From NCBI RefSeq assembly GCF_030730865.1, contig NZ_JAVALZ010000003.1, positions 310,001-374,000 on the forward strand: DNA of 64,000 nucleotides, given 5' to 3'. Positions 1 through 64,000 of this stretch are shown piece by piece (the first letter of the stretch is position 1; each line of letters opens with the position of its first letter). A program made the position numbers and the translations under genes. Source of the DNA: Uliginosibacterium sp. 31-16 (GTDB lineage Bacteria; Pseudomonadota; Gammaproteobacteria; Burkholderiales; Rhodocyclaceae). A model generated the notes under the pieces. The model was not told the origin of the DNA, searched no databases, and was given only the letters and a program-made list of their open reading frames with translations.

Positions 1-1310
1 TGGAAGTCTTCACGCTCGATCCACACTTCGCCGGTCAGATTGAACTGACGCTTGCCCATGTCCTCATGGTGCGGGTGCACCGGGGCGGAGCAGGGCTCGG
101 CGTGGCCCGCGCCGAACAGAACCTCCCAGTTGGTGAGTTTGAGTTTCAGCGGGTCGAGCACGGCCATGCCGCGCGGGGCCTTTTCGTCGAGATCATCGCG
201 CAGCGCGCCTTCGAGGATGCTGTAGTCGATCCAGCTATCGCCCTTCGATACACCGATGCGCTCGCAGAACAGGTGGATCGCGCCCGGCGTGTAGCCGCGG
301 CGACGCAGGCCGACGATGGTGGGCATGCGCGGGTCGTCCCAGCCGTCCACGTGCTTTTCGGTGACGAGCTGCATCAGCTTGCGCTTGCTGGTGATCACGT
401 AGGTCAGGTTCAGGCGTGCGAACTCGTACTGGTGCGGCAGCGGGTCGGCGAACATGCCGGCGTCGCGCAGCTGGCCGAGCAGCCAGTCGTAGAACGGGCG
501 CTGATCCTCGAATTCCAGCGTACAGATCGAGTGAGTGATGCGCTCGAGCGCGTCCTCGATCGGGTGGGCAAAGGTGTACATCGGGTAGATGCACCACTTG
601 TTGCCGGTGTTGTGGTGTTCGGCGAAGCGGATGCGGTAGATCGCCGGGTCGCGCAGATTGATGTTGGGCGAGCCCATGTCGATCTTGGCGCGCAGGATCA
701 TGCTGCCCTCGGCGTGCTTGCCGTCGCGCATCTCGCGGAACAGGCGCAGATTCTCCTCGACCGCGCGATCCCGCCAGGGCGAGTTCTTGCCCGCTTCGGT
801 CAGCGTGCCGCGATTGGCGCGCATCTCATCAGCCGTCTGCTGGTCGACGTAAGCCATGCCACGCTCGATCAGCAACTCGGCGGCGTGATACATGAAGTCG
901 AAATAGTCGCTGGCCTGATACTGGTGGTGGGTGCCGTTGGCATCCCACGAGAAGCCCAGCCACTGGATCGCGTCCAAAATCGAGTCGACGTACTCCTGAT
1001 CTTCCTTTTCCGGGTTCGTATCGTCGAAGCGCATGTGGCAGACGCCGCCGTAGTCGCGCGCCAGACCGAAGTTCAGGCAGATCGACTTGGCGTGACCAAC
1101 GTGCAGGTAGCCGTTCGGCTCCGGCGGGAAACGCGTGCGGATCTTCGCAGGGTCCGGCTGGCCGGCGGCGTGCAGGCTGGCTTCGCCAGGCATGCCGGCC
1201 CAGCCGCGGCCGGCGAACTTGTTGGCGGCCAGATCGGCGTCGATGATGTTTCTGAGGAAATTCGTGGTTTGCGCTGCGCCAGGGGCAGCGTTCTTGTCAG
1301 GTGCGCTCAC
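1..1310 (-). CDS. glnS: glutaminyl-tRNA synthetase (partial, C-terminus off the left edge)
   Basis: Class I aminoacyl-tRNA synthetase that charges tRNA-Gln with glutamine in the cytoplasm. The first 436 residues are visible. The HIGH-type signature reads [10 protein letters not shown] around residue 70, preceded by FPPEPN, and the KMSKS-equivalent reads VITSKRKL. The motif [10 protein letters not shown] is characteristic of GlnRS. The start is a GTG (VSAPDKN...), because an in-frame stop lies only 12 codons upstream and no ATG lies between. The family is usually about 555 residues, so roughly the last fifth is missing. A long open frame on the opposite strand is only a GC-rich shadow. Confidence 0.96.
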
Positions 1311-1455
1311 GGGGTTCGGTTCCGAAGGTAATGCCGCGTTGATTCAGCGAAATTTCGCAAAGCAGCATTCTACCTGCCGGGCAGGCTTGTGAGGCATAGG
1401 GCGTATCAGCTTGCTGCAGCAATTCCCTCTCCGGCGGGGAAGGATTTTTGCGGCT

Positions 1456-2574
1456 TCAGGCCCGCAGCAGTTGCTCCGCCGGACTATGAGGGTAGTGCAG
1501 CGCTTCGGCCACTTCCGCGCAGGCTATCTGACCGGCGCAGACATTCAGGCCGTTGCGCAGATGGATGTCGGCACGCAAGGCCGCTTGCCAGCCTTTGTCG
1601 GCCAGCGCGATGACGAAGGGCAGGGTGGCTGCGGTGAGGGCGTAGGTGGCGGTGCGGGCCACGGCCCCCGGCATGTTGGCGACGCAGTAGTGCACGATGC
1701 CATCGACGATATAGCTCGGCTCGGCGTGCGTGGTGGGGCGGGAGGTTTCGCAGCAGCCGCCTTGATCGATGGCGACATCGACGATCACGCTGCCCGGCTG
1801 CATGCCGGAGAGCATGGCGCGGGTGATCAGTCGTGGGGCCGTAGCGCCGGGCACCAGCACGGCACCGATGACGAGGTCCGCCGCATGAATGGCGGCGGTG
1901 ATGCTGTCCGTGTTGGCATACAGGGTTTTGATGCGTGGACCGAACTGGGCGGCCAGCCGGCGCAGGACGGCGGGCGAGCGATCCAGTACGGTGACGTCGG
2001 CACCCATGCCTGCAGCGACAAGCGCGGCGCCGCTTCCCACGACACCTCCGCCGAGAATGGCTACCCGCGCGGGTTCCACGCCGGGCACCCCGGAGAGCAA
2101 TACCCCACGCCCGCCTTGCGCCTTCTCCAGACAGTGCGCCCCGGCCTGTACGCTCATGCGTCCGGCCACTTCCGACATCGGGGCAAGCAGCGGCAGGCTG
2201 CCATCGGCGGCCGTGACCGTTTCGTAGGCGATGCATACGGCGCCGCTGGCCATCAGATCGCGGACCTGCTCGGGGTCCGGCGCCAGATGCAGATAGGTGA
2301 ACAGGATCTGGCCGGGGCGCAGGCGGGTGCGCTCAATGGCTTGTGGCTCTTTTACCTTGACGATCATCTGCGCGCTGCCGAAAACCTCTTCACCCGATGC
2401 GGCAATGCGCGCGCCGGCTGCGCGATAGGCATCGTCACTGGCCGAGATGCCTTCGCCGGCACCCGTTTCCACCAGCAGTTCATGCCCTCGCGCGACCAGT
2501 TCGCGCACAGCTGGCGGCGTGAGGCCGACGCGGTATTCGTGATTCTTGATCTCTCGTGGAACGCCGATCAGCAT
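1456..2574 (-). CDS. ald: alanine dehydrogenase
   Basis: NAD-dependent oxidative deamination of L-alanine to pyruvate and ammonia, in the cytoplasm. The 372-residue length matches the family. The N-terminus MLIGVPREIKNHEYRV is the family signature with the substrate-binding Arg. A Rossmann NAD site reads AILGGGVVGSGAA near residue 170. The C-terminal domain contains the family-typical NMPGAVARTATYAL. A strong ribosome-binding site (AAGGAGG) lies 8 nt before the ATG. It is transcribed away from glnS and downstream of the AraC gene on the same strand, separated by about 60 nt. Confidence 0.95.
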   Translation of the reverse strand: MLIGVPREIKNHEYRVGLTPPAVRELVARGHELLVETGAGEGISASDDAYRAAGARIAASGEEVFGSAQMIVKVKEPQAIERTRLRPGQILFTYLHLAPDPEQVRDLMASGAVCIAYETVTAADGSLPLLAPMSEVAGRMSVQAGAHCLEKAQGGRGVLLSGVPGVEPARVAILGGGVVGSGAALVAAGMGADVTVLDRSPAVLRRLAAQFGPRIKTLYANTDSITAAIHAADLVIGAVLVPGATAPRLITRAMLSGMQPGSVIVDVAIDQGGCCETSRPTTHAEPSYIVDGIVHYCVANMPGAVARTATYALTAATLPFVIALADKGWQAALRADIHLRNGLNVCAGQIACAEVAEALHYPHSPAEQLLRA

Positions 2575-2637
2575 GGGGCTGCCTCCTTGTATCTCTACGG
2601 GATAACGGCCTGGCTGCGCGTGGACTGAACCGGAAAA

Positions 2638-3447
2638 TCAGGTTTCGGCCACGGGTGCCGGGTCGCGGAACATCTCCATCGGCGTGACGCCGAAGTTGCG
2701 ACGGAAGGCGGCAATGAAGGCGGACGGCGAGTTGTAGCCGCTGTCCAGCGCCACACGATTGACGCGTTCGCCACGCTCAAGCCGGGCCAGTGCCAGCAGC
2801 AGACGCAGGCGCTGGCGCCAGTCACCGAAGCTGAGCCCGGTCTGCTGCATGAACAGGCGGCTCAGGCTGCGTTCGCTGAGCCCTGCGAGCTGACTCCACT
2901 CCGGAACCGAGCGCGAATCGTCGGGATTGGCCTGCAAGGCGCTGCAGATGCGAACCAGGCGTGGATCAACCGGCATCGGCAAGTTGAAGGCCACTTCCGG
3001 CAGATGCTGAAGCTGATCGATCAATACCTGCACCAGCCGCCCGGCTGCGCCGGCTTCGTCGTAATCGGCAGGCAGGCTGCTCAGGGCGAGGATCAGTTCG
3101 CGCACCAGTGGCGTGATGCTCACGACACGGCAGCGTGCAGCCGCCCAGTTCATCAGCTCGCGGGCAACGTACAGACTGCGCATTTCAGTCAGCGCGACAT
3201 TGGTGGCCTGATGCTCGGTGTCGGGTGGGATCCAGATCGCCCGCGCCGGTGGGGCCATGAAGCTGCCCTGGCGGGTTTCGATGGCCAGCACGCCACTTTG
3301 CGCCCAGGTCAGTTGCCACCAGTCATGGCTGTGCCAAGGGGTGAAGGCGCCTGGCTGACGGTCGTCGACCCGCGCCACGATGGGGCGTGGCAGGCGTGCG
3401 TAGGTCGGTGGCTTGAGGATGTGCGAATTTTGACTGTTTTGCGACAT
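2638..3447 (-). CDS. AraC-family transcriptional regulator with N-terminal cupin
   Basis: Probable DNA-binding activator or repressor of 269 residues. The N-terminal half is a cupin-like sensor (FTPWHSHDWWQLTWAQSG, then IWIPPDTEH). The C-terminal third carries the two helix-turn-helix motifs of AraC proteins, including LAGLSERSLSRLF and VALDSGYNSPSAFIAAFRRNFG followed by TPMEMFR. It is divergent from the Fsr-type exporter gene across about 100 bp, which is the usual geometry for a local regulator of an efflux gene. The layout resembles E. coli nimR/nimT. The effector is unknown, and control of the neighbour is inferred from position only. Confidence 0.88.
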   Translation of the reverse strand: MSQNSQNSHILKPPTYARLPRPIVARVDDRQPGAFTPWHSHDWWQLTWAQSGVLAIETRQGSFMAPPARAIWIPPDTEHQATNVALTEMRSLYVARELMNWAAARCRVVSITPLVRELILALSSLPADYDEAGAAGRLVQVLIDQLQHLPEVAFNLPMPVDPRLVRICSALQANPDDSRSVPEWSQLAGLSERSLSRLFMQQTGLSFGDWRQRLRLLLALARLERGERVNRVALDSGYNSPSAFIAAFRRNFGVTPMEMFRDPAPVAET

Positions 3448-3547
3448 CTTGTGGCTTTCTGTTGTTAGACGGCATTGTCGCTGCCGCCTATAGTGGCCTG
3501 CAAGTCTGCAGCAAGGCAGAGCCGTGTTTTTCTTCAGGAGAGTCGTT

Positions 3548-4741
3548 TTGAGCAGTCAGGCCGTAAAGCAGGAAACTTCGTATCGCGTGCTGGGGGCGAT
3601 CAGCCTCTCGCATTTCCTTAACGACATGATGCAGTCGCTGATCCTGGCGATGTATCCGCTGCTCAAGGGCGGCTTCAATCTCTCCTTCGCGCAGATCGGC
3701 CTGATCACCTTCACCTTTCAGGCCACGGCCTCGCTGCTGCAGCCGCTGGTGGGGATGTACACCGACAAGCATCCGAAGCCGTATTCCTTGATGTTCGGCA
3801 TGTGTTGCACTTTGGTGGGCCTGCTGCTGCTGGCCACTGCCTCGAATTACCCGATGCTGCTGTGTGCGGCGGCGCTCGTCGGCAGCGGCTCTTCGGTGTT
3901 CCATCCGGAGTCTTCGCGCGTGGCGCGGATGGCGTCGGGTGGCAAGTTCGGGCTGGCGCAATCGGTGTTCCAGGTTGGCGGTAACGCTGGCACGGCGCTC
4001 GGCCCGCTGCTCACCGCGCTGATCGTGATTCCGAACGGGCGCGGTTCGGTCGCCTGGTTTTCGCTGGCTGCGCTGCTGGCGATTGCCGTGCTGTGGAAAG
4101 TCGGTCAGTGGTATGCGCATCAGCAGGCCACCGGGCACTTCAAGGCCAAGCTGCGCCAGGGTGCGACGGAGACCGGCCTGTCACGCGGCAAGGTGATCGC
4201 CTCGATCGGCATTTTGCTGGCCCTGGTGTTCTCCAAGTATTTCTACCTCGCCAGCCTGTCGAGCTATTTCACTTTCTATTTGATGCACAAGTTCGGGCTG
4301 GACATGCAGGCCGCGCAGATTCACCTGTTCGTTTTCCTGTTCGCCGTGGCACTCGGCACCATCATCGGCGGGCCGATTGGTGACCGCATCGGCAGGAAAC
4401 GTGTGATCTGGGTGTCGATCCTCGGCGTGGCGCCTTTCACGCTGATGCTGCCGTATGTGGGGCTGACGGCAACCACGATCCTGAGTTTCGTCATCGGCCT
4501 GATCCTCGCCTCGGCCTTCTCGGCGATCATCGTGTATGCGCAGGAGCTGCTGCCGGGCCGCGTCGGCATGGTCGCCGGGCTGTTCTTCGGTTTCTCGTTC
4601 GGCATGGGCGCGGTGGGGGCGGCGCTGCTCGGCAAGCTGGCCGATCTGCAGGGCATTGAATACGTCTACAAGGTCTGCGCCTTCCTGCCGCTGCTCGGGT
4701 TGCTCACCGCCTTTTTGCCTGATGTAAAGAAGAAGGCCTGA
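3548..4741 (+). CDS. fsr: MFS exporter, fosmidomycin-resistance (Fsr) type
   Basis: Inner-membrane major facilitator of about 397 residues with around 12 hydrophobic segments. It matches E. coli Fsr closely from memory: VLGAISLSHFLNDMMQSL, GSSVFHPESSRVARMASGG, GGPIGDRIGRKRVIW and YAQELLPGRVGMVAGLFFGF. Fsr proteins export fosmidomycin and related compounds by proton antiport. I chose the TTG at 3548 because AGGAG lies 7 nt upstream; a GTG at 3524 in the same frame would add eight residues but overlaps that site. The stop codon lies inside a hairpin repeat at 4738-4768. The divergent AraC gene probably regulates it. Confidence 0.93.
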   Translation: MSSQAVKQETSYRVLGAISLSHFLNDMMQSLILAMYPLLKGGFNLSFAQIGLITFTFQATASLLQPLVGMYTDKHPKPYSLMFGMCCTLVGLLLLATASNYPMLLCAAALVGSGSSVFHPESSRVARMASGGKFGLAQSVFQVGGNAGTALGPLLTALIVIPNGRGSVAWFSLAALLAIAVLWKVGQWYAHQQATGHFKAKLRQGATETGLSRGKVIASIGILLALVFSKYFYLASLSSYFTFYLMHKFGLDMQAAQIHLFVFLFAVALGTIIGGPIGDRIGRKRVIWVSILGVAPFTLMLPYVGLTATTILSFVIGLILASAFSAIIVYAQELLPGRVGMVAGLFFGFSFGMGAVGAALLGKLADLQGIEYVYKVCAFLPLLGLLTAFLPDVKKKA

Positions 4742-4851
4742 AGAGCCGCTTGTGGCGGCGTTCTTCAGTAGGGGCTGCCTGAGAGTGGCGACTGGCAAGG
4801 CTTGAGCGATAGCCTGCTCGAAAAGCCTTGCCGGGAGCGGGTCTTCAGGAT
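4738..4851. repeat. intergenic hairpin repeat, copy 1 (two stems)
   Basis: The first stem is CTGAAGA-GCCGC (4738-4749), loop TTGTG, then GCGGC and TCTTCAG (4755-4768). It shares its core with the copy at 45138. A second stem pairs GGCAAGGCTT (4794-4803) with AAGCCTTGCC (4823-4832). It sits between the convergent fsr and ldhA genes and may end transcription of both. Confidence 0.7.
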
Positions 4852-5843
4852 GCCTTGACCTGGTTGACCACGGGCTCACCCCGCGCGAAGGCGCTGGCAT
4901 TGCCCAGCGTTGTTTCGGCAATCGCGCGCAGCGCCTCGCGGGTGAGGAAGCCCTGATGCGAGGTGATCAGCGCGTTCGGGAAGATCATCAGGCGCGCCAG
5001 CGTATCGTCCTGCAAGGGGCGATCCGACAGGTCATGGAAGAACACGCCTTCCTCCATTTCGTACACGTCCAGTCCAACACCACCGACCTGGCCGCTCTTC
5101 AGTGAATCAATCAGCGCGCTGGTGTCGATCAGGCCGCCCCGGCTGGTGTTGATGAGGATGACGCCACGCCGGGTCTGTGCCAGCGCAGCGGCGTTGATGA
5201 TGTGGTGGCTCTGCTCGGTGAGCGGCAGGTGCAGCGAGATCACGTCCGCCTCCTGCAGCAGGCGCTCCAGCGTGACATATTCGAAGCCCGTGTCGGCGGC
5301 GATCTGCGGGTTCTGGTACGGGTCGTAGGCGATCAGCTTGCAGCCGAAACCTTTGGCAATGCGCATGGCGCACTGGCCGATGCGGCCGGCGCCCAGCGCA
5401 CCGAAGGTCTTGCCGTGCAGGGTGAAGCCTTCCAGACTGTCCAGCGAGAAGTTCTGCTCGCGCACCCGGTTGTAGGCGCGGTGCGTCTTGCGTACCAGAG
5501 TGAGGAGCAGGGCAAAGGCATGCTCGGCGACCGCCTCGGGCGAGTAGGCCGGCACACGTGCCACCACGATGCCTTCACGTTCGGCCGCAGCGATATCGAT
5601 GCCATTGAAGCCGGAGGCACGCAGCACCACCAGACGCACGCCGATTTCGGCCAGACGATGCAGCACGCTGGCGGTGAGGCGGCAATTGACGAAGGGACAT
5701 ACGGCGTCGAAACCGTTGGCGAGTTCCACCGTCTTGTCGTGCAGACGTTCCTCGAAGAATTCCAGTGTGTGTTCGCCGGTGCCGTTGGCTTCGGTGAGCG
5801 CGCGTTCATCATAGGGGTGAGTATCGAATACGGCGATGCGCAT
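4845..5843 (-). CDS. ldhA: D-lactate dehydrogenase (2-hydroxyacid dehydrogenase, LdhA type)
   Basis: Cytoplasmic NADH-dependent enzyme that interconverts pyruvate and D-lactate in fermentation. It has 332 residues. The Rossmann motif is FGALGAGRIGQCAMRIAKGFG. Catalytic Arg is in INTSRGGLIDT, and catalytic Glu and His lie in YEMEEGVFF and LITSHQGFLT. The EEGVFF and DHSD/LSDRPLQDD features are typical of the LdhA branch rather than PdxB or SerA. I start at the ATG beginning MRIAVFDTHPYDE, which has AGAGAGG upstream. A longer open frame of 76 extra codons has no family counterpart. Confidence 0.94.
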   Translation of the reverse strand: MRIAVFDTHPYDERALTEANGTGEHTLEFFEERLHDKTVELANGFDAVCPFVNCRLTASVLHRLAEIGVRLVVLRASGFNGIDIAAAEREGIVVARVPAYSPEAVAEHAFALLLTLVRKTHRAYNRVREQNFSLDSLEGFTLHGKTFGALGAGRIGQCAMRIAKGFGCKLIAYDPYQNPQIAADTGFEYVTLERLLQEADVISLHLPLTEQSHHIINAAALAQTRRGVILINTSRGGLIDTSALIDSLKSGQVGGVGLDVYEMEEGVFFHDLSDRPLQDDTLARLMIFPNALITSHQGFLTREALRAIAETTLGNASAFARGEPVVNQVKAS

Positions 5844-6088
5844 GATGGTCAAGCCTCTCTGTGAAATGTTGAAGAAAGTATGCCGTGTGGAGGCGGGCGC
5901 GGAACGCCTTGCGACCATCGTTTGTTTGGATGCCGGCAGCAAAATGCCTGATGCTGCAGATGCGAAACAGGGCTGATCAGGGCTCATTGCAGGCGGTCGC
6001 CTGATGCTTGAAACGTTTGACGGAGGATGCTTGTTTTGCAGTGCAGCATGCGGCACACTGAGGTTAATCAAGCAGCCGGTTCACCCTC

Positions 6089-7117
6089 ATGTTTGCGCAT
6101 CGTGATTCCGCTTCGCCGTCCCTGAATCTGGCCCTGCAAGGTGGTGGGGCGCACGGGGCTTTCACTTGGGGCGTGCTGGATGCGCTGCTGGAGGATGGAC
6201 GTTTCCGGTTTGACGGCATCAGCGGAACCAGTGCGGGTGCGATGAATGCCGTGGCGCTGGCCAACGGCTGGGTGCAGGGCGGGGCAGAGGGCGCACGTGA
6301 ATGCCTCGCGAAGTTCTGGGAGGGGGTGGCTTTGATGAGCAGCCCGGATCTGCTGCCTCCGGTACTCGACTCCTCGCTGATGACGCCCGGCACCGCCTGG
6401 ATGATGCAGCTGACACGCTGGTTTTCGCCCTATCAGCTCAATCCGATGGACCTGAATCCGCTGCGTGATCTGGTGGTGGAGCTGTTTGATTTCGAGCGTC
6501 TGCAGCGAGAGTCACCCTTTGAGCTGTTTGTCGCAGCGACGCATGCCAATAGCGGGCATCTGAAGCTCTTCCGCAATGCGGACCTGAGCGCGGATGCCCT
6601 GCTTGCCTCGGCGTGCCTGCCAAGCGTGCATCACGCCATCATCATCAATGGCGAGCCCTACTGGGATGGGGCTTACGCAGCCAATCCGGCCGTGTTTCCG
6701 CTGTTCCGGTTCTGCGACAGCCGGGATGTGCTGATCGTGATGCTGGCGCCCCTGTTGCATGAGCGTACGCCGCGCGGCGCCGAAGAAATCCAGCAGCGCA
6801 CCCTTGAACTGGGTTTCAATAATTCATTTCTGCGCGAGATGCGCCTGTTGGCGGCGATGCGCGACATGGCGGAGGAAAGCGGCTGGCTCAGTGGCTCGCT
6901 GGAGCAGCGTCTGCGCAGTGAGCGTTTTCATCTGATCGAAGGTGAGGCGGCGCTGGGGAGTCTGGCTGCGACCAGCAAGATCGTGGCGAATCAGGCTTTT
7001 CTGCATCGCCTGCGGGATGCCGGCCGTGTGAATGCCAAACGTTGGCTGGTTGTACATGGTCCGGCGGTGGGGCACCGGCCCAGTGTGGATATCCACAAGC
7101 TGTTTCTGCCCCAGTGA
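6089..7117 (+). CDS. patatin-like phospholipase (RssA type)
   Basis: Serine lipase or acyl hydrolase of 342 residues with no signal peptide, so probably cytoplasmic or peripheral. The oxyanion glycine loop is LQGGGAHGAFTWG near residue 18, the nucleophile elbow is GISGTSAGAMNA near residue 45, and the Asp of the catalytic dyad is in WDGAYAANP. These are the complete set for an active patatin. Physiological substrate unknown. It is divergent from ldhA and convergent with glnD, with only 19 nt between the last two ends. Confidence 0.9.
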   Translation: MFAHRDSASPSLNLALQGGGAHGAFTWGVLDALLEDGRFRFDGISGTSAGAMNAVALANGWVQGGAEGARECLAKFWEGVALMSSPDLLPPVLDSSLMTPGTAWMMQLTRWFSPYQLNPMDLNPLRDLVVELFDFERLQRESPFELFVAATHANSGHLKLFRNADLSADALLASACLPSVHHAIIINGEPYWDGAYAANPAVFPLFRFCDSRDVLIVMLAPLLHERTPRGAEEIQQRTLELGFNNSFLREMRLLAAMRDMAEESGWLSGSLEQRLRSERFHLIEGEAALGSLAATSKIVANQAFLHRLRDAGRVNAKRWLVVHGPAVGHRPSVDIHKLFLPQ

Positions 7118-7136
7118 GCCGGCGATTGTCGGTCGC

Positions 7137-9713
7137 TCAGATTTTCAGGCGCTCGATCAGGGCGGATTCCAGTTGTACGGTTTTTGCGCTGTTGCCCAAG
7201 TCCGGGCTGCTGACGAGGAAGGTGTCTTCTGCTCGCTCGCCCAGCGTTGCAATCTTCGCGGTGTGCAGGTTGATGTGATGCTCGGTGAGGGTTTTTGCAA
7301 TCAGAAATAGCAGGCCCGGCCGGTCTGCCGCGACGACCGACAGGATGAAATGCTGGCCGCGCTCGTCCGGTTGCAGACTGACGGAAGGGGCGATCGGAAA
7401 GTGCTTGAGCTGGCGTGACAGGCGGCCGGCGGCTGGAGCATCAATGGGTGCTTCGCTGCGCAGCTTTTCGCTCAGGCCATGTTCAATCAGGCTGATCACA
7501 TCGCGATAGTTGCCGTTTTCGTTCGGGTCCATCACCACGAAACTGTCCAGCGCGTAGCCGTTGCCGGTGGTGTGAATCTTGGCGTCGACGATGCTGTACC
7601 CCATGCGTGCAAAGAAGCCGCAGAGCCGCACGAACAGATCGTTCTGGTCGCGGGTGTAGACCATGACCTGGATGCCAGTGTCGACCTGGCTCGGGCGTGC
7701 TTTCACCACGGGCTCTTCGCTGCGCGGGCGGTAGTAGAGCATGCGGGTGTGCCAGGCGATCTCATCGGCATCGTGGCGCAGGAAATAGAGGGTATCCAGC
7801 TCTTTCCAGAAGGTTTCTTCCGTGCCGCTGCGCAGACCGAAGAAGCGCAGTTTTTGCCGTGCGACTTCCTGGCGCTCGGAGATGCCCAATAGCTGATCAG
7901 GCGTATTGCCGCGCAGCAACTGGCGCGTGGCGAGAAACAGCTCCTCGAGCAGTTTGGCCTTCCAGCCGTTCCACACCTTCGGGCTGGTGCCACGGATGTC
8001 TGCATGGGTCAGGAGATAGAGGGCGGTGAGGCGGCGCTCGGTCTTGACCAGTGCGGCAAAGCGATGGATGACATCCGGGTCGGCCAGGTCCTGTTTCTGC
8101 GCCACTTGTGACATGGTCAGGTGGTGCTGCACCAGCCAGACAACCAGTTCGATATCGTCTTTCGCCAATCCGTGTTCGCGGCAGAAGCGGCGCGTATCAA
8201 CCATGCCCAGTGTGGAGTGGTCGCCACCGCGGCCTTTGGCGATGTCATGGAACAGGGCTGCAATGAAAATCAGCCAGTAGCGGTCGAATTCATTGATCAG
8301 CCGCGTCATCAGCGGGTATTCGTGAGCGTGCTCCTCCATCACGAATCGGCGTACGTTGCGCAGCACCTGCAGGATGTGCTGATCGACCGTGTAAACATGG
8401 AACAGGTCGTGCTGCATCTGGCCGACAATGCGGCCGAATGCCGGGATGTAGGTGCCGAGGATGCTGTACTGGTTCAGCCGGCGGAATTCGTGGGTCTGGC
8501 CACGCGGCTCCTGCAGAAGGCGCAGAAACAGTTCCCGGTTGGCCGGGTCACGGCGGAAAGCCGGCGTGATCAGGCTGCGTGCGTGCCACAGGGCCCGCAG
8601 TGTCCGGACCGTCATGCCCTTGAGCTCGGGGCGCTGCTCCATGAGCAAAAAGCTCTCCAGGATCGCACTCGGCGTGCGTTCGAAAACCTGTTCGTCGACG
8701 ATGTCGAGCTGATCACCGACGCTGTGAAAGCGCTCGTTGATCGGCCGTGCCTCGTAAGCCGAGAGCGGCATGTACTGTGCGCCGAGATTCTGCAGCAGGA
8801 TGGTGTTGAGCTGGGTGATTTTCTTGGCGGCAAGATAGTAGCGCTGCATCATCACTTCAGACGCGCGGCGTGCCTTGGTGGACTTGACGGCAAAAGCCCT
8901 GGCCAGTGCCTCCTGGTGATCGAATATCAGCCGGTCCTCGCGTCGTCCGGCGATGTAGTGCAGGCGTATGCGGACCTGCTGCATAAGACGTTCGTTCTTG
9001 CGCAGGGCGGCTACTTCTTCATGGGTGATCAGGCCGTGTCGGGCGAGGTCGCTCCAGCGGGTACCGAGGCCTGAGGCCAGGGCAATCCAGATGATGTTCT
9101 GCAGATCACGCAAGCCCCCGGGACTTTCCTTGCAGTTCGGTTCGACCGAATAGGGGGTGTGGTTGAAACGGTTATAGCGCTGCTCCTGCTCGGCGCGCTT
9201 GGCGTGAAAAAAGGCTTCAGGATCAAAGCAGCCTGTGGTGCTGGCGATAAAACGGCGATACAGGGAAAGGCTGCCTGTCAGGCGTCGGGATTCCAGAATG
9301 TTGGTCTGGATCGTGACGTCGCGGGATGCTTCTTCGACGCAAGCCTCGACGGTGCGTACGCTGTGTCCGATATCCAGCCCCAGGTCCCATAACTGGCCGA
9401 TGAAGTGCTGGATGCGTTCGCCAAGCGCGTGATCCGGTTCGGCGGAGAGCAGTACGAGAAGGTCTACATCCGAATATGGATACAGTTCGCCACGACCGTA
9501 GCCGCCGACGGCGATCAGCGCTGCATCCGCCGGCAGACCTGCGTGTTGCCAGAGGTCGATGAGGGTGCTGTCGACCAGTCGGGCGCGACCGTGCAGCAAG
9601 CGGTTCGGGCTGGCATCAATTTCATAGGCTGCACGGAGCGCGCGTTGACCGTCTTGCAGGCGGCTGCGCAACGCGTCGAAAACCGCGCGGCCGGTTTCGG
9701 CAGGCTTGTTCAC
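7137..9713 (-). CDS. glnD: bifunctional [protein-PII] uridylyltransferase/uridylyl-removing enzyme
   Basis: Nitrogen-status sensor that uridylylates PII (GlnB/GlnK) when glutamine is low and removes UMP when it is high. Its 858 residues match the family. The nucleotidyltransferase core is GGYGRGELYPYSDVDLLVL near residues 70-88, with both catalytic Asps. An HD hydrolase motif is LFHDIAKGRGGDHS in the middle. Two ACT domains occupy the last 170 residues (YTRDQNDLFVRLCGFFARMG and VVAADRPGLLFLIAKTL). It lies 3 nt downstream of map, so the two are co-transcribed, an arrangement common in beta- and gammaproteobacteria. Confidence 0.98.
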   Translation of the reverse strand: MNKPAETGRAVFDALRSRLQDGQRALRAAYEIDASPNRLLHGRARLVDSTLIDLWQHAGLPADAALIAVGGYGRGELYPYSDVDLLVLLSAEPDHALGERIQHFIGQLWDLGLDIGHSVRTVEACVEEASRDVTIQTNILESRRLTGSLSLYRRFIASTTGCFDPEAFFHAKRAEQEQRYNRFNHTPYSVEPNCKESPGGLRDLQNIIWIALASGLGTRWSDLARHGLITHEEVAALRKNERLMQQVRIRLHYIAGRREDRLIFDHQEALARAFAVKSTKARRASEVMMQRYYLAAKKITQLNTILLQNLGAQYMPLSAYEARPINERFHSVGDQLDIVDEQVFERTPSAILESFLLMEQRPELKGMTVRTLRALWHARSLITPAFRRDPANRELFLRLLQEPRGQTHEFRRLNQYSILGTYIPAFGRIVGQMQHDLFHVYTVDQHILQVLRNVRRFVMEEHAHEYPLMTRLINEFDRYWLIFIAALFHDIAKGRGGDHSTLGMVDTRRFCREHGLAKDDIELVVWLVQHHLTMSQVAQKQDLADPDVIHRFAALVKTERRLTALYLLTHADIRGTSPKVWNGWKAKLLEELFLATRQLLRGNTPDQLLGISERQEVARQKLRFFGLRSGTEETFWKELDTLYFLRHDADEIAWHTRMLYYRPRSEEPVVKARPSQVDTGIQVMVYTRDQNDLFVRLCGFFARMGYSIVDAKIHTTGNGYALDSFVVMDPNENGNYRDVISLIEHGLSEKLRSEAPIDAPAAGRLSRQLKHFPIAPSVSLQPDERGQHFILSVVAADRPGLLFLIAKTLTEHHINLHTAKIATLGERAEDTFLVSSPDLGNSAKTVQLESALIERLKI

Positions 9714-9716
9714 GGT

Positions 9717-10556
9717 TCAGGCTATCGGCGGATAGGTCGGGATGATGATGGGTTTATCGGCATACCAGTCCGGAGCACGGGGAGCGCCGGCGGAAAAAGT
9801 CAGTATTTCTGCGCCGGTCGCCGTGACCAGAATGGTGTGTTCCCACTGTGCCGAGAGTGAGCGATCTTTGGTCACGATCGTCCAGCCATCAGGCAGTTCC
9901 GAAATGGCGGCTTTGCCGGCATTGATCATCGGTTCGATGGTGAAGATCATGTTTTCCTTGATCTCGATGCCGGTGCCGGGGCGACCATAGTGAACAACCT
10001 GCGGGTCTTCGTGGAACTTGCGACCAATGCCATGACCGCAGAATTCGCGCACGACCGAGAAACCGGCGCCCTCGGCATGCTGCTGGATGGCGTGACCAAT
10101 ATCGCCCAGGCGCGCTCCGGGCTTGACCTGCGCAATACCCAGCCAGAGGCACTCCAGCGTGATCTGACACAGCCGTTTGGCCTGGATGCTGGCATCGCCA
10201 ACGATGAACATGCGACTGGTATCGCCATGGAAACCGTCTTTGATGACGGTAATGTCCAGATTGACAATATCCCCTTTTTTCAGCGCCTTGTTGGCCGGGA
10301 CTCCGTGGCAGACCTGATGGTTGATCGAGGTGCAGATCGACTTCGGGTAGGGCGAGTAGCCGGGCGGCGCGTAGTTCAGCGGGGCCGGAATGCATCCCTG
10401 TACGTTGACCTGATAGTCGTGGCAGAGACGATCAAGCTCCTCTGTGGTGACTCCCGGTTTTACAAAAGGCTCGATGTAGTCGAGGACTTCAGAGGCCAGG
10501 CGACCGGCGATGCGCATTTTTTCGATTTCTTCAGCGCTCTTGATGACAATGCCCAT
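9717..10556 (-). CDS. map: type I methionine aminopeptidase
   Basis: Removes the initiator methionine from nascent proteins. It has 279 residues. The metal ligands are visible in NLDITVIKDGFHGDTSRMF (two Asp), CGHGIGRKFHEDP (His), FTIEPMIN (Glu) and WEHTILVT (Glu). It begins a two-gene unit with glnD and is divergent from rpsB across about 300 bp, a widely conserved layout. Confidence 0.97.
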   Translation of the reverse strand: MGIVIKSAEEIEKMRIAGRLASEVLDYIEPFVKPGVTTEELDRLCHDYQVNVQGCIPAPLNYAPPGYSPYPKSICTSINHQVCHGVPANKALKKGDIVNLDITVIKDGFHGDTSRMFIVGDASIQAKRLCQITLECLWLGIAQVKPGARLGDIGHAIQQHAEGAGFSVVREFCGHGIGRKFHEDPQVVHYGRPGTGIEIKENMIFTIEPMINAGKAAISELPDGWTIVTKDRSLSAQWEHTILVTATGAEILTFSAGAPRAPDWYADKPIIIPTYPPIA

Positions 10557-10659
10557 GCTGTATGTACGTTTGTTCTGTTAGGGGATGAACAAGGCTATCG
10601 TAGAAGGGCTGGGCGGGCAAATGCCTTCAGTTCCACGCAGGTGGCTTGGATCGGGTGTC

Positions 10660-10688
10660 TTGAGGCAGGAGCCTCCTCGCGCTATAAT
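10660..10688 (+). promoter_or_regulatory. sigma70-type promoter of the rpsB superoperon
   Basis: The -35 box TTGAGG (10660-10665) and a perfect -10 box TATAAT (10683-10688) are separated by exactly 17 bp. Transcription would start near 10695, giving a leader of about 160 nt before rpsB. Confidence 0.82.
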
Positions 10689-10694
10689 CGCTGG

Positions 10695-10854
10695 CTAAGT
10701 CCATGTCCGGACTTGGCTGGATGTGTGATTAAGCATCCGGAAATCCACACGTTCGTCGGAAATGGGTCTGTCTCCCGCGGGAGGCAGCTAGCGTGCAGGC
10801 TCTTGATCCTGCAGCACGGCGGGCGGAGGCTAACCCTGAAATTTGGAGTATCAA
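10695..10854 (+). promoter_or_regulatory. structured 5' leader of rpsB
   Basis: Several inverted repeats lie between the promoter and the rpsB start: AAGTCC/GGACTT (10697-10714), GGATG/CATCC (10719-10738), CTCCCGCGGGAG (10772-10783) and TGCAGG/CCTGCA (10794-10813). Ribosomal protein S2 is known to repress its own rpsB-tsf mRNA through the leader in enterobacteria. A similar role here is inferred, not shown. Confidence 0.5.
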
Positions 10855-11604
10855 ATGGCTGTAACCATGCGTCAAATGCTGGAAGCCGGTGTCCACTTCG
10901 GCCACCAGACCCGCTTCTGGAACCCAAAGATGGCCCCGTACATTTTCGGGCACCGCAACAAGATTCATATCGTTAACCTCGAAAAGACCCTGGCCAAGTA
11001 CAACGAAGCCATGGCTTTTGTGAAGAAGCTGTCCGCCAATCGCGGCAATGTGATGTTTGTGGGCACCAAGCGCCAGGCTCGCGAGATTCTGGCTGAAGAA
11101 GCACAACGTGCTGGCATGCCTTTCGTTGACGAGCGCTGGCTCGGCGGCATGCTGACCAACTTCAAGACCGTCAAGGGTTCGATCAAGCGTCTGAAGGAAA
11201 TGGAGCAGATGTTTGAAGACGGCTCCATCGAGCGTCTGTCCAAGAAGGAAGCCTTGCTGGCCAAGCGCGAGCTGGAAAAGCTGACCAAAAGCCTGGGCGG
11301 CATCAAGGATATGAGTGGTCTGCCTGATGCGATTTTCGTGATCGATGTCGGCTACCACAAGATCGCCATTACTGAAGCCAAGAAGCTTGGCATTCCGGTC
11401 ATTGGCGTGGTGGATACCAACCATTCACCGGAAGGCGTGGATTATGTGATCCCGGGTAACGACGATTCAAGTCGTGCCATCCGTCTGTATGCACAAGGTG
11501 TGGCGGATGCCGTGCTCGAAGGCAAGAACAATGCGGTGCAGGATGTTGTTGCTGCCGTTTCTGACGATTTTGTCGAAGTTCAAGACGGCGCCGAACAAGC
11601 GTAA
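10855..11604 (+). CDS. rpsB: 30S ribosomal protein S2
   Basis: Small-subunit ribosomal protein of 249 residues. Family signatures are [20 protein letters not shown] at the start, [25 protein letters not shown] and [23 protein letters not shown]. The start is the ATG of MAVTMRQ, with TTTGGAG 6 nt upstream; an alternative start four codons earlier lacks support. It is the first gene of the superoperon, 95 nt before tsf. Confidence 0.98.
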
Positions 11605-11699
11605 CAACCGCATTGCAAGCTCGCCGTCGTGATTGCGTTTGCGCGGTTGCGGTGGCGAGTCTTTCGTTTTCAAGTCAATTTCAGAATTCAGGAGTAAGC

Positions 11700-12599
11700 A
11701 TGGCGGCTATTACCGCAAGCATGGTTGCTGAACTGCGCGGCAAGACTGACGCGCCCATGATGGAATGCAAGAAAGCTCTGACCGAAGCCGATGGCGATAT
11801 GGTCAAGGCCGAAGAAATCCTGCGCGTGAAGCTGGGCAACAAGGCCAGCAAAGCTGCTGCCCGTGTGACCGCTGAAGGCATTGTTGGTACTTACATTTCT
11901 GCTGACGGCAAACTGGCCGCTCTGGTGGAAGTTAACTGTGAGACCGACTTTGTTGCCAAGAATGACGACTTCCTGGCTTTCACAAAGAGCGTTGCTGAAC
12001 TGGTAGCAATCCAGAATCCGGCTGACGTTGCCGCTGTTGGCTCGCTGGCTCTGGATGGTTCGACGGTCGAAGCCGTGCGTACGGCTCTGGTTGGCAAGAT
12101 TGGCGAAAATCTGAGCATTCGCCGCTTCCAGCGTATCGAGGCCCAAGGCAAGGTCGCATCCTATATTCACGGCGGCGCCAAGATTGGCGTGCTGGTGGAT
12201 CTGGTTGGTGGCGAAGAAGCCTTGGCCAAGGATATTGCTATGCACATCGCAGCTTCCAAGCCGAAGTCTCTGGATGCTTCAGGCGTTGATGCAGCACTGA
12301 TCGACAGTGAGCGTCGTGTGGCGATCGAAAAGGCCAAGGAAGCTGGCAAGCCGGAAGCCATGATTGAGAAGATTGCTGAAGGTTCGGTCCAAAAATTCCT
12401 TCGGGATGTGACCCTGCTGGGGCAGGTTTTCGTGAAAGCTGAAGATGGCAAACAAACCATCGAGCAACTGTTGAAGTCCAAATCTGCTTCCATCGCATCT
12501 TTCTCCCTTTTTATCGTGGGTGAAGGTATCGAGAAAAAGGTGACAGACTTTGCTGCTGAAGTGGCTGCTCAAGCCGCTGCCGCTGCTCAAGCGCGCTGA
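11700..12599 (+). CDS. tsf: translation elongation factor Ts
   Basis: Nucleotide exchange factor for EF-Tu, 299 residues. It begins [20 protein letters not shown] with the family signature [14 protein letters not shown], then [14 protein letters not shown] in the core, and ends in a long helical dimerisation region. The ATG is preceded by AGGAGTAAGC. A longer frame upstream of it is spurious. It is paired with rpsB, as in nearly all bacteria. Confidence 0.98.
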
Positions 12600-12613
12600 T
12601 CGGAGAACGAAAA

Positions 12614-13327
12614 ATGCCCACTGCCTACAAGCGAATCCTGCTGAAACTGTCCGGTGAAGCCCTGATGGGCGACGGTGCCTATGGTATCGATCAAGGGGTC
12701 GTCTCCCGCATCGTGGCTGAGGTGGCAGAGATTTCGCGTCTCGGTGTCGAGGTTGGCATCGTGATAGGTGGTGGGAATATTTTTCGCGGTATGGCTGGCG
12801 CGGCTTCCGGAATGGACCGCGCCACGGCCGACTACATGGGCATGATGGCGACCATCATGAATGCGATGGCGCTGGGCGACGCGATGCGCGTTGCTGGTGT
12901 GGCTGCCCGTGTGCAGTCGGCCTTGAATGTTGAGCAGGTTGTTGAACCATACATCCGTAACAAGGCGATTCGCTATCTCGAGGAAGGCAAAATCGTTATT
13001 TTTGCGGCGGGTACGGGCAACCCGTTCTTTACCACCGACACCGCTGCCGCTTTGCGCGGTACGGAAATGGAAGCCGAGATCGTGCTCAAGGCGACCAAGG
13101 TGGATGGCATTTACAGCGCAGATCCGAAAAAGGATTCTGCTGCCACGCGGTTTTCGAAGATTTCTTTTGATGAAGCGATTTCGCGCAATTTGCAGGTCAT
13201 GGATGCCACTGCGTTTGCATTGTGTCGTGACCAGAAGCTTCCTATCAAGGTTTTCAGCATTTTCAAACCTGGTGCACTGCTGCGTGTAGTCAAGGGTGAA
13301 GATGAAGGCACGTTGGTGCATATCTGA
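12614..13327 (+). CDS. pyrH: UMP kinase
   Basis: Phosphorylates UMP to UDP, the first step toward UTP and CTP, in the cytoplasm. Its 237 residues have the amino-acid-kinase fold: [43 protein letters not shown] and [12 protein letters not shown]. It is 14 nt after tsf in the conserved translation cluster. The good site GGAGAACG lies before the ATG. Confidence 0.98.
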
Positions 13328-13335
13328 AGGGGTTT

Positions 13336-13896
13336 ATGATGATTCCCGAGCTGAAGAAAACAACCGAACAAAAGATGCAGAAGTCGCTTGAGGCACTCAA
13401 GAACGACCTTGGCAAGGTGCGTACTGGTCGTGCTCATACGGGGCTGTTGGACCATGTGATGGTTGATTACTACGGAACCCCGACCGCCATCAATCAAGTG
13501 GCCAACGTAACGTTGCTTGATGCGCGAACGATCGGTGTTCAGCCGTGGGAGAAGAACATGGTTGCCAAGGTTGAAAAGGCAATTCGTGATTCGGATCTTG
13601 GCTTGAATCCGGCGACCATGGGAGATGTCGTGCGAGTCCCGATGCCCATGCTGACAGAGGAGCGCCGCAAGGATCTGATCAAAGTCGTGCGCAGCGAGGC
13701 AGAAAATGCCCGTGTGGCAATTCGTAATTTGCGTCGTGACGCCAACAACAGCCTGAAAGAAGCGGTCAAGGCCAAGGAAATTTCCGAGGATGACGAGCGC
13801 CGTACCCAGGATGATGTGCAAAAGCTTACGGATAAATACATTGCCGAGGCGGACAAGCAACTTGCTCAGAAAGAGCAAGAGCTGATGCAGGTTTAA
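13336..13896 (+). CDS. frr: ribosome recycling factor
   Basis: Splits post-termination ribosomes together with EF-G. It has 186 residues (185 from the second of two adjacent ATGs), the family's normal length. Signatures are [29 protein letters not shown] and [20 protein letters not shown]. Eight nt separate it from pyrH. Confidence 0.97.
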
Positions 13897-13930
13897 TGCG
13901 CGCGCCGCTCACTGAACGGTTCGCCATTTC

Positions 13931-14698
13931 ATGTTATCAAGATTGATCAGCTCCACGCGTGGCATCCCCGAGCGTGGCGATGTGCCTCAGCACATTGCCA
14001 TTGTCATGGATGGTAACGGTCGATGGGCGCGCCAGCGCTTTCTGCCGCGTGTTGCGGGGCACAAGCGCGGCCTTGATACGGTGCGCGATGTTGTCAAGCT
14101 GTGCATTGATCATGGAGTGGCGCATCTGACCCTGTTTGCCTTCAGTTCAGAGAATTGGCGGCGCCCCCAGGAAGAAGTGTCATTTCTGATGCAACTTTTC
14201 ATGCAAGCCCTGCGTGAAGAGGTAAAAAAGCTTCACAAGAATAATATTCGTCTGCGCGTGATTGGTGACCTGTCACGGTTTGACGCAAAACTAGTGGAGA
14301 CAATTTCCCAAGCCGAACAGCTGACTGCGGGGAATTCTGCATTGAGCCTGTCTATCGCTGCCAATTATGGCGGACGCTGGGATATTCTTAATGCCATGAA
14401 TCAGATGCTGGCCGCCGACGATAGCAAGCGCAAAGGATTTTCCGAAGAAGATCTGGCTCCCTATCTGTGCTTGGCCAATGCTCCTGAGCCTGATCTTTTC
14501 ATTCGCACGGGTGGCGAACAGCGAGTCAGCAATTTCCTGCTCTGGCAGCTGGCCTATACCGAGTTTTACTTTACCGATTGTCTGTGGCCGGACTTCAATA
14601 GCGCCGAGTTTGATCTGGCCATTGCTTCCTATCGTCAGCGCGAGCGGCGCTTTGGCCGAACAAGTGAGCAGTTGTCGAGTGTTCGACCTCAGGAATAA
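13931..14698 (+). CDS. uppS: isoprenyl transferase (undecaprenyl diphosphate synthase)
   Basis: Cis-prenyltransferase that makes C55 undecaprenyl diphosphate, the lipid carrier precursor for peptidoglycan and O-antigen. It has 255 residues. Signatures are [16 protein letters not shown] (the catalytic Asp), [14 protein letters not shown] and the C-terminal [21 protein letters not shown]. Substrate is supplied by the isoprenoid pathway, whose dxr gene lies two genes downstream. Confidence 0.97.
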
Positions 14699-14709
14699 CA
14701 GGATTAAAA

Positions 14710-15534
14710 ATGCTGAAACAGCGTGTGGTAACCGCAGTATTGTTGGGTCTGGCTATCCTGTTCGCATTGTTTTTCCTGTCTGACTGGGCTTGGGGCTCCT
14801 TGATTTCTCTGGTTGTCGTACTGGCCTTGCATGAGTGGTGTGCCCTCGTAAAAATCAACCGGATTGGTCAGACTGTGCTGAGCCTGCTGTGCATGATTCC
14901 CATCATGTATCTTGCCGTGTTTCCTCCGGCTGCAGAGAGTGATGTGCTGATGTTGATCGGGGCTGGCTATGTTCTGAGTATTTCTTTCTGGCTATTGTCT
15001 GTACCGACTTTTCTGTATTTTCACATCGAGCCCGTAGGTTGGTACTGGCGTTATGGAGTTGCTGCAATTCTGACGGTTCCGAGCGGGATTGCATTACTGG
15101 AATTACGTCGGGCTGATTCCCTGCTGATGCTCGCCGCCCTTTTGCTTGTCTGTGTGGCGGATATTTCGGCGTTCTTTGTCGGACGTTCTTTTGGTAAACG
15201 CAAGCTGGCTCCCGAAATCAGCCCTGGGAAAACATGGGAAGGCGTGTATGGGGCGATTGGCGGCGTTCTCCTGTTCTGCGTGGGTATCTGGTTTTTTGTC
15301 CCGACGATCCACCAATCACTCGGTCTGATTTGGGTGATTGTGCTGGCACTGATATATGTACTGGTTTGCGTAATGGGCGATCTTTTCGAGTCTCTGGTAA
15401 AGCGCGAAGCTGGAGTCAAGGATAGTGGAGCCCTGTTGCCGGGACATGGCGGGGTATTGGATCGGGTGGATGCAATGCTGGCGTTTTTCCCGTTTGCAGG
15501 AGCTACCCTGTTGTTGCTTCAGTTGCTGGCTTGA
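14710..15534 (+). CDS. cdsA: phosphatidate cytidylyltransferase
   Basis: Inner-membrane enzyme that forms CDP-diacylglycerol from phosphatidate and CTP, the branch point of phospholipid synthesis. Its 274 residues are mostly hydrophobic, with about eight membrane segments. The conserved C-terminal signature is seen in KREAGVKDSGALLPGHGGVLDRVD, and SPGKTWEGVYGAIGG precedes it. It is 11 nt after uppS. Confidence 0.96.
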   Translation: MLKQRVVTAVLLGLAILFALFFLSDWAWGSLISLVVVLALHEWCALVKINRIGQTVLSLLCMIPIMYLAVFPPAAESDVLMLIGAGYVLSISFWLLSVPTFLYFHIEPVGWYWRYGVAAILTVPSGIALLELRRADSLLMLAALLLVCVADISAFFVGRSFGKRKLAPEISPGKTWEGVYGAIGGVLLFCVGIWFFVPTIHQSLGLIWVIVLALIYVLVCVMGDLFESLVKREAGVKDSGALLPGHGGVLDRVDAMLAFFPFAGATLLLLQLLA

Positions 15535-15549
15535 GTGTGAGGCTGTGTG

Positions 15550-16746
15550 ATGATAAGCAAGCAAGTGCTGACCGTTCTGGGTGCAACGGGTTCTATTGGA
15601 TTGAGTACGCTGGATGTTGTCGCACGGCATCCCGAGCGCTACGAGGTCTTCGCGTTGTCTGCGCATCGACAGGTCGGAAAACTCGCTGAGTTGTGCCGTC
15701 GTTTCAGGCCCCGGCATGCAGTGGTTGCTGGCGAGCAAGAGGCTGTTGAGTTACGCCGGATGTTGTCTGATTTGCCGGCGCTTAGCATCATGTATGGTCC
15801 TGAAGCTCTGGGGCAGATAGCCTCCGCTTCTGAGGTCACGACAGTAATGGCTGCGATTGTTGGTGCTGCAGGTCTGGGCTCATCGCTTGCGGCGGCGCGT
15901 GCGGGGAAGCGAGTGCTGCTGGCCAACAAGGAGGCACTGGTCATGGCAGGGGACCTGTTCATCGCCAGCTTGAACCGGGCAGGGGGTTCTCTTCTGCCGA
16001 TAGACAGTGAGCACAACGCGGTTTTCCAGTCGTTGCCGGCAGGTTTTGACTATGGCTTGAAGCATTGTGGTGTGCGTAAAGTAGTGCTGACAGCATCTGG
16101 TGGCCCTTTTCGTGAGACGCCTCTCGAAAAATTTGCTTTTGTCACCCCTGAGCAGGCCTGTGCGCATCCGAACTGGTCCATGGGGCGGAAGATTTCAGTC
16201 GACTCAGCCACCATGATGAACAAAGGGCTGGAAGTCATTGAGGCTAGCTGGATTTTTGGGGTTGAAGCAGAGCGGATTGAAGTGCTTATTCATCCTGAAA
16301 GCGTGATCCATTCGATGGTGCAATACGAAGATGGGGCCGTGCTTGCGGAGCTTGGTCACCCGGATATGCGTACGCCCATTGCGCACGCTCTTGCCTATCC
16401 GGAGAGAATCGCTTCGGGTGTGGCGAGCCTGGATCTGGTGAAAATCAGCAAGCTTTCTTTTGAAGCCCCCGACCTTTCCCGGTTCCCGTGTCTGCAGCTT
16501 GCCTATGACGCATTGCGCGCAGGCGGTAGCGCCCCGGCGATTCTGAATGCGGCAAATGAAGAGGCTGTGGCAGCCTTTCTGCAAGGCAATCTGCGGTTTG
16601 ATCGCATTCCTGTCGTGATTGCGGAAACATTGGAGCAGGTACCTACGTGCCCGCTTTCCTCTCTCGAAGAAGTGTTTCATGCAGATGCCCGTGCGCGGGA
16701 CGCGAGCCGCCACCTTCTGGCACGTGAACGTGCCTTTTGCGCATGA
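15550..16746 (+). CDS. dxr: 1-deoxy-D-xylulose 5-phosphate reductoisomerase
   Basis: NADPH-dependent first committed step of the MEP isoprenoid pathway (DXP to MEP). It has about 398 residues. The N-terminal NADPH site is [15 protein letters not shown]. The metal and substrate sites are [24 protein letters not shown] and [21 protein letters not shown] prefer the ATG at 15550 to the adjacent GTG at 15547. Fosmidomycin, the substrate of the Fsr-type pump at 3548, is a Dxr inhibitor. The stop overlaps the rseP start by 4 nt. Confidence 0.97.
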
Positions 16747-18101
16747 ATTCCATCTTCTACATGGCAGCCTTCTTGCTGGCGATCGGCATCCTGATCGTGG
16801 TGCATGAGTTTGGCCACTATCTGGCCGCACGTTTGTGCGGAGTTCGGGTGCTGCGTTTCTCGTTGGGTTTCGGCCCGGCATTGTGGACACGAATAGCCGG
16901 AAAGGATCGCACTGAATGGACACTCTCGGCGGTTCCCCTTGGTGGCTATGTAAAGATGCTTGACGAGCGTGAAGCGTCAGTAGATGCCCATGAGTTGCAT
17001 CGCGCTTTCAATACTCAATCTCTGTTGAAACGCTGTTTCATCGTCGCTGCCGGCCCGGTGTTCAATTTATTGTTGGCAGTGGCGATCTACTGGGGAATAG
17101 CGTGCGTTGGTGGCCGGGATATGGGGCCACAATTGGGGAGGATCGTTGCCGGTTCTCCAGCAGCTCAAGCCGGTCTGCTTGAAGGAGACATGATATTGCG
17201 CTTTGGTGAGCGGGATACCCGAGGCTGGAGTGACCTGCGCTGGGCTGTCATGCGCAATGCACTGCGGACTGATGAGGTGACCGTTACGGTGCGTCACGCA
17301 GACGGGGGGCTGGACGATGTGCGACTGGCCTTGAGCGGGGTGAAAATTGAGGAAAAAGCCGCCGATCCAATGCAGCAGCTTGGGCTCAGCATACGCCCGA
17401 CGCTGCCTGCTGTCCTCGGCCAGCCCTTGCCTGGAGGGGCTGGTGCACAAGCCGGTTTGCGAGCAGGAGACCTAGTGCGCAGTGTTGATGGCAAGCATGT
17501 GCAGTACTGGCATGAGCTGGTTGAGTTGATTGCTGCTGCCCCTAGGCGTCCTTTGCTGTTTTCCGTCGAGCGGGACGGTGCTTTGGTCAATGTGAGTGTC
17601 ACCCCGGAAGGCGTGGGGCCGGCGCCCCAGCGAGGCCTCATTCGTGTTCCTCAGATCAATGATGAGGCTTTTTTTGTGAGTCACATGACTGAGATTCGCT
17701 ATGGCCTTCTTGCCGGCGCTGGCTACTCTGTCCGTCACACGGCAGACATGGCGATTTTTCAGCTTCGCGCCATGTGGCATATAGCGACTGGAAAGATGTC
17801 TTGGCGAAACATCAGCGGTCCTGTTTCGATTGCCGATGCGGCAGGGCAAAGTGCCAAGACGGGGGTTGATGTGTACCTGGGGCTGATTGCCGCATTGAGC
17901 GTTAGTCTTGGTGTGCTTAATCTCCTGCCTATCCCGATTCTGGATGGGGGGCACATACTGTATTATGTGATCGAGCGTATCCGGGGACGGGCTTTGTCGG
18001 CGGCCGCTGAGGCGTTTTCGCAGCGGGTTGGTCTGGCTATTCTTGCTTTGCTGATGTCTCTGGCTTTTTTTAACGATCTCAATCGGGTTCTCTTCGGCTG
18101 A
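16743..18101 (+). CDS. rseP: RIP metalloprotease RseP (site-2 protease)
   Basis: Inner-membrane zinc protease that makes the second cut of anti-sigma factor RseA in the sigmaE envelope stress response. It has 452 residues. The HExxH motif is [13 protein letters not shown] in the first membrane segment, two PDZ domains occupy the centre ([13 protein letters not shown] and [12 protein letters not shown]), and the C-terminal metal ligand is in [11 protein letters not shown]. The ATG overlaps the dxr stop as ATGA. Confidence 0.96.
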
Positions 18102-20446
18102 TGTCCAAGACTTTCACTGCAATTCAGATCGGGGTGCTGGCGCTCCTGTCTCCTCTGGCATTTGCCTACTCTCCGTTTGTTGTCAAGGATATCCGTGTAG
18201 AAGGGATCCAGCGGACCGAGGCAGGGACTGTATTCAATTATCTGCCGATTCGGATTGGCGATTCCGTTGGTGAAGATCAGGTAGCTAAGGCAGTCAAAGC
18301 CCTGTATGCAACCGGTTTCTACCGCGATGTACGCATTGATGTCGACAAGGATGTTCTGGTTGTGATCGTTGATGAGCGACCCGCCATTGCACAGGTTGAT
18401 TTCTCCGGGAACAAGACGTTTGATTCCAAAGATCTTCTGAAAGGTCTGAAGGAAATCGGGGTCGTCGAATCCCGTACGTTTGATCGCTCCCAGCTTGACA
18501 AGGCGGAGCAAGAGATCAAGCGGCTGTATCTGACCCGCAGCTATTATGGTGTGTCGGTCAAAACCACTGTATCGCCGCTGGAGCGAAATAGGGTTGCCAT
18601 CAATTTCGAAATCATTGAAGGCGATGTTGCGAAGATAAAGAGCATCCGCGTCATTGGTGCGAAGGCTTTTCGTGAAAGCCGTCTGCTCGATCTGATGACA
18701 CTCGAGGAGTCAGGGGGGGTGTTTAACTGGTTCCGCCACGACAAGTATTCAAAGCAGGAATTGCAAGCCGACGTCGAGGAGTTGAAATCGTGGTATCTGG
18801 ATCGCGGGTACCTGAATTTCGCCATTGAGTCGACACAGGTTTCCATTACCCCCGACAAGAAAGACGTTTACATATCCATTGCGATTAATGAAGGAGAGCA
18901 ATACAAAATCTCTTCCGTGAAAATGGCTGGCGAATTGCTGTTGCCTGAAGCGGAGCTTCGCAAGCTGGTGACGCTTAAAAGCGGAGAGATCTATTCGCGT
19001 TCGCGAGTTAATGAGACAACCCGAATCATTTCGGATCGCTTGGGGAACGATGGTTATGCGTTTGCCAATGTTAATGCAGCGCCGGAACTTGATGAAGAAA
19101 AAAGAGAAGTGGCACTGACTCTTTTCGTCGATCCGGGACGTCGTGCCTACGTTAACAGGATCAATGTCGTGGGCAACAACCGTTCTCGTGACGAAGTGAT
19201 ACGGCGTGAAATGTTGCAGATGGAAAGTGCTTGGTTTGATCGGCAGAAAGTAGATCGTTCCAAGGTTCGTGTTGACCGCACCGGTTTTTTTGAGGATGTG
19301 TCCATCGATACTGTCCCGGTCACGGGGGCTGCAGATCAAGTGGATCTCAATGTCAGCGTGAAGGAACGTGCAACGGGGTCACTGTCGCTGGGTGTTGGTT
19401 ATTCGGCAAGTGAAAAACTGGGTTTGATGGGCTCCATCGCCCAGAACAACCTGTTTGGTTCCGGTAATGCGTTGTCGTTGTCCGTCAATACAGGCAAGGT
19501 CAATCGAGCTGCTACGATTTCGTTTGAGAATCCATACTGGACAGAGGATGGAGTAAGCAGGGGCTTTGACGTGTACTCCCGCCGCACGGACACCCGATCT
19601 CTGGCCGTGGCTGGTTACAAGTCCGACTCTCTAGGAACCGGTATCAGATTCGGAGTGCCGATTGCTCTGGACGATCGGGTCTTCCTTGGCCTGTCTGTTG
19701 ATCAAACTAAAATTGAGACTTACTCTGACAGTCCTCAGTTGTATAAGGATTTCATCAAGGAGTTCGGGTGTAAATCCGCAGATGATTGCACCAAGACTTC
19801 GGTCACAACTGCCACCTTGTTGTCTACGCTTGGCTGGATGAGTGATAAGCGAAACAGTGCAACGTATCCGACTAGCGGAACGTATCAGCGCTTCAATTTT
19901 GAACTGGCCATTCCCCCCGCGGATATGCGATACGGACGCCTGAGTTATCAGTGGCAGCGCTATATTCCGCTCACCAGCACCTATACTTTAATGTTCAATT
20001 CCGACTTCGGTTTTGCTGAAGGTTATGGAGGCAAGCCGGTGCCTTTTTACAAGAACTATTATGCTGGTGGGATTGGTACCATCCGGGGCTACAAGGATAA
20101 TTCCATCGGGCCGAAATCTGAGTCCTTTTACTCCGATGGATCGACGTCTTCGGTTGCGTTGGGCGGCACTCGGCGTGCTACTGGCGGGCTTGAGTTTCTC
20201 TTTCCCATGCCCGGGGTGAAGGAAAAGGACCGGAGCCTGAGACTGAGTGCGTTCCTAGATGCAGGCATCCTCTGGGATGACAAATATTCCAGCTTCACCG
20301 TGTCCGATATTCGCTACAGCACTGGGTTCGGGATGAGCTGGTTGTCCCCGATCGGCCCGTTGAAATTCAGCCTTGGTTTCCCGCTGAGGAAACAGACTGG
20401 AGATGAGGTGCAACGCTTCCAGTTCCTTATCGGATCGGTCATGTAG
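18101..20446 (+). CDS. bamA: outer membrane protein assembly factor BamA
   Basis: Essential Omp85 protein that folds and inserts outer-membrane beta-barrels. It has 781 residues: a signal peptide ending SPLAFA, five periplasmic POTRA domains (about residues 22-420, starting FVVKDIRVEGIQRTE), and a 16-strand barrel. The barrel contains the VRGY-equivalent GGIGTIRGYKDNSIGP and ends with the terminal phenylalanine-rich strand FQFLIGSVM. The ATG shares one base with the rseP stop. Skp follows, as expected. Confidence 0.98.
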   Translation: MSKTFTAIQIGVLALLSPLAFAYSPFVVKDIRVEGIQRTEAGTVFNYLPIRIGDSVGEDQVAKAVKALYATGFYRDVRIDVDKDVLVVIVDERPAIAQVDFSGNKTFDSKDLLKGLKEIGVVESRTFDRSQLDKAEQEIKRLYLTRSYYGVSVKTTVSPLERNRVAINFEIIEGDVAKIKSIRVIGAKAFRESRLLDLMTLEESGGVFNWFRHDKYSKQELQADVEELKSWYLDRGYLNFAIESTQVSITPDKKDVYISIAINEGEQYKISSVKMAGELLLPEAELRKLVTLKSGEIYSRSRVNETTRIISDRLGNDGYAFANVNAAPELDEEKREVALTLFVDPGRRAYVNRINVVGNNRSRDEVIRREMLQMESAWFDRQKVDRSKVRVDRTGFFEDVSIDTVPVTGAADQVDLNVSVKERATGSLSLGVGYSASEKLGLMGSIAQNNLFGSGNALSLSVNTGKVNRAATISFENPYWTEDGVSRGFDVYSRRTDTRSLAVAGYKSDSLGTGIRFGVPIALDDRVFLGLSVDQTKIETYSDSPQLYKDFIKEFGCKSADDCTKTSVTTATLLSTLGWMSDKRNSATYPTSGTYQRFNFELAIPPADMRYGRLSYQWQRYIPLTSTYTLMFNSDFGFAEGYGGKPVPFYKNYYAGGIGTIRGYKDNSIGPKSESFYSDGSTSSVALGGTRRATGGLEFLFPMPGVKEKDRSLRLSAFLDAGILWDDKYSSFTVSDIRYSTGFGMSWLSPIGPLKFSLGFPLRKQTGDEVQRFQFLIGSVM

Positions 20447-20456
20447 GAGTGATGGC

Positions 20457-20954
20457 ATGCGCAGGATTGCTGTTTTTTCGTTGTTTTTCTTGTTGGCAGT
20501 TCCGGTAAGCGCTTGGGCGCAGATGCGGATCGGTTTTGTGAATGCTGAGCGGGTAATGCGTGAATCTGCCCCTGCTGTGAGGGCGCTGAAGAAGCTTGAA
20601 AAAGAGTTCGAGCGACGCGAGCAAGAGTTGCAGCGAACGGGAAAGACCTTGCAGAGCATGCAGTCGTCTCTGGAGAAAACGAGTCCGTCTTTGCCAGAGC
20701 TTGAGCGCAAGGCCAAGGAGCGTGAATTTTCCGATATGAGCCGCGATTTCCAGCGTAAAGAGCGCGCCTTGCGTGAAGATTATGCGCAGCGTCAACATGA
20801 AGAATTGGCCGGTATCCAGGAGCAGGCTAACCGGGTAATCCAGCAGATTGCCGAAAGGGAAAAGTACGACCTGATCCTGCAGGAGGCTGTGTATGCAAAT
20901 CCGGGCATTGATATTACTGACAAGGTCATCAAGGCCTTAGTCGATATGAAGTGA
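20457..20954 (+). CDS. skp: periplasmic chaperone Skp/OmpH
   Basis: Holds unfolded outer-membrane proteins in the periplasm on their way to BamA. It has 165 residues with a signal peptide ending VSAWAQ, then MRIGFVNAERVM and a long charged coiled coil (about residues 45-125) that would form the tentacles of the trimer. TAGGAG lies 8 nt before the ATG. It sits 10 nt after bamA and 7 nt before lpxD. Confidence 0.95.
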   Translation: MRRIAVFSLFFLLAVPVSAWAQMRIGFVNAERVMRESAPAVRALKKLEKEFERREQELQRTGKTLQSMQSSLEKTSPSLPELERKAKEREFSDMSRDFQRKERALREDYAQRQHEELAGIQEQANRVIQQIAEREKYDLILQEAVYANPGIDITDKVIKALVDMK

Positions 20955-20961
20955 GCTAACA

Positions 20962-21990
20962 GTGTCTTTGAGTATTCGTGAGATCGTTGATCAACTTGGT
21001 GGGGAGCTGATTGGCAACGGGGATGTGGACATCAAGCAGATTGCGCCGCTCGATCGCGCCCTTCCTGAGGAGATCGGCTTTGTTGCCCATGCCAAATATC
21101 GTCAGGCTCTGGAAACAACCTCTGCAGGAGCCGTCATCATTCCGCCGTCACTGGCAGACGTGACGCACTTGCCGCGAATTGTTGTTCGTGATCCTTACCT
21201 GTATTTTGCGCAAGTAGCCCAATTGCTCAACCCGAGCAAGCTTTCGTACTGCGGAGTGCATGGCAGCGCTGTTGTTCTCTCCCCTCTGCCGTCCTCCGTT
21301 ACCGTAGCGCCTCTTGCGTTTGTGGGTGAACACTGCGTGATCGGCGAGGGGGTGGTGATCGGGCCCGGATGCGTGATTGAGTCGGGTTGCCATATCGGAG
21401 CAGGTACTATCCTGCATGCGAGAGTGACGCTCTACCCCGATTCGGCTGTGGGAGATCGTTGCGTGCTTCACACGGGTTGTGTTGTGGGCAGTGACGGGTT
21501 CGGTTTTGCCCCCAGACGTGACGGCAGTTGGGAGAAAATTCCGCAAATTGGTCGGGCCGTGATCGGCGACGATGTTGAGATTGGTGCCAACACCACGATT
21601 GATCGTGGGGCATTGAACGACACCGTGATCGAGAATGGCGTGAAGCTGGATAACCTCATCCAGATTGCCCATAACTGCCGCGTTGGTGAAAACTCCGCGA
21701 TGGCTGCATTTTCAGGAATGGCGGGCAGCTCCACATTGGGCAAACGTGTGCGTGTGGGTGGGCAGGCTGGCATCATGGGGCATATTGATGTGTGTGATGA
21801 TGTCGTTGTCTCGGCACGTTCATTCATCAGCAAATCGGTGAGTGAAAAAGGGATGTATACCTCTGTGATTGCTTCGCAGCCTCATCATGAATGGTTGCGC
21901 AATGCGGTGCACTTGAAGCATCTCGACGAGATGGCAGATAGAATCCGGGCGCTTGAGAAAAAATTGAAAGAACTGGAGAGTAAAGCGTGA
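20962..21990 (+). CDS. lpxD: UDP-3-O-acylglucosamine N-acyltransferase
   Basis: Third step of lipid A synthesis: adds the N-linked hydroxyacyl chain. It has 342 residues from a GTG start. An N-terminal substrate-binding domain is followed by left-handed beta-helix hexapeptide repeats ([17 protein letters not shown]...). The catalytic His region reads [16 protein letters not shown]. It overlaps fabZ by 4 nt. Confidence 0.97.
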
Positions 21991-22433
21991 GTGGGATGGA
22001 TATTCATGAGGTCATGAAGTACCTGCCGCACCGTTACCCGTTTCTACTGGTCGATCGCGTGCTGGAAATGACCTTGGGTGAGCGGATCGTTGCAATCAAG
22101 AATGTCACGATCAACGAGCCGTTTTTTGTCGGCCATTTTCCGCATTCTCCCGTCATGCCTGGCGTCCTGATTATTGAAGCGATGGCGCAGGCGGCCGCGC
22201 TGCTGTCTTTCAGGACACGCGGAGCCATGCCGGACGAGAACACCATTCTGTATTTTGCGGGCATCGATAATGTTCGCTTCAAGCGTCCGGTGCTGCCGGG
22301 CGACACCCTGACATTCGACATGCAGCTTGTGCGCGAGATGAGGGGCGTCTGGAAATATACCGGGGTCGCCCGTGTTGGTGACGAAGTGGCCGCCCAGGCC
22401 GATCTGATGTGTGCCGTCAAGCAAATCGCATGA
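21987..22433 (+). CDS. fabZ: 3-hydroxyacyl-ACP dehydratase FabZ
   Basis: Dehydrates 3-hydroxyacyl-ACP in fatty acid elongation and competes with LpxA/LpxD for the same substrate. It has 148 residues with a hot-dog fold. The catalytic His is in [20 protein letters not shown], with the conserved Glu in the same segment. The N-terminus reads [18 protein letters not shown] was chosen because GGAG lies 8 nt upstream; an ATG three codons later is possible. It overlaps both neighbours by 4 nt. Confidence 0.97.
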
Positions 22434-23200
22434 TCCATCCTGCAGCCATCATTCATCCGGGCGCCAAGATCGCTGCGGATGTCGAAATCGGTCCATTCTG
22501 CGTAATCGGCGAGCATGTCGAAATCGGGGAAGGCACCGTTGTTGCCTCACATTGCGTAATCAAGGGGCACACCCGGATCGGGCGTGAGAACCGGATTTTC
22601 CAGTTTGCGTCGATCGGTGAAGTCCCGCAGGACAAAAAATATGCTGGAGAGCCTACGCGGCTTGAAATCGGTGATCGCAATACCATTCGCGAGTACTGCA
22701 ATTTCAATATCGGCACAGCTCAAGATGCAGGCGTGACGCGCATTGGCAATGACAACTGGTTCATGGCCAGCGTGCACATCGGGCACGATTGCCAGGTGGG
22801 TAACAACACCATCATGGCCAATAACGTTACGCTTGGCGGGCACATCCACGTTGGCGATTTCGCAATTCTTGGTGGTATGGCCGCTTTCCACCAATTCTGC
22901 ATCATCGGTGCGCACTGCATGGTCGGTGGCGGATCGATTGTTACGCAGGATATTCCGCCTTACCTGATCTGCAATGGCAACCCCTGCACGCCTCATGGAA
23001 TCAACAGCGAAGGCCTGAAGCGTCGCGGTTTTTCGTCTGAAGCGATCATGGCGATCAAACGGGCTTACAAGGCTATCTATCGCCAGAACCTTACGCTGGA
23101 TGAAGCCAAAGCTGCGATCAAGGAAGCGCTGGCCGTGACGCCCGAACTCCAGTTGTTCCTCGATTTCTTCGCGGCGTCCAAGCGCGGCATCATTCGCTGA
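22430..23200 (+). CDS. lpxA: acyl-ACP--UDP-N-acetylglucosamine O-acyltransferase
   Basis: First step of lipid A synthesis. It has 256 residues, the family length. It begins [14 protein letters not shown] and is built of hexapeptide repeats. The catalytic His segment is [14 protein letters not shown], and [13 protein letters not shown] and [13 protein letters not shown] follow. The ATG overlaps the fabZ stop. A longer upstream start inside fabZ is unsupported. Confidence 0.97.
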
Positions 23201-23210
23201 GGGGGCGGTC

Positions 23211-24350
23211 ATGCGTATTGCCATAGTGGCGGGGGAGCCCTCTGGCGATTTGTTGGCAGCACATCTGATCCGGGCTTTGCGTGAGAGATTTCCGACCGCC
23301 ACGTTTGTCGGAATCGGTGGCCCGAGAATGCAGGCGGAAGGGTTTGAGGCTTGGTGGCCTTGCGAGACCCTTTCTGTCATGGGGTATGTTGACGCCATCA
23401 AACGGCTGCCTGAATTGTTGCGTGTGCGGCGAGGTCTGCTTCGGAGGCTGAAAGCCTGTCCTCCGGATGTATTCATTGGCGTTGATGCTCCTGACTTCAA
23501 TCTGGGCGTGGAGACTCGTCTTCGCCGTGCCGGAATTCGCACCATGCATTATGTCAGCCCGTCGATCTGGGCGTGGCGTGGTGGGCGAGTCCACAAGATC
23601 GGACGGGCCGCCGAGCACATTCTCTGCCTGTTTCCGTTTGAACCCGAGATTTACGCCAGGCATGGCATTCCGGCGAGTTTTGTCGGCCATCCTCTGGCGG
23701 ATGTATTTCCTGTCGAGTCACAGACCGTCAGCGCGCGCGAAACCTTGCAAATTGAGGAGGACGCCCAGGTCGTGGCCATCCTTCCTGGCAGTCGGGAAGG
23801 CGAAGTTGGCAGGCTGGCAGCTACTTACGTCGAAACCATCAAGCAACTGGCCGAACAACGTCCGGGTGTGCAGTTTCTGGTGCCGCTGATCACGCGGCAG
23901 ACCCGCTCGCTCTTTGAGCAAGCCTTGTATCTGGCTGGCGCGCAGAATCTGCCGGTACGCTTGCTTTTTGGTCATGCACATGAAGCCATGGCTGCTGCAG
24001 ACGTAGTGCTGGTTGCCAGTGGTACGGCGACACTCGAAGCTGCATTGCTCAAGCGCCCGATGGTGATCGCCTACAAGGTGGGCAAGCTGACCTACCGGAT
24101 GGCGAAATGGCTGACTTATCTGCCGTGGGTCGGACTGCCGAATATTCTGGCCCGGGAATTTCTGGTGCCTGAGCTGATTCAGCAGGATGCGACGCCGGAG
24201 AAGCTGTCTGCCGCATTGATCAAATGGCTCGATGACAAGGATGCCCGCGAGCAGGTTGTGGCTCGTTTCGAGCAGATGCATCTGAGTCTGCGCCAGAACA
24301 ATGCCGAGAAAGCGGCCGACGCTGTGGCCGCCATTCTGGGGCAGGCATGA
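23211..24350 (+). CDS. lpxB: lipid-A-disaccharide synthase
   Basis: Family GT19 enzyme that joins UDP-diacylglucosamine and lipid X in lipid A assembly, at the inner membrane. It has 379 residues. Signatures are [40 protein letters not shown] and LPGSREGEV. The ribosome site GAGGGGG lies just before the ATG. It overlaps rnhB by 4 nt. Confidence 0.97.
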
Positions 24351-24949
24351 GCACCGCCCAGCCCATGGTCTGCGGTGTGGATGAGGCCGGGCGTGGCCCG
24401 CTCTGCGGTGCAGTCGTTGCAGCAGCGGTGATTCTGGATCCGGCGCATCCGATAGCCGGGCTCGCCGACTCCAAGAAACTGAGTGCTGCGACGCGTGATC
24501 GACTGGCTGTCGAGATCAAGGCACATGCACTGGCCTGGACGGTTGCCGAGGCGAGTGTGGAGGAAATTGACCGTCTCAACATCCTGCACGCCACGATGCT
24601 GGCAATGCGTCGTGCTGTTGAGGCTTTGAAGATCAAGCCGGGCGAAGTGCTGATCGATGGCAATCGGGTCCCGACTGGTTTGCTGCTGCCTGCCCGAGCC
24701 ATCGTCAAGGGCGATGCACTGGAGCCCGCCATTTCTGCTGCTTCGATACTTGCCAAGACACATCGCGACGCACAGCTGCTCGAAATGGATAAACGCTATC
24801 CCGAGTATGGTTTTGCCGGGCACAAAGGCTACCCGACTGCTGCACATCTTCGGGCACTGGCACTGCACGGGGTAACGCCGGAGCATCGGCGCAGCTTCGG
24901 GCCTGTCGCGAGCCTGCTGGCGCAGGCATCGCTGTTTGGTGATGACTGA
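24347..24949 (+). CDS. rnhB: ribonuclease HII
   Basis: Cuts the RNA strand of RNA-DNA hybrids and single ribonucleotides in DNA. It has 200 residues. Catalytic acidic residues lie in [20 protein letters not shown] and [20 protein letters not shown] and [14 protein letters not shown] are family-conserved. Its position after lpxB is conserved in proteobacteria. Confidence 0.97.
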
Positions 24950-25748
24950 GATGAAATATATATCCTCGCGTGACAATCCCGGCTTCAAGCGGCTGCGGGC
25001 CTTGGTGGATGAGGCCAAGTCCCGTCGCGAGGAGCGTGCCAGCATCATTGATGGCGAACATCTGCTGCATGCGGCGCTGGATGCTGACTGGCCGATTCGC
25101 CAACTGGTGCTGCGCGAAGACGTTGTGGCCTCGGTTGCCGTGGGGGGCATTCTGCAGCGTCTCAAAGCCAGCAATACCGAAGTTGTGACCATGGCTCCGG
25201 GTTTGTTCAATGCGCTGAGCCCCGTGGTGACCCCAACTGGCATGCTGGCGGAAATTCCCTTGCCGGATACTGTCTCTTCAGGGGATGACTGGGCAGGAGA
25301 CGTTCTCGCGCTGGCGGGCGTGCAGGATGCCGGTAATCTTGGCAGCCTGCTGCGTACGGCTGTCGCGTCCGGGATAAAACGCGTCTGGCTGGATCCTCAG
25401 ACCACCCAGGCTTGGTCGCCCAAGGCACTGCGTGCCGGCATGGGGGCGCAGTTCTGTCTTGCAATAGAAGAAGGGTGTGAGCTCAGGCAGAAGCTGGGCG
25501 CTTGCCGGCAGCAGATTCTGGTCACCAGCCTTGCCGCTGATTCCATCTCGCTGTATGCACTGGATTTGCTGCAGTCCAACGTCTGGGTCTTCGGCTCGGA
25601 GGGGCAGGGCGTGCCTGCGGAACTCCAGGCACTGGCACAGCGGCGTGTGCGCATTCCCATGCCGGGGCAGATCGAATCGCTGAATGTGGGGGCTGCGGCA
25701 GCTGTCTGTTTGTTTGAGCAGGTACGGCAACGCGAAATACCCTACTGA
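24942..25748 (+). CDS. SpoU/TrmH-family RNA 2'-O-methyltransferase
   Basis: Methylates a ribose in rRNA or tRNA using S-adenosylmethionine, with a SPOUT knot fold. It has about 268 residues. An N-terminal substrate-binding domain is followed by the three SPOUT motifs: [30 protein letters not shown] and [19 protein letters not shown]. Starts at 24942 and 24951 are both possible. The first overlaps rnhB by 8 nt. It is the last gene of the superoperon. The exact target nucleotide cannot be named from sequence. Confidence 0.92.
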
Positions 25749-25765
25749 CGGCAGTGCCTGTGAGT

Positions 25766-25781
25766 CCATGCTTTTGCATGG
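25766..25781. terminator. weak hairpin after the superoperon
   Basis: CCATGC-TTTT-GCATGG is a six-pair stem 17 nt after the methyltransferase stop. It lacks a T-tract, so it is at best a weak terminator. Confidence 0.3.
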
Positions 25782-25871
25782 GTCAACAACTAGTGAGAAG
25801 GGATGTGGTGCAATGCCGCACCTTCCGGCCCGAATCCCGGGGCTGGAGTGAATTTCTCCGGAGTCCGCTGC

Positions 25872-26648
25872 ATGATTGATCGTCCCCTCGTTGAAAAATC
25901 CGCGGCCAGTGGCCAGCGCAAAATGACCCTGCTGGAACGCGACCCGTCGCGTTACCTGATGCGCTCAGTTCTGGCGGGCATGTATCTGTCCATCGTGGTT
26001 TTCGTGTTCTGGTCCTTGTCGCACAATCTGCATGAGTCGCCATTTGGAAAAGTCATCGCTTCGGCCTTTTTCGGGGTAGGTCTGTCGATCATCGTATTTA
26101 CCAATGCCGAGCTGTTTACCAGCAACAACATGTACCTGGCGGTTTCCACGGCCGAGGGCCACACGACCTGGACGCAAAGCACGGTGCTGTGGACAGTCTG
26201 CTATGCCGGTAATCTGGTTGGTGCGCTGATCGTCGCGGGCCTTCTCTATGCAGCAGGAACGCTGGCTGAGCTGCCGCTGGATCACGCTCTGTATTCCGGT
26301 GCTGCACACAAGGTACATCAGGGGGCCTTGGCCATATTCGTCAAAGGCATCCTTGCCAACTGGATCGTCTGCCTGGCGGTGCGTCTGGCGCTGACGATGA
26401 AGGAAGACATCGCCAAGATCGCGATCATGATCTGCGTGGTTTTCATCTTCCTGTACCTGAGCTTCGAGCACTCGATTGCCAACATGGGCCTTTTCTCGAT
26501 GTCCCTGCTCGGCAATGGCAGCATCACCATCCGGGACGCCTTGTACAACCTCGTGTTCAGTACGGCAGGCAACATCGTTGGTGGTGCCCTGTTCGTCGGC
26601 ATCCCTTTCCGCTACATCAATCCGGTCGAGCAGCGCCCGGGCGCCTGA
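25872..26648 (+). CDS. formate/nitrite transporter (FocA/NirC family)
   Basis: Pentameric inner-membrane channel for small monovalent anions. It has about 258 residues with six hydrophobic segments. Family features are VFTNAELFTSNNMY, the AGNLVGALIVAGLLY segment, KGILANWIVCLAVRLA and FEHSIANMGLFSMSLL. Start chosen at MIDRPLVEK, with CGGAG 8 nt upstream. No pfl or nirBD genes are adjacent, so the physiological anion is open. Confidence 0.93.
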   Translation: MIDRPLVEKSAASGQRKMTLLERDPSRYLMRSVLAGMYLSIVVFVFWSLSHNLHESPFGKVIASAFFGVGLSIIVFTNAELFTSNNMYLAVSTAEGHTTWTQSTVLWTVCYAGNLVGALIVAGLLYAAGTLAELPLDHALYSGAAHKVHQGALAIFVKGILANWIVCLAVRLALTMKEDIAKIAIMICVVFIFLYLSFEHSIANMGLFSMSLLGNGSITIRDALYNLVFSTAGNIVGGALFVGIPFRYINPVEQRPGA

Positions 26649-26664
26649 TTCGCCCTGTCTCAAA

Positions 26665-26732
26665 CCCCGCTCTTGGCTGAAGGAGCGGGGGTGAGAAAAA
26701 TTCAGGGCTGGCTGCGTATGGCAGCCAGCCCT
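26665..26732. terminator. double hairpin after the formate/nitrite channel gene
   Basis: CCCCGCTC pairs with GAGCGGGG (26665-26690). It is followed by a 12-pair perfect stem AGGGCTGGCTGC / GCAGCCAGCCCT (26704-26732). Only short T-tracts follow. Confidence 0.5.
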
Positions 26733-26804
26733 AAAGTTTCCCGATTTCCCGCCGAGAATTCCTCTATCGCCGCCGTTACCCCGACAGCAGGATGGAGGAT
26801 TGAA

Positions 26805-27329
26805 GTGAGCCGAGGCAGTGTCTACGGGATCAGCCGTGTTGATAACGAAGTCAGTCGTACCCACGGCTGGCTCGTGACCGTTCAGCGGCGCGGCGTGATC
26901 TTCCGCAAGCATTTCAGTGATGGCGTGCACGGCGGCAAGCAGAAGTCTTTCCTTGCAGCCAAGTCCTTCCGGGACGAAGTCATCGCCAAATATCCACCGT
27001 TTTCCATGCGCGAGTACTCCAACATCGTCAAGAAGAACAACCGTTCTGGCGTTGTCGGTGTATGCCGGTATTGCGCGTCAGAAACCCGCGACCTGCCCGA
27101 GGAAAAGCAGCGCTGGTTCTGGGTCGCATCCTGGCCATTGCCTGACGGGCGGCGCAAGAGGGTGAAATTCTCCGTCAAGAAGTACGGCGAAGAAGGAGCC
27201 TTCAAGATGGCGCTCAAAGCACGCAAGGATGCACTCAAGTCACTTGATGGCGAATTCGATCCGGGCGCGGTACGCCGCAAGCCAGCGCGTCGTCGCAAGG
27301 TGGCCGAAGGCAGCGTCGTCAGCCCCTGA
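26805..27329 (+). CDS. AP2-domain protein, probable DNA-binding
   Basis: A 174-residue basic protein of unknown role. The central segment FSMREYSNIVKKNNRSGVVG followed by VCRY...RWFWVASWPLPDGRRKRVKFSVKKYGEEGAFKMAL is laid out like a bacterial AP2/ERF DNA-binding domain: N-R-S-G-V-x-G-V, then a Trp-rich strand, then F-S-V-x-K-Y-G-x-x-x-A-F-x-x-A. The C-terminus is Arg/Lys-rich. The GTG start has GGAGG 7 nt upstream; longer upstream frames run through the terminator hairpins. AP2 domains in bacteria are usually attached to HNH homing endonucleases or phage genes. Here the domain stands alone. A terminator follows. Confidence 0.75.
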   Translation: MSRGSVYGISRVDNEVSRTHGWLVTVQRRGVIFRKHFSDGVHGGKQKSFLAAKSFRDEVIAKYPPFSMREYSNIVKKNNRSGVVGVCRYCASETRDLPEEKQRWFWVASWPLPDGRRKRVKFSVKKYGEEGAFKMALKARKDALKSLDGEFDPGAVRRKPARRRKVAEGSVVSP

Positions 27330-27349
27330 GCGCTCCGGGAAACTGCCAC

Positions 27350-27381
27350 AAGCCCGCCGGCTCATGCTGCGCGGGCTTTTT
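27350..27381 (+). terminator. rho-independent terminator after the AP2 gene
   Basis: AAGCCCGC (27350-27357) pairs with GCGGGCTT (27371-27378) and runs into TTTTT. Confidence 0.8.
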
Positions 27382-27429
27382 CCTGTCTACCGGCTACACT
27401 GGCGGCTGTCCATTTCTCCGTTGTCTGCC

Positions 27430-28182
27430 ATGAATGATGACCAGCTCCTGCGTTATTCCCGCCATATCCTGCTGCCCGAAATCGGCGTGGAGGGTCAGGA
27501 GGCGATTGCTGCCAGCAAGGTGATGGTTGTCGGTGCCGGCGGTCTGGGCTCGCCCGCCTCAATGTATCTGGCCGCTGCCGGCGTCGGCGAAATCGTGCTG
27601 TGTGATGGCGATACCGTCGATCTGACCAATCTGCAGCGCCAGATCCTGCATTCACTCGAAACCGTGGGGCACAACAAGGCGGCATCGGGGCAGGTGACGC
27701 TGGCACGGGTCAATCCGCTTGCCCGGGTAAGGGCGGTTGAGCAGCGTCTGAGCGGCGAAGAACTGGCTGCTTTGGTTGCTGACGTCGATCTGGTGCTGGA
27801 CTGCACCGACAACTTCGCTACGCGCCACGCCATCAATCGCGCCTGTTTCCTGCATCACAAACCGCTGGTTTCAGGGGCTGCCGTGCGGTTTGACGGGCAG
27901 GTTTCGGTTTTTGACCTGCGCCATGTCGAAAAACCCTGCTATCACTGTCTGTTCCCGGAAGGCGAGGACGTCGCCGAGATGCGTTGTGCCGTCACGGGTA
28001 TCTTCGCTCCACTCACCGGCATCATCGGAGCCATGCAGGCGGCGGAGGCGCTCAAGCTCATTGCCGGTTGCGGTGAAGTGCTGGCCGGGCGCCTGCTGAT
28101 TCTGGATGGTCTGGCAATGCGTTGGCGCGAGATGCGCTATGGTCGCGATCCGCATTGCGCGGTGTGTGGCACACCACACTAG
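27430..28182 (+). CDS. moeB: HesA/MoeB/ThiF-family adenylyltransferase
   Basis: Activates a ubiquitin-like sulfur carrier (MoaD or ThiS) by C-terminal adenylation, for molybdopterin or thiazole synthesis. It has 250 residues. The ATP site is VVGAGGLGSPASMYLAAAGVG and the Arg finger is in LTNLQRQILH. A conserved Cys is in MRCAVTGIFAPLTG, and paired CxxC zinc ligands are CYHC and CAVC. The start at MNDDQLLRYSRHILLPEIG is the family start; an earlier in-frame start crosses the terminator. MoeB and ThiF cannot be told apart without carrier genes nearby. Confidence 0.9.
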   Translation: MNDDQLLRYSRHILLPEIGVEGQEAIAASKVMVVGAGGLGSPASMYLAAAGVGEIVLCDGDTVDLTNLQRQILHSLETVGHNKAASGQVTLARVNPLARVRAVEQRLSGEELAALVADVDLVLDCTDNFATRHAINRACFLHHKPLVSGAAVRFDGQVSVFDLRHVEKPCYHCLFPEGEDVAEMRCAVTGIFAPLTGIIGAMQAAEALKLIAGCGEVLAGRLLILDGLAMRWREMRYGRDPHCAVCGTPH

Positions 28183-28300
28183 GATTGCTGGAAAGCCGCT
28201 TGTGGCAAGGCTCTTCGGGCAGGGTGCCGGCTCATTCAGGCGGAAAGCCCCTATCCCGCATGCCTACCCGAAGATCGCCGTCCGGCGCGGGTTTTCGGGC
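28183..28300. repeat. degenerate copies of the intergenic hairpin repeat, copy 2
   Basis: GAAAGCCGCTTGTGGCAAGG with a following CTCTTC (28191-28215) resembles the 4738 and 45138 copies but is degenerate. Further GC-rich inverted segments fill the space to the ribD end. It lies between convergent moeB and ribD. Confidence 0.5.
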
Positions 28301-28308
28301 TATCTGTC

Positions 28309-29400
28309 TCAGATGTTGTGGAATTGCGCCAAGATGCGCAGATCGCTGCCCACCGGGCTGACATTCAGGATGTGCAACTGCTGGCGCTGCGCCAGACTGT
28401 CCAGATCGGGCAAAGCGAACATGCCGCGTGCGGCATTGCCCAGCAGGCTGGGCGCCAGATAGAGCAGCAGGGCATCGGCACAGCCGGCTCTGATCAAGGC
28501 TCCGTTGAGCTGTGGACCGGTTTCTGTGAGGACTTCATTGATGCCGCGATGGCCCAGTTCGACCATCAGGCGCGGCAGGTCCACGCCGTCCGGGCCGGGC
28601 AGGCTGACCACCTCCGCTCCCAGCGTCTGATAGGGCGCAAAGCGCGTAATGTCCGTAATGGCCGTCGCAATCAATGCATGTCCGTCGGCCAGCACGGAGG
28701 CCTCCAGCGGGGTGCGCAACTGGCTGTCGACGATCACGCGTAAGGGCTGGCGGGCGCCCGGGATCCCACGCACCGTCAGGCGTGGATTGTCGGCCAGCAC
28801 CGTCCCGATGCCGCTCAGGATGGCGCAGGAGCGGGCGCGCCAGTGCTGGGCATCGGCACGGGCTTCGGCGCAGGTGATCCATTGGCTCACTCCGTTGGCC
28901 AGTGCGGTGCGTCCATCCAGTGAGGCGGCTGATTTGATGCGCAGCCAGGGCCGGCCGCGCTCCATGCGCGAGATGAAACCCTCATTGAGGCTGCGTGCCC
29001 GTGCTTCAAGGATGCCGCTGACGACTTCAATGCCGGCTTCGCGCAGACGCGCAAGGCCGCGCCCGGCAACCAGCGGGTTGGGGTCCTGCATGGCACAGAC
29101 CACGCGCCGGACGCCTGCCTTGATCAGCGCATCACAGCAGGGCGGAGTGCGGCCGAAGTGCGAACAGGGTTCCAGCGTGACATAGGCTGTGGCTCCCTGC
29201 GCCAGCGGGCCTGCAGCGCGCAGGGCGTGAACTTCTGCGTGCGGCTCACCGGCACGTTCATGCCAGCCTTCGGCGACAGGCTTTTCATCCCGCACGATCA
29301 CACAACCGACGCGCGGGTTGGGCATGGTCGTGTACATACCGCGCTCGGCGAGCGTCAGGGCCTGAGCCATGTGCGTTTCGTCGAAAGGGTAGAACATCAT
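28309..29400 (-). CDS. ribD: bifunctional riboflavin deaminase/reductase RibD
   Basis: Converts the GTP-derived pyrimidine to 5-amino-6-ribitylamino-uracil phosphate in riboflavin synthesis. It has 363 residues. The N-terminal zinc deaminase has GEPHAEVHAL and EPCSHFGRTPPC. The C-terminal reductase begins near residue 150 with PWLRIKSAASLDGRTALANG and has a DSQLRTP strand. It overlaps nrdR by 3-4 nt, a conserved pairing. Confidence 0.97.
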   Translation of the reverse strand: MMFYPFDETHMAQALTLAERGMYTTMPNPRVGCVIVRDEKPVAEGWHERAGEPHAEVHALRAAGPLAQGATAYVTLEPCSHFGRTPPCCDALIKAGVRRVVCAMQDPNPLVAGRGLARLREAGIEVVSGILEARARSLNEGFISRMERGRPWLRIKSAASLDGRTALANGVSQWITCAEARADAQHWRARSCAILSGIGTVLADNPRLTVRGIPGARQPLRVIVDSQLRTPLEASVLADGHALIATAITDITRFAPYQTLGAEVVSLPGPDGVDLPRLMVELGHRGINEVLTETGPQLNGALIRAGCADALLLYLAPSLLGNAARGMFALPDLDSLAQRQQLHILNVSPVGSDLRILAQFHNI

Positions 29401-29879
29401 CAGACCTTGCTGCGGGTTTTTGCGCGTGGATGAGGGCTGACTTCGCGGATGGCTTCGGAAAACTCCTCGGCATCCTCGAAGTTGCGATAAACCGAGGCAA
29501 AACGGATATAGGCCACCTTGTCGAGTTTTTTCAGCTCGCGCATGACCAGCTCGCCAAGCTTTTCGCTGGGGATTTCACGCTCGCCGAGTGACAACAGCTT
29601 GCCTTCGATGCGGTCCAGTGCGGCTTCCACGCTTTCTACGGTGACCGGGCGCTTGCGCAACGCGAGCCGCATGCTGCCAAGGAGTTTCTCGCGTTCATAT
29701 TCGGCGCGACTGCCGTTCTTCTTCACGATCAGCGGCATCTTCAGTTCGATGCGTTCGTAAGTCGTGAAGCGTTTGTCGCAGTCATTGCAGCGGCGGCGGC
29801 GGCGGATCAGATCCCCTTCGTCGTTTTCACGCGTGTCAGTGACCTGGGTGGATTCGGCATTGCAAAAAGGACATTTCAT
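29400..29879 (-). CDS. nrdR: transcriptional repressor NrdR
   Basis: Zinc and ATP/dATP-binding repressor of ribonucleotide reductase genes. It has 159 residues. Zinc-ribbon cysteines are in [13 protein letters not shown] and [14 protein letters not shown], and an ATP-cone follows ([19 protein letters not shown]). It is in an operon with ribD. Confidence 0.97.
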
Positions 29880-29914
29880 GATGGCTCTATCATATTTGCA
29901 ATATCGAAACAGGT

Positions 29915-30529
29915 TTAATTATGTACCAAAAGGACTCTGTTGATTTTAACGCCTTGCGTAGCAGCCCCTTTGATTGCCAACACACGAGAAAAATAAGTGG
30001 CATCACCAGCAAAAGACTTGTCAGGAAAACCTGCAGTTTGCGCCAGCTCGCGTTTAATGACTGCCGCGCCCATGTCAATATTGCTGTGTGAATAGTCTGT
30101 CTTGAAATACGAGTACGAAGGAGCATCCCGCCCCCCTGGGTTGTGATGGCTGTGCACCATGTCATACATCACAACATCAACATCGCCTTGCTCGATTACC
30201 CCCAGGATGAATTCGAGGAATTTCGGAACATAGTAGTTGTCTGCGTTTGTGATCAGAATGTAATCACCTGTTACATCACGTAAACCGATCTCCCTCAAAG
30301 AGTGCCCGTAATCGTTATAGCGCCGCTCCGACGATGAAAACGAAATCTGCTCTGGGGCCTGCCGGCAGAAATCTTGCATGATCTGTTCGAATTCTTGATT
30401 TGGGCCATCATGAATGACATGAAGTTTCCAGTTGTCACGGGTCTGGTTCAAAATCGATTGAACAAAAACCTTGAGCTCCCCGAAGCGCTCGAATGCGACA
30501 GCAACTATTTCAATGCAGCAGGAATTCAT
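29915..30529 (-). CDS. family 2 glycosyltransferase
   Basis: Transfers a sugar from a nucleotide donor; acceptor unknown. It has 204 residues. The GT-A fold features are [20 protein letters not shown] at the start, HDGPN, and [19 protein letters not shown] with an N-A-D variant of the DxD motif. No membrane segment is present. Codon use and base composition are clearly more AT-rich than in the flanking nrdR and glyA genes, which suggests recent gain. It stands alone, with no other polysaccharide genes nearby. No convincing ribosome site is seen. Confidence 0.82.
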
Positions 30530-30560
30530 GGTGCGGGTTATTGCAGCAATGGAATGAAGC

Positions 30561-30580
30561 GAGGGGGCAAAAGCCCCCTC
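30561..30580 (-). terminator. hairpin after glyA
   Basis: GAGGGGGC pairs with GCCCCCTC across a 4-nt A/T loop, 10 nt beyond the glyA stop. There is no T-tract after it on the minus strand, so its strength is uncertain. Confidence 0.5.
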
Positions 30581-30589
30581 TAAGGTTGA

Positions 30590-31840
30590 TTACGCGCCGT
30601 AAACCGGGAACTTCTTGCACAGCGCGGAGACTTCGTTGCGTACGCGCTCCAGCACGGCTTCGTCGTTCGGCGCATCCAGCACATCAGCCACCAGATGTGC
30701 CACTCGCTCGGCTTCGATTTCGGTGAAGCCGCGGGTGGTCATGGCCGGGCTGCCGATGCGGATGCCGCTGGTCACGAAGGGCTTTTCCGGGTCGTTCGGA
30801 ATGCCGTTCTTGTTGACCGTGATGTGGGCTTTGCCCAGCACGGCTTCGGCGGCCTTGCCGGTGATGTTCTTGGCGCGCAGATCGAGCAGGAATACGTGGC
30901 TTTCGGTACGGCCGGAAACGACGCGCAAGCCGCGCTCTTCACCCAGCACACGCGCCATGACGCGGGCGTTGGCCACCACTTGCTCCTGATAGCGGCGGAA
31001 TTCCGGGCTGGCGGCTTCCTTGAAGGCGACTGCCTTGGCGGCGATCACGTGCATCAGCGGGCCGCCTTGCAGGCCGGGGAAAATGGCCGAGTTGATGGCC
31101 TTTTCGTGCTCGGCCTTCATCAGGATGACGCCACCGCGCGGGCCGCGCAGGGTCTTGTGGGTGGTGGAGGTCACCACATCGGCGAAAGGCACCGGGTTCG
31201 GGTAGTAGCCTGCTGCGATCAGACCGGCGTAGTGGGCCATGTCGACCCAGAAAATCGCGCCGACTTCCTTGGCGATCTTGGCGAAACGCTCGAAATCGAT
31301 GCGCAGCGAATAGGCCGAGGCGCCAGCGATGATGATCTTCGGCTTGTGCTCGCGAGCCAGCGCTTCCATCTTGTCGTAGTCGATCTCTTCCTTGGCATCC
31401 AGACCATAGGCGACGACGTTGAACCACTTGCCCGACATGTTCAGCGGCATGCCGTGGGTGAGGTGACCGCCTTCGGCCAAGCTCATGCCCATGATGGTGT
31501 CGCCGGGCTTGGCGAAGGCCATCAGCACAGCCTGGTTGGCCTGCGAGCCGGAGTTGGGCTGCACGTTGGCGCAATCAGCACCAAACAGCGCCTTGAGGCG
31601 GTCGATGGCGATCTGCTCGGCCACGTCCACGTACTCACAGCCACCGTAGTAACGCTTGCCCGGATAGCCTTCGGCGTACTTGTTGGTCAGTTGCGAGCCC
31701 TGGGCTTCCATGACGGCACAGCTGACGTAGTTTTCGGAAGCAATCAGTTCGATGTGATCTTCCTGGCGCTGGTTTTCGTCAGAGATCGCGGCAAACAACT
31801 CGGGGTCAATGCGGGAGAGGGTGTCTTTTCTGGAAAACAT
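30590..31840 (-). CDS. glyA: serine hydroxymethyltransferase
   Basis: PLP enzyme that interconverts serine and glycine and feeds one-carbon units into folate. It has 416 residues. The PLP lysine is in [15 protein letters not shown]. The motifs [24 protein letters not shown] and [13 protein letters not shown] are family-typical. It is usually near nrdR-ribD in beta- and gammaproteobacteria, and here the glycosyltransferase has come between them. Confidence 0.98.
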
Positions 31841-31917
31841 GGTCGTGGCGGTAGCAAAGGAGGAAAGAACAAGGGTGCGGAATGATAACCCGGACGACGG
31901 CTCAGCCGCAGCCGGAT

Positions 31918-32556
31918 TCAGGCGGAAATCTCGTCAAAACAGTCGGATAGATGATCTTTTTCGTCCCAGACGCGCAGATTCCAGCGCTGATCCTGCCATT
32001 CGACCCAGTTCAGGGTGGCATTGCCAAGGGCAAAATCGCGCGCTTCGGTGAGCGGTTTGCCGGTCACGATGCGGTACATGATGTCCATGCAGCCGCCATG
32101 ACTGACGATCAGGACGCTTTGCCCGGCATGGCGTGCGGCAATCGCGTGCAGCGCCTGGCTGATGCGCTGGGCGAACGTGTTCAGGGATTCGCCGTTGCCG
32201 GGCGGACCAGCGAAGGGCTCACGGGTGCGGACCTTGCCGTAGATGCCGGGATAGTGCTGTTCCGCTTCGTCGCGGGTCAGGCCTTGCAGTGCGCCGAAAT
32301 GGCGTTCGCGCAGTGCCGGTTCGGCAATCACCGGGAAGGGGCGGTGTGCAGCGATGGTGCGTGCGGTCAGGGCGGCGCGCTGCAGATCCGAGTGATAGGC
32401 CGCCGCAAATTCGCAAGATGCCAGCGCCGTGGCGACGGCTTGAGCCTGGGCCAGTCCACGCGGATTGAGGGGAATGTCTTCGTGTCCCTGAAGACGGTGC
32501 TGGGCGTTCCAGGCCGTTTCGCCGTGGCGAACGAGGCAGATTCGGGTGATGGGCAT
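31918..32556 (-). CDS. histidine phosphatase family protein
   Basis: Phosphoglycerate-mutase-like phosphatase of 212 residues. The catalytic His is in [11 protein letters not shown], with the second His in [15 protein letters not shown]. The arginine pair and the [14 protein letters not shown] segment fit the CobC/GpmB branch. The substrate cannot be decided from sequence. It lies upstream of glyA on the same strand, with a 77-nt gap. Confidence 0.9.
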
Positions 32557-32694
32557 GAACAGACTGTTGACCGCTCGCAGAGGCCGCTGCGTCTGGCCGC
32601 CATGACTGCGAGTTTTCCCTTATTCTACCGGCCGAGCGGTTTTTGACCAACGCGGGTGCCTGCCCGCCTGGTTTGTGTCTGTCCCGGGGGTGGA

Positions 32695-33294
32695 ATGAAA
32701 GTCCTGTTGAAGGTGGCGCACGGCATTGATGCGCTGAATGAATGGGTGGCCAGGATCGCGATCTGGCTGGTGCTGATCGTGACCCTGGAGACAGCGGCCA
32801 GCGCCATCGTGCTGAAGGTGCTGGATGTGGGTTCGAATGCCTTTCTGGAAATCCGCTGGTACCTGTTCTCGGCCATTTTCCTGCTCGGCGCGGGCTATGC
32901 GCTGCAGAAGAATGCACATGTGCGCATCGATGTGCTGACGGGGCGTCTGAGCCGGCGTGCCCAGGCCGCCATCGACATCATCGGCACCCTTTTCTTCCTG
33001 TTTCCGGTCAGCCTGATGGTGATCTGGATGTCCTGGGGCGTGTTCGCCGAATCGTTTGTTTCCAGCGAGGTGTCGAGCAGCGCCGGTGGTTTGTTGCTAT
33101 GGCCCGCCCGCCTGCTGGTGCCGGCCGGCTTTGGCCTGCTGCTGCTGCAGGGCGTGTCGGAAATGATCAAGCGCCTGGCCTTCCTGAGCAATCAGGGGCC
33201 GGACCCTCTGGGCGAGAAAAAGATGTCGGCCGAGGAAGAGCTGGCCAACGAAATCCGGCGTCAGCGTGAAGCCGCCGGGGAGGGCGTGAAATGA
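32695..33294 (+). CDS. dctQ: TRAP transporter small permease (DctQ)
   Basis: Inner-membrane subunit with about four membrane segments and 199 residues. LEIRWYLFSAIFLLGAGYALQKNAHVRIDV is typical of DctQ (family-level recognition), here cited as FLLGAGYALQKNAHVRIDVL. Start chosen at MKVLLKVAHG. It overlaps the large permease by 4 nt. No DctP binding-protein gene is seen within the window. Confidence 0.9.
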   Translation: MKVLLKVAHGIDALNEWVARIAIWLVLIVTLETAASAIVLKVLDVGSNAFLEIRWYLFSAIFLLGAGYALQKNAHVRIDVLTGRLSRRAQAAIDIIGTLFFLFPVSLMVIWMSWGVFAESFVSSEVSSSAGGLLLWPARLLVPAGFGLLLLQGVSEMIKRLAFLSNQGPDPLGEKKMSAEEELANEIRRQREAAGEGVK

Positions 33295-35036
33295 TCGCCT
33301 TCATCGTCGACAACATGGCCCCGCTGATGTTCGCCACCATGGTGCTGTTCCTGCTGCTGGGGTATCCGGTGGCCTTCGCCCTGGGCGCTTGTGGCGTGGT
33401 TTTCGGCCTGATCGGCATCGCTACCGGGATGATCCCTGCCGCCCTGTTCGGCGCCCTGCCGGATCGCATCTGGGGCGTGATGAGCAACGACACCATGCTC
33501 GCCTTGCCCTTCTTCACCTTCATGGGACTGATTCTTGAGCGCAGCGGCATGGCCGAGGACTTGCTCGAAACGATCGGCCAGCTCTTCGGCCCGATCCGTG
33601 GCGGTCTGGCGTTTGCGGTAATTTTCGTGGGGGCCATGCTGGCGGCGACTACTGGCGTGGTGGCCGCCTCGGTGATCTCGATGGGCCTGATCTCGCTGCC
33701 CATCATGCTGCGTTATGGCTACAACAAGCAGCTGGCGAGCGGCGTGATTGCCGCGTCCGGCACATTGGCGCAGATCATTCCGCCTTCGCTGGTGCTGATC
33801 GTGCTGGCTGATCAGCTGGGCAAGCCGGTGGGGGACATGTACCGCGCCGCCTTCGTGCCGGGACTGGTGCTGACAGGCCTGTACGTCGCGTATGTGGCGG
33901 GTGTGGCCATGTTCAAGCCCGGCTGGGCACCGGCGATTCCGGTCGAGGCACGGACCTTCCGCGAGGCCAATGGCCGCAGCGGCATCCTGTCTCTCCTTGG
34001 CCTGTCTGCGCTGGCCGGCATTGCCACGTATTTCTTTGCACAGAGCAGCTGGCCCTTGAGCCTGATCGTGACGCTCTCCAAGGGCTCGGTGACCGAGGTG
34101 GCCAACGATGCACTGATCGTGCTGAGCCTGTGTGCATGGATGGCCGCTGCATTCTGCGTGGCAGGTCTGCACCGCGTGCTGAAGCTGCGTCTGCTTTCCC
34201 GCATGGCAGAGCAATTCACCTTCGTGCTGGTGCCGCCGCTGGGGTTGATCTTCTTGGTGCTGGGCACGATTTTTCTGGGCATTGCGACGCCGACCGAAGG
34301 CGGTGCCATGGGCGCCACCGCCGCGCTGGTGATGGCGTTGGTGCGCAAACGCCTGAATCTCGGCCTGCTCAAGCAGGCCATGGAATCCACCGCACGCCTG
34401 ACCTCGTTTGCCGTATTCATCCTGGTGGGTGCGCGCGTGTTCAGTCTGGTGTTCTACGGCGTGAATGGTCACCTGTGGGTCGAGCATCTGCTCAGTGGTT
34501 TGCCGGGCGGGCAGATCGGCTTCCTGATCGTGGTGAACCTGCTGGTCTTCGCGCTGGCCTTCTTCCTCGATTATTTCGAGCTGGCCTTCATCATCATTCC
34601 GCTCCTGGCGCCGGTGGCCGAGAAGCTGGGGATCGACCTGATCTGGTTCGGCGTGCTGCTGGCCATCAACATGCAGACCTCCTTCCTGCATCCGCCTTTC
34701 GGGTTCGCACTGTTCTTCCTGCGCTCGGTGGCGCCTGCCACGGTGCGTACAGCCGAGATCTATCTGGGTGCGATTCCCTTCGTGCTGATCCAGATGCTGA
34801 TGGTCGGGCTGGTGATTGTCTTCCCGCAACTGGTCAGCGTGGGGCTGGGTGAGGTCAAGAAGATCGACATCGATCAGGTGCAGATCGATATCCCGATGGG
34901 AGACCAGAGCGAGCAGTCGGTCGACGATCTGTTGCAGCAGCAACTGGAGGGCGGCAGCCCGCAATCGGCGCCCGCCGGAGGCGATCCGCTGGAAGATGCC
35001 ATCCAGCGCCAGATGCAGCAGGAATCCGGCAAGTAG
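33291..35036 (+). CDS. dctM: TRAP transporter large permease (DctM), long form
   Basis: Secondary transporter subunit driven by sodium or proton gradients, usually for organic acids. It has 581 residues, well above the usual 425-450 of DctM. The core matches: FTFMGLILERSGMAEDLLE, IPPSLVLIVLADQLG, GTIFLGIATPTEGGAMGA and FLHPPFGFALFFLRSVAP. The extra length comes from a central insertion with additional hydrophobic segments (about residues 215-300) and a hydrophilic Gln-rich C-terminal tail of about 65 residues. A strong terminator follows. The substrate is not predictable without DctP. Confidence 0.92.
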   Translation: MIAFIVDNMAPLMFATMVLFLLLGYPVAFALGACGVVFGLIGIATGMIPAALFGALPDRIWGVMSNDTMLALPFFTFMGLILERSGMAEDLLETIGQLFGPIRGGLAFAVIFVGAMLAATTGVVAASVISMGLISLPIMLRYGYNKQLASGVIAASGTLAQIIPPSLVLIVLADQLGKPVGDMYRAAFVPGLVLTGLYVAYVAGVAMFKPGWAPAIPVEARTFREANGRSGILSLLGLSALAGIATYFFAQSSWPLSLIVTLSKGSVTEVANDALIVLSLCAWMAAAFCVAGLHRVLKLRLLSRMAEQFTFVLVPPLGLIFLVLGTIFLGIATPTEGGAMGATAALVMALVRKRLNLGLLKQAMESTARLTSFAVFILVGARVFSLVFYGVNGHLWVEHLLSGLPGGQIGFLIVVNLLVFALAFFLDYFELAFIIIPLLAPVAEKLGIDLIWFGVLLAINMQTSFLHPPFGFALFFLRSVAPATVRTAEIYLGAIPFVLIQMLMVGLVIVFPQLVSVGLGEVKKIDIDQVQIDIPMGDQSEQSVDDLLQQQLEGGSPQSAPAGGDPLEDAIQRQMQQESGK

Positions 35037-35043
35037 AAAAAAA

Positions 35044-35064
35044 GGGCGCTGCGGCGCCCTTTTT
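35044..35064 (+). terminator. rho-independent terminator after dctM
   Basis: GGGCGC-TGCG-GCGCCC followed by TTTTT, immediately after the stop codon. Confidence 0.9.
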
Positions 35065-35196
35065 GCGGTGCCCGGAAACCCGCTCCTGACGGGCATCCTG
35101 GGCTACCCGCCTTGCACAGGCTCGTCGATATAGGCTGTCCGGGCAGGCATGCTGGAGAGGCTTGCTGCAAGCCGCTCTGCGGGCGGGATGCTGTTT

Positions 35197-35967
35197 TTAC
35201 TGCCTTGCCCAGCCGATCTCGCGGGCGGTCACAGGGCCGATCAGGGTTTCGTCCAGACTGACGGGAATCTCGGCGTGTTCTTCATCACGCGGAATGCGCC
35301 CGGCCATGATTTCAGCCTGCAGCTGTGGCAGGCGCGGAGTGCGCGCCGGCTCTGCGTAGCCTTCGGGAAACCGCGGCAGCCCGTTGCGGGGCTCGTATTT
35401 GTCGGTGGCTCCCAGCGTGTGCAGCAGTTCATGCGTGCTCACCACGAGGTTGCTGCCGTGCATCGTGCGCGTGGCGAACAGGTGGGCAATGCCGATCTGC
35501 CCTTTGGCGAGACCCGCGGAATCCGGCACGCTGGTGTGGGTGGCCGGATCGTAGTAGAGCAGGTACAGGCGCACATCCGGATGAATCGCGGTGGCCGGCG
35601 TATGGCGCCAGGCCCACCAGCGCATCGACAGGCTCCAGCGAATGGCATCCAGCGCACTGCCACCACGCGGCTGGGGCGGTGGCAGGGTGCGGATGACCGG
35701 GCCAAGGCTGACCCGTACCGGGTAGAGCATTTGCAGGCCATGCGCGCTGGCCTGCTCGCCGAGGTATTTGCTGATGGGCTCGATACTCTCCGGCTGCAGC
35801 GCCTCGATGTAGCGCTGGCTGGCCGTGCTGCCATCTGCATTGATCGGAAAGAGCGCGACCTGCAGGGTGCTTTTCCAGCCGGTGACCTTGGCGTTGGCAC
35901 GCCAGGCCGAGATGGCGACGGTGAGCAGGATGAACAGCAGGATGCCGATGCGCAGGCGTTTATACAT
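35197..35967 (-). CDS. membrane-anchored protein with HELLH putative metalloprotease motif
   Basis: Unrecognised 256-residue protein. One N-terminal membrane segment (LRIGILLFILLTVAISAW, residues 5-22) suggests an anchored periplasmic domain. Residues 179-190 read HELLHTLGATDK, a zinc HExxH motif with G at +7 and D at +10, the spacing used by metzincin- and Asp-type zincins. The preceding strand GSNLVVST and the later PEGYAEP give further support. No known family was recognised. It is divergent from the first Asp-box lipoprotein gene across about 140 bp. The start MYKRLR is preferred over an earlier frame without a signal segment. Confidence 0.7.
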   Translation of the reverse strand: MYKRLRIGILLFILLTVAISAWRANAKVTGWKSTLQVALFPINADGSTASQRYIEALQPESIEPISKYLGEQASAHGLQMLYPVRVSLGPVIRTLPPPQPRGGSALDAIRWSLSMRWWAWRHTPATAIHPDVRLYLLYYDPATHTSVPDSAGLAKGQIGIAHLFATRTMHGSNLVVSTHELLHTLGATDKYEPRNGLPRFPEGYAEPARTPRLPQLQAEIMAGRIPRDEEHAEIPVSLDETLIGPVTAREIGWARQ

Positions 35968-36110
35968 GGTGTTTCCGATAACAATCTTGTGTTGCGGCGC
36001 GCAGCCGCGTTGTGCCAGCACGCATTACAATCACTGCCGACGCGGCAGAGACCGCTCATCAATTCAAAAACCGGAGACATTCTGGCACGCCTGTGCCAGC
36101 GGAGAAAAAC

Positions 36111-38237
36111 ATGCACACGATGAACCGATGGCCGGGCCTGGCCCTGCTGGCCCTGCTCGCGCTGGCTGGCTGCGACAGGCCGGTGACCGACGCCGCACCG
36201 CTCGCGCCGGCCGCGCGCGAAGTGCGTTACACCCCCGAAGTGATCAACCCGACCCTGATGAGCCTGGCGGTGGAGCCGCAGGGTGGCGCCATCCTCGCCA
36301 GTGGCAGCGACGGGAGCATCTGGCGCAGTCCCGATGCGGGCAAAAGCTGGCTCGGCACCCGGGTGCCGATGGCTGGCAACGTCCTCGCGCTGGCGGCCAG
36401 CCCGGATGGCAAACGCCTGTTCGCTGCAGGCGAGGGCGGCAGCATCCTGATCTCCGATGACAAGGGTCTGAACTGGCTGGCGCGTGGCAGTGCGGTAACG
36501 GAAAACCTGCTCGGTCTGGGCATTGATGACACGGGCAAGCACCTGCTGGCGGTTGGCACGCAAGGCGCCGTGACACATTCGGCGGACGCTGGCGAGAGCT
36601 GGCAGGCGGTTGATCTGGGCGTGCAGGTGGGGATCGGCTCCGTCCTGTTCGACCCGGCTCACCAGACCTGGCTGATCGGCGGCGAGAGCGGCCTGCTGGG
36701 CTGGTCTGATGACAACGCGGCGACCTGGACCTCGGCCAGCTATCGGACCACGGCAGCGATCACCCGTCTGCTGTTGCTGGCGGATCGCTCGGCGGTGCTG
36801 GCGACGACCTCTGACGGCAGGATCCTGCGCTCGACCGATGGCGGCAGGAGCTGGCAGCTGAGGCATGCGGGCCGCAAGGATGAGTATCTGACGCGCATCG
36901 TGCAGGCGCCCGATTCTGCCACCCTGATTGCGGTGACGGCGATTGGCAGCACGATGCGCTCGGAAGATGGCGGCAAGCGCTGGACCCCGGTGAAAACGCC
37001 CAGCAGCCAGTACATTTCGAGCATTGCCTTCATGCCGAATGCGCCGGGTGTAGTGGTGGCAGCGGGGGATCGCGGACTTTTCCTGCGCTCCGTGGATAGC
37101 GGCAAGACCTGGGCGCAGGTCGCGGCGCCCTCCCGCCTGAATGCCGAGTCCATGGTTCTGGAGCCCAGGAGCAATACCTTGCTGGTGGTGTCGCCCGGCG
37201 CGCAGGTGCTGGCTTCGACCGATGCCGGCCAGAGCTGGCAGTTGCGCCATGAAGCCACCACCGACTATGTGCATGCCATGGCACGGGACCCGCAGACTGG
37301 TGCCCTGATCACGGTAGGCGCCAACCGGGCGGTGTCGCGTTCAACCGATGGCGGCCGCAGCTGGCAGGTCAGTACGCTGACGCAGCTGGTCGAGCCGGCT
37401 TACCTGTTTGACATTCAGGTCGAGCCGAAAAGTGGTGCGCTGGTGGCGGCGGGCGGGCAGCGCTCGGTCATCGTGTCGAAGGATGGCGGCGTGAGCTGGC
37501 GCAGCTCCAGCAAGCTGGGCGAAACCTACCAGGGGCTGGTGGTCGACCGGCGCAGCGGCGCGGTGCTGATGTTTGGCGATCAGGGCGCGCTGGGGCGTCT
37601 CGATACGGTGGATGGCGAGGCGCAGCCGCTGGCGCCCTTCACGGACAAGACCCTGTTTGGCGGCATGAGTGATGGCGCCGGGCGCATCTGGGTTTTCGGC
37701 GAGAACGGCATGCTGGCCAGTACCGACGATGCGGGCAAGAGCTGGCAGATCGCTGCGCATGGCTACGACGCCAAACTTTTCTCGGGCTACAGCGATGCAG
37801 CGGGCAAGCTGTTGATCGTGCTGGGCGATGGCGGTGTCATCCTGCGCTCGGCCGATGCGGGCAAGAGCTGGCAAGTCGCCAATAGCGGCAGCACCCAGGC
37901 CTTGCGCGGCATCACCGCCACAGCCAGGGGGGATGCGCTGATCACGGTCGGCACCGATGGCCTGATCCTGCGCTCGACCGATGCTGGCGCCAACTGGCAG
38001 AGCATCGCCAGCGGTACTCACGAATCCTTGCGTGCTCCTGTGCTGGACCTTGCCAGCGGTGCGTTGCTGATTGCCGGGCGGGGCGGTGTGGTGTTGCGCT
38101 CCGTCGATGATGGTCTGAGCTGGACGCCGGTGGAAACCCACAGCACGGCGCGCTTCAAGCGGGTCTTCGTCGATCCGGCCAGCAAGGCGCTGTTCGCGCA
38201 CGGCGACCGTCTGGTGCGGCTGGATCCGGTGCCCTGA
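36111..38237 (+). CDS. Asp-box repeat (Ycf48/sialidase-like) lipoprotein, copy 1
   Basis: A 708-residue predicted lipoprotein. The N-terminus MHTMNRWPGLALLALLALAGC ends in a lipobox with Cys at 21 (only the motif LALAGC is essential). The rest is about a dozen and a half Asp-box blades of the form R-S-x-D-x-G-x-S-W, e.g. RSTDGGRSWQL, RSADAGKSWQV and RSTDAGANWQS, which implies one or two beta-propellers. Relatives include Ycf48 and sialidase-fold adhesins, but no enzymatic Asp/Glu set was recognised. GGAG lies 6 nt before the ATG. It is paralogous to the gene at 42915. The role is unknown; substrate binding or envelope scaffolding is plausible. Confidence 0.82.
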   Translation: MHTMNRWPGLALLALLALAGCDRPVTDAAPLAPAAREVRYTPEVINPTLMSLAVEPQGGAILASGSDGSIWRSPDAGKSWLGTRVPMAGNVLALAASPDGKRLFAAGEGGSILISDDKGLNWLARGSAVTENLLGLGIDDTGKHLLAVGTQGAVTHSADAGESWQAVDLGVQVGIGSVLFDPAHQTWLIGGESGLLGWSDDNAATWTSASYRTTAAITRLLLLADRSAVLATTSDGRILRSTDGGRSWQLRHAGRKDEYLTRIVQAPDSATLIAVTAIGSTMRSEDGGKRWTPVKTPSSQYISSIAFMPNAPGVVVAAGDRGLFLRSVDSGKTWAQVAAPSRLNAESMVLEPRSNTLLVVSPGAQVLASTDAGQSWQLRHEATTDYVHAMARDPQTGALITVGANRAVSRSTDGGRSWQVSTLTQLVEPAYLFDIQVEPKSGALVAAGGQRSVIVSKDGGVSWRSSSKLGETYQGLVVDRRSGAVLMFGDQGALGRLDTVDGEAQPLAPFTDKTLFGGMSDGAGRIWVFGENGMLASTDDAGKSWQIAAHGYDAKLFSGYSDAAGKLLIVLGDGGVILRSADAGKSWQVANSGSTQALRGITATARGDALITVGTDGLILRSTDAGANWQSIASGTHESLRAPVLDLASGALLIAGRGGVVLRSVDDGLSWTPVETHSTARFKRVFVDPASKALFAHGDRLVRLDPVP

Positions 38238-38255
38238 GGAGGCGCTCCCCGCCTT

Positions 38256-38344
38256 GCTCTTCGGGCGCCTTGCCCGAAGAGCGTTGCCCTGCTTGGCTCT
38301 GCAGGAGTGAGGCCTGAAGAACCACGCTGGATGCGGCTCTTCAG
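38256..38344. repeat. intergenic hairpin repeat, copy 3 (two stems) and probable bidirectional terminator
   Basis: A perfect 11-pair stem GCTCTTCGGGC / GCCCGAAGAGC lies at 38256-38282. A second stem CTGAAGA / TCTTCAG lies at 38314-38344 and contains the stop codon of the TPR gene. It sits between two convergent genes. Confidence 0.7.
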
Positions 38345-40128
38345 ACTGGGGTCGCTGCGAGAGCGGCAATCACGCTGTCCCAATCATCATGGCAGGGCTG
38401 GCGGAACAGGCGCATGCCCGGATACCAGGGGCTGTCGGTGCGCTCCAGCAGCCAGCGCCAGTCCGGCTTGGCGGGCAGCAGCAGCCAGGTCGGCCTGCCC
38501 AGCGCACCGGCCAGATGGGCGACCGAGGTGTCGACGCTGATGATCAGATCGAGCTGCTCGATCAGCGCGGCCGTGTCTTCAAAATCCCGGATCTCGTCGC
38601 GCAGCTCCAGCAGGGCCGGGCTGTTCGCCAGCGCGGGCAGATCGCTCTCCCGCACCTCGGGCTGCAGACTGATGAATTGCGCATCGCCTTCGAGCAGCGG
38701 ACGCAGCCGCGCCAGCGCGATGCTGCGTTTGTGATCGTTGCTGTGACGCGGGTTGCCGGACCAGACCAGGCCGATCCGTTTCTTGCCGGGTGCGCAGCGT
38801 GCCGCCAGCACATCCCGCCAGTGCGCCAGCCGATCCGCCCGGGCGTGCAGGTAGGGCGTGTCGGCCGGAATGGTGTCGAGACCGGTGCCGAGCAGGCCCG
38901 GCAGATCCAGCAGAGGCACGCAGAAATCCACTGCGGGTGGCGCTTCGCCACGCCGCACGATCTGGCTGACCCCCGCCACCCGGCCCAGCAGGCTTTCCAG
39001 GGCGGGCCAGGTTTCCAGCAGGACATCCGCACCCTGTGCGGCGAGCAGGCGGGCGTAGCGGCAGAACTGCAGCGTGTCGCCCAGCCCTTGTTCGCTGAGC
39101 AGCAGGATGCGCTTGCCGGCCAGCGCTGTGGCGCCGTCCCAGCGCGGAGCGGGCAGGGGACGATCATTGAGACGGGCGTCTTCGGCGTGTTCGCGCCAGC
39201 GGTAAAGCGGCCAGCCCTGTTCGAATTCACCGAGCAGCAGATGGCACAGCGCGGCATTCAGGTGCGCCATCACGTGTTGCGGGTTGGCCGCGCGGGCTGA
39301 TGCGTAGCTTGTCAGGGCCTGCGCGTAGTCGCCCCGCATTTCCAGCGCTGCGCCGCGGTTGTTCCAGCCCTCGGCATGGCTAGGGCTGGCGTGCAGCAGG
39401 GCATCGTAGGCGGCGACGGCGGCATCGAAACGGTACAGGGCACGCAAGGTGTTGGCGCGGTTGAAGAGGGCTTCGGCATAGGCCGGGCGCAGCTGCAGTG
39501 CCTGTTCGAAACTGGCGAGCGCTTCCTCGAAGCGGCGCAGGTCGAAGAGTACGTTGCCCCGGTCATTCAGGGCTTCCGGAGAATTCGCGTGCTCCGCCAG
39601 CACCGCATCAAGCACGGCGAGCGCTTCGTCGAAGCGGCTCAGGCGGCGTAGCGCATTGGCCCGGGCGATCTGTGCCCGCCGTAATCCGGGATGGATCTGC
39701 AGGGCCTTGTCGCAGGCGGCCAGCGATTCCTCGAAACGACCGAGGCCGCGCAGCGCATCGGCACGGCTGGTGTGGGCTTCGGCATTAGCGGGTTGCTGCG
39801 CGCAGAGCTGCCCGAAGCAGGCCAGCGCTTCGTCGTGGCGCTGTAACTGATTGAGGACTCCGCCCAGGTTGTTCAGCGCCGTCGGTTCGCCAGGCTGCCG
39901 TTGCAGGGCGCGCCCGATCAGTTCTGCCGCTTCGTCGGGCTGCCCGCGCTGGGCATGCAGGACGCCCAGCATGTGCAGGCTGTCGACAAAATCCGGTGCC
40001 TGTTTCAGGGCCTGTCGGTAAAGGGGGTCTGCTGCGTCGAGCTGACCGGCTTTGTGACGGATGAGGGCCTGAGCGTGCCATTGCGCCGCAAGGGTGGCGG
40101 CCTTGTTGCTGCCTGAGCTCTTCTTCAT
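38341..40128 (-). CDS. TPR protein with C-terminal glycosyltransferase-like domain
   Basis: 595 residues. About nine TPR units fill residues 20-310 (e.g. ALNNLGGVLNQLQRHDEALA, ALNDRGNVLFDLRRFEEAL). The C-terminal half resembles GT41/GT9-type (heptosyltransferase-like) domains: KRILLLSEQGLGDTLQFCRYARLL, RIGLVWSGNPRHSNDHKRSI and IISVDTSVAHLAGALGRPTWLLL. Such proteins are thought to glycosylate proteins or surface polymers, but acceptor and sugar are unknown. No signal peptide was seen. It is downstream of a pectate lyase gene, separated by a strong terminator. Confidence 0.88.
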   Translation of the reverse strand: MKKSSGSNKAATLAAQWHAQALIRHKAGQLDAADPLYRQALKQAPDFVDSLHMLGVLHAQRGQPDEAAELIGRALQRQPGEPTALNNLGGVLNQLQRHDEALACFGQLCAQQPANAEAHTSRADALRGLGRFEESLAACDKALQIHPGLRRAQIARANALRRLSRFDEALAVLDAVLAEHANSPEALNDRGNVLFDLRRFEEALASFEQALQLRPAYAEALFNRANTLRALYRFDAAVAAYDALLHASPSHAEGWNNRGAALEMRGDYAQALTSYASARAANPQHVMAHLNAALCHLLLGEFEQGWPLYRWREHAEDARLNDRPLPAPRWDGATALAGKRILLLSEQGLGDTLQFCRYARLLAAQGADVLLETWPALESLLGRVAGVSQIVRRGEAPPAVDFCVPLLDLPGLLGTGLDTIPADTPYLHARADRLAHWRDVLAARCAPGKKRIGLVWSGNPRHSNDHKRSIALARLRPLLEGDAQFISLQPEVRESDLPALANSPALLELRDEIRDFEDTAALIEQLDLIISVDTSVAHLAGALGRPTWLLLPAKPDWRWLLERTDSPWYPGMRLFRQPCHDDWDSVIAALAATPV

Positions 40129-40184
40129 GTCGCAAAAACGAAGTGGATATGCTGCAGATTGTAGGGTGCGTGGGAGGCGGTAAA

Positions 40185-40224
40185 CAGCAAAACCCCTTTC
40201 TCCGGAGAGAAAGGGGTTTTGCTG
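40185..40224. terminator. bidirectional terminator after pectate lyase 1
   Basis: An 18-pair perfect stem CAGCAAAACCCCTTTCTC / GAGAAAGGGGTTTTGCTG with a 4-nt CGGA loop. A T-rich run on either strand falls within the arms. Confidence 0.85.
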
Positions 40225-40239
40225 CAGAGACTGCGGGTA

Positions 40240-40935
40240 TTACTTGTAAGTCACGTTCGACTTGGTGAGCTTGCAGTTGGCGGTGTTCCACTCTTCACCG
40301 ATCTTCGGCGACTCGGAACCCTTCTGCACGCCCTTGTAGGTCACACAGACCTTGGTGCCGCTCGGAACGGTGATGGAGCTGACCGTGGCCACGTCGCCAA
40401 AGTTGCTGTTGATACCCAGCACGGTGCCGGAAGACGGCTTGTTGGTGATGGTGGTGCTGCTGATCGTCACCTTGCGCGGGCCGCCATTGCTGGAGCAGTT
40501 GCCACAGGAACGATACAGCTTGCCGATGCTGGTGGCGGTGAAGCCGGAGATCTTGACCGTAGAGCCGATACCGTTGTGCTGGAAGACCTTGTCAGCTGCG
40601 TTGGCCGCCGAGCCGCCGGTCACGGTCATGGTCTTGCCCGAACCGCCCTTCATGGTGGCAGCATCTTCGCAGACGTCAGGCCACTTCACGTTGGACAGGG
40701 TGCAGGAACCTGCGCAGTGCACGCCGTCAGCGGCGGCACCCTTCTTGATCACGACGTTCTTCAGCGTGCCGCCGTCCTTGATCAGGAACACAGGCGACTG
40801 GCTTTCGGACTGGCCGTCACAGGAGGTGCCGACGGTGGCGCCACCGTAGTCCTTGGTACCGGAAATGGTGGTGGTAGCAGAAACGCTCAGAGCAGAGATG
40901 GTGAGAACGAGGCCCAACAGAAGCTTGCTATACAT
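40240..40935 (-). CDS. secreted pectate lyase, family PL3 (single domain)
   Basis: Cleaves polygalacturonate by calcium-dependent beta-elimination outside the cell. It has 231 residues with a signal peptide ending ALSVSA. PL3 family features: AADGVHCAGSCTLSNVKWPD, VCEDAATMKGG, DKVFQHNGIGSTVKI and KLYRSCGNCS. This is the cysteine-rich beta-helix seen in fungal-type and Bacillus PL3 enzymes. TTTGGAGACA precedes the ATG, like the leaders of the two other lyases. It is divergent from pectate lyase 2. No linker or binding module is present. Confidence 0.9.
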   Translation of the reverse strand: MYSKLLLGLVLTISALSVSATTTISGTKDYGGATVGTSCDGQSESQSPVFLIKDGGTLKNVVIKKGAAADGVHCAGSCTLSNVKWPDVCEDAATMKGGSGKTMTVTGGSAANAADKVFQHNGIGSTVKISGFTATSIGKLYRSCGNCSSNGGPRKVTISSTTITNKPSSGTVLGINSNFGDVATVSSITVPSGTKVCVTYKGVQKGSESPKIGEEWNTANCKLTKSNVTYK

Positions 40936-41907
40936 GTTTTTTGTCTCCAAACAAAAGTACTTCTGGTTATGTATCCCGACTGCCCGGCCAGGGGCGGGCA
41001 GCACGGGATTGCGACATCACGGTCATTATTTCGACGAGCGGTAAGAGGTTCTCTTACTGCACATCTTCGTTACATGCTGACGTTGATGTGCATGCAATCT
41101 GGCTGCTCAGACTGGCTTCGTCAAGAATAATTGCGAGATGAAAATGTCTGACAACATTGCTGAATTTGCTTTTTTTGTTATCGGTACCAGCCAGTATGTT
41201 ATCGGTTACATGCTCAAAGTTGTTGGAGCGGCCCGTCTTTGTGGGGTTTTGATAATTTGTTTGTTTGCCGGATTTTGTGGTTTTGGTTGTCAAGCCAATT
41301 TCGCTGGAGATTTTTGTTTTCGGACGAACGGTTGGCGTTTGCTGGCTGCGCAATCCGTGGTTTGCCTGTCTGGCCGCAGGTCCGCTTGCAGCATCGTCTG
41401 CATGGTGCGACAGCCGTGGCATGCATCGGCGATGCCCTTTTGATTTTATAAGTGTTTGTTTTTAAGTGGTTTAAAGACGCTTTTGGAGAGGTGTTAGGGT
41501 GGTTTTCCAGCCACAGGATGGCTGCCTTGAGATAGATGGATTTGTAGGAATTATTCTTACTTAAGTAATGGTTGTTTATCTGTCTTGTCGGGTGGGTTAA
41601 AAACCTGCCGTTTGTCGGATTCTTCCGGTTTTTTGAGTTCCGAGCCTGCGTCGCAAAAATCGCCAAGTGCATATTCATAACTAATTTGCAGCCCTTGCCA
41701 GGCGTGTTCTGGCGAACGCGTCAGCTTTTGCCAAAAGCATGTTCTGAAATTAAAAAACCTTTCAAATCAATTTGTTGTCATGCCTGCTTTCTTGATCTTC
41801 ATGTCTCTGTGCGCCAGATTTCACTGGCCTCGGGAATTTCCGGACCGGGCTCCTGCCTGGACGGGCTTGAGGCTTCACATAAACAGACATACATCAGGAG
41901 ACAGCAC
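40936..41907. other. long AT-rich intergenic region between divergent pectate lyases
   Basis: A 972-bp spacer without a supported gene. It is clearly more AT-rich than the rest of region 4. Short frames on both strands have no recognisable content or ribosome sites. It must contain both lyase promoters, and its length suggests multiple regulator sites. Confidence 0.6.
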
Positions 41908-42858
41908 ATGATTCACAAGCTCATTGGCGGCATAGCCGCCGTTCTCATGGTGGCGGGCGTGCAAGCCGCCACCGACTATCCGTCGGGCTATACCAAATGC
42001 GCCCAGAACACCGGCGCCACCTGCTCGATGTCGGGCACCCGCAATGTGGCGCTGGGCAAGTCCGGGTCCTTCGTTTATGCGGTCAAAACCGGCAGTTTTG
42101 CCTGTACCGGCTCCGCTTTCCCGAGCAACAGCTACGCCTCATCGGCCTGGTGTTCGTATGGCGCCACTGCGAGCTCCAGCAGCTCTTCATCGTCGAGCAG
42201 TTCGTCGTCCAGCTCCAGCAGCTCCAGCTCGGGTGGTTCCAGCAGTGGCGGCATTACTGGTGCGACCTGCACCTCCACCGGTTCCGTGTCGATCTCTTCG
42301 ACCATCAACGTGACCGGCACCTATGACGGTGGTTGCAAGACCTTCAACCCGACTTCCGCAATGGGCGATGGTTCGCAGGACGAATCACAGTCGCCTGCCT
42401 TCAAGATCAGCGGGGGTACGCTGCAGAACGCCATCCTCGGCAACAACGGTGTCGATGGTGTGCACTTCTACGGTGGCGGCACGCTGAAGAACTTCAAATG
42501 GACCAACATCGGTGAAGACGCCTGGACCGTCAAATCCTCCGGCACCGTGAATATCAGCGGTGTTTCGGGTTACAACGGTGAAGACAAGTTCGGTCAGGTC
42601 AATGCGGCTTCGACGGTCAATGTTTCCAACTGCATCCTGGACGGCGCAGCCAAGTTCGTGCGCCAGAATGGCGGCACGACCTTCAAGATCACGGTCAATG
42701 TCGACAAGTGCAAGATCTCGAACCTGAAGGAAGGCGTCTTCCGTTCGGACAGCTCCAGCTCGGTGGCCAAGCTGACCAACAGTGTGCTGAGCAACGCTGG
42801 CTCCCTGTGTATCGGCAAGTGGGCCAGCTGCACAGGTTCGGGCAACACGGGTAAGTAA
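41908..42858 (+). CDS. secreted pectate lyase, PL3-like, with N-terminal module and poly-Ser linker
   Basis: 316 residues: signal peptide ending GVQA (residue 20); a Cys module at about 24-84 (GYTKCAQNTGATCSMSGTR, then GSFVYAVKTGSFAC); a serine linker at about 88-115; and a PL3-like catalytic domain. The catalytic part has VDGVHFYGGGTLKNFKWTNI, GEDAWTVKS and GEDKFGQVN but lacks the disulfide cysteines of the other two lyases, so it is a divergent subgroup. CAGGAGACA lies before the ATG. Poly-Ser linkers are typical of secreted plant-wall degraders such as Cellvibrio and Saccharophagus. It is followed within 60 nt by an Asp-box lipoprotein gene. Confidence 0.87.
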   Translation: MIHKLIGGIAAVLMVAGVQAATDYPSGYTKCAQNTGATCSMSGTRNVALGKSGSFVYAVKTGSFACTGSAFPSNSYASSAWCSYGATASSSSSSSSSSSSSSSSSSSSGGSSSGGITGATCTSTGSVSISSTINVTGTYDGGCKTFNPTSAMGDGSQDESQSPAFKISGGTLQNAILGNNGVDGVHFYGGGTLKNFKWTNIGEDAWTVKSSGTVNISGVSGYNGEDKFGQVNAASTVNVSNCILDGAAKFVRQNGGTTFKITVNVDKCKISNLKEGVFRSDSSSSVAKLTNSVLSNAGSLCIGKWASCTGSGNTGK

Positions 42859-42914
42859 GTCTGTTGCAGGGCCGGCGCGCATCCCACACGCGCCAGCTGC
42901 ATTCAGGAGGGCAT

Positions 42915-45128
42915 ATGGCGCTGGTCGTATGTCCTTCTTTTTTGTGCTTGTGCCACGATGCGCTGCTGCGCATGCGTTCAGGGTTTTTTCTCATGTCGAT
43001 GGTGAAATTCATTCGGGTTTGTCGTGTGCTGTCTTTCCTGTCGGGAGTGCTGCTGGCCTGCTCGGCGCTGGCGCAATCTGCCGGAGCCTCGGCAGAGGGC
43101 ATTGCCTATGCGGCCCAGGTCATCAATCCACACTACAAAGGCATATTGCTGGAGCCCCGTTCGCAGCATCTGCTGGCTTGGGGGTCTGACGGCATGGTGC
43201 GCTACTCGGCCGATGGCCTGAGCTGGCAGGCTGCCCGAACGCCGGTGAACCGGACGCTGACCAAGATGGCCGTGCACGAACGCAGCGGCCTGTTGATTGC
43301 GGTAGGCGATCAGGGCCAGATCATTCGTTCCACGGATGCCGGGCGGAGCTGGTCGCAGGCCGATTCGGGCAGTCGCGCAGACCTGCGTGATGTGCTCGCC
43401 TTGCCTGCAGAGGACGCATGGCTGGCGCTGGGCAGCAGCGGTGTCATCCTGCGCTCGGCAGATTCCGGCGCGCACTGGCAGCCTGTGGCGAGTGGTGTGA
43501 CGCACGAGTTGCTGAGCCTGTATGCAGACCCCGTCGGAAAATTCGTGATGGCTGGCGGCGTGGAGGGCCGGCTGCTGCGCTCTACCGATGGCGGGCGCAA
43601 CTGGCAGGCATTGAAGGTTTTGACCGATACACCGGTGACAGCATTTTTCCGGCAAGGGCGCTTCCTGTTCGCGCTGAGTGCGCTGGGGCGCCTGCTGCGC
43701 TCCAGTGACGAAGGTCGCAACTGGACGCTGATCCAGACAGCTTCCAAGGGTTTCATTACCGATCATGCCTACGACCCGCGACACAGGACGCTGCTGCTGA
43801 GTACCCACATCGGAGACATTCTCCGTTCCACCGATGGCGGGCTGCGCTGGCAGGTGGAGAAAGCCAGCCGACAGGTCTACGTGACAGCGATCAATTACGA
43901 TCCGCCCAGCCGCACGTTGATCCTGAGCGCGCATCAGGGCATGGCCGCCCATTCGCCGGATGGTGGTACCAACTGGGCGCTGGGGCGGATCGCGGACAAG
44001 CCGGATTTCGACGCTGTGCTGCTGGATTCGCGGCGCGGCCTGATGCTGGGTGCGGGCGATGGCGGCCTGATGTACGTATCGACCGATCGGGGCGCCAACT
44101 GGCGCAGGCTCAGCCCGCAGCTTTCCGAATACATGAATGTGGTGACTCCTGCGCCGGATGCCCCTGCCATGCTGAGCACCGGCACGCTTGGCCTGACCCT
44201 GCGTTCGCAGGATGGCGGGCAGAGCTGGACGCCGATTCCGCTGGAGTGGCGTCAGCCCATGGTGCCAGCCAACATCCTCAGCCTGCAGACCGCGCCGGAT
44301 GGCAAGACCCTGATCGGCGCCGGCCCGCCCGGCACACTGACCCGCAGCTCCGATGGCGGGCGCAGCTGGCAGGTGGTGCATGACACCTTCTTCGAGGAAG
44401 GGGCGACCTTTCCCCAGGTGATGCTGGATGACCGGCGCGAAGCCGTGCTGAGCTTCGAGACCAAGGGCGATGTCTTCCGTTCTACAGACAACGGTGGCAG
44501 CTGGAGCAAGACCGGCGTGCCGCTGGACAAGACCCTGCTGCGCACCGGGCTGGCCAACCCGGCGGCGGGCAGCCTCGTGCTGGCTGGCAAGGGCGGGCAG
44601 ATCCTGCGCTCGACTGATCAGGGCCGCAGCTGGAGCGTGCTGGAACTGGGCGGCGACTACAACCTGTTCGGCGCCTGGCTGGACGCGCGCAGCGGCGCGA
44701 TGCTGCTGGTCGGCGAGGGCGGAGTGATCCTGCGCTCTGAGGATGGCGGCACTCGCTGGCAACGCATCGAAACCCCCGCGCCGGCAGCGACGCTGCTCGC
44801 CGTGCACGCCGATCCGGTCTCTGGCGCCTTGCTGGTCAGCGGACGGGGCGGCAGCATGTTGCGCTCCGGTGATGGCGGCAAGCACTGGCAGCAGATCGAT
44901 GCCGGTACGCAGGAGGATCTGCGCGTACTGCTGATCGAGCCGCGCAGCCAGCGTCTGATCGCCGTCGGGCGGGGCGGCACGATCCTGCGTTCGCCGGATG
45001 GCGGCCTTAGCTGGCAGCCGTTGCCCAGTCACAGCCTCGCCAATTTCCGCGCCGCCAGCTTCGATCCGGTCAGCGGGGCACTGATTGTTGTGGGCGAACG
45101 CATTGCCGTGCTGACGCCGCAAACCTGA
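42915..45128 (+). CDS. Asp-box repeat (Ycf48/sialidase-like) lipoprotein, copy 2
   Basis: A propeller protein of about 737 residues, paralogous to the one at 36111. The ATG at 42915 has AGGAGG four nt upstream. However, the signal peptide begins much later, so a start at 42993 (MSMVKFIRV) would give a normal 22-residue lipoprotein signal with lipobox GVLLAC. Asp-box blades repeat throughout, e.g. RSTDAGRSWSQ, RSTDGGRNWQAL, RSQDGGQSWTPI and RSPDGGLSWQPL. It may be co-transcribed with pectate lyase 2 (56-nt gap). No catalytic site was recognised. Function unknown; polysaccharide or envelope binding is inferred. Confidence 0.8.
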   Translation: MALVVCPSFLCLCHDALLRMRSGFFLMSMVKFIRVCRVLSFLSGVLLACSALAQSAGASAEGIAYAAQVINPHYKGILLEPRSQHLLAWGSDGMVRYSADGLSWQAARTPVNRTLTKMAVHERSGLLIAVGDQGQIIRSTDAGRSWSQADSGSRADLRDVLALPAEDAWLALGSSGVILRSADSGAHWQPVASGVTHELLSLYADPVGKFVMAGGVEGRLLRSTDGGRNWQALKVLTDTPVTAFFRQGRFLFALSALGRLLRSSDEGRNWTLIQTASKGFITDHAYDPRHRTLLLSTHIGDILRSTDGGLRWQVEKASRQVYVTAINYDPPSRTLILSAHQGMAAHSPDGGTNWALGRIADKPDFDAVLLDSRRGLMLGAGDGGLMYVSTDRGANWRRLSPQLSEYMNVVTPAPDAPAMLSTGTLGLTLRSQDGGQSWTPIPLEWRQPMVPANILSLQTAPDGKTLIGAGPPGTLTRSSDGGRSWQVVHDTFFEEGATFPQVMLDDRREAVLSFETKGDVFRSTDNGGSWSKTGVPLDKTLLRTGLANPAAGSLVLAGKGGQILRSTDQGRSWSVLELGGDYNLFGAWLDARSGAMLLVGEGGVILRSEDGGTRWQRIETPAPAATLLAVHADPVSGALLVSGRGGSMLRSGDGGKHWQQIDAGTQEDLRVLLIEPRSQRLIAVGRGGTILRSPDGGLSWQPLPSHSLANFRAASFDPVSGALIVVGERIAVLTPQT

Positions 45129-45137
45129 TCAGACGAT

Positions 45138-45172
45138 GCCTGCAGAGCCGCTTGTGGCGGCCTTCTGCAGGC
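45138..45172. repeat. intergenic hairpin repeat, copy 4
   Basis: GCCTGCAGA-GCCGC-TTGTG-GCGGC-CT-TCTGCAGGC. Relative to the copy at 4738, one stem position has changed from A-T to C-G on both arms, which keeps the pairing. Confidence 0.8.
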
Positions 45173-45225
45173 AAGCATCGCGCTCACGCGCTACACTGGA
45201 GCGTCTTCACTGACTCGGCCCCAAG

Positions 45226-45861
45226 ATGCCCACCACAAGCCGCTCTCCAGTCATCCCTCTGACGCTTGCCCTGGTTGTGCTCGCCGCGCTGCTGGGCTCC
45301 GGCATTGCACCCTTCGACCGCCTTACCTGGATCATGGAAGTCCTGCCCGCCGTCATCGCGCTGGGCGTGCTGGCCGCGACCTGGCGCCGCTACCCGCTCA
45401 CCGATCTGCTCTACGTCCTGATCGCCCTGCACGCGCTGGTGCTCATCCTCGGCGGCGCCTACACCTACGCCCGCGTGCCGCTGGGCTTCTGGCTGCAGGA
45501 TCTGTTCGAGCTCGCGCGCAATCCCTACGACCGCCTCGGCCACTTCATGCAGGGCTTCGTGCCCGCCATGGTGGCGCGCGAAATCCTGCTGCGCGGCGGC
45601 TACGTGCGTGGCCGGCGCACGGCAGCCTTCCTCTGCGTGTGCGTCGCGCTGGCCGTCAGCGCCTGCTATGAACTGATCGAATGGTGGGCCGCCGTCGCGC
45701 TCGGCCAGGGCGCCGATGAATTCCTCGGCACGCAAGGCGACCAATGGGATACGCAGTGGGACATGTTCATGGCGCTCATCGGCAGTGCCTGTGCGATGCT
45801 CCTGCTCGGGCGCTGGCATGACCGACTGCTGACGAGGTTTGGCACCGGTCAGCCGGGTTGA
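45226..45861 (+). CDS. DUF2238 (YjdF-type) integral membrane protein
   Basis: 211 residues, about six hydrophobic segments. The conserved centre reads GAYTYARVPLGFWLQD, then NPYDRLGHFMQGFVPAM, and SACYELIEWWAAVALG and GDQWDTQWDMFMALIG follow. It resembles E. coli YjdF from memory. Function is unknown. Its last 13 bases overlap the end of the convergent GH3 gene. Confidence 0.85.
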   Translation: MPTTSRSPVIPLTLALVVLAALLGSGIAPFDRLTWIMEVLPAVIALGVLAATWRRYPLTDLLYVLIALHALVLILGGAYTYARVPLGFWLQDLFELARNPYDRLGHFMQGFVPAMVAREILLRGGYVRGRRTAAFLCVCVALAVSACYELIEWWAAVALGQGADEFLGTQGDQWDTQWDMFMALIGSACAMLLLGRWHDRLLTRFGTGQPG

Positions 45862-47120
45862 TCAGGGCTGGCGGCCAGACAGCGCAGCAACGGGAAAATG
45901 TGCTCCCAATCGTAGGAAACGAGCAGGTAATCCATGCCGGCGGCGAGTGCGCGGTGCGACGAATCGCACAGGCCACGGTTGAACACCGCACCCATGGTCA
46001 TGTCATCAGTGATCAACGGGCCACGGTGTTGCCAGCCGTTGCGGATCACGCCGCCGATCACCGCCGGCGACAGCGTAGCGGGGTGCGCCGGGTCGATGTC
46101 CCGCACGACAACATGCCCGACCATCAGTAGCGCCGGCGTCTGCGCGAGGACCTCGCGAAACGGTCGCCAGTCGCGCGCTTCCAGTTCGCTGCGCGGCAGA
46201 TCGAGGCTGGCACTGAAGTGGTGGGTGTCGCCCGTCACGCTGCCTAGCCCCGGAAAATGTTTCAGTGTTGGCCGCACGCCCTGTGCCAGCAGCCCCCGGC
46301 TGTAAGCCAGTGCGACGCGCGTCACGGAGGCTGGATTGGCCGAAATCGCCCGGGTGGCGATGCGGGTGTGGAAATCCAGTGCATCCGGCGCCTGCGCCGG
46401 TTTCAGATCGACGACCGGTGAAAAATTTACTGTCACGCCCAGGCTCGCCAGCGCCTTGCCCTGTTCGGCACCATAGGCTTCGGCGCGTCGCTCGGCTTCC
46501 TCCAGTGCCACGCCCGGTTCGAGCAGGTGAGCCAGCGCCGGCTGGCGCGGCAGCGGTGGTGAGAGCCGCGAAACCGGTCCGCCTTCCTGATCGGTCGTCA
46601 CCAGCAGCGGCGGCAGCCCCGCCTCGCGGCTCAGCGCCTGCAGGTCGGCTATCTCGGCGCGCAGTTGGGCGAAGTCCTTGCCTTCGACGTTGCGCCGGGT
46701 CACAAAGATTCCGGCCACGAAACCACGCCGAACCAGCTCGCGGATCTGTTCCGGGCGCTCGTAGCCGATCACCAGATGGCGGCCGAGCCGAGAAAAATTT
46801 GCCGCGTCCGCGCCCTCGGCCGTGAGTACTGCATGCCGGTCCAGCCGGAAGGCAAGCTCGGCGAAAGTCGTGAGCCCGATTACGATGACCCAGATCAGCG
46901 CGAAGAGCGCCTGCCAACGTCGCTGCCGCGCCAGCCACAGGGAAAGGCCCAGCCCGGTCAGCGCGATGCTGCCGAGCAGCGCGGCCTCCCAGGCCCGGAT
47001 CGGCAACAGATGCGGGTCGCGCAGATGCGTGGCCCAGAACAGAGCGGTCGCGGCGAGCAGAGCGTGCAGGATCAGACCGAAGGCGAGCAGGAGGCGGTGT
47101 AGCCAGTGGGGCAGGTGCAT
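45849..47120 (-). CDS. membrane-anchored family 3 glycoside hydrolase (NagZ-like)
   Basis: 423 residues. About three membrane segments occupy the first 110 residues. A GH3 domain follows with LLVTTDQEGGPVSRL, LGVTVNFSPVVDLK, the NagZ-type KHFPGLGSVTGDTHH (catalytic Asp-x-His loop) and LITDDMTMGAV (nucleophile Asp). Normal NagZ is a soluble cytoplasmic beta-N-acetylglucosaminidase of about 340 residues that trims muropeptides. The added anchor is unusual. Orientation of the catalytic domain cannot be decided by eye. It is in a probable operon with the 298-residue gene and bioA. Confidence 0.83.
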   Translation of the reverse strand: MHLPHWLHRLLLAFGLILHALLAATALFWATHLRDPHLLPIRAWEAALLGSIALTGLGLSLWLARQRRWQALFALIWVIVIGLTTFAELAFRLDRHAVLTAEGADAANFSRLGRHLVIGYERPEQIRELVRRGFVAGIFVTRRNVEGKDFAQLRAEIADLQALSREAGLPPLLVTTDQEGGPVSRLSPPLPRQPALAHLLEPGVALEEAERRAEAYGAEQGKALASLGVTVNFSPVVDLKPAQAPDALDFHTRIATRAISANPASVTRVALAYSRGLLAQGVRPTLKHFPGLGSVTGDTHHFSASLDLPRSELEARDWRPFREVLAQTPALLMVGHVVVRDIDPAHPATLSPAVIGGVIRNGWQHRGPLITDDMTMGAVFNRGLCDSSHRALAAGMDYLLVSYDWEHIFPLLRCLAASPDQPG

Positions 47121-47123
47121 GAT

Positions 47124-48020
47124 TCAGGGTACAGATTTTTTTCTGCGACGTTGGTTGGGTGGCCCTTCATCCAGTTCGAACAGACGATTGCGCTGGGCGG
47201 TAACGTCGAAGGCGTAGCGCCGGGCGGGGATCTGCCACAACGCCGAAAGCTGGCGGGCGAAGGCGAGGGATTCTTCTTCCGTTTCTGCCTGATGCAGCAT
47301 GTTCAGGCGCGGGGCTTCGCTGTATTTCTCCAGCCCCTCGAATTCATTCGCCCGGCACAGGGCGATGTCGTAGGTCACACCTTGTTCCCAGTGCTGGTCG
47401 ATGCACACCAGCAACAACTGATCCAGCGGTAGGCTGGCGTTCCGGGTGGGCAAGCTGCCATCCGGAGACGTGAGCCCCCGGCTTGCCCCTTCGGGATCAA
47501 GCCGCCCCCCGTGGGGGTCAGGAAAGTCTTGGGGCGGCCCGGCGACTTTCCCGAAAGCCTTGCGGGCGTGCCAGGTGCGGGTGCTGAAATCCAGCCATTC
47601 GGTGAGCTGCCAGACCTTGCCGGGCGTGCGCAATTCCCGCCAGGCGGCACGCGCCATCACGCCGAGCATGATGAGGATGAAGCCGGCCAGCGTGACCGGA
47701 CGGTTGTCGGTGATATGGCGCAACCCGGCCATGATCAGCAGGGCGGGCAGCAGAGCTACGAAGGCATGGGCCAGTGCGCCGGCGATGGCGGATTTACGCC
47801 GGTCTTCCTCGGTCTGCCGCGCGTAGCCCAGCAGCAGGCGCTCGGGCAGGGGCGTACAGGCGGCGAGTACTTCTGCCGCACTGAAGCCGTAGAGCACATC
47901 GGTGCCGCCGTGGCGCTGGGAGAGTATCTCGCCGGCGGAGTAGTTCAGACCCTCCGCTGTGACGCTTGCGCCGTCGGAGCTGATTTGCGGAAGCTGACGC
48001 AGCGCAGGCTGCTCGCTCAT
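47124..48020 (-). CDS. unknown membrane protein
   Basis: 298 residues, no family recognised. Two hydrophobic segments lie near residues 85-125 (AHAFVALLPALLIMAGL and VTLAGFILIMLGVMA). The C-terminal half is soluble and ends in a basic run (NQRRRKKS). The ATG overlaps the bioA stop (ATGA). It ends 3 nt before the GH3 gene, so the three are probably co-transcribed. Confidence 0.7.
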   Translation of the reverse strand: MSEQPALRQLPQISSDGASVTAEGLNYSAGEILSQRHGGTDVLYGFSAAEVLAACTPLPERLLLGYARQTEEDRRKSAIAGALAHAFVALLPALLIMAGLRHITDNRPVTLAGFILIMLGVMARAAWRELRTPGKVWQLTEWLDFSTRTWHARKAFGKVAGPPQDFPDPHGGRLDPEGASRGLTSPDGSLPTRNASLPLDQLLLVCIDQHWEQGVTYDIALCRANEFEGLEKYSEAPRLNMLHQAETEEESLAFARQLSALWQIPARRYAFDVTAQRNRLFELDEGPPNQRRRKKSVP

Positions 48021-49333
48021 GGCACGCCAGCCAGCGTCTTGCTCAGCGCCGCCAGCGTGCGCTCGCCCAGCCACTGGCATTGCGCCTCATCCAGCACGTA
48101 GGGCGGCATCCAGTACACCGTATTGCCGATGGGCCGCAGCAGCAGGCCTTCTGCCAGGGCATGGGCGTGGAAGCCGCGTGCAAAGCCACTCTCCGGGCAC
48201 GCTACGTCGAAAGCCAGAATCATCCCTTGTTGGCGAAGGTGCTTCACGGCGGGGTGCGCAGCTATTGGCTCTGCAGCGCGAGCCAGCCAGGCGGCGCGCT
48301 GGGCGTTGGCCTCCAGTACACGCTCGTCGCGGAAGATTTCCAGCGTGGCCAGCGCCGCCGTGCAGGCCAGGGCGTTGCCGGTGTAGGAGTGCGAATGCAG
48401 AAAGCCGCGCGCCACTTCGTCGGCGTAGAAGGCCTGATAGACCGTGTCGGTGCTGAGCACCAGCGAGAGCGGCAGGTAGCCGCCGGAGATGCCTTTGGAG
48501 AGACACAGGAAATCCGGCCAAACCCCTGTGTGCTCCATCGCGAAGAACTTGCCGCTGCGCCCGCAGCCGACGGCGATTTCGTCGGCGATCAGATGCACCT
48601 CGTACTGGTCGCACAGCGCGCGGGCGCGGCGCAGGTATTCGGGGTCGTACATGGCCATGCCGGTGGCGCATTGCACTAGCGGCTCGACGATCAGCGCGGC
48701 GGTTTCGGCGTGATGCTCGGCCAGAAAATGTTCCAGTGCGGCGGCGGCGCGGATCGCCACATCAGCCGCGGATTCACCCGGCTCGGCGGCGCGCGCATCG
48801 GGCGAGGCGACGGTAGCCGCCGCGCGCACCAGCGGCGCGTAGGCTTCGCGGAAGAGCGCGATGTCGGTGACGGCCAGGGCGCCCACGGTTTCGCCGTGAT
48901 AGCTGCCGGCCAGACTCACGAAGCGGGTCTTGGCCAGGCGGCCCGTGTTGCGCCAGTAATGCACGCTCATCTTCAGCGCGATCTCGGTGGCCGAGGCGCC
49001 ATCAGACGCATAGAAGGCATGGCCCAGCGCGTGGCCGGTGAGGGCTGAGAGCTCTTCGGAGAGGCGCACCACCGGCTCGTGGGTGAAGCCGGCGAGGATG
49101 ACGTGCTCCAGCTTCTCCGTCTGCTCGCGCAGGCGCTGGTTGATGTGCGCATTGCAGTGGCCGAAGAGATTCACCCACCAGGAGCTGACTGCGTCGAGAT
49201 AGCGCTGCCCATCCTCGGCGATGAGCCACGGCCCTTCGCCGCGCGCGATCGCGATCAGCGGCAATGTTTCGTGCTGTTTCATCTGCGTGCAGGGATGCCA
49301 GACGGCGGCGAGGGAGCGCTGGAGCAGGGACAT
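48017..49333 (-). CDS. bioA: adenosylmethionine-8-amino-7-oxononanoate aminotransferase
   Basis: PLP enzyme of biotin synthesis that uses SAM as amino donor to make 7,8-diaminopelargonate. It has 438 residues. Signatures are WHPCTQMKQHE at the N-terminus, SSWWVNLFGHCNAHIN, LAGSYHGETVGAL, HLIADEIAVGCGRSG, and the PLP lysine in LCLSKGISGGYLPLS. No other bio gene lies in the window. Confidence 0.96.
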   Translation of the reverse strand: MSLLQRSLAAVWHPCTQMKQHETLPLIAIARGEGPWLIAEDGQRYLDAVSSWWVNLFGHCNAHINQRLREQTEKLEHVILAGFTHEPVVRLSEELSALTGHALGHAFYASDGASATEIALKMSVHYWRNTGRLAKTRFVSLAGSYHGETVGALAVTDIALFREAYAPLVRAAATVASPDARAAEPGESAADVAIRAAAALEHFLAEHHAETAALIVEPLVQCATGMAMYDPEYLRRARALCDQYEVHLIADEIAVGCGRSGKFFAMEHTGVWPDFLCLSKGISGGYLPLSLVLSTDTVYQAFYADEVARGFLHSHSYTGNALACTAALATLEIFRDERVLEANAQRAAWLARAAEPIAAHPAVKHLRQQGMILAFDVACPESGFARGFHAHALAEGLLLRPIGNTVYWMPPYVLDEAQCQWLGERTLAALSKTLAGVP

Positions 49334-49575
49334 GGCTTTCCGGTTGATGGCGGCAAAGCGCGCAGTCTACGGGGCTGGCGCGGAGAAGGGGAGCGCCGCG
49401 CCAACTTTTCCTGCGATCCCTGCGTGTAGGATTCGTCTTTGCCTGTTGATTCGGCCCGATTTTGCCTGCGCTTTGCATACCCCGGAAGAGTTCGCGCCGG
49501 GCGCCAGGCGAGGTGCGGTGTATCGAGGAATTTCGCGCTCCGTGGCATGCCCGATTGAACGCCCCGCAAGGCATG

Positions 49576-49610
49576 GCCTGCATAGCCGCACCTGGCAAGC
49601 CTTTTCAGGC
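49576..49610. repeat. intergenic hairpin repeat, copy 5
   Basis: GCCTGCATAGCCGC (from 49576) and CCTTTTCAGGC (to 49610) form partly paired arms like those of the copy at 45138. Confidence 0.55.
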
Positions 49611-49658
49611 AGCCTGCCGTGAGAATCACGCAGGGCGGGCCTGTCTGGGGTGTGAGCC

Positions 49659-49690
49659 TGAAGAGTGCCGCTGCAAGCGGCTCTCCGGGG
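49659..49690. repeat. intergenic hairpin repeat, copy 6
   Basis: CTGAAGAGT-GCCGC-TGCAA-GCGGC-TCTCC. The inner stem is intact and the outer one is degenerate. Confidence 0.55.
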
Positions 49691-49887
49691 CATGCCTTTG
49701 CGCCAGGAAAATCCAGCCCGGCCGGGCGTATTGCCCGCCTGCAATCCTTTCGGCTCCTGTTCCTTGACGCACGGAAAATGCTCAACCAGTATTGTCTGTG
49801 CATCCCGCTGGCGGAAACCCGGCGGAGATCACCGGCCCGCAGCACAGAATCGGGTCGTCAAACATCAACAATTCAGGAGACAAATCA

Positions 49888-51132
49888 ATGAATGCAAGAC
49901 GCATCGCGCTTGCCGCACTTGCGCTGGGGCTGAGCTCCAGCGCGTGGGCGGCTAACCGGCCTGCCGGCTACACCACGATCTGCACCGAAGGCAAAACCTG
50001 CACGGTCGCCGCCAACACCACGGTGGCTTACGGGCGCTCTGACAAATTCACCTACAAGGTTCTCTCTGGCAGTTTCGTTTGCAGCGAAGCCACTTTCGGC
50101 GCCGGCACCAAGGTCGCCGGCGGCACCAACGAATGCTCGACTCCCTCCGGAGGCAGCGGTTCGTCCAGCTCTTCAAGCTCCTCCAGCTCATCGAGCAGCA
50201 GCTCCGGCTCTTCATCTTCATCCAGCTCTTCGTCCAGTTCTTCCAGCTCCAGCAGTTCGTCCTCGTCCAGTTCCTCGGGCGGCACGACCACCAGCACGGT
50301 CACGCTGCCGGCCTGGCCGGGTTGCCCGGCCTACGTGAATGTCGGCGCAGCCAGCACCGTGCCGCTCACCGCCACCCATGTCGTGCCTGCCGGCACCACC
50401 TATGACGGCGGCGGCAAGCGCTTCCAGCTTTCCAACGGTGGGCAGGCAGAAGGCCAGCCGCCGGTGTTTCTGCTGGAAGAGGGCGCCTCGCTGCGCAACG
50501 TGGTGATCGGCAACCTGGCCGCTGACGGCGTGCACTGCAAGGGCAACTGCTCGGTCTACAACGTGTGGTGGGAAGACCTCGGCGAAGACGCCGCTACCGC
50601 ACTGGGTGGGCCAGGTACCACCATGCGCGTCGATTGCGGCGGTGCCTTCCTCGGCACCGACAAGACCTTCCAGCACAACGGCCAGGGCACGCTGCACATC
50701 ACCCGTTTCGTGGCAGACAACTGGAAGAGCAAGGGCGGCAAGTTCTATCGTTCCTGTGGCGACTGCACCGGCAACAAGGGCCCGCGCACCGTCATCATCG
50801 AGAACTCGCGCATCCACAACCACCAGACCATCGTGGGCGTGAACAGCAGCTACTCCAACGGCTCGCCGCGCGACACCGCCACCCTGCGCAATGTGCTGCT
50901 GCTGCGCTGGAATGGTGAGATCGAGGTGTGCCATACCTTCAAGGGCGTGGAGAAGGGCTCTGGCTCATCGAGTGATATCGGTTCCGAGTGGAACACCGCC
51001 ACCTGCAATCTCAGCGCCTCGGACGTGACCGCCATCGACAAGACTGGCGGCAGCAAGAAGACCGGCATCGCCCCCGGCAACGGGCCAGATCCGGCACCGG
51101 TGAAGCGCATCCAGGAAAGCTGGACCTACTGA
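49888..51132 (+). CDS. secreted pectate lyase, family PL3, with N-terminal module and long poly-Ser linker
   Basis: 414 residues: signal peptide ending SSAWA; a Cys module at about 22-84 homologous to that of pectate lyase 2 (GYTTICTEGKTCTVAANTT, then FTYKVLSGSFVC); a linker of nearly pure serine at about 90-134; then a full PL3 domain. The catalytic part shows AADGVHCKGNCSVYNVWWED, GEDAATALGG, DKTFQHNGQGTLHITRF and KFYRSCGDCTGNKGPRT. AGGAGACAAATCA precedes the ATG. A terminator follows. The closest relative in the window is pectate lyase 1, for the catalytic domain. Confidence 0.92.
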   Translation: MNARRIALAALALGLSSSAWAANRPAGYTTICTEGKTCTVAANTTVAYGRSDKFTYKVLSGSFVCSEATFGAGTKVAGGTNECSTPSGGSGSSSSSSSSSSSSSSSGSSSSSSSSSSSSSSSSSSSSSSSGGTTTSTVTLPAWPGCPAYVNVGAASTVPLTATHVVPAGTTYDGGGKRFQLSNGGQAEGQPPVFLLEEGASLRNVVIGNLAADGVHCKGNCSVYNVWWEDLGEDAATALGGPGTTMRVDCGGAFLGTDKTFQHNGQGTLHITRFVADNWKSKGGKFYRSCGDCTGNKGPRTVIIENSRIHNHQTIVGVNSSYSNGSPRDTATLRNVLLLRWNGEIEVCHTFKGVEKGSGSSSDIGSEWNTATCNLSASDVTAIDKTGGSKKTGIAPGNGPDPAPVKRIQESWTY

Positions 51133-51157
51133 TCGGGCTGCGTCCCTCTCAGACTCT

Positions 51158-51184
51158 AACGCCCGGCTTTCCGGGCGTTTTTTG
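51158..51184 (+). terminator. rho-independent terminator after pectate lyase 3
   Basis: AACGCCCGG-CTTT-CCGGGCGTT followed by TTTT, 25 nt after the stop. Confidence 0.92.
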
Positions 51185-51309
51185 TTTCCGGATCAATGCC
51201 GTCAATCGTGTCCCGCTGTCGGCGTTGTGTTTGAAAATGAAGGTAAAGGTATGCAGCCAGCGCTTGGCGCTGTGCTCTCATTACTCATTCTTTCCTGAAA
51301 GGGTTTCCC

Positions 51310-52335
51310 ATGTTTCGAACGACACCGGTCGCTTGCCTGAGCCTGATACTTGCCGCGCAGGTGGTGCATGCGGCGGAACCCGCCAGCCTGCCTGGATACA
51401 CCGAAGGTGCGCAGGTCATCCGTGTCACGCAGGACTCCGGGCAGATCGACGCGATTAGCGGCGTCATCTATTCGCAGTTGAAGGGCACGCGTTCGGTTCG
51501 CCAGTTGCGGATGGCATTGCTCGTGCCCCGTACGACCGATCTCAAACCTGCCATCGTGTATTTTCCGGGCGGCGGCTTCATCTCCGCGGAGCATGAGAAA
51601 TACATCGAAATGCGCATGGCCCTCGCAAAAGCCGGTTTTGTTGTCGCGGCCGTCGAATACCGCACGGTGCCGGACAAATTCCCCGCGCCGCTCGAGGACG
51701 CCAAAGCGGCTGTGCGTTACCTGCGTGAACACGCCGATGAATACGGCATCGACCCGGCGCGGATCGGCGCATTGGGTGATTCGGCGGGTGGCTATGTCGC
51801 CCAGATGCTCGGTACAACCAATGGCGAGCGGCGTTTCGACAAGGGCGTGTTCCTGGACAAGTCCTCGGACGTGCAGGCGGCGGTCACCTTGTATGGCATA
51901 TCGAATCTGCTGAATATCGGTGCCGGACTCCCGGATAACATCCAGAAAGTCCATGAGTCACCGGCTGTGACCGAGGCGCTGCTGGTGAATGGTCCGGCAT
52001 TTGCCCGTTTTCCGGGCGCAACGGTTCAGAGCGTTCCGGAGAAAGCGCTCGATGCGAGCCCCATGGGCCACATCGCCGGCAAGAAGCCGCCATTTCTGAT
52101 TTTCCATGGCAGTGCGGACACGCATGTCTCTCCCGTCCAGAGTGCCCAGCTCTACAAAGGCTTGCTCGCAGGAGGTAATCAAGCGGAGTACGTGCTCGTG
52201 GAAGGTGCAGGGCATGGCGATCTCACCTGGTTCCAGAAGCCCGTCATCGAACAGGTCGTCAGCTGGTTCCAGCGGACGCTCGGCAAGCCCATCAAAGGCA
52301 AGGGGCCTGCCGGGGACGCAAACGCCAATCTGTGA
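51310..52335 (+). CDS. secreted alpha/beta hydrolase (esterase)
   Basis: 341 residues with a signal peptide ending QVVHAAEP. The fold is that of hormone-sensitive-lipase/CE10-like esterases: oxyanion PAIVYFPGGGFIS, nucleophile IGALGDSAGGYVA, Asp in LIFHGSADTHVSP and His in VEGAGHGDLTW. Its place just downstream of a pectate lyase suggests a role in removing ester groups from pectin or hemicellulose, but this is inference. It has its own promoter space after the lyase terminator. Confidence 0.85.
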   Translation: MFRTTPVACLSLILAAQVVHAAEPASLPGYTEGAQVIRVTQDSGQIDAISGVIYSQLKGTRSVRQLRMALLVPRTTDLKPAIVYFPGGGFISAEHEKYIEMRMALAKAGFVVAAVEYRTVPDKFPAPLEDAKAAVRYLREHADEYGIDPARIGALGDSAGGYVAQMLGTTNGERRFDKGVFLDKSSDVQAAVTLYGISNLLNIGAGLPDNIQKVHESPAVTEALLVNGPAFARFPGATVQSVPEKALDASPMGHIAGKKPPFLIFHGSADTHVSPVQSAQLYKGLLAGGNQAEYVLVEGAGHGDLTWFQKPVIEQVVSWFQRTLGKPIKGKGPAGDANANL

Positions 52336-52466
52336 CCGGGAAGCCGGTTCTCCCGCATTCCCTGAGGTGGTGCTGTTGCGCTCTGTGGCGCGCAGGATCA
52401 GCCCTGATGGTAAGCCACACATTCCCGGGGCTATAGTGTATTTCAACGTACCCGTCGAGGAATGTC

Positions 52467-52910
52467 ATGCTCCATCCCCCTCATGGTGAATGCAAGGTGT
52501 ACTGGTGCGATCAGGCATGCTTCGCGGTGCTGCAGGGCAGTTTCAACCGCGAAGGCGTGCTGGTCATGACGGCTGCGATCCAGCAAGCCTGGCGTGACGC
52601 CGGCCAGCCCGGGCACTGGGCGCATGTCATGGATCTGCACCTGTGGCAGGGGGGCACCCAGAGCGGGTTCGCCGCTTCGCACGATCTGCTGGTATGGGCG
52701 ACCAGCCATGGCGCACACGCCATTCTCCGCATCCACACAGCTCGTTTTCTCGCCCGTGTGACTGAAAACCAGGGAGTGTTCAATGGCATCGAAGTCCCTG
52801 TTGTCACCCTCAACACGCGTGAACAAGCCTGGGAATGGCTCAGCGCAAACGGGTTTGAATGCGATCCCCGCAAATTGCTTGAAACCGTCACAAACGGCCC
52901 TGCCGCATAA
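52467..52910 (+). CDS. small soluble protein of unknown function
   Basis: 147 residues, no signal peptide, no recognised domain. Alternating strands and helices (CFAVLQGSFNREGVLVMTAA, HWAHVMDLHLWQGG, GAHAILRIHTARFLAR) recall the SpoIIAA/STAS-like fold of anti-sigma antagonist relatives. This is a shape impression only. The frame is well formed, with codon use like that of its neighbours. Confidence 0.62.
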   Translation: MLHPPHGECKVYWCDQACFAVLQGSFNREGVLVMTAAIQQAWRDAGQPGHWAHVMDLHLWQGGTQSGFAASHDLLVWATSHGAHAILRIHTARFLARVTENQGVFNGIEVPVVTLNTREQAWEWLSANGFECDPRKLLETVTNGPAA

Positions 52911-53249
52911 AAGGAGCAGGGTAGTAAAGCATTGAGGATCTGCAGGAATCCAACAGGCTGTTGAAAACAGCCCCTCCGCCTTCGGCGGCCTTTGAGCCGA
53001 TTTCGCCCTGCGCACTCGACCGCCGCTACCAGCCGCGCGCATGAACGATCTTCAGGCACACGGTCTGAACCAGGCCCGGCGGACGCGACTGAGCGGGCAG
53101 GCAGGCTGTAGAGGCGCGCCGGGAGCCGCTCTGGGGGCAGACAAAAAAGAGAGCCGCAAATGCGGCTCTCCAAACCCAGTCCGGAGGACTGCAGGAGCTG
53201 GCAGATCAAGTCCCGCCCCCGGCTTCTCCGGACCCGGCGCTCCGACGAG
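52911..53249. other. intergenic region with inverted repeats
   Basis: A 339-bp space. It holds a short palindrome CAGGCTGTTGAAAACAGCC-like segment near 52960, a CCGCCTTCGGCGG hairpin and a terminator (53144-53169). No gene supported. Confidence 0.5.
53144..53169 (-). terminator. rho-independent terminator after yjhP
   Basis: AGAGCCGCA / TGCGGCTCT (53150-53169) is followed on the minus strand by CTTTTTT. Confidence 0.85.
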
Positions 53250-53996
53250 CTAGCGCGCCATCAACGCGAACACGCCCCAGCCCAGGTACTCCCGCGTATA
53301 CGTTGCGTAGCGCACGGGTTCCGAGTCGAGCCGGGCGCGCACCTCGGCGACCATCTCGTCGGCGGGGTTGGCGTTCAGCCAGCGGCGCATGGTCAGCCAC
53401 TTCGCCGCCTCGTAGCGATCCCAGCCGTCCTGGTCCGCCAGCACCATTTCCACGACGTCGTAACCCAGCCGCTGGAATGACGCCAGCAGTTCCGGCAGCA
53501 GTAGAAAGTCCGCGCTCGAATGGGCCAGGCATCCCCTGGCGACCTCTTCGCTCGGTGGTGACTGGCGCCAGTAAGGCTCGCCGATGAGGATGGTCCCGCC
53601 GGGGCGCAGGCTGCGCGCCAGCAGCGCGATGCTGCCCGCCACACCGCCGGCGATCCACGTCGCGCCCACACAGGCCGCCACATCGACCTTTTCATCGGCG
53701 ACATAGCCGGCCGCATCGGCGTGGATGAAGCTGAGCCGGTCGGCGACCCCGAGTTCTTCCGCGCGGCACTTCGCCTGCCCGGTGAACAACAGGCTCATGT
53801 CGACGCCGATGCCGCTGACGCCGTGATCGCGCGCCCAGGTGCACAACATCTCACCCGAGCCACAGCCAAGGTCGAGCACCCGCGCGCCAGATACCAGCCG
53901 CAGGGCAGATCCCAGCGTGGCCAGTTTGTCGGGTGTGATCGGGTTATGGATGCGGTGAGCACTCTCGGTGATGTTGAAAATCCGTGGAATATCCAT
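53250..53996 (-). CDS. yjhP: YjhP-like SAM-dependent methyltransferase
   Basis: Class I methyltransferase of 248 residues. The SAM motif is VLDLGCGSGEMLCTWARDHG and the next acidic strand is GIGVDMSLLF. From memory it matches E. coli YjhP nearly block by block: MDIPRIFNITES, DVAACVGATWIAGG, GGTILIGEPYWRQ and MVLADQDGWDRYEAAKWLT. Substrate unknown. In E. coli yjhP lies with yjhX (toxin) and yjhQ (GNAT antitoxin). Here a yjhX homologue lies upstream on the same strand but no yjhQ. GAGAGGAG lies 8 nt before the ATG. Confidence 0.9.
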   Translation of the reverse strand: MDIPRIFNITESAHRIHNPITPDKLATLGSALRLVSGARVLDLGCGSGEMLCTWARDHGVSGIGVDMSLLFTGQAKCRAEELGVADRLSFIHADAAGYVADEKVDVAACVGATWIAGGVAGSIALLARSLRPGGTILIGEPYWRQSPPSEEVARGCLAHSSADFLLLPELLASFQRLGYDVVEMVLADQDGWDRYEAAKWLTMRRWLNANPADEMVAEVRARLDSEPVRYATYTREYLGWGVFALMAR

Positions 53997-54010
53997 TGCA
54001 GAAACTCCTC

Positions 54011-54109
54011 TCAGTCAGTCATGGTCAGGGTGTGCGGCAGCGAGCCGGCAACCGGGTGGATGGAGTCGGGCGCAAACAAGGCCGACATGGTCAGAACGAT
54101 GATCGTCAT
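54011..54109 (-). CDS. possible 32-residue peptide between yjhX and yjhP
   Basis: A frame encoding MTIIVLTMSALFAPDSI and a further 15 residues, ending 14 nt before the yjhP start. TTGGAG lies about 12 nt before its ATG. It occupies the place where yjhQ would be expected. It could be a remnant, a leader peptide or chance. Not recognised as any family. Confidence 0.3.
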   Translation of the reverse strand: MTIIVLTMSALFAPDSIHPVAGSLPHTLTMTD

Positions 54110-54169
54110 AGCTGTGTTTCTCCAAAGCATAGGAGCAACGGCCAGTGGATGACCGTTGCCCACGTCGGC

Positions 54170-54427
54170 TTATTGATTGTCGAGTTGCGCGCGCACCGCA
54201 CGCAGACCCGCCTTGTTGATCTGGTAGGGCTGCCCGTTCTTCGAACAGATGAGGCGTTTGCCGCGCAGCTTCTGGAAGACCGGAAGCGAGCATTCGGCGA
54301 GCAGCAAACCGTCGCGGGTATAGCAATCGACAGAAGAAATGTGACCCGATTCATCGCGGCAATGCACGATGCGGCCACCCTTGGCGAGGACATGCAGCGT
54401 CCTCTGCTCAGGCCTGGAAAGATTCAT
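54170..54427 (-). CDS. yjhX: YjhX-family toxin
   Basis: 85 residues. The sequence [18 protein letters not shown], then the segments [16 protein letters not shown] and [18 protein letters not shown], match E. coli YjhX (DUF2084) very closely from memory. YjhX has been described as a toxin whose partner is the GNAT protein YjhQ; its target is said to be topoisomerase I. A 30-codon longer frame upstream has no family counterpart. It is first in a unit with the 32-residue frame and yjhP. No antitoxin gene is visible. Confidence 0.9.
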
Positions 54428-54714
54428 GTTGGAAACGCTTTCAGCAATCAAAATGCATGACAGGCGACCGACCCGCCGGGCCGTCACCGATTCTTTTGCA
54501 TTGCGATAACTCACCACCCGGAAGCAGCGGGAGTTACCGGATCGCTACAATCTCCAACATATCCACAAACCTTTACGTTCGAAATCCGGCGACATTGCGC
54601 CTGCCGGAAGGGGCCGATTATAGGCCGGTAAGGCGCCCACGCAAACGCATCTGTGCGTGAGCGCTTCAGAGATATTCCTGGCGGAAGAAGAGAGTCTGGC
54701 CGCCTATCTGCGAT

Positions 54715-55251
54715 TCAATTTGCCGGGGCCGGCAGGTACTCGACCTGCGCCGAGAATTCTTTCTCGCCGCAGCTGAATTTGAGTACATCCGGAGGCGGGA
54801 AAACGGTGTTCGAGGCGAACATCCAGTAAGCGTGCTCGCCGTCAAAGAAACGCTGGCTGCTGGAGCCCACCAGAATCGCCACGGGGTTTTCCTCGTTGAA
54901 ATGCAGGTTGCTGGCACTCAGCGGACTGGCCGGAATTTCCTGCACGACATACATCAGCGTCATCGGAAGTTCCTCTGTTTTCAAATGAAAACCAAACCAG
55001 GCGCGTGTGGTCCAGGCGGAACTCTTTTCCAGCCACGCATCATGTACGACGCAATCCCCCTGATCGGCCGTATCAAACTTCAGCCGCGCCAGCAGTTGTT
55101 CGCGCTGCTGTGCCTGCTGGCTGGAGATGTTGGGGCTGGCGGATTCAAGTGTCGTCTCTTCGCGATAGCCCTTGAATGTAATGGCTGCCAGCCCGGCAAG
55201 CAGCAACAGCCCGGCAAGGGAGAGGCCGGCGCGTTTCAGGATTCGTTTCAT
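54715..55251 (-). CDS. unknown single-span membrane protein
   Basis: 178 residues from MKRILKRAG; a start 11 codons earlier is possible. One N-terminal membrane segment (LSLAGLLLLAGLAAITF) is followed by a soluble, probably periplasmic domain with two cysteines (GDCVVHDAW and KFSCGEKEF). No family recognised. Confidence 0.6.
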   Translation of the reverse strand: MKRILKRAGLSLAGLLLLAGLAAITFKGYREETTLESASPNISSQQAQQREQLLARLKFDTADQGDCVVHDAWLEKSSAWTTRAWFGFHLKTEELPMTLMYVVQEIPASPLSASNLHFNEENPVAILVGSSSQRFFDGEHAYWMFASNTVFPPPDVLKFSCGEKEFSAQVEYLPAPAN

Positions 55252-55496
55252 TGACAGTCTGCTTTCATGCTGCGCGAGATTCATGTGTATCCGGCCACTC
55301 CAACCAGCCACCAGCGCCGGACGGGGAGCTCCCGGAATCTTATGCGGTTTGATGGAAACGATTAAACCGTCAATCAAATAGACATCGCTCGTCCTGCGTG
55401 TCTCGACGTCGCAGGCGCTGCCAGCGCAGCCTCAGGCGATCTGACTGCCGGGGTAATCATTCGCGACAGGTTCAAATCATTCCGCCGCCTGGCCTT

Positions 55497-55531
55497 GCCT
55501 GAAGAGCCGCACCTGACGGACTTCTTCAGGC
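55497..55531. repeat. intergenic hairpin repeat, copy 7
   Basis: GCCTGAAGA (55497-55505) pairs with TCTTCAGGC (55523-55531) around a GCCGC-containing centre. Confidence 0.7.
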
Positions 55532-55580
55532 ACTGTGCCACAAGATGCCCGTCTAGATTAGCTCTTGGAGCGGCACGCCT

Positions 55581-55612
55581 GAAGAGGTCCGCTGGGCGCG
55601 GGGTTTCAGTGG
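55581..55612. repeat. intergenic hairpin repeat, copy 8 (degenerate)
   Basis: GCCTGAAGAGGTCCGCTGGG and a following GTTTCAG keep the left arm but have a weak right arm. Confidence 0.45.
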
Positions 55613-55709
55613 GCTGATACAAAATTTCGGAATGCAGGAACTGGCCCCGCGTCCCTTGCTGGCTGCTTGCGTGCAATGCCATCAAGTTCAGGGCAAGCAT
55701 CTCGATTGG

Positions 55710-55782
55710 CGTCATTCCGGCGAAAGCCGGAATCCAGCGCGGCCGCGCCGATCTCTGGGCTTTGGCATCCGCCGGGATGACG
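55710..55782. repeat. GTCATTCC-type dispersed palindromic element
   Basis: Outer arms CGTCATTCCGGCG and CGCCGGGATGACG pair with one mismatch over 73 bp. An inner hairpin TTCCGGC-GAAA-GCCGGAA is perfect. Elements of this look are common between genes in betaproteobacteria. Confidence 0.75.
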
Positions 55783-55795
55783 GCAAGGGACTAAC

Positions 55796-56098
55796 TCAGT
55801 GGCTTGTTCCCACGGGGCGCATTTTGATCAGGCGGGCCGGCCCGGCGCGGAAGGATGGATTTCTCGCCGCTGCAGCCTGCATGTGCTCCGTTTTGCCATG
55901 TGCTGCCAGCGCCTCCTCCGACGCCCATTGCTCGACGAGAATGAATTTGTTTTCATCCTCTGCATCGCTGAAAAGTTCGTATTGAATACAGCCCGGCTCC
56001 GCGAGTACCAGAGGGCGGAGCTTCTCGAAAGCTTCGATCTGAATATCGCGTTTGCCCGGCTGCACCTCGATCAATACCAGCAGATTGACTTCTTTCAT
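55796..56098 (-). CDS. antibiotic biosynthesis monooxygenase (ABM) domain protein
   Basis: 100 residues, a dimeric ferredoxin-like alpha/beta barrel. VNLLVLIEVQPGKRD, EPGCIQYELFSDAEDENKFI and LVEQWASEEALAAHGKTEHM are the typical ABM/YgiN layout. Such proteins act as quinol monooxygenases or stress proteins. The exact substrate is unknown. Confidence 0.88.
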   Translation of the reverse strand: MKEVNLLVLIEVQPGKRDIQIEAFEKLRPLVLAEPGCIQYELFSDAEDENKFILVEQWASEEALAAHGKTEHMQAAAARNPSFRAGPARLIKMRPVGTSH

Positions 56099-56272
56099 GA
56101 CTTTTCCAGTTTATTCAGGGTGGAGAGGAAACACGCGGGGCGGCCTTGCCGATACGAACAGTTTAAAAAAGGTAAAAGGAAAGACCTGTTCCATACCTTG
56201 AAGAGCTGCACTCGTCGGGCGTCTAAGGCATGGCTATCGGCTCAGGCAAGCGGAATATGGCTGGCCGGGAAG

Positions 56273-56310
56273 GCTGCCTGAAGACGGCCGCTGGGCACGG
56301 TTTTTTTGGG
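56273..56310. repeat. intergenic hairpin repeat, copy 9 (degenerate)
   Basis: GCCTGAAGACGGCCGCTGGG followed by a T-run. Left arm and core only. Confidence 0.4.
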
Positions 56311-56338
56311 AGCTAAAAGACCGGTTTATTTAAAATCA

Positions 56339-56364
56339 GGGGACAAAAGGCAAGACCTGCCCCC
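56339..56364. repeat. GGTCTTGCC repeat, copy 1
   Basis: GGGGACAAAAGGCAAGACCTGCCCCC. It is the reverse orientation of the copy at 60553. Confidence 0.75.
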
Positions 56365-56390
56365 AGCTTTCGTGCCCCCGGCCTTCGCTA

Positions 56391-56903
56391 TCAATTCGAC
56401 CCAGGTCCATTTAATTCGTCTTGAGTGTTGTGGTAGTTGCGTAATTGAAGATTAACATTTGCGATGGAGTAAAAAAACAATACAAGCCCGAGAATTATAG
56501 CTGGCCACTTCGCATCAAAAAAATTCAACGTGTTAATGGCGAAATAGAATAGTGCACATGTCTGACCTATTACCGCAAACTGAAGCCATGTCTGACCGCT
56601 ATACCACCACTTTGCAAACGCCTTGATGTTTTTGCTGGCAAGTCCATGTTGATGATGTCTGAATCTAACCAACGCGTTAAAAACAGCAGCCTGAAATACG
56701 AAGCAAACGGACAATACGATGCCTACGAACGTTGATTTTTCGGCAGCCAATTCAATGCTTTTGAAATCGGCTGTTGAAATATAGGCAACGCTGGTAATGG
56801 CGAGAAGGAATATTGCTGTGCTCCATACTGGAAGTTGCCATATTAAGTTATCAAAGTGTTTGTAGTCGCCACTGTAGCCTGGGTGATTTTCTGGATTTGT
56901 CAT
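56391..56903 (-). CDS. unknown four-helix membrane protein
   Basis: 170 residues from MTNPENHPGYSGDY. About four membrane segments: STAIFLLAITSVAYI, FVGIVLSVCFVFQAAVF, FAVIGQTCALFYFAI and PAIILGLVLFFYSIA. Base composition is clearly AT-rich. It lies between two copies of the GGTCTTGCC repeat, 56 bp from the palindromic copy. No family recognised; small membrane proteins like this occur beside defence genes, but this is only a hint. Confidence 0.7.
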   Translation of the reverse strand: MTNPENHPGYSGDYKHFDNLIWQLPVWSTAIFLLAITSVAYISTADFKSIELAAEKSTFVGIVLSVCFVFQAAVFNALVRFRHHQHGLASKNIKAFAKWWYSGQTWLQFAVIGQTCALFYFAINTLNFFDAKWPAIILGLVLFFYSIANVNLQLRNYHNTQDELNGPGSN

Positions 56904-56959
56904 GGAGGTTGCCTTTCGTGATGATGATTTTGATAGTAATTTCGCTGTTGAGAAAGACG

Positions 56960-57002
56960 GGGTCAGGTCTTGCCTTTTACGGCAAAAGGCAAGACCTGAC
57001 CC
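56960..57002. repeat. GGTCTTGCC repeat, copy 2 (perfect palindrome)
   Basis: GGGTCAGGTCTTGCCTTTT (56960-56978), loop ACGGC, then its exact reverse complement (56984-57002): a 19-pair stem. Confidence 0.9.
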
Positions 57003-57037
57003 GGCCCTCGCTGGGGCTTTACTTACGCCGCTAGCGT

Positions 57038-57346
57038 TTACTGGTTTCCTTTGGGCGATGGTGCCAACAGGCCTGCCAGCGCACCAACGGCGGCCGAGCC
57101 CAGCGCGATGATGCCCTCGGAAACATTGGAACCCGATGTGGCCGTGATCACCATTCCACCGATGACGGTGGATAGCACCGTCAGGCCCAGAAAGCCGACG
57201 ACCATGCGGTAAATCCATGGGTCCCACTGCAGCGGCGAGGCGACTGGCGTCAGCGTTGCCAGCAGATCCTGCTTGACCGTATCAGGAATGCCGGATTCGT
57301 CTGAAATCAGCGCTATGGCTTTGTCGATGGCAGCTTTCTGGTCCAT
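57038..57346 (-). CDS. small two-span membrane protein of unknown function
   Basis: 102 residues. The soluble N-terminal 35 are acidic (DKAIALISDESGIPDTVKQD). Two hydrophobic segments follow (MVVGFLGLTVLSTVIGGMVI and IIALGSAAVGALAGLLAPS). The layout is holin-like but no family is recognised. GGGGAG lies 9 nt before the ATG. It follows the 177-residue gene by 15 nt, so the two are co-transcribed. Confidence 0.72.
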   Translation of the reverse strand: MDQKAAIDKAIALISDESGIPDTVKQDLLATLTPVASPLQWDPWIYRMVVGFLGLTVLSTVIGGMVITATSGSNVSEGIIALGSAAVGALAGLLAPSPKGNQ

Positions 57347-57361
57347 TTTTGCACTCCCCTG

Positions 57362-57895
57362 TTAGCGATTGACGGTGATTTCCGGACGAAAATATTCCGC
57401 CGGAAAATCGATGCTGGTGATGACCTTCTTGTTCGCATCCAGGATCGATGCGTAGTAACGCCCGTTGATCGGTGTGGCTTTGTTTGCATGCGTGCGCCAG
57501 GTAAAAACGCCGCCGCCTTGCTGAGCCTTCCATTTGATCCCTGACTGAGCGGTTTGCCACTGCCCTAGCGTAATCCCCACGTCCATTGCCGGGTCGGTCA
57601 ACCAACCGTCGCGTCCCCAGCGCAGATACACCGGCAGTTTGCCCAGCGAGCGAAGATATTTCAGCCCGCTCTTGTTGATCTGGATATTCAGCCACAGATG
57701 CAAGCGCTTACCCTTCTGTAACACGGCCGGGTCAGACAGAACGCCGACGGGTTCCAGATTCATCACCGAGCGGGAAAACGAATAGTTCACCACCGACACC
57801 ATCGGTTCTGCCGCAGCCGTTAGATCGGCCAGCAGCAGACAGGCTGGGATCAGTAAAAACCGGAGCAGCGAGCGGATTGACGAGCAAGCTTTCAT
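57362..57895 (-). CDS. secreted protein of unknown function
   Basis: 177 residues with a signal peptide (FLLIPACLLLADLTAAAEP). The mature part looks like an immunoglobulin-type beta sandwich (GKRLHLWLNIQINKSG, LPVYLRWGRDGW, GGVFTWRTHANKATPINGRY). The layout of tryptophans recalls DUF2914-type domains, but I am not confident. It is first of a two-gene unit with the holin-like protein. Confidence 0.65.
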   Translation of the reverse strand: MKACSSIRSLLRFLLIPACLLLADLTAAAEPMVSVVNYSFSRSVMNLEPVGVLSDPAVLQKGKRLHLWLNIQINKSGLKYLRSLGKLPVYLRWGRDGWLTDPAMDVGITLGQWQTAQSGIKWKAQQGGGVFTWRTHANKATPINGRYYASILDANKKVITSIDFPAEYFRPEITVNR

Positions 57896-58147
57896 GAGCA
57901 GTGGCCCTGTAGCAAGTGCGATTTAACAACGTACGGGCGTTCGATAAGGCTCAAACCAGAAACAATGCACACGTTCATAAGAAAATAGAACTTGAATAGA
58001 ACCCGAGTCCCTGTAATCGGTAATGGTAAAAGAAAGATCTAATCCCGGCCTTTTCGCCAATGGCAAATAAGAAACACTCGGCATCTGAATCGTTTTGACG
58101 GAAATTAATCCGAGCTGGCCCGTTTTGTTACGAAGCTTTTCGCGTGG

Positions 58148-60457
58148 CTACTTGCAAATTTTCCGCGCCTCAGATACTAAGATATCCCCACAAGTCGCAG
58201 GCGCACTCAGAATACGACGTGCCCGCGCAATTTCTTTACGTACAGGAATCCAAACATTCCCATCGCCACGACTGTAGAGCATCAGTAGGCCATGCTGTTG
58301 TAGAAGTCGAATTGCATCTGGAACTAGTTGACGATCATTTAGATCAAGACCCCTATAAAGCGCTGACTCTGCACGCCCACTCAGGCTTTGGATAAATAAC
58401 TTGCGTAATATTGTAAAAACAAGCTTTTCTCCACGACTTAGATTTGAATTAAGTATTGCAGACTGGGTTTCCGACGAATCCGCAAATTTCTCATAACTAC
58501 ATCTATTGTCAAAACGTGAACTTGGCATATCTTCACGACAGGTTCGTCCGCGAACAAGAAGGAATATACAGCCTTGAAATTTTGGCAGAAAGCTAGAGTT
58601 GGCATCACTAGAAATTTCAATACACTCAAACAAGCAATCTCGAAAAATGAGATTGCTTAGATCCGTCTCGCCGCTTGGCAGTACCAGTGTGTAGTTCTCA
58701 AATATCTCACCGCTCACTACCGTTTCAGTGGCTAGCGGATGTGATGCCTCAACTGCAAGAGCAGCTAAATCAGCACGCAACGCACCGATTTCACCATTCG
58801 TTGCGGATGCTTGTAATGCAGCATCAATCTTTGAGGACGCAAGCTTTCTTTGTTCAAGTAAGTTCCGACTAACCCGAGTAATCGCTGTCTGCCCGGAGAA
58901 CGCAGAAGCTAACTGCATAGCCCCTTTCCATCCATCATCCTGGAGCAGTCCATATGGATTAACAACAAAATCGGTGATGTCTCTAGCCCGACAAACTTCG
59001 GCCAATTCAACATCTACGAATGTTCTTGAATCATCTTCATCTCTGTAAACACCGAGGCCAGGCAATCGCTGGAGCAAAAGGTTGGCTTGCTCATCCGGTT
59101 CAGACTCACAGATTTGGATATAAGAAGCACGAATCTGTTGCTGTGTAATTGGCCCCAGCCCATCGTTGGTTGATCGAGCAACCGTTGCGAGCCTCTCGAG
59201 AATTCGACGCAGAGTAATTCCGTCGAGACTCGGGCTGATTTTTGACTCTCGCTCAAATATACGATCAAGCAACAAATGCCAGCCGTCAGTCGAGTCAATA
59301 GACTGCAAAACATCGCCTAGCTCGTCCAGTAATCCTCTGGTGGCGATGTATGCCACCAGAAGTGGTCGAGTTGGTAGCCACGGTGGCAGCGTAAGCTCTT
59401 TGCCAGCAATTTGCTTAAGATAGCTAGCAATCTGCTTTCTGGTGAGTTCACCAACGGCAATAGTCTTGGTATTCGTTCGAATACCAAGAGCTGAAAGGCG
59501 CTCGTCTGGACTGCTAAAAAAGTGATCTCTTCCAGCAATTATGAATCCTGCTTCACGCGGTGTTTGTGCGATCAGTGCTCGCACTGCCTCCAAAGAGCGA
59601 CGTCGTGCTTCGCGGAGCTTGCTGCGCGCAGCTGAGACTCCTAGAGTAGTAATCTCATCAAACCCATCAAGGATTAATAACGCAAAGCCAGCGCGCCAAG
59701 CACTGACTAAACTATGGGGCTTATCAAAGCCTAATCGTCTAGCGTGTCTTTCAAGCACTTCAGATGGGTCGTCCTGCCCGGAATGCTCTCGAAGGTTTAG
59801 ATAAATTGGAAACTTTGGCGTCCCCCCACTTCGATATTTGTCACGCAACTGAAAATATAGTTGGCGCAAAGTCATGCTCTTGCCCGCACCGTAATCCCCG
59901 AGCAATGTGTAACTCTCACCATTACTTAGGCCAGAGGCAATGGCATGAACATCAAGCAGATCACCATTCGAAAGCAAGGTCAAGTCAAGAGGGATGTATG
60001 ATATTTTTGTTTTTAATTCTCCAGTTACCGGATCAGCGATACTCCCAAAAAAATGATTTTCGCGCTTCGAAAAATATTGCGGAACATCAACCAATGCTTG
60101 TTGAAATTGTGAAAATGAAACAGCCTTAACCTGTCCTTTTCCATACTGACGAACAGCCTCTCGTTGATCTGCGGTTGGTTCGTCTTGAGTAACAAACCAA
60201 CCAATCGACCCCTTCATTGACCTTTGGCGTTGTTGCTCAGTCATTAGACCAAACATTTTCTTTGTATCGTCCTTTGCTTTCTCTTCTCGCCTAGACCGCG
60301 TTGTTTCGACGTAATGGATTACATCGTCGGTCTCAAAAACACCATCACGCTCGCGACCATCGATCATGGCTGAACCATCAAATTGCGCTTGTGGCCATCG
60401 TGCTCTAGCTATTCTTCTGACCTCATCCTCAAAGAAAGAGTCTTCTTCAAAAGTCAT
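58148..60457 (-). CDS. NACHT-type STAND NTPase with nuclease-like N-terminus (candidate anti-phage sensor)
   Basis: 769 residues. Residues 8-65 resemble a restriction-endonuclase-like fold: acidic Glu/Asp near 8-12, RERDGVF with Asp38, then VIHYVETTRSRREEKAKDD with Glu51, the arrangement of a PD-(D/E)xK core although the usual Lys is Thr. A NACHT domain spans about 180-380: Walker A LLGDYGAGKSMTL (187-194) and Walker B LLILDGFDEIT (260-268) with the NACHT-type DGFDE. A helical region follows, then a pentapeptide-like strip (NLIFRDCLFECIEIS), and a helical, wHTH-like end (EKLVFTILRKLFIQSL). Known bacterial NACHT proteins defend against phage. The gene is AT-rich against its surroundings and bracketed by repeat copies, which fits transfer. 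Confidence 0.85.
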   Translation of the reverse strand: MTFEEDSFFEDEVRRIARARWPQAQFDGSAMIDGRERDGVFETDDVIHYVETTRSRREEKAKDDTKKMFGLMTEQQRQRSMKGSIGWFVTQDEPTADQREAVRQYGKGQVKAVSFSQFQQALVDVPQYFSKRENHFFGSIADPVTGELKTKISYIPLDLTLLSNGDLLDVHAIASGLSNGESYTLLGDYGAGKSMTLRQLYFQLRDKYRSGGTPKFPIYLNLREHSGQDDPSEVLERHARRLGFDKPHSLVSAWRAGFALLILDGFDEITTLGVSAARSKLREARRRSLEAVRALIAQTPREAGFIIAGRDHFFSSPDERLSALGIRTNTKTIAVGELTRKQIASYLKQIAGKELTLPPWLPTRPLLVAYIATRGLLDELGDVLQSIDSTDGWHLLLDRIFERESKISPSLDGITLRRILERLATVARSTNDGLGPITQQQIRASYIQICESEPDEQANLLLQRLPGLGVYRDEDDSRTFVDVELAEVCRARDITDFVVNPYGLLQDDGWKGAMQLASAFSGQTAITRVSRNLLEQRKLASSKIDAALQASATNGEIGALRADLAALAVEASHPLATETVVSGEIFENYTLVLPSGETDLSNLIFRDCLFECIEISSDANSSFLPKFQGCIFLLVRGRTCREDMPSSRFDNRCSYEKFADSSETQSAILNSNLSRGEKLVFTILRKLFIQSLSGRAESALYRGLDLNDRQLVPDAIRLLQQHGLLMLYSRGDGNVWIPVRKEIARARRILSAPATCGDILVSEARKICK

Positions 60458-60552
60458 GTAGTTTCATCCCTTCTCTTACAAGGTGCGCGAGTCTGTTAAT
60501 AGGGGGCGCAGACAGTCACCATCTGCGGAAATTTCAAAACAACGAGAAAACC

Positions 60553-60578
60553 GGGGTCAGGTCTTGCCTTTTGCCCCC
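60553..60578. repeat. GGTCTTGCC repeat, copy 3
   Basis: GGGGTCAGGTCTTGCCTTTTGCCCCC, between the NACHT gene and the NERD helicase. The left 20 bases equal those of the palindromic copy at 56959. Confidence 0.85.
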
Positions 60579-60590
60579 AATATAAAAACA

Positions 60591-62378
60591 TCAAACCCCA
60601 CTCCCCACCAAAACCAAGCGCTCCGTCGCCCTTGTCATCGCCACATACATCAACCTCGCCTCTTCCTCATCCTCAGAAGACAAAGCGCCTGCCCCCGGTA
60701 TCACCACCAGCGAGAACTCCAGCCCTTTGCTGCTGTGAAAGGGCAGCAGGCGCACGGTGTCTTGCGCGGAGTCGAAGCGGATATCGTCTTTCCAGGTGGC
60801 GGGGATACCGAGTTTGTTCAGCTCGGCACGCACGGCCTTGCAGGTGGGGTAATGCCGGTACAGCACAGCCATCTCGCGCCAAGGTGTGCCGGCGGCGTGC
60901 GCTTCCTTGAGGTGGCGGGCGATCCATTCGCCTTCATCCTCCACCTTGGGCAATTTGATCAGCAGTGGCGCGTCGCCATGCCGGCCGGCTGACATTGGCG
61001 CCAGGCGCGGCACGCCGTCTTCGTCGGCGTCGCTGGCGGTGAGGCATTCGGCGGCGAATTGCTTGGCGAAGTTGAGCACTTCGCTGGTGTTGCGGTAATT
61101 CACCTTGAGCACGGTGGTGCGGCCCTGCGCCTGGATGCCGACGCTCTTGAAGCTGAAGTTGCGCTTCTTGCCCGCGTCGTAAATGGATTGGGCGTCGTCG
61201 TAGAGCACCAGCAAGGCGTTGCTCGCTGGATCGACCATTTGCACGATGAGGCGCAGCCATTCGGGGCGGAAGTCGTGGCCTTCATCCACCAGCACGGCTT
61301 CGTATTGCCCGGCGGGGATCTGGCCGCGCGCGGCGGCGTCGATCACGGCTTGCACCTGCGCGGCGAAGAAGGCGTCCGCATCCTCGCCTTTGGGCGGCGA
61401 ATCGACGTGGTAGGTCTTGAGCTGGCTGGCGCACCAGCTGTGGAAGGAGCGCACATTCACCTTGTGCGCTACGCCCCGGCTTTTCATCCATTCTTCAAGG
61501 CGGGCGGCGAGCGCTTTGTTGTAGCAGAGCACGAGGATGGGCTTGGTGGCGGCGCGGGCGAGATGCTCGGCGCGGTAGCCGAGGATCAGCGTTTTGCCGG
61601 AGCCGGCCACGCCGTGAATCACGCGGTGGCCGTCGCCCAGACTGCGGGCGAGCTGCTCTTGCTGGAGGTCCATGACCTGCATGATGTCTGGCAGCGCGGC
61701 GGGCTCGGCTTCAGGCTCGGCCTCAACACCAAAGAGCGGGGCTTGCACGCCGATGCGCACTTCGGGAAAGAGCTGCCAGCGCACGCGATCAATCTGCGGC
61801 AGGCTCAAGAGGCAGGTAAAGCGCACGCGGAACATCTGCCACAGGCGCTCCTGAAAGGCCTCGGGCTCGACGGCTTCGGTCATTTCGTCGGAACAGATGA
61901 CGAGGTTTTCCGGGATCACCTCATTGAGCTGGCCGTCGTCGAACTGCTTGCGCGTCATGTGGCTGAACACCACGCCATATGCCCAGGGCAGGCGCAGCTT
62001 GCCTTGCTCGCGGCCGCTGCTGAAGGTGAGCTGCGGATCGCGCTGGAGGATGTTGGATACGGCCTGCGCGTAGTGCCGAGCCTGCTCCAGCGGGTTGAGC
62101 ACATGCTTCACGCCATTGGGCGTGAGGATGGCGGCATCGCTGCGCGTGATGGATTGCAGCGTATCGGGCTTCCAGTCTTTCACCTCAAGGATGAGGATGC
62201 CGCGCCGGGGATGCAGGATGATGAAATCGGGGTGATCGTTGCGCGCGCTGCTGAGCGCTACGTCGTACCAGCACAGGTAGTCGTCTTCGAGCTTGGCTTC
62301 GAGGCGCTGCGCCAAACGCCGCTCGCCGGCCTGCATGCGGCCGGCGCAAGTGCTATACGCTGGAATCAATGTTGCCAC
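60591..62378 (-). CDS. NERD nuclease-like domain/UvrD-type helicase fusion
   Basis: 595 residues. The N-terminal NERD domain (about 15-130) shows DHPDFIILHPRRGILILEVKDW, the nuclease-like D...ExK core. A superfamily 1 helicase follows: Walker A IHGVAGSGKTLILGYRA, Walker B VLVDEGHDFRPEW, motif III VLYDDAQSIYD, and LLPFHSSKGLEFSLVVIPG and YVAMTRATERLVLVG at the C-terminus. The helicase core is shorter than UvrD. It probably works on DNA ends or branched DNA; a defence role is suggested by context only. Base composition is like that of the host, unlike the NACHT gene next to it. Confidence 0.88.
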   Translation of the reverse strand: MATLIPAYSTCAGRMQAGERRLAQRLEAKLEDDYLCWYDVALSSARNDHPDFIILHPRRGILILEVKDWKPDTLQSITRSDAAILTPNGVKHVLNPLEQARHYAQAVSNILQRDPQLTFSSGREQGKLRLPWAYGVVFSHMTRKQFDDGQLNEVIPENLVICSDEMTEAVEPEAFQERLWQMFRVRFTCLLSLPQIDRVRWQLFPEVRIGVQAPLFGVEAEPEAEPAALPDIMQVMDLQQEQLARSLGDGHRVIHGVAGSGKTLILGYRAEHLARAATKPILVLCYNKALAARLEEWMKSRGVAHKVNVRSFHSWCASQLKTYHVDSPPKGEDADAFFAAQVQAVIDAAARGQIPAGQYEAVLVDEGHDFRPEWLRLIVQMVDPASNALLVLYDDAQSIYDAGKKRNFSFKSVGIQAQGRTTVLKVNYRNTSEVLNFAKQFAAECLTASDADEDGVPRLAPMSAGRHGDAPLLIKLPKVEDEGEWIARHLKEAHAAGTPWREMAVLYRHYPTCKAVRAELNKLGIPATWKDDIRFDSAQDTVRLLPFHSSKGLEFSLVVIPGAGALSSEDEEEARLMYVAMTRATERLVLVGSGV

Positions 62379-62733
62379 GCGTCGCCCCTTCGGTATTTAT
62401 CCGGGATTCTACGAGCCATGCCGTGTCACGGGGCGGCCAGAAAGACGATCTGGGTCAATCCTTACGGGATATTCCGGCGTGATCGTGAATTCCGTCACGA
62501 TCGACTGAGTGATGGCGATGCCATCCAGCTGGAAGAGCGGCGCCGCCCAGATTTTCCGCAAGGGTGGTGTGAGGGCGGGGGTGAGGGCGAGAGCGGGCCG
62601 TTGCCGGAGATGAAAATTTTCGGAGAGCGGCTGGTCTTAAGTTTCGGCTAAGTGAGCCTCGTTAAAGTGCTCTCCACGGACAGGCACACAGCCTGACCCG
62701 CTTCCCCTACATAAAAGAAACAGGAGTTTCATC
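62379..62733. other. intergenic region before the small secreted protein gene
   Basis: A 355-bp space with no supported gene. It contains an inverted repeat GATCGTGA-ATTCCG-TCACGATC (62481-62502) that could be an operator. Confidence 0.5.
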
Positions 62734-63027
62734 ATGAACAAGAATGCATCCATCATCGCTGCCGTGCTCGGCCTCGCCATCGTCTCTGCATCGGCCCAGG
62801 CGTCTGTCGCTGTTGAGCAGACCAAACAGGTCAGCAGCGGTTTGACGCAGGACCAGGTCATCCAGCGTCTTGGCAAGCCGGACAATGCACCGACCTGGCT
62901 GGATGGCAGCCAGTCTCTGGTGTATGAGCTGCGCAATGGCGACAAGTCTGGCTCGCGCGTCTATGTGAATCTTGGCCGCAACAAGACTGTTACCAGCGTC
63001 CAGTTCGGCGACGACGGCAGCAACTGA
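62734..63027 (+). CDS. small secreted protein, SmpA/BamE-like fold
   Basis: 97 residues with a signal peptide ending SASAQA. The mature part GLTQDQVIQRLGKPDNAP then SLVYELRNGDKSG and VYVNLGRNKTVTSVQFG resembles the SmpA/OmlA-type two-helix, three-strand fold, where a G-x-x-x-x-x-V-x-x-x-L-G-x-P motif is typical. No lipobox. CAGGAG lies 9 nt before the ATG. It is just upstream of a two-component system, as small periplasmic proteins often are. Confidence 0.75.
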   Translation: MNKNASIIAAVLGLAIVSASAQASVAVEQTKQVSSGLTQDQVIQRLGKPDNAPTWLDGSQSLVYELRNGDKSGSRVYVNLGRNKTVTSVQFGDDGSN

Positions 63028-63140
63028 GCGCTTGCGTGCGCGCCGTGGCAGTTGCCGCAGCGCTGCACGAGCACTTTCAGAACAGGACGGAGGCCTCATA
63101 ATGGGCGCTCCGTCCTTGTCGTTCAGGAAAGACCTCGGCC

Positions 63141-63800
63141 ATGCGCCTGCTGCTCGTTGAAGACGACCTGATGATTGGCGAATCCGTGCTGGACTTGCTG
63201 CGCGCCGAGGGCTATGCCGTCGATTGGGTGCGCACCGGGCAGACTGCCGATAGTGCGCTGATTACCGAAGAGTATGACCTTGTACTGCTTGATCTGGGCT
63301 TGCCCGGCAAAGACGGTCTGGACGTGCTGCGCGATCTGCGCAAGCGCAAGACGCGTACGCCGGTGCTGATCGCCACCGCACGCGATGCAGTGCCACAGCG
63401 CGTGCTCGGGCTGGATGCGGGGGCGGATGATTACATCGTCAAACCGTATGATCTTGAAGAGCTGCTCGCGCGTATCCGTGCTTTGCTCCGGCGCAGTGCG
63501 GGGCGGGCCGAGCCGGTTTATGAATACCAGAATGTGAGCATCAATCCGGTGACGCGGGAGGTCAGCGTCGACGGACAGGCCGTGCTGCTGTCTTCGCGCG
63601 AATGGGCCGTGCTGGAGCCGCTGCTGGCTCGTCCGGGCCTGATTCTGTCGCGTGCCCAGCTGGAAGAGAAGCTGTTCAGCTGGAAAGATGAAGTCAGCAG
63701 CAATGCTGTCGAGGTCTACATCCATGGCCTGCGCAAGAAGCTGGGGGCGCAGCTGATCCAGAACATCCGTGGCGTCGGCTACCTGATTCCCAAAGAGTGA
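63141..63800 (+). CDS. OmpR-family response regulator
   Basis: Transcription factor of 219 residues. The receiver domain has acidic pocket EDD (residues 7-9), phospho-acceptor Asp51 in LVLLDLGLPGKDG and Lys101 in YIVKPYDLEELLARI. The C-terminal winged helix includes SSREWAVLEPLLARPGLILS and VEVYIHGLRKKLG. It is close to the QseB/PmrA/TctD group. The partner kinase starts 9 nt downstream. Confidence 0.95.
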   Translation: MRLLLVEDDLMIGESVLDLLRAEGYAVDWVRTGQTADSALITEEYDLVLLDLGLPGKDGLDVLRDLRKRKTRTPVLIATARDAVPQRVLGLDAGADDYIVKPYDLEELLARIRALLRRSAGRAEPVYEYQNVSINPVTREVSVDGQAVLLSSREWAVLEPLLARPGLILSRAQLEEKLFSWKDEVSSNAVEVYIHGLRKKLGAQLIQNIRGVGYLIPKE

Positions 63801-63808
63801 GCAATTCC

Positions 63809-64000
63809 ATGACCTCCTTTTGTTCGGTGCGTTCGCGCCTGCTTTTCGTGGTTGGTTTCGGTGTCGTGGTCGCCACGCTCGCTCAGGCTGTCGTGGCGTA
63901 CAGGGTTGCGCTGACGGAGGTCGATACGATCTCCGACTTTCACATGATCGAAATGGCGCGGGCGGTGGGCCGCAGCATGCCGCAGACCATGACCCAGATT
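63809..64000 (+). CDS. sensor histidine kinase (partial, runs off the right edge)
   Basis: The first 64 residues only: MTSFCSVRSRLLFVVGFG, then a membrane segment (FVVGFGVVVATLAQAVVAYRVAL) and the start of a periplasmic loop (DTISDFHMIEMARAVGRSMP). This pattern and its position right after the response regulator fit the QseC/TctE-type kinase. The catalytic part is outside the window. Confidence 0.85.
   Translation, partial: MTSFCSVRSRLLFVVGFGVVVATLAQAVVAYRVALTEVDTISDFHMIEMARAVGRSMPQTMTQI

Follow-up and report, generated by a model that had tools for sequence, protein, structure and literature searches.

A NACHT protein with a predicted Mrr-type nuclease domain as a candidate single-gene, phage- and island-borne immune receptor

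Introduction

In STAND NTPases, sensing leads to NTP-driven oligomerization, which in turn activates an effector. The Avs (AVAST) STAND NTPases follow an effector-STAND-sensor logic, the same as we propose here for a protein of Uliginosibacterium sp. 31-16; to our knowledge, Avs proteins are not called NACHT, and our protein has no PADLOC match. In bNACHT25 and bNACHT32 (clade 6), a single protein joins an N-terminal PD-(D/E)XK nuclease, a central NACHT module, and a C-terminal sensor (PMC12169576), a layout that our protein is predicted to share. In bNACHT25, residue D48 of the nuclease is required for protection, and DNA is degraded upon activation (PMC12169576). Compared by description, the two proteins differ from the family studied here in having a helical NCH1 C terminus (PMC12169576) where our family has a pentapeptide-type region and a tail. 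STAND NTPases of P4 satellites with Mrr_cat or BpuSI_N effectors likewise pair a STAND module with a nuclease effector on phage-like mobile elements and, again by description, carry repeats at the C terminus, which are TPR in the TIR member (PMC9122126). A fusion of Mrr to NACHT has been noted (PMC1913061), and the validated systems of the DefensePredictor paper include some that contain domains of the PD-(D/E)XK and NACHT types.

Our literature search turned up nuclease-NACHT systems and STAND systems of prophages or satellites but, in the accessible portions of the papers, no description of this family; the main bacterial NACHT catalogue lay outside the search, and an earlier listing of the lineage is possible because the DefensePredictor systems, known by description only, share its domain types. 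An earlier sequence-only reading of this DNA had called the protein a candidate undescribed defense protein. Within the scope of our searches this holds for the family, which matches no PADLOC-DB or NCBIfam model, but not for the kind, since the combination of PD-(D/E)XK nuclease and NACHT is established by bNACHT25 and bNACHT32 (PMC12169576). The order of a restriction-endonuclease-like N terminus, NACHT, and a pentapeptide-type C terminus on one chain fits that of bacterial NACHT proteins, with presumptive roles to match, and the gene probably encodes a one-protein alarm that would cut DNA once a virus is sensed.

Results

Gene and domain architecture

The window, as we call the whole 64,000-nucleotide stretch analyzed (contig NZ_JAVALZ010000003.1, positions 310,001 to 374,000), holds the gene on its minus strand as a single intact ORF with an ATG start and 769 uninterrupted codons (58148-60457); homology to relatives spans residue 1 through residues 767 to 769. 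Its GC content (0.465) and GC3 (0.378) are both the lowest among the window's 51 non-overlapping mechanical ORFs that reach 150 aa, which bears out the AT-rich composition reported earlier. A promoter and terminator scan gave a result no better than shuffles. With the single protein as query, no PADLOC-DB 2.0.0 family matched at E up to 1 and no PDB sequence fell below E 0.19; no NCBIfam model came near any cut-off, and assignment of the protein to an NCBIfam entry was rejected on that ground. Among 63 family members, the 25 PADLOC families listed, out of 40, show weak matches only (best 7.1e-5), the commonest being mad8 (26 members, best 4.2e-4). The gene and its parts, in window coordinates, are as follows.

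58148..60457, minus strand: NACHT-nuclease gene, 769 aa, ATG start (Pfam NACHT; relatives matching full length)
60083..60457, minus strand: residues 1-125, Mrr-type restriction-endonuclease-like domain, predicted effector, with E10, D38, E51-x-T53, K60, D64, and K67 (column counts; hhalign with controls; Pfam on 74 N termini)
60278..60346, minus strand: predicted catalytic stretch D38 ... E51-x-T53 ... K60 (column counts; proposed precedent in PMC1913061)
59408..59935, minus strand: residues 175-350, NACHT NTPase, Walker A 187-194, Walker B 260-268 (Pfam PF05729; invariant residues)
58493..58771, minus strand: about residues 563-655 (limits approximate), pentapeptide-type region, probable sensor, inside the fastest-diverging part (family-level evidence)
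58208..58462, minus strand: residues 666-750, conserved C-terminal tail, possibly winged-helix (conserved columns)

The NACHT module is recognized by Pfam NACHT (PF05729) at residues 185-349 with an E-value of 3e-9 and a score of 37.4 bits, above the curated cut-off of 26.7; matches of this type occur in 59 of 63 family members (E up to 0.1). Together with the Mrr profile match described below, this supports the earlier claim that a nuclease-like segment and a NACHT NTPase share one chain, and the motif positions given then are correct (D38, E51, T53, GDYGAGKS at 187-194, LLILDGFDE at 260-268). Residue counts here and below refer to 76 aligned rows, comprising the window protein and 75 relatives. 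Loci with broken frames (L021, L052, L067, L080, L086, L097), loci that are partial or of unsure start (L040, L071, L093, L023, L057, L090), those taken as near-copies (L011, L012, L051, L065), and L016-L018, different NACHT proteins that match the query only in part, were left out. Across these rows G190, G192, K193, S194, D264, G265, D267, and E268 are invariant, as are Y128, R132, G138, and S139 between the nuclease and NACHT regions, which suggests a structural linker. No NCH-type match was found in the window protein in a Pfam scan at E up to 1, which may lack an NCH1 model. Two congeners (G005 and G007) each contain one borderline PF05729 match, belonging to another family than the window gene.

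Kinship of the N-terminal domain to Mrr-type nucleases

Comparison with nuclease-family profiles had been proposed alongside the sequence-only reading, and was run with hhalign. The N-terminal family profile matches a profile of 25 Mrr-type sequences with probabilities of 93.8 and 94.9 in two runs (E-value 4.6e-8 at 94.9); the reversed profile scores 0.1, and none of 200 column shuffles exceeds 1.8. D38 aligns with the motif II Asp, E51 with the Q, and T53 with the Lys of QxK; a gap lies near K60, which has no counterpart. The Mrr sequences were gathered from 30 loci with the NA-iREase1 model (minus L141 and, for want of a usable frame, L122, L130, L144, and L149), so the choice of profile is not independent of the weak Pfam match to that model, whereas the reversed and shuffled controls are independent of it.

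When 74 isolated N termini were scanned with Pfam (E up to 1), those families matched by more than one N terminus, among the 25 of 44 listed, were all restriction-endonuclease-type by name: NA-iREase1 in 8 (best 0.0062), Card1_endonuc in 5, Mrr_cat in 2 (best 1.6e-5), and pPIWI_RE_REase in 2. The remaining families listed were each matched by one N terminus and are mostly unrelated (e.g., Peptidase_M28 at 0.0016). For the window N terminus itself, the NA-iREase1 match (PF22722; E 0.071) scores 13.5 bits, below the cut-off of 27, and a search of the window's own genome with this model gave no matches. Searched against PDB sequences, the N-terminal profile returned only two tektin chains (E 0.37 and 0.67), so the Mrr link rests on the profile-profile comparison and the weak Pfam matches. 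By this profile evidence, the N-terminal segment is related to Mrr-type restriction endonucleases.

A conserved site lacking the motif III lysine

The acidic residues of the predicted site are retained almost throughout the family: D38 (motif II Asp) in all 76 rows, E51 (motif III acidic) in 75, and E10 in 75. Position 53, where ExK or QxK would have its lysine, is Thr in 60 rows, Ser in 15, Ala in one, and Lys in none; with Thr or Ser in 75 of 76 rows, the possibility that T53 is a private mutation of the window protein was rejected. K60, nine residues C-terminal of E51, is present in 74 rows, D64 in 70, and K67 in 70 (Arg in five more). All seven key residues occur together in 67 of the 76 rows when either Thr or Ser is accepted at position 53. 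With K60, D64, and K67 at i, i+4, and i+7, the three would sit on one face should this stretch be a helix.

A precedent for such an arrangement has been put forward for DUF1626, in which Thr is frequent in motif III, positively charged residues lie on the following helix, and the lysine has likely migrated to that helix past the third strand (PMC1913061). Migration of the lysine has been proposed, from sequence, for several PD-(D/E)XK families (PMC1913061), so the missing lysine at position 53 is compatible with membership of the superfamily. The D38-E51 spacing of 13 residues equals that between D33 and E46 of Hjc given in the same paper. DUF1626 differs from the window family in that no NACHT fusion of it is mentioned in the accessible part of PMC1913061. 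The family-wide Thr/Ser, the near-invariant K60, and the DUF1626 precedent together favor reading the altered motif as a shifted lysine rather than new chemistry; because another PD-(D/E)XK family has already been proposed to combine a motif III Thr with a migrated lysine, an active nuclease is likelier than a new activity. The suggestion that the changed motif signals a different effector activity is thus unsupported, Thr/Ser being a family trait paired with K60.

One family member (L062:9701-11938) has lost E10, E51, T53, K60, and D64 while keeping D38, and is perhaps a naturally dead version or has a poorly aligned N terminus. Another genome within the same taxonomic family has a locus (L003:1-3264, minus strand) that encodes a protein with ParA-like, Mrr_cat, NACHT, and pentapeptide parts, with nuclease, NACHT, and pentapeptide in the same order as in the window protein. 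This protein differs from the window family, with its ExT/S and K60, in having an ordinary ExK (ECK), a clear Mrr_cat match (9.4e-12), a ParA-like N terminus, and clear pentapeptide repeats; the architecture therefore occurs with a canonical site too.

A divergent pentapeptide-type region and a conserved tail

The C terminus had been described as pentapeptide-like, a view that holds at the level of the family but not of the single sequence, for which Pfam finds no pentapeptide match. Of 70 members, 13 match Pentapeptide_4 within the C-terminal 280 residues (best 0.0015). The profile of the family's C terminus, searched against PDB sequences, retrieves the pentapeptide proteins 2w7z (3.1e-5), 2xt4 (0.0068), and Qnr (0.013). 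It also retrieves the SV2C luminal domain (0.012), which we take to be a pentapeptide-type helix.

Mean identity to the window protein over the first 20 rows of alignment A3, themselves 35 to 69% identical to it, is 0.50 for residues 5-135, 0.50 for 175-480, 0.26 for 490-665, and 0.465 for 666-750. Residues 490-665 diverge faster than the nuclease, NACHT, and tail regions, as expected of a sensor. Matches of the tail to GntR, HTH_Crp_2, and SelB-wing are weak and confined to one or two members; residues 666-750 are possibly a winged helix.

Distribution among phages, plasmids, and bacterial genomes

Full-length relatives were found in Pseudomonas phage Haddon (44% identical; one record among 50,697 phage records) and on an Erwinia persicina plasmid (28% identical; one among 72,556 plasmid records). 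IMG/VR contributes 13 loci, 10 of which (L006-L015) cover most of the query. At least 79 loci, some of them broken or partial, lie in bacterial genome contigs (one genome per species, 84,980 species); this is a lower bound, as the search yielded at least 589 candidate stretches and 103 relatives, of which the best 80 were kept. In a tree of the 76 rows (quick search, SH-aLRT support only), 63 rows are assigned by record title to nine phyla, several of them being metagenome bins, and 13 have no group. The window gene falls in a clade of six (SH-aLRT 100) with phage Haddon, two IMG/VR contigs (L006 and L007), a Ralstonia contig, and a gammaproteobacterial bin, so that three of its five clade mates are viral. 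In Haddon, which has integrase and repressor genes, the gene is situated between integrase and endolysin; on the Mu-like contig L006 it adjoins a Mor-like gene (names read from translations).

Some relatives have distinctive surroundings. Long inverted repeats (72 and 61 nt, 87-88%) flank the NACHT gene of L006 (1129-1375 and 4234-4437) and differ in sequence from those of the window; none were found around the gene in the stretches searched of L005, L007, L019, and L020. In the nearest bacterial relative, from Ralstonia, an Mrr_cat nuclease with a topoisomerase zinc ribbon lies directly upstream (L019:7387-8349), and on the Erwinia plasmid an annotated pentapeptide-repeat protein (L004:8601-9176) lies upstream with one small ORF between.

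The gene is present in none of seven other genomes of the genus (G003 being 89% complete), and a vertically inherited core gene, which would have told against the sequence-only reading, was rejected on this basis. Of 101 related genomes, two carry it at E up to 0.001, namely its own and G042 (31% identity), and it occurs only in its own genome among 369 sampled across the class at E up to 1e-20. The earlier claim of horizontal transfer gains support from its absence in all seven congeners and from the congener G002, where the corresponding slot is occupied by another gene.

A variable slot without a recurrent partner gene

The surroundings of the gene in the window include the following.

55796..56098, minus strand: ABM-domain gene, left flank common to congener G002 (flank comparison)
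56339..56371, no strand: left arm of inverted repeat I1 (33 nt, 88% complementary; repeat search)
56960..57002, no strand: palindromic REP-like hairpin, core as in I1 (repeat search)
60546..60578, no strand: right arm of inverted repeat I1, bracketing the NACHT segment (repeat search; core four times genome-wide)
60591..62378, minus strand: upstream neighbor, NERD plus UvrD helicase, PADLOC model C3a187, accessory in the genus (Pfam, PADLOC)

About 1.5 kb separates the two flanks in G002, namely a 3' piece of the helicase (79% over 144 positions) and the ABM gene (matching at 84% over 325); their counterparts in the window stand about 4.5 kb from each other and enclose the NACHT segment. The slot of G002 (L117:9355-10641) holds a 428-aa ankyrin-repeat protein with a J-domain-like N terminus by eye, possibly another defense gene. 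With the same flanks enclosing an ankyrin gene in one genome and the NACHT segment in the other, the slot is variable.

Inverted repeats (33 nt, 88%; 22 nt, 100%) enclose the NACHT segment and three small genes. The latter (56391-57895) lie downstream on the same strand as the NACHT gene and have no Pfam family; 57362-57895 has no match among the seven other genomes of the genus. The 22-base repeat core, GGGTCAGGTCTTGCCTTTTGCC, has four copies in the whole genome (up to two mismatches), all at the NACHT segment. These repeats may mark an acquired segment or merely a repeat-rich spot; against the former, the core is a REP-like palindrome found somewhere in 13 of 101 related genomes, its own included, and a similar stretch lies, by eye, beside the helicase remnant in G002.

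The NERD-UvrD gene matches PADLOC model C3a187 at 1.9e-169 and may be a second, independent defense gene. In the genus it has a full copy in G005 (89%), a contig-end piece with a stop in G001, and a 46-residue piece in G002; the remaining four congeners have short helicase-motif matches only.

Across loci the immediate neighbors are mixed and defense genes scattered. Clustering of ORFs at least 80 aa long from the flanks of 84 loci (window 44001-64000 and 83 others) revealed no partner family recurring close to the NACHT gene; the largest cluster comprises seven loci at 0.15 to 8.3 kb. There are 145 nearest neighbor ORFs within 4 kb (not counting the window, L011, L012, L051, and L093), and all but the five longest, 140 in total, were scanned. 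Pfam found 118 families in them, with Phage_integrase in five, DEAD in three, ResIII in two, and the others in one each among the 25 listed. PADLOC (1e-20) found 55 families; the 25 listed, each in one member, include HerA, Cas1e, a type I restriction endonuclease, type II and III methyltransferases, and mad8. A partner gene belonging to the system was rejected, as no family recurs near the gene in the examined flanks, and we read the gene as a one-gene system for the same reason.

Discussion

We consider the gene to be a single-gene, phage- and island-borne NACHT (STAND) immune receptor with a nuclease effector, which, as part of this best explanation, is carried alone by phages, plasmids, and genomic islands; we put its probability at about two in three. 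The domain make-up, Mrr kinship, conserved residues, patchy distribution, presence in phages and on a plasmid, and lack of a recurrent partner in the examined flanks are computational observations. Beyond the domain assignment, we infer that the protein senses, oligomerizes, acts as a nuclease, and serves defense, and that K60 lies on a helix and has a role in the site. In the mechanism we propose, drawing on STAND biology and the bNACHT25 precedent, the C-terminal region would sense a product of phage infection, and the NACHT module would bind ATP and then oligomerize. The N-terminal Mrr-type nuclease domains would thereby be brought together and cut DNA, stopping the phage or killing the cell (abortive infection). 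The nuclease site would keep the acidic E10, D38, and E51 and take its lysine from K60 (with D64 and K67) in place of the ExK lysine.

That the N terminus is instead a catalytically dead restriction-endonuclease fold binding DNA or a partner, with the NACHT protein working via sequestration or recruitment of a host nuclease, seems to us somewhat unlikely. The ExK lysine is missing in 76 of 76 rows, the model most often matched by the N termini (8 of 74), if weakly, is one that Pfam names "inactive," one row (L062) lacks both E51 and K60, and lysine migration is a proposal from sequence, not from experiment. Yet D38, E51, E10, and K60 are kept in 74 to 76 of 76 rows, those with an assigned group spanning nine phyla, which would be unexpected of a dead domain, and the NA-iREase1 model also matches lysine-keeping nucleases, with the QxK/ExK Lys in the 25 sequences inspected (the search pattern itself required lysine and was misplaced in two of the 25, L126 and L143, the latter reading KCK). 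We also regard it as unlikely that the gene serves its mobile element, as an exclusion or element-versus-element factor giving immunity to related phages or plasmids or controlling induction of the carrier. Such a role would suit its occurrence in phage Haddon, in IMG/VR contigs, and on the Erwinia plasmid, and the viral majority among its clade mates; against it stand the loci from bacterial genome contigs, at least 79 in number and possibly including prophages, and its compatibility with defense, since the defense genes that prophages carry are directed mainly at other phages.

A STAND regulator with no part in immunity, switching transcription or a stress response through a DNA-binding winged helix in the tail, appears very improbable: the weak winged-helix matches (GntR, HTH_Crp_2, SelB-wing) and the want of a recurring partner gene in the examined flanks would agree with it, but the nuclease-type N terminus with its acidic residues kept, the patchy distribution, and the fast-diverging middle do not. 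A more elaborate idea, which we hold to be improbable, builds on the pentapeptide beta-helix fold, a DNA mimic that binds gyrase. The family would then be a separate, widespread lineage of phage-carried NLR-like receptors with a remodeled Mrr nuclease whose lysine sits on the following helix, the site possibly being complete only after oligomerization, and with a beta-helix that detects either a DNA-binding protein of the phage or an assault on gyrase.

On the preferred reading of a nuclease-armed NACHT immune receptor, the family raises the questions of whether a shifted lysine can still give an active immune nuclease and of which signals a pentapeptide-type region could detect. Phage Haddon has been propagated on P. 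aeruginosa PA14 (PMC11841053), which makes removal of the gene within the phage feasible. With rows assigned to nine phyla, this compact family would represent one-gene NLR-like receptors borne by phages and unmatched by the 2023 PADLOC catalogue.
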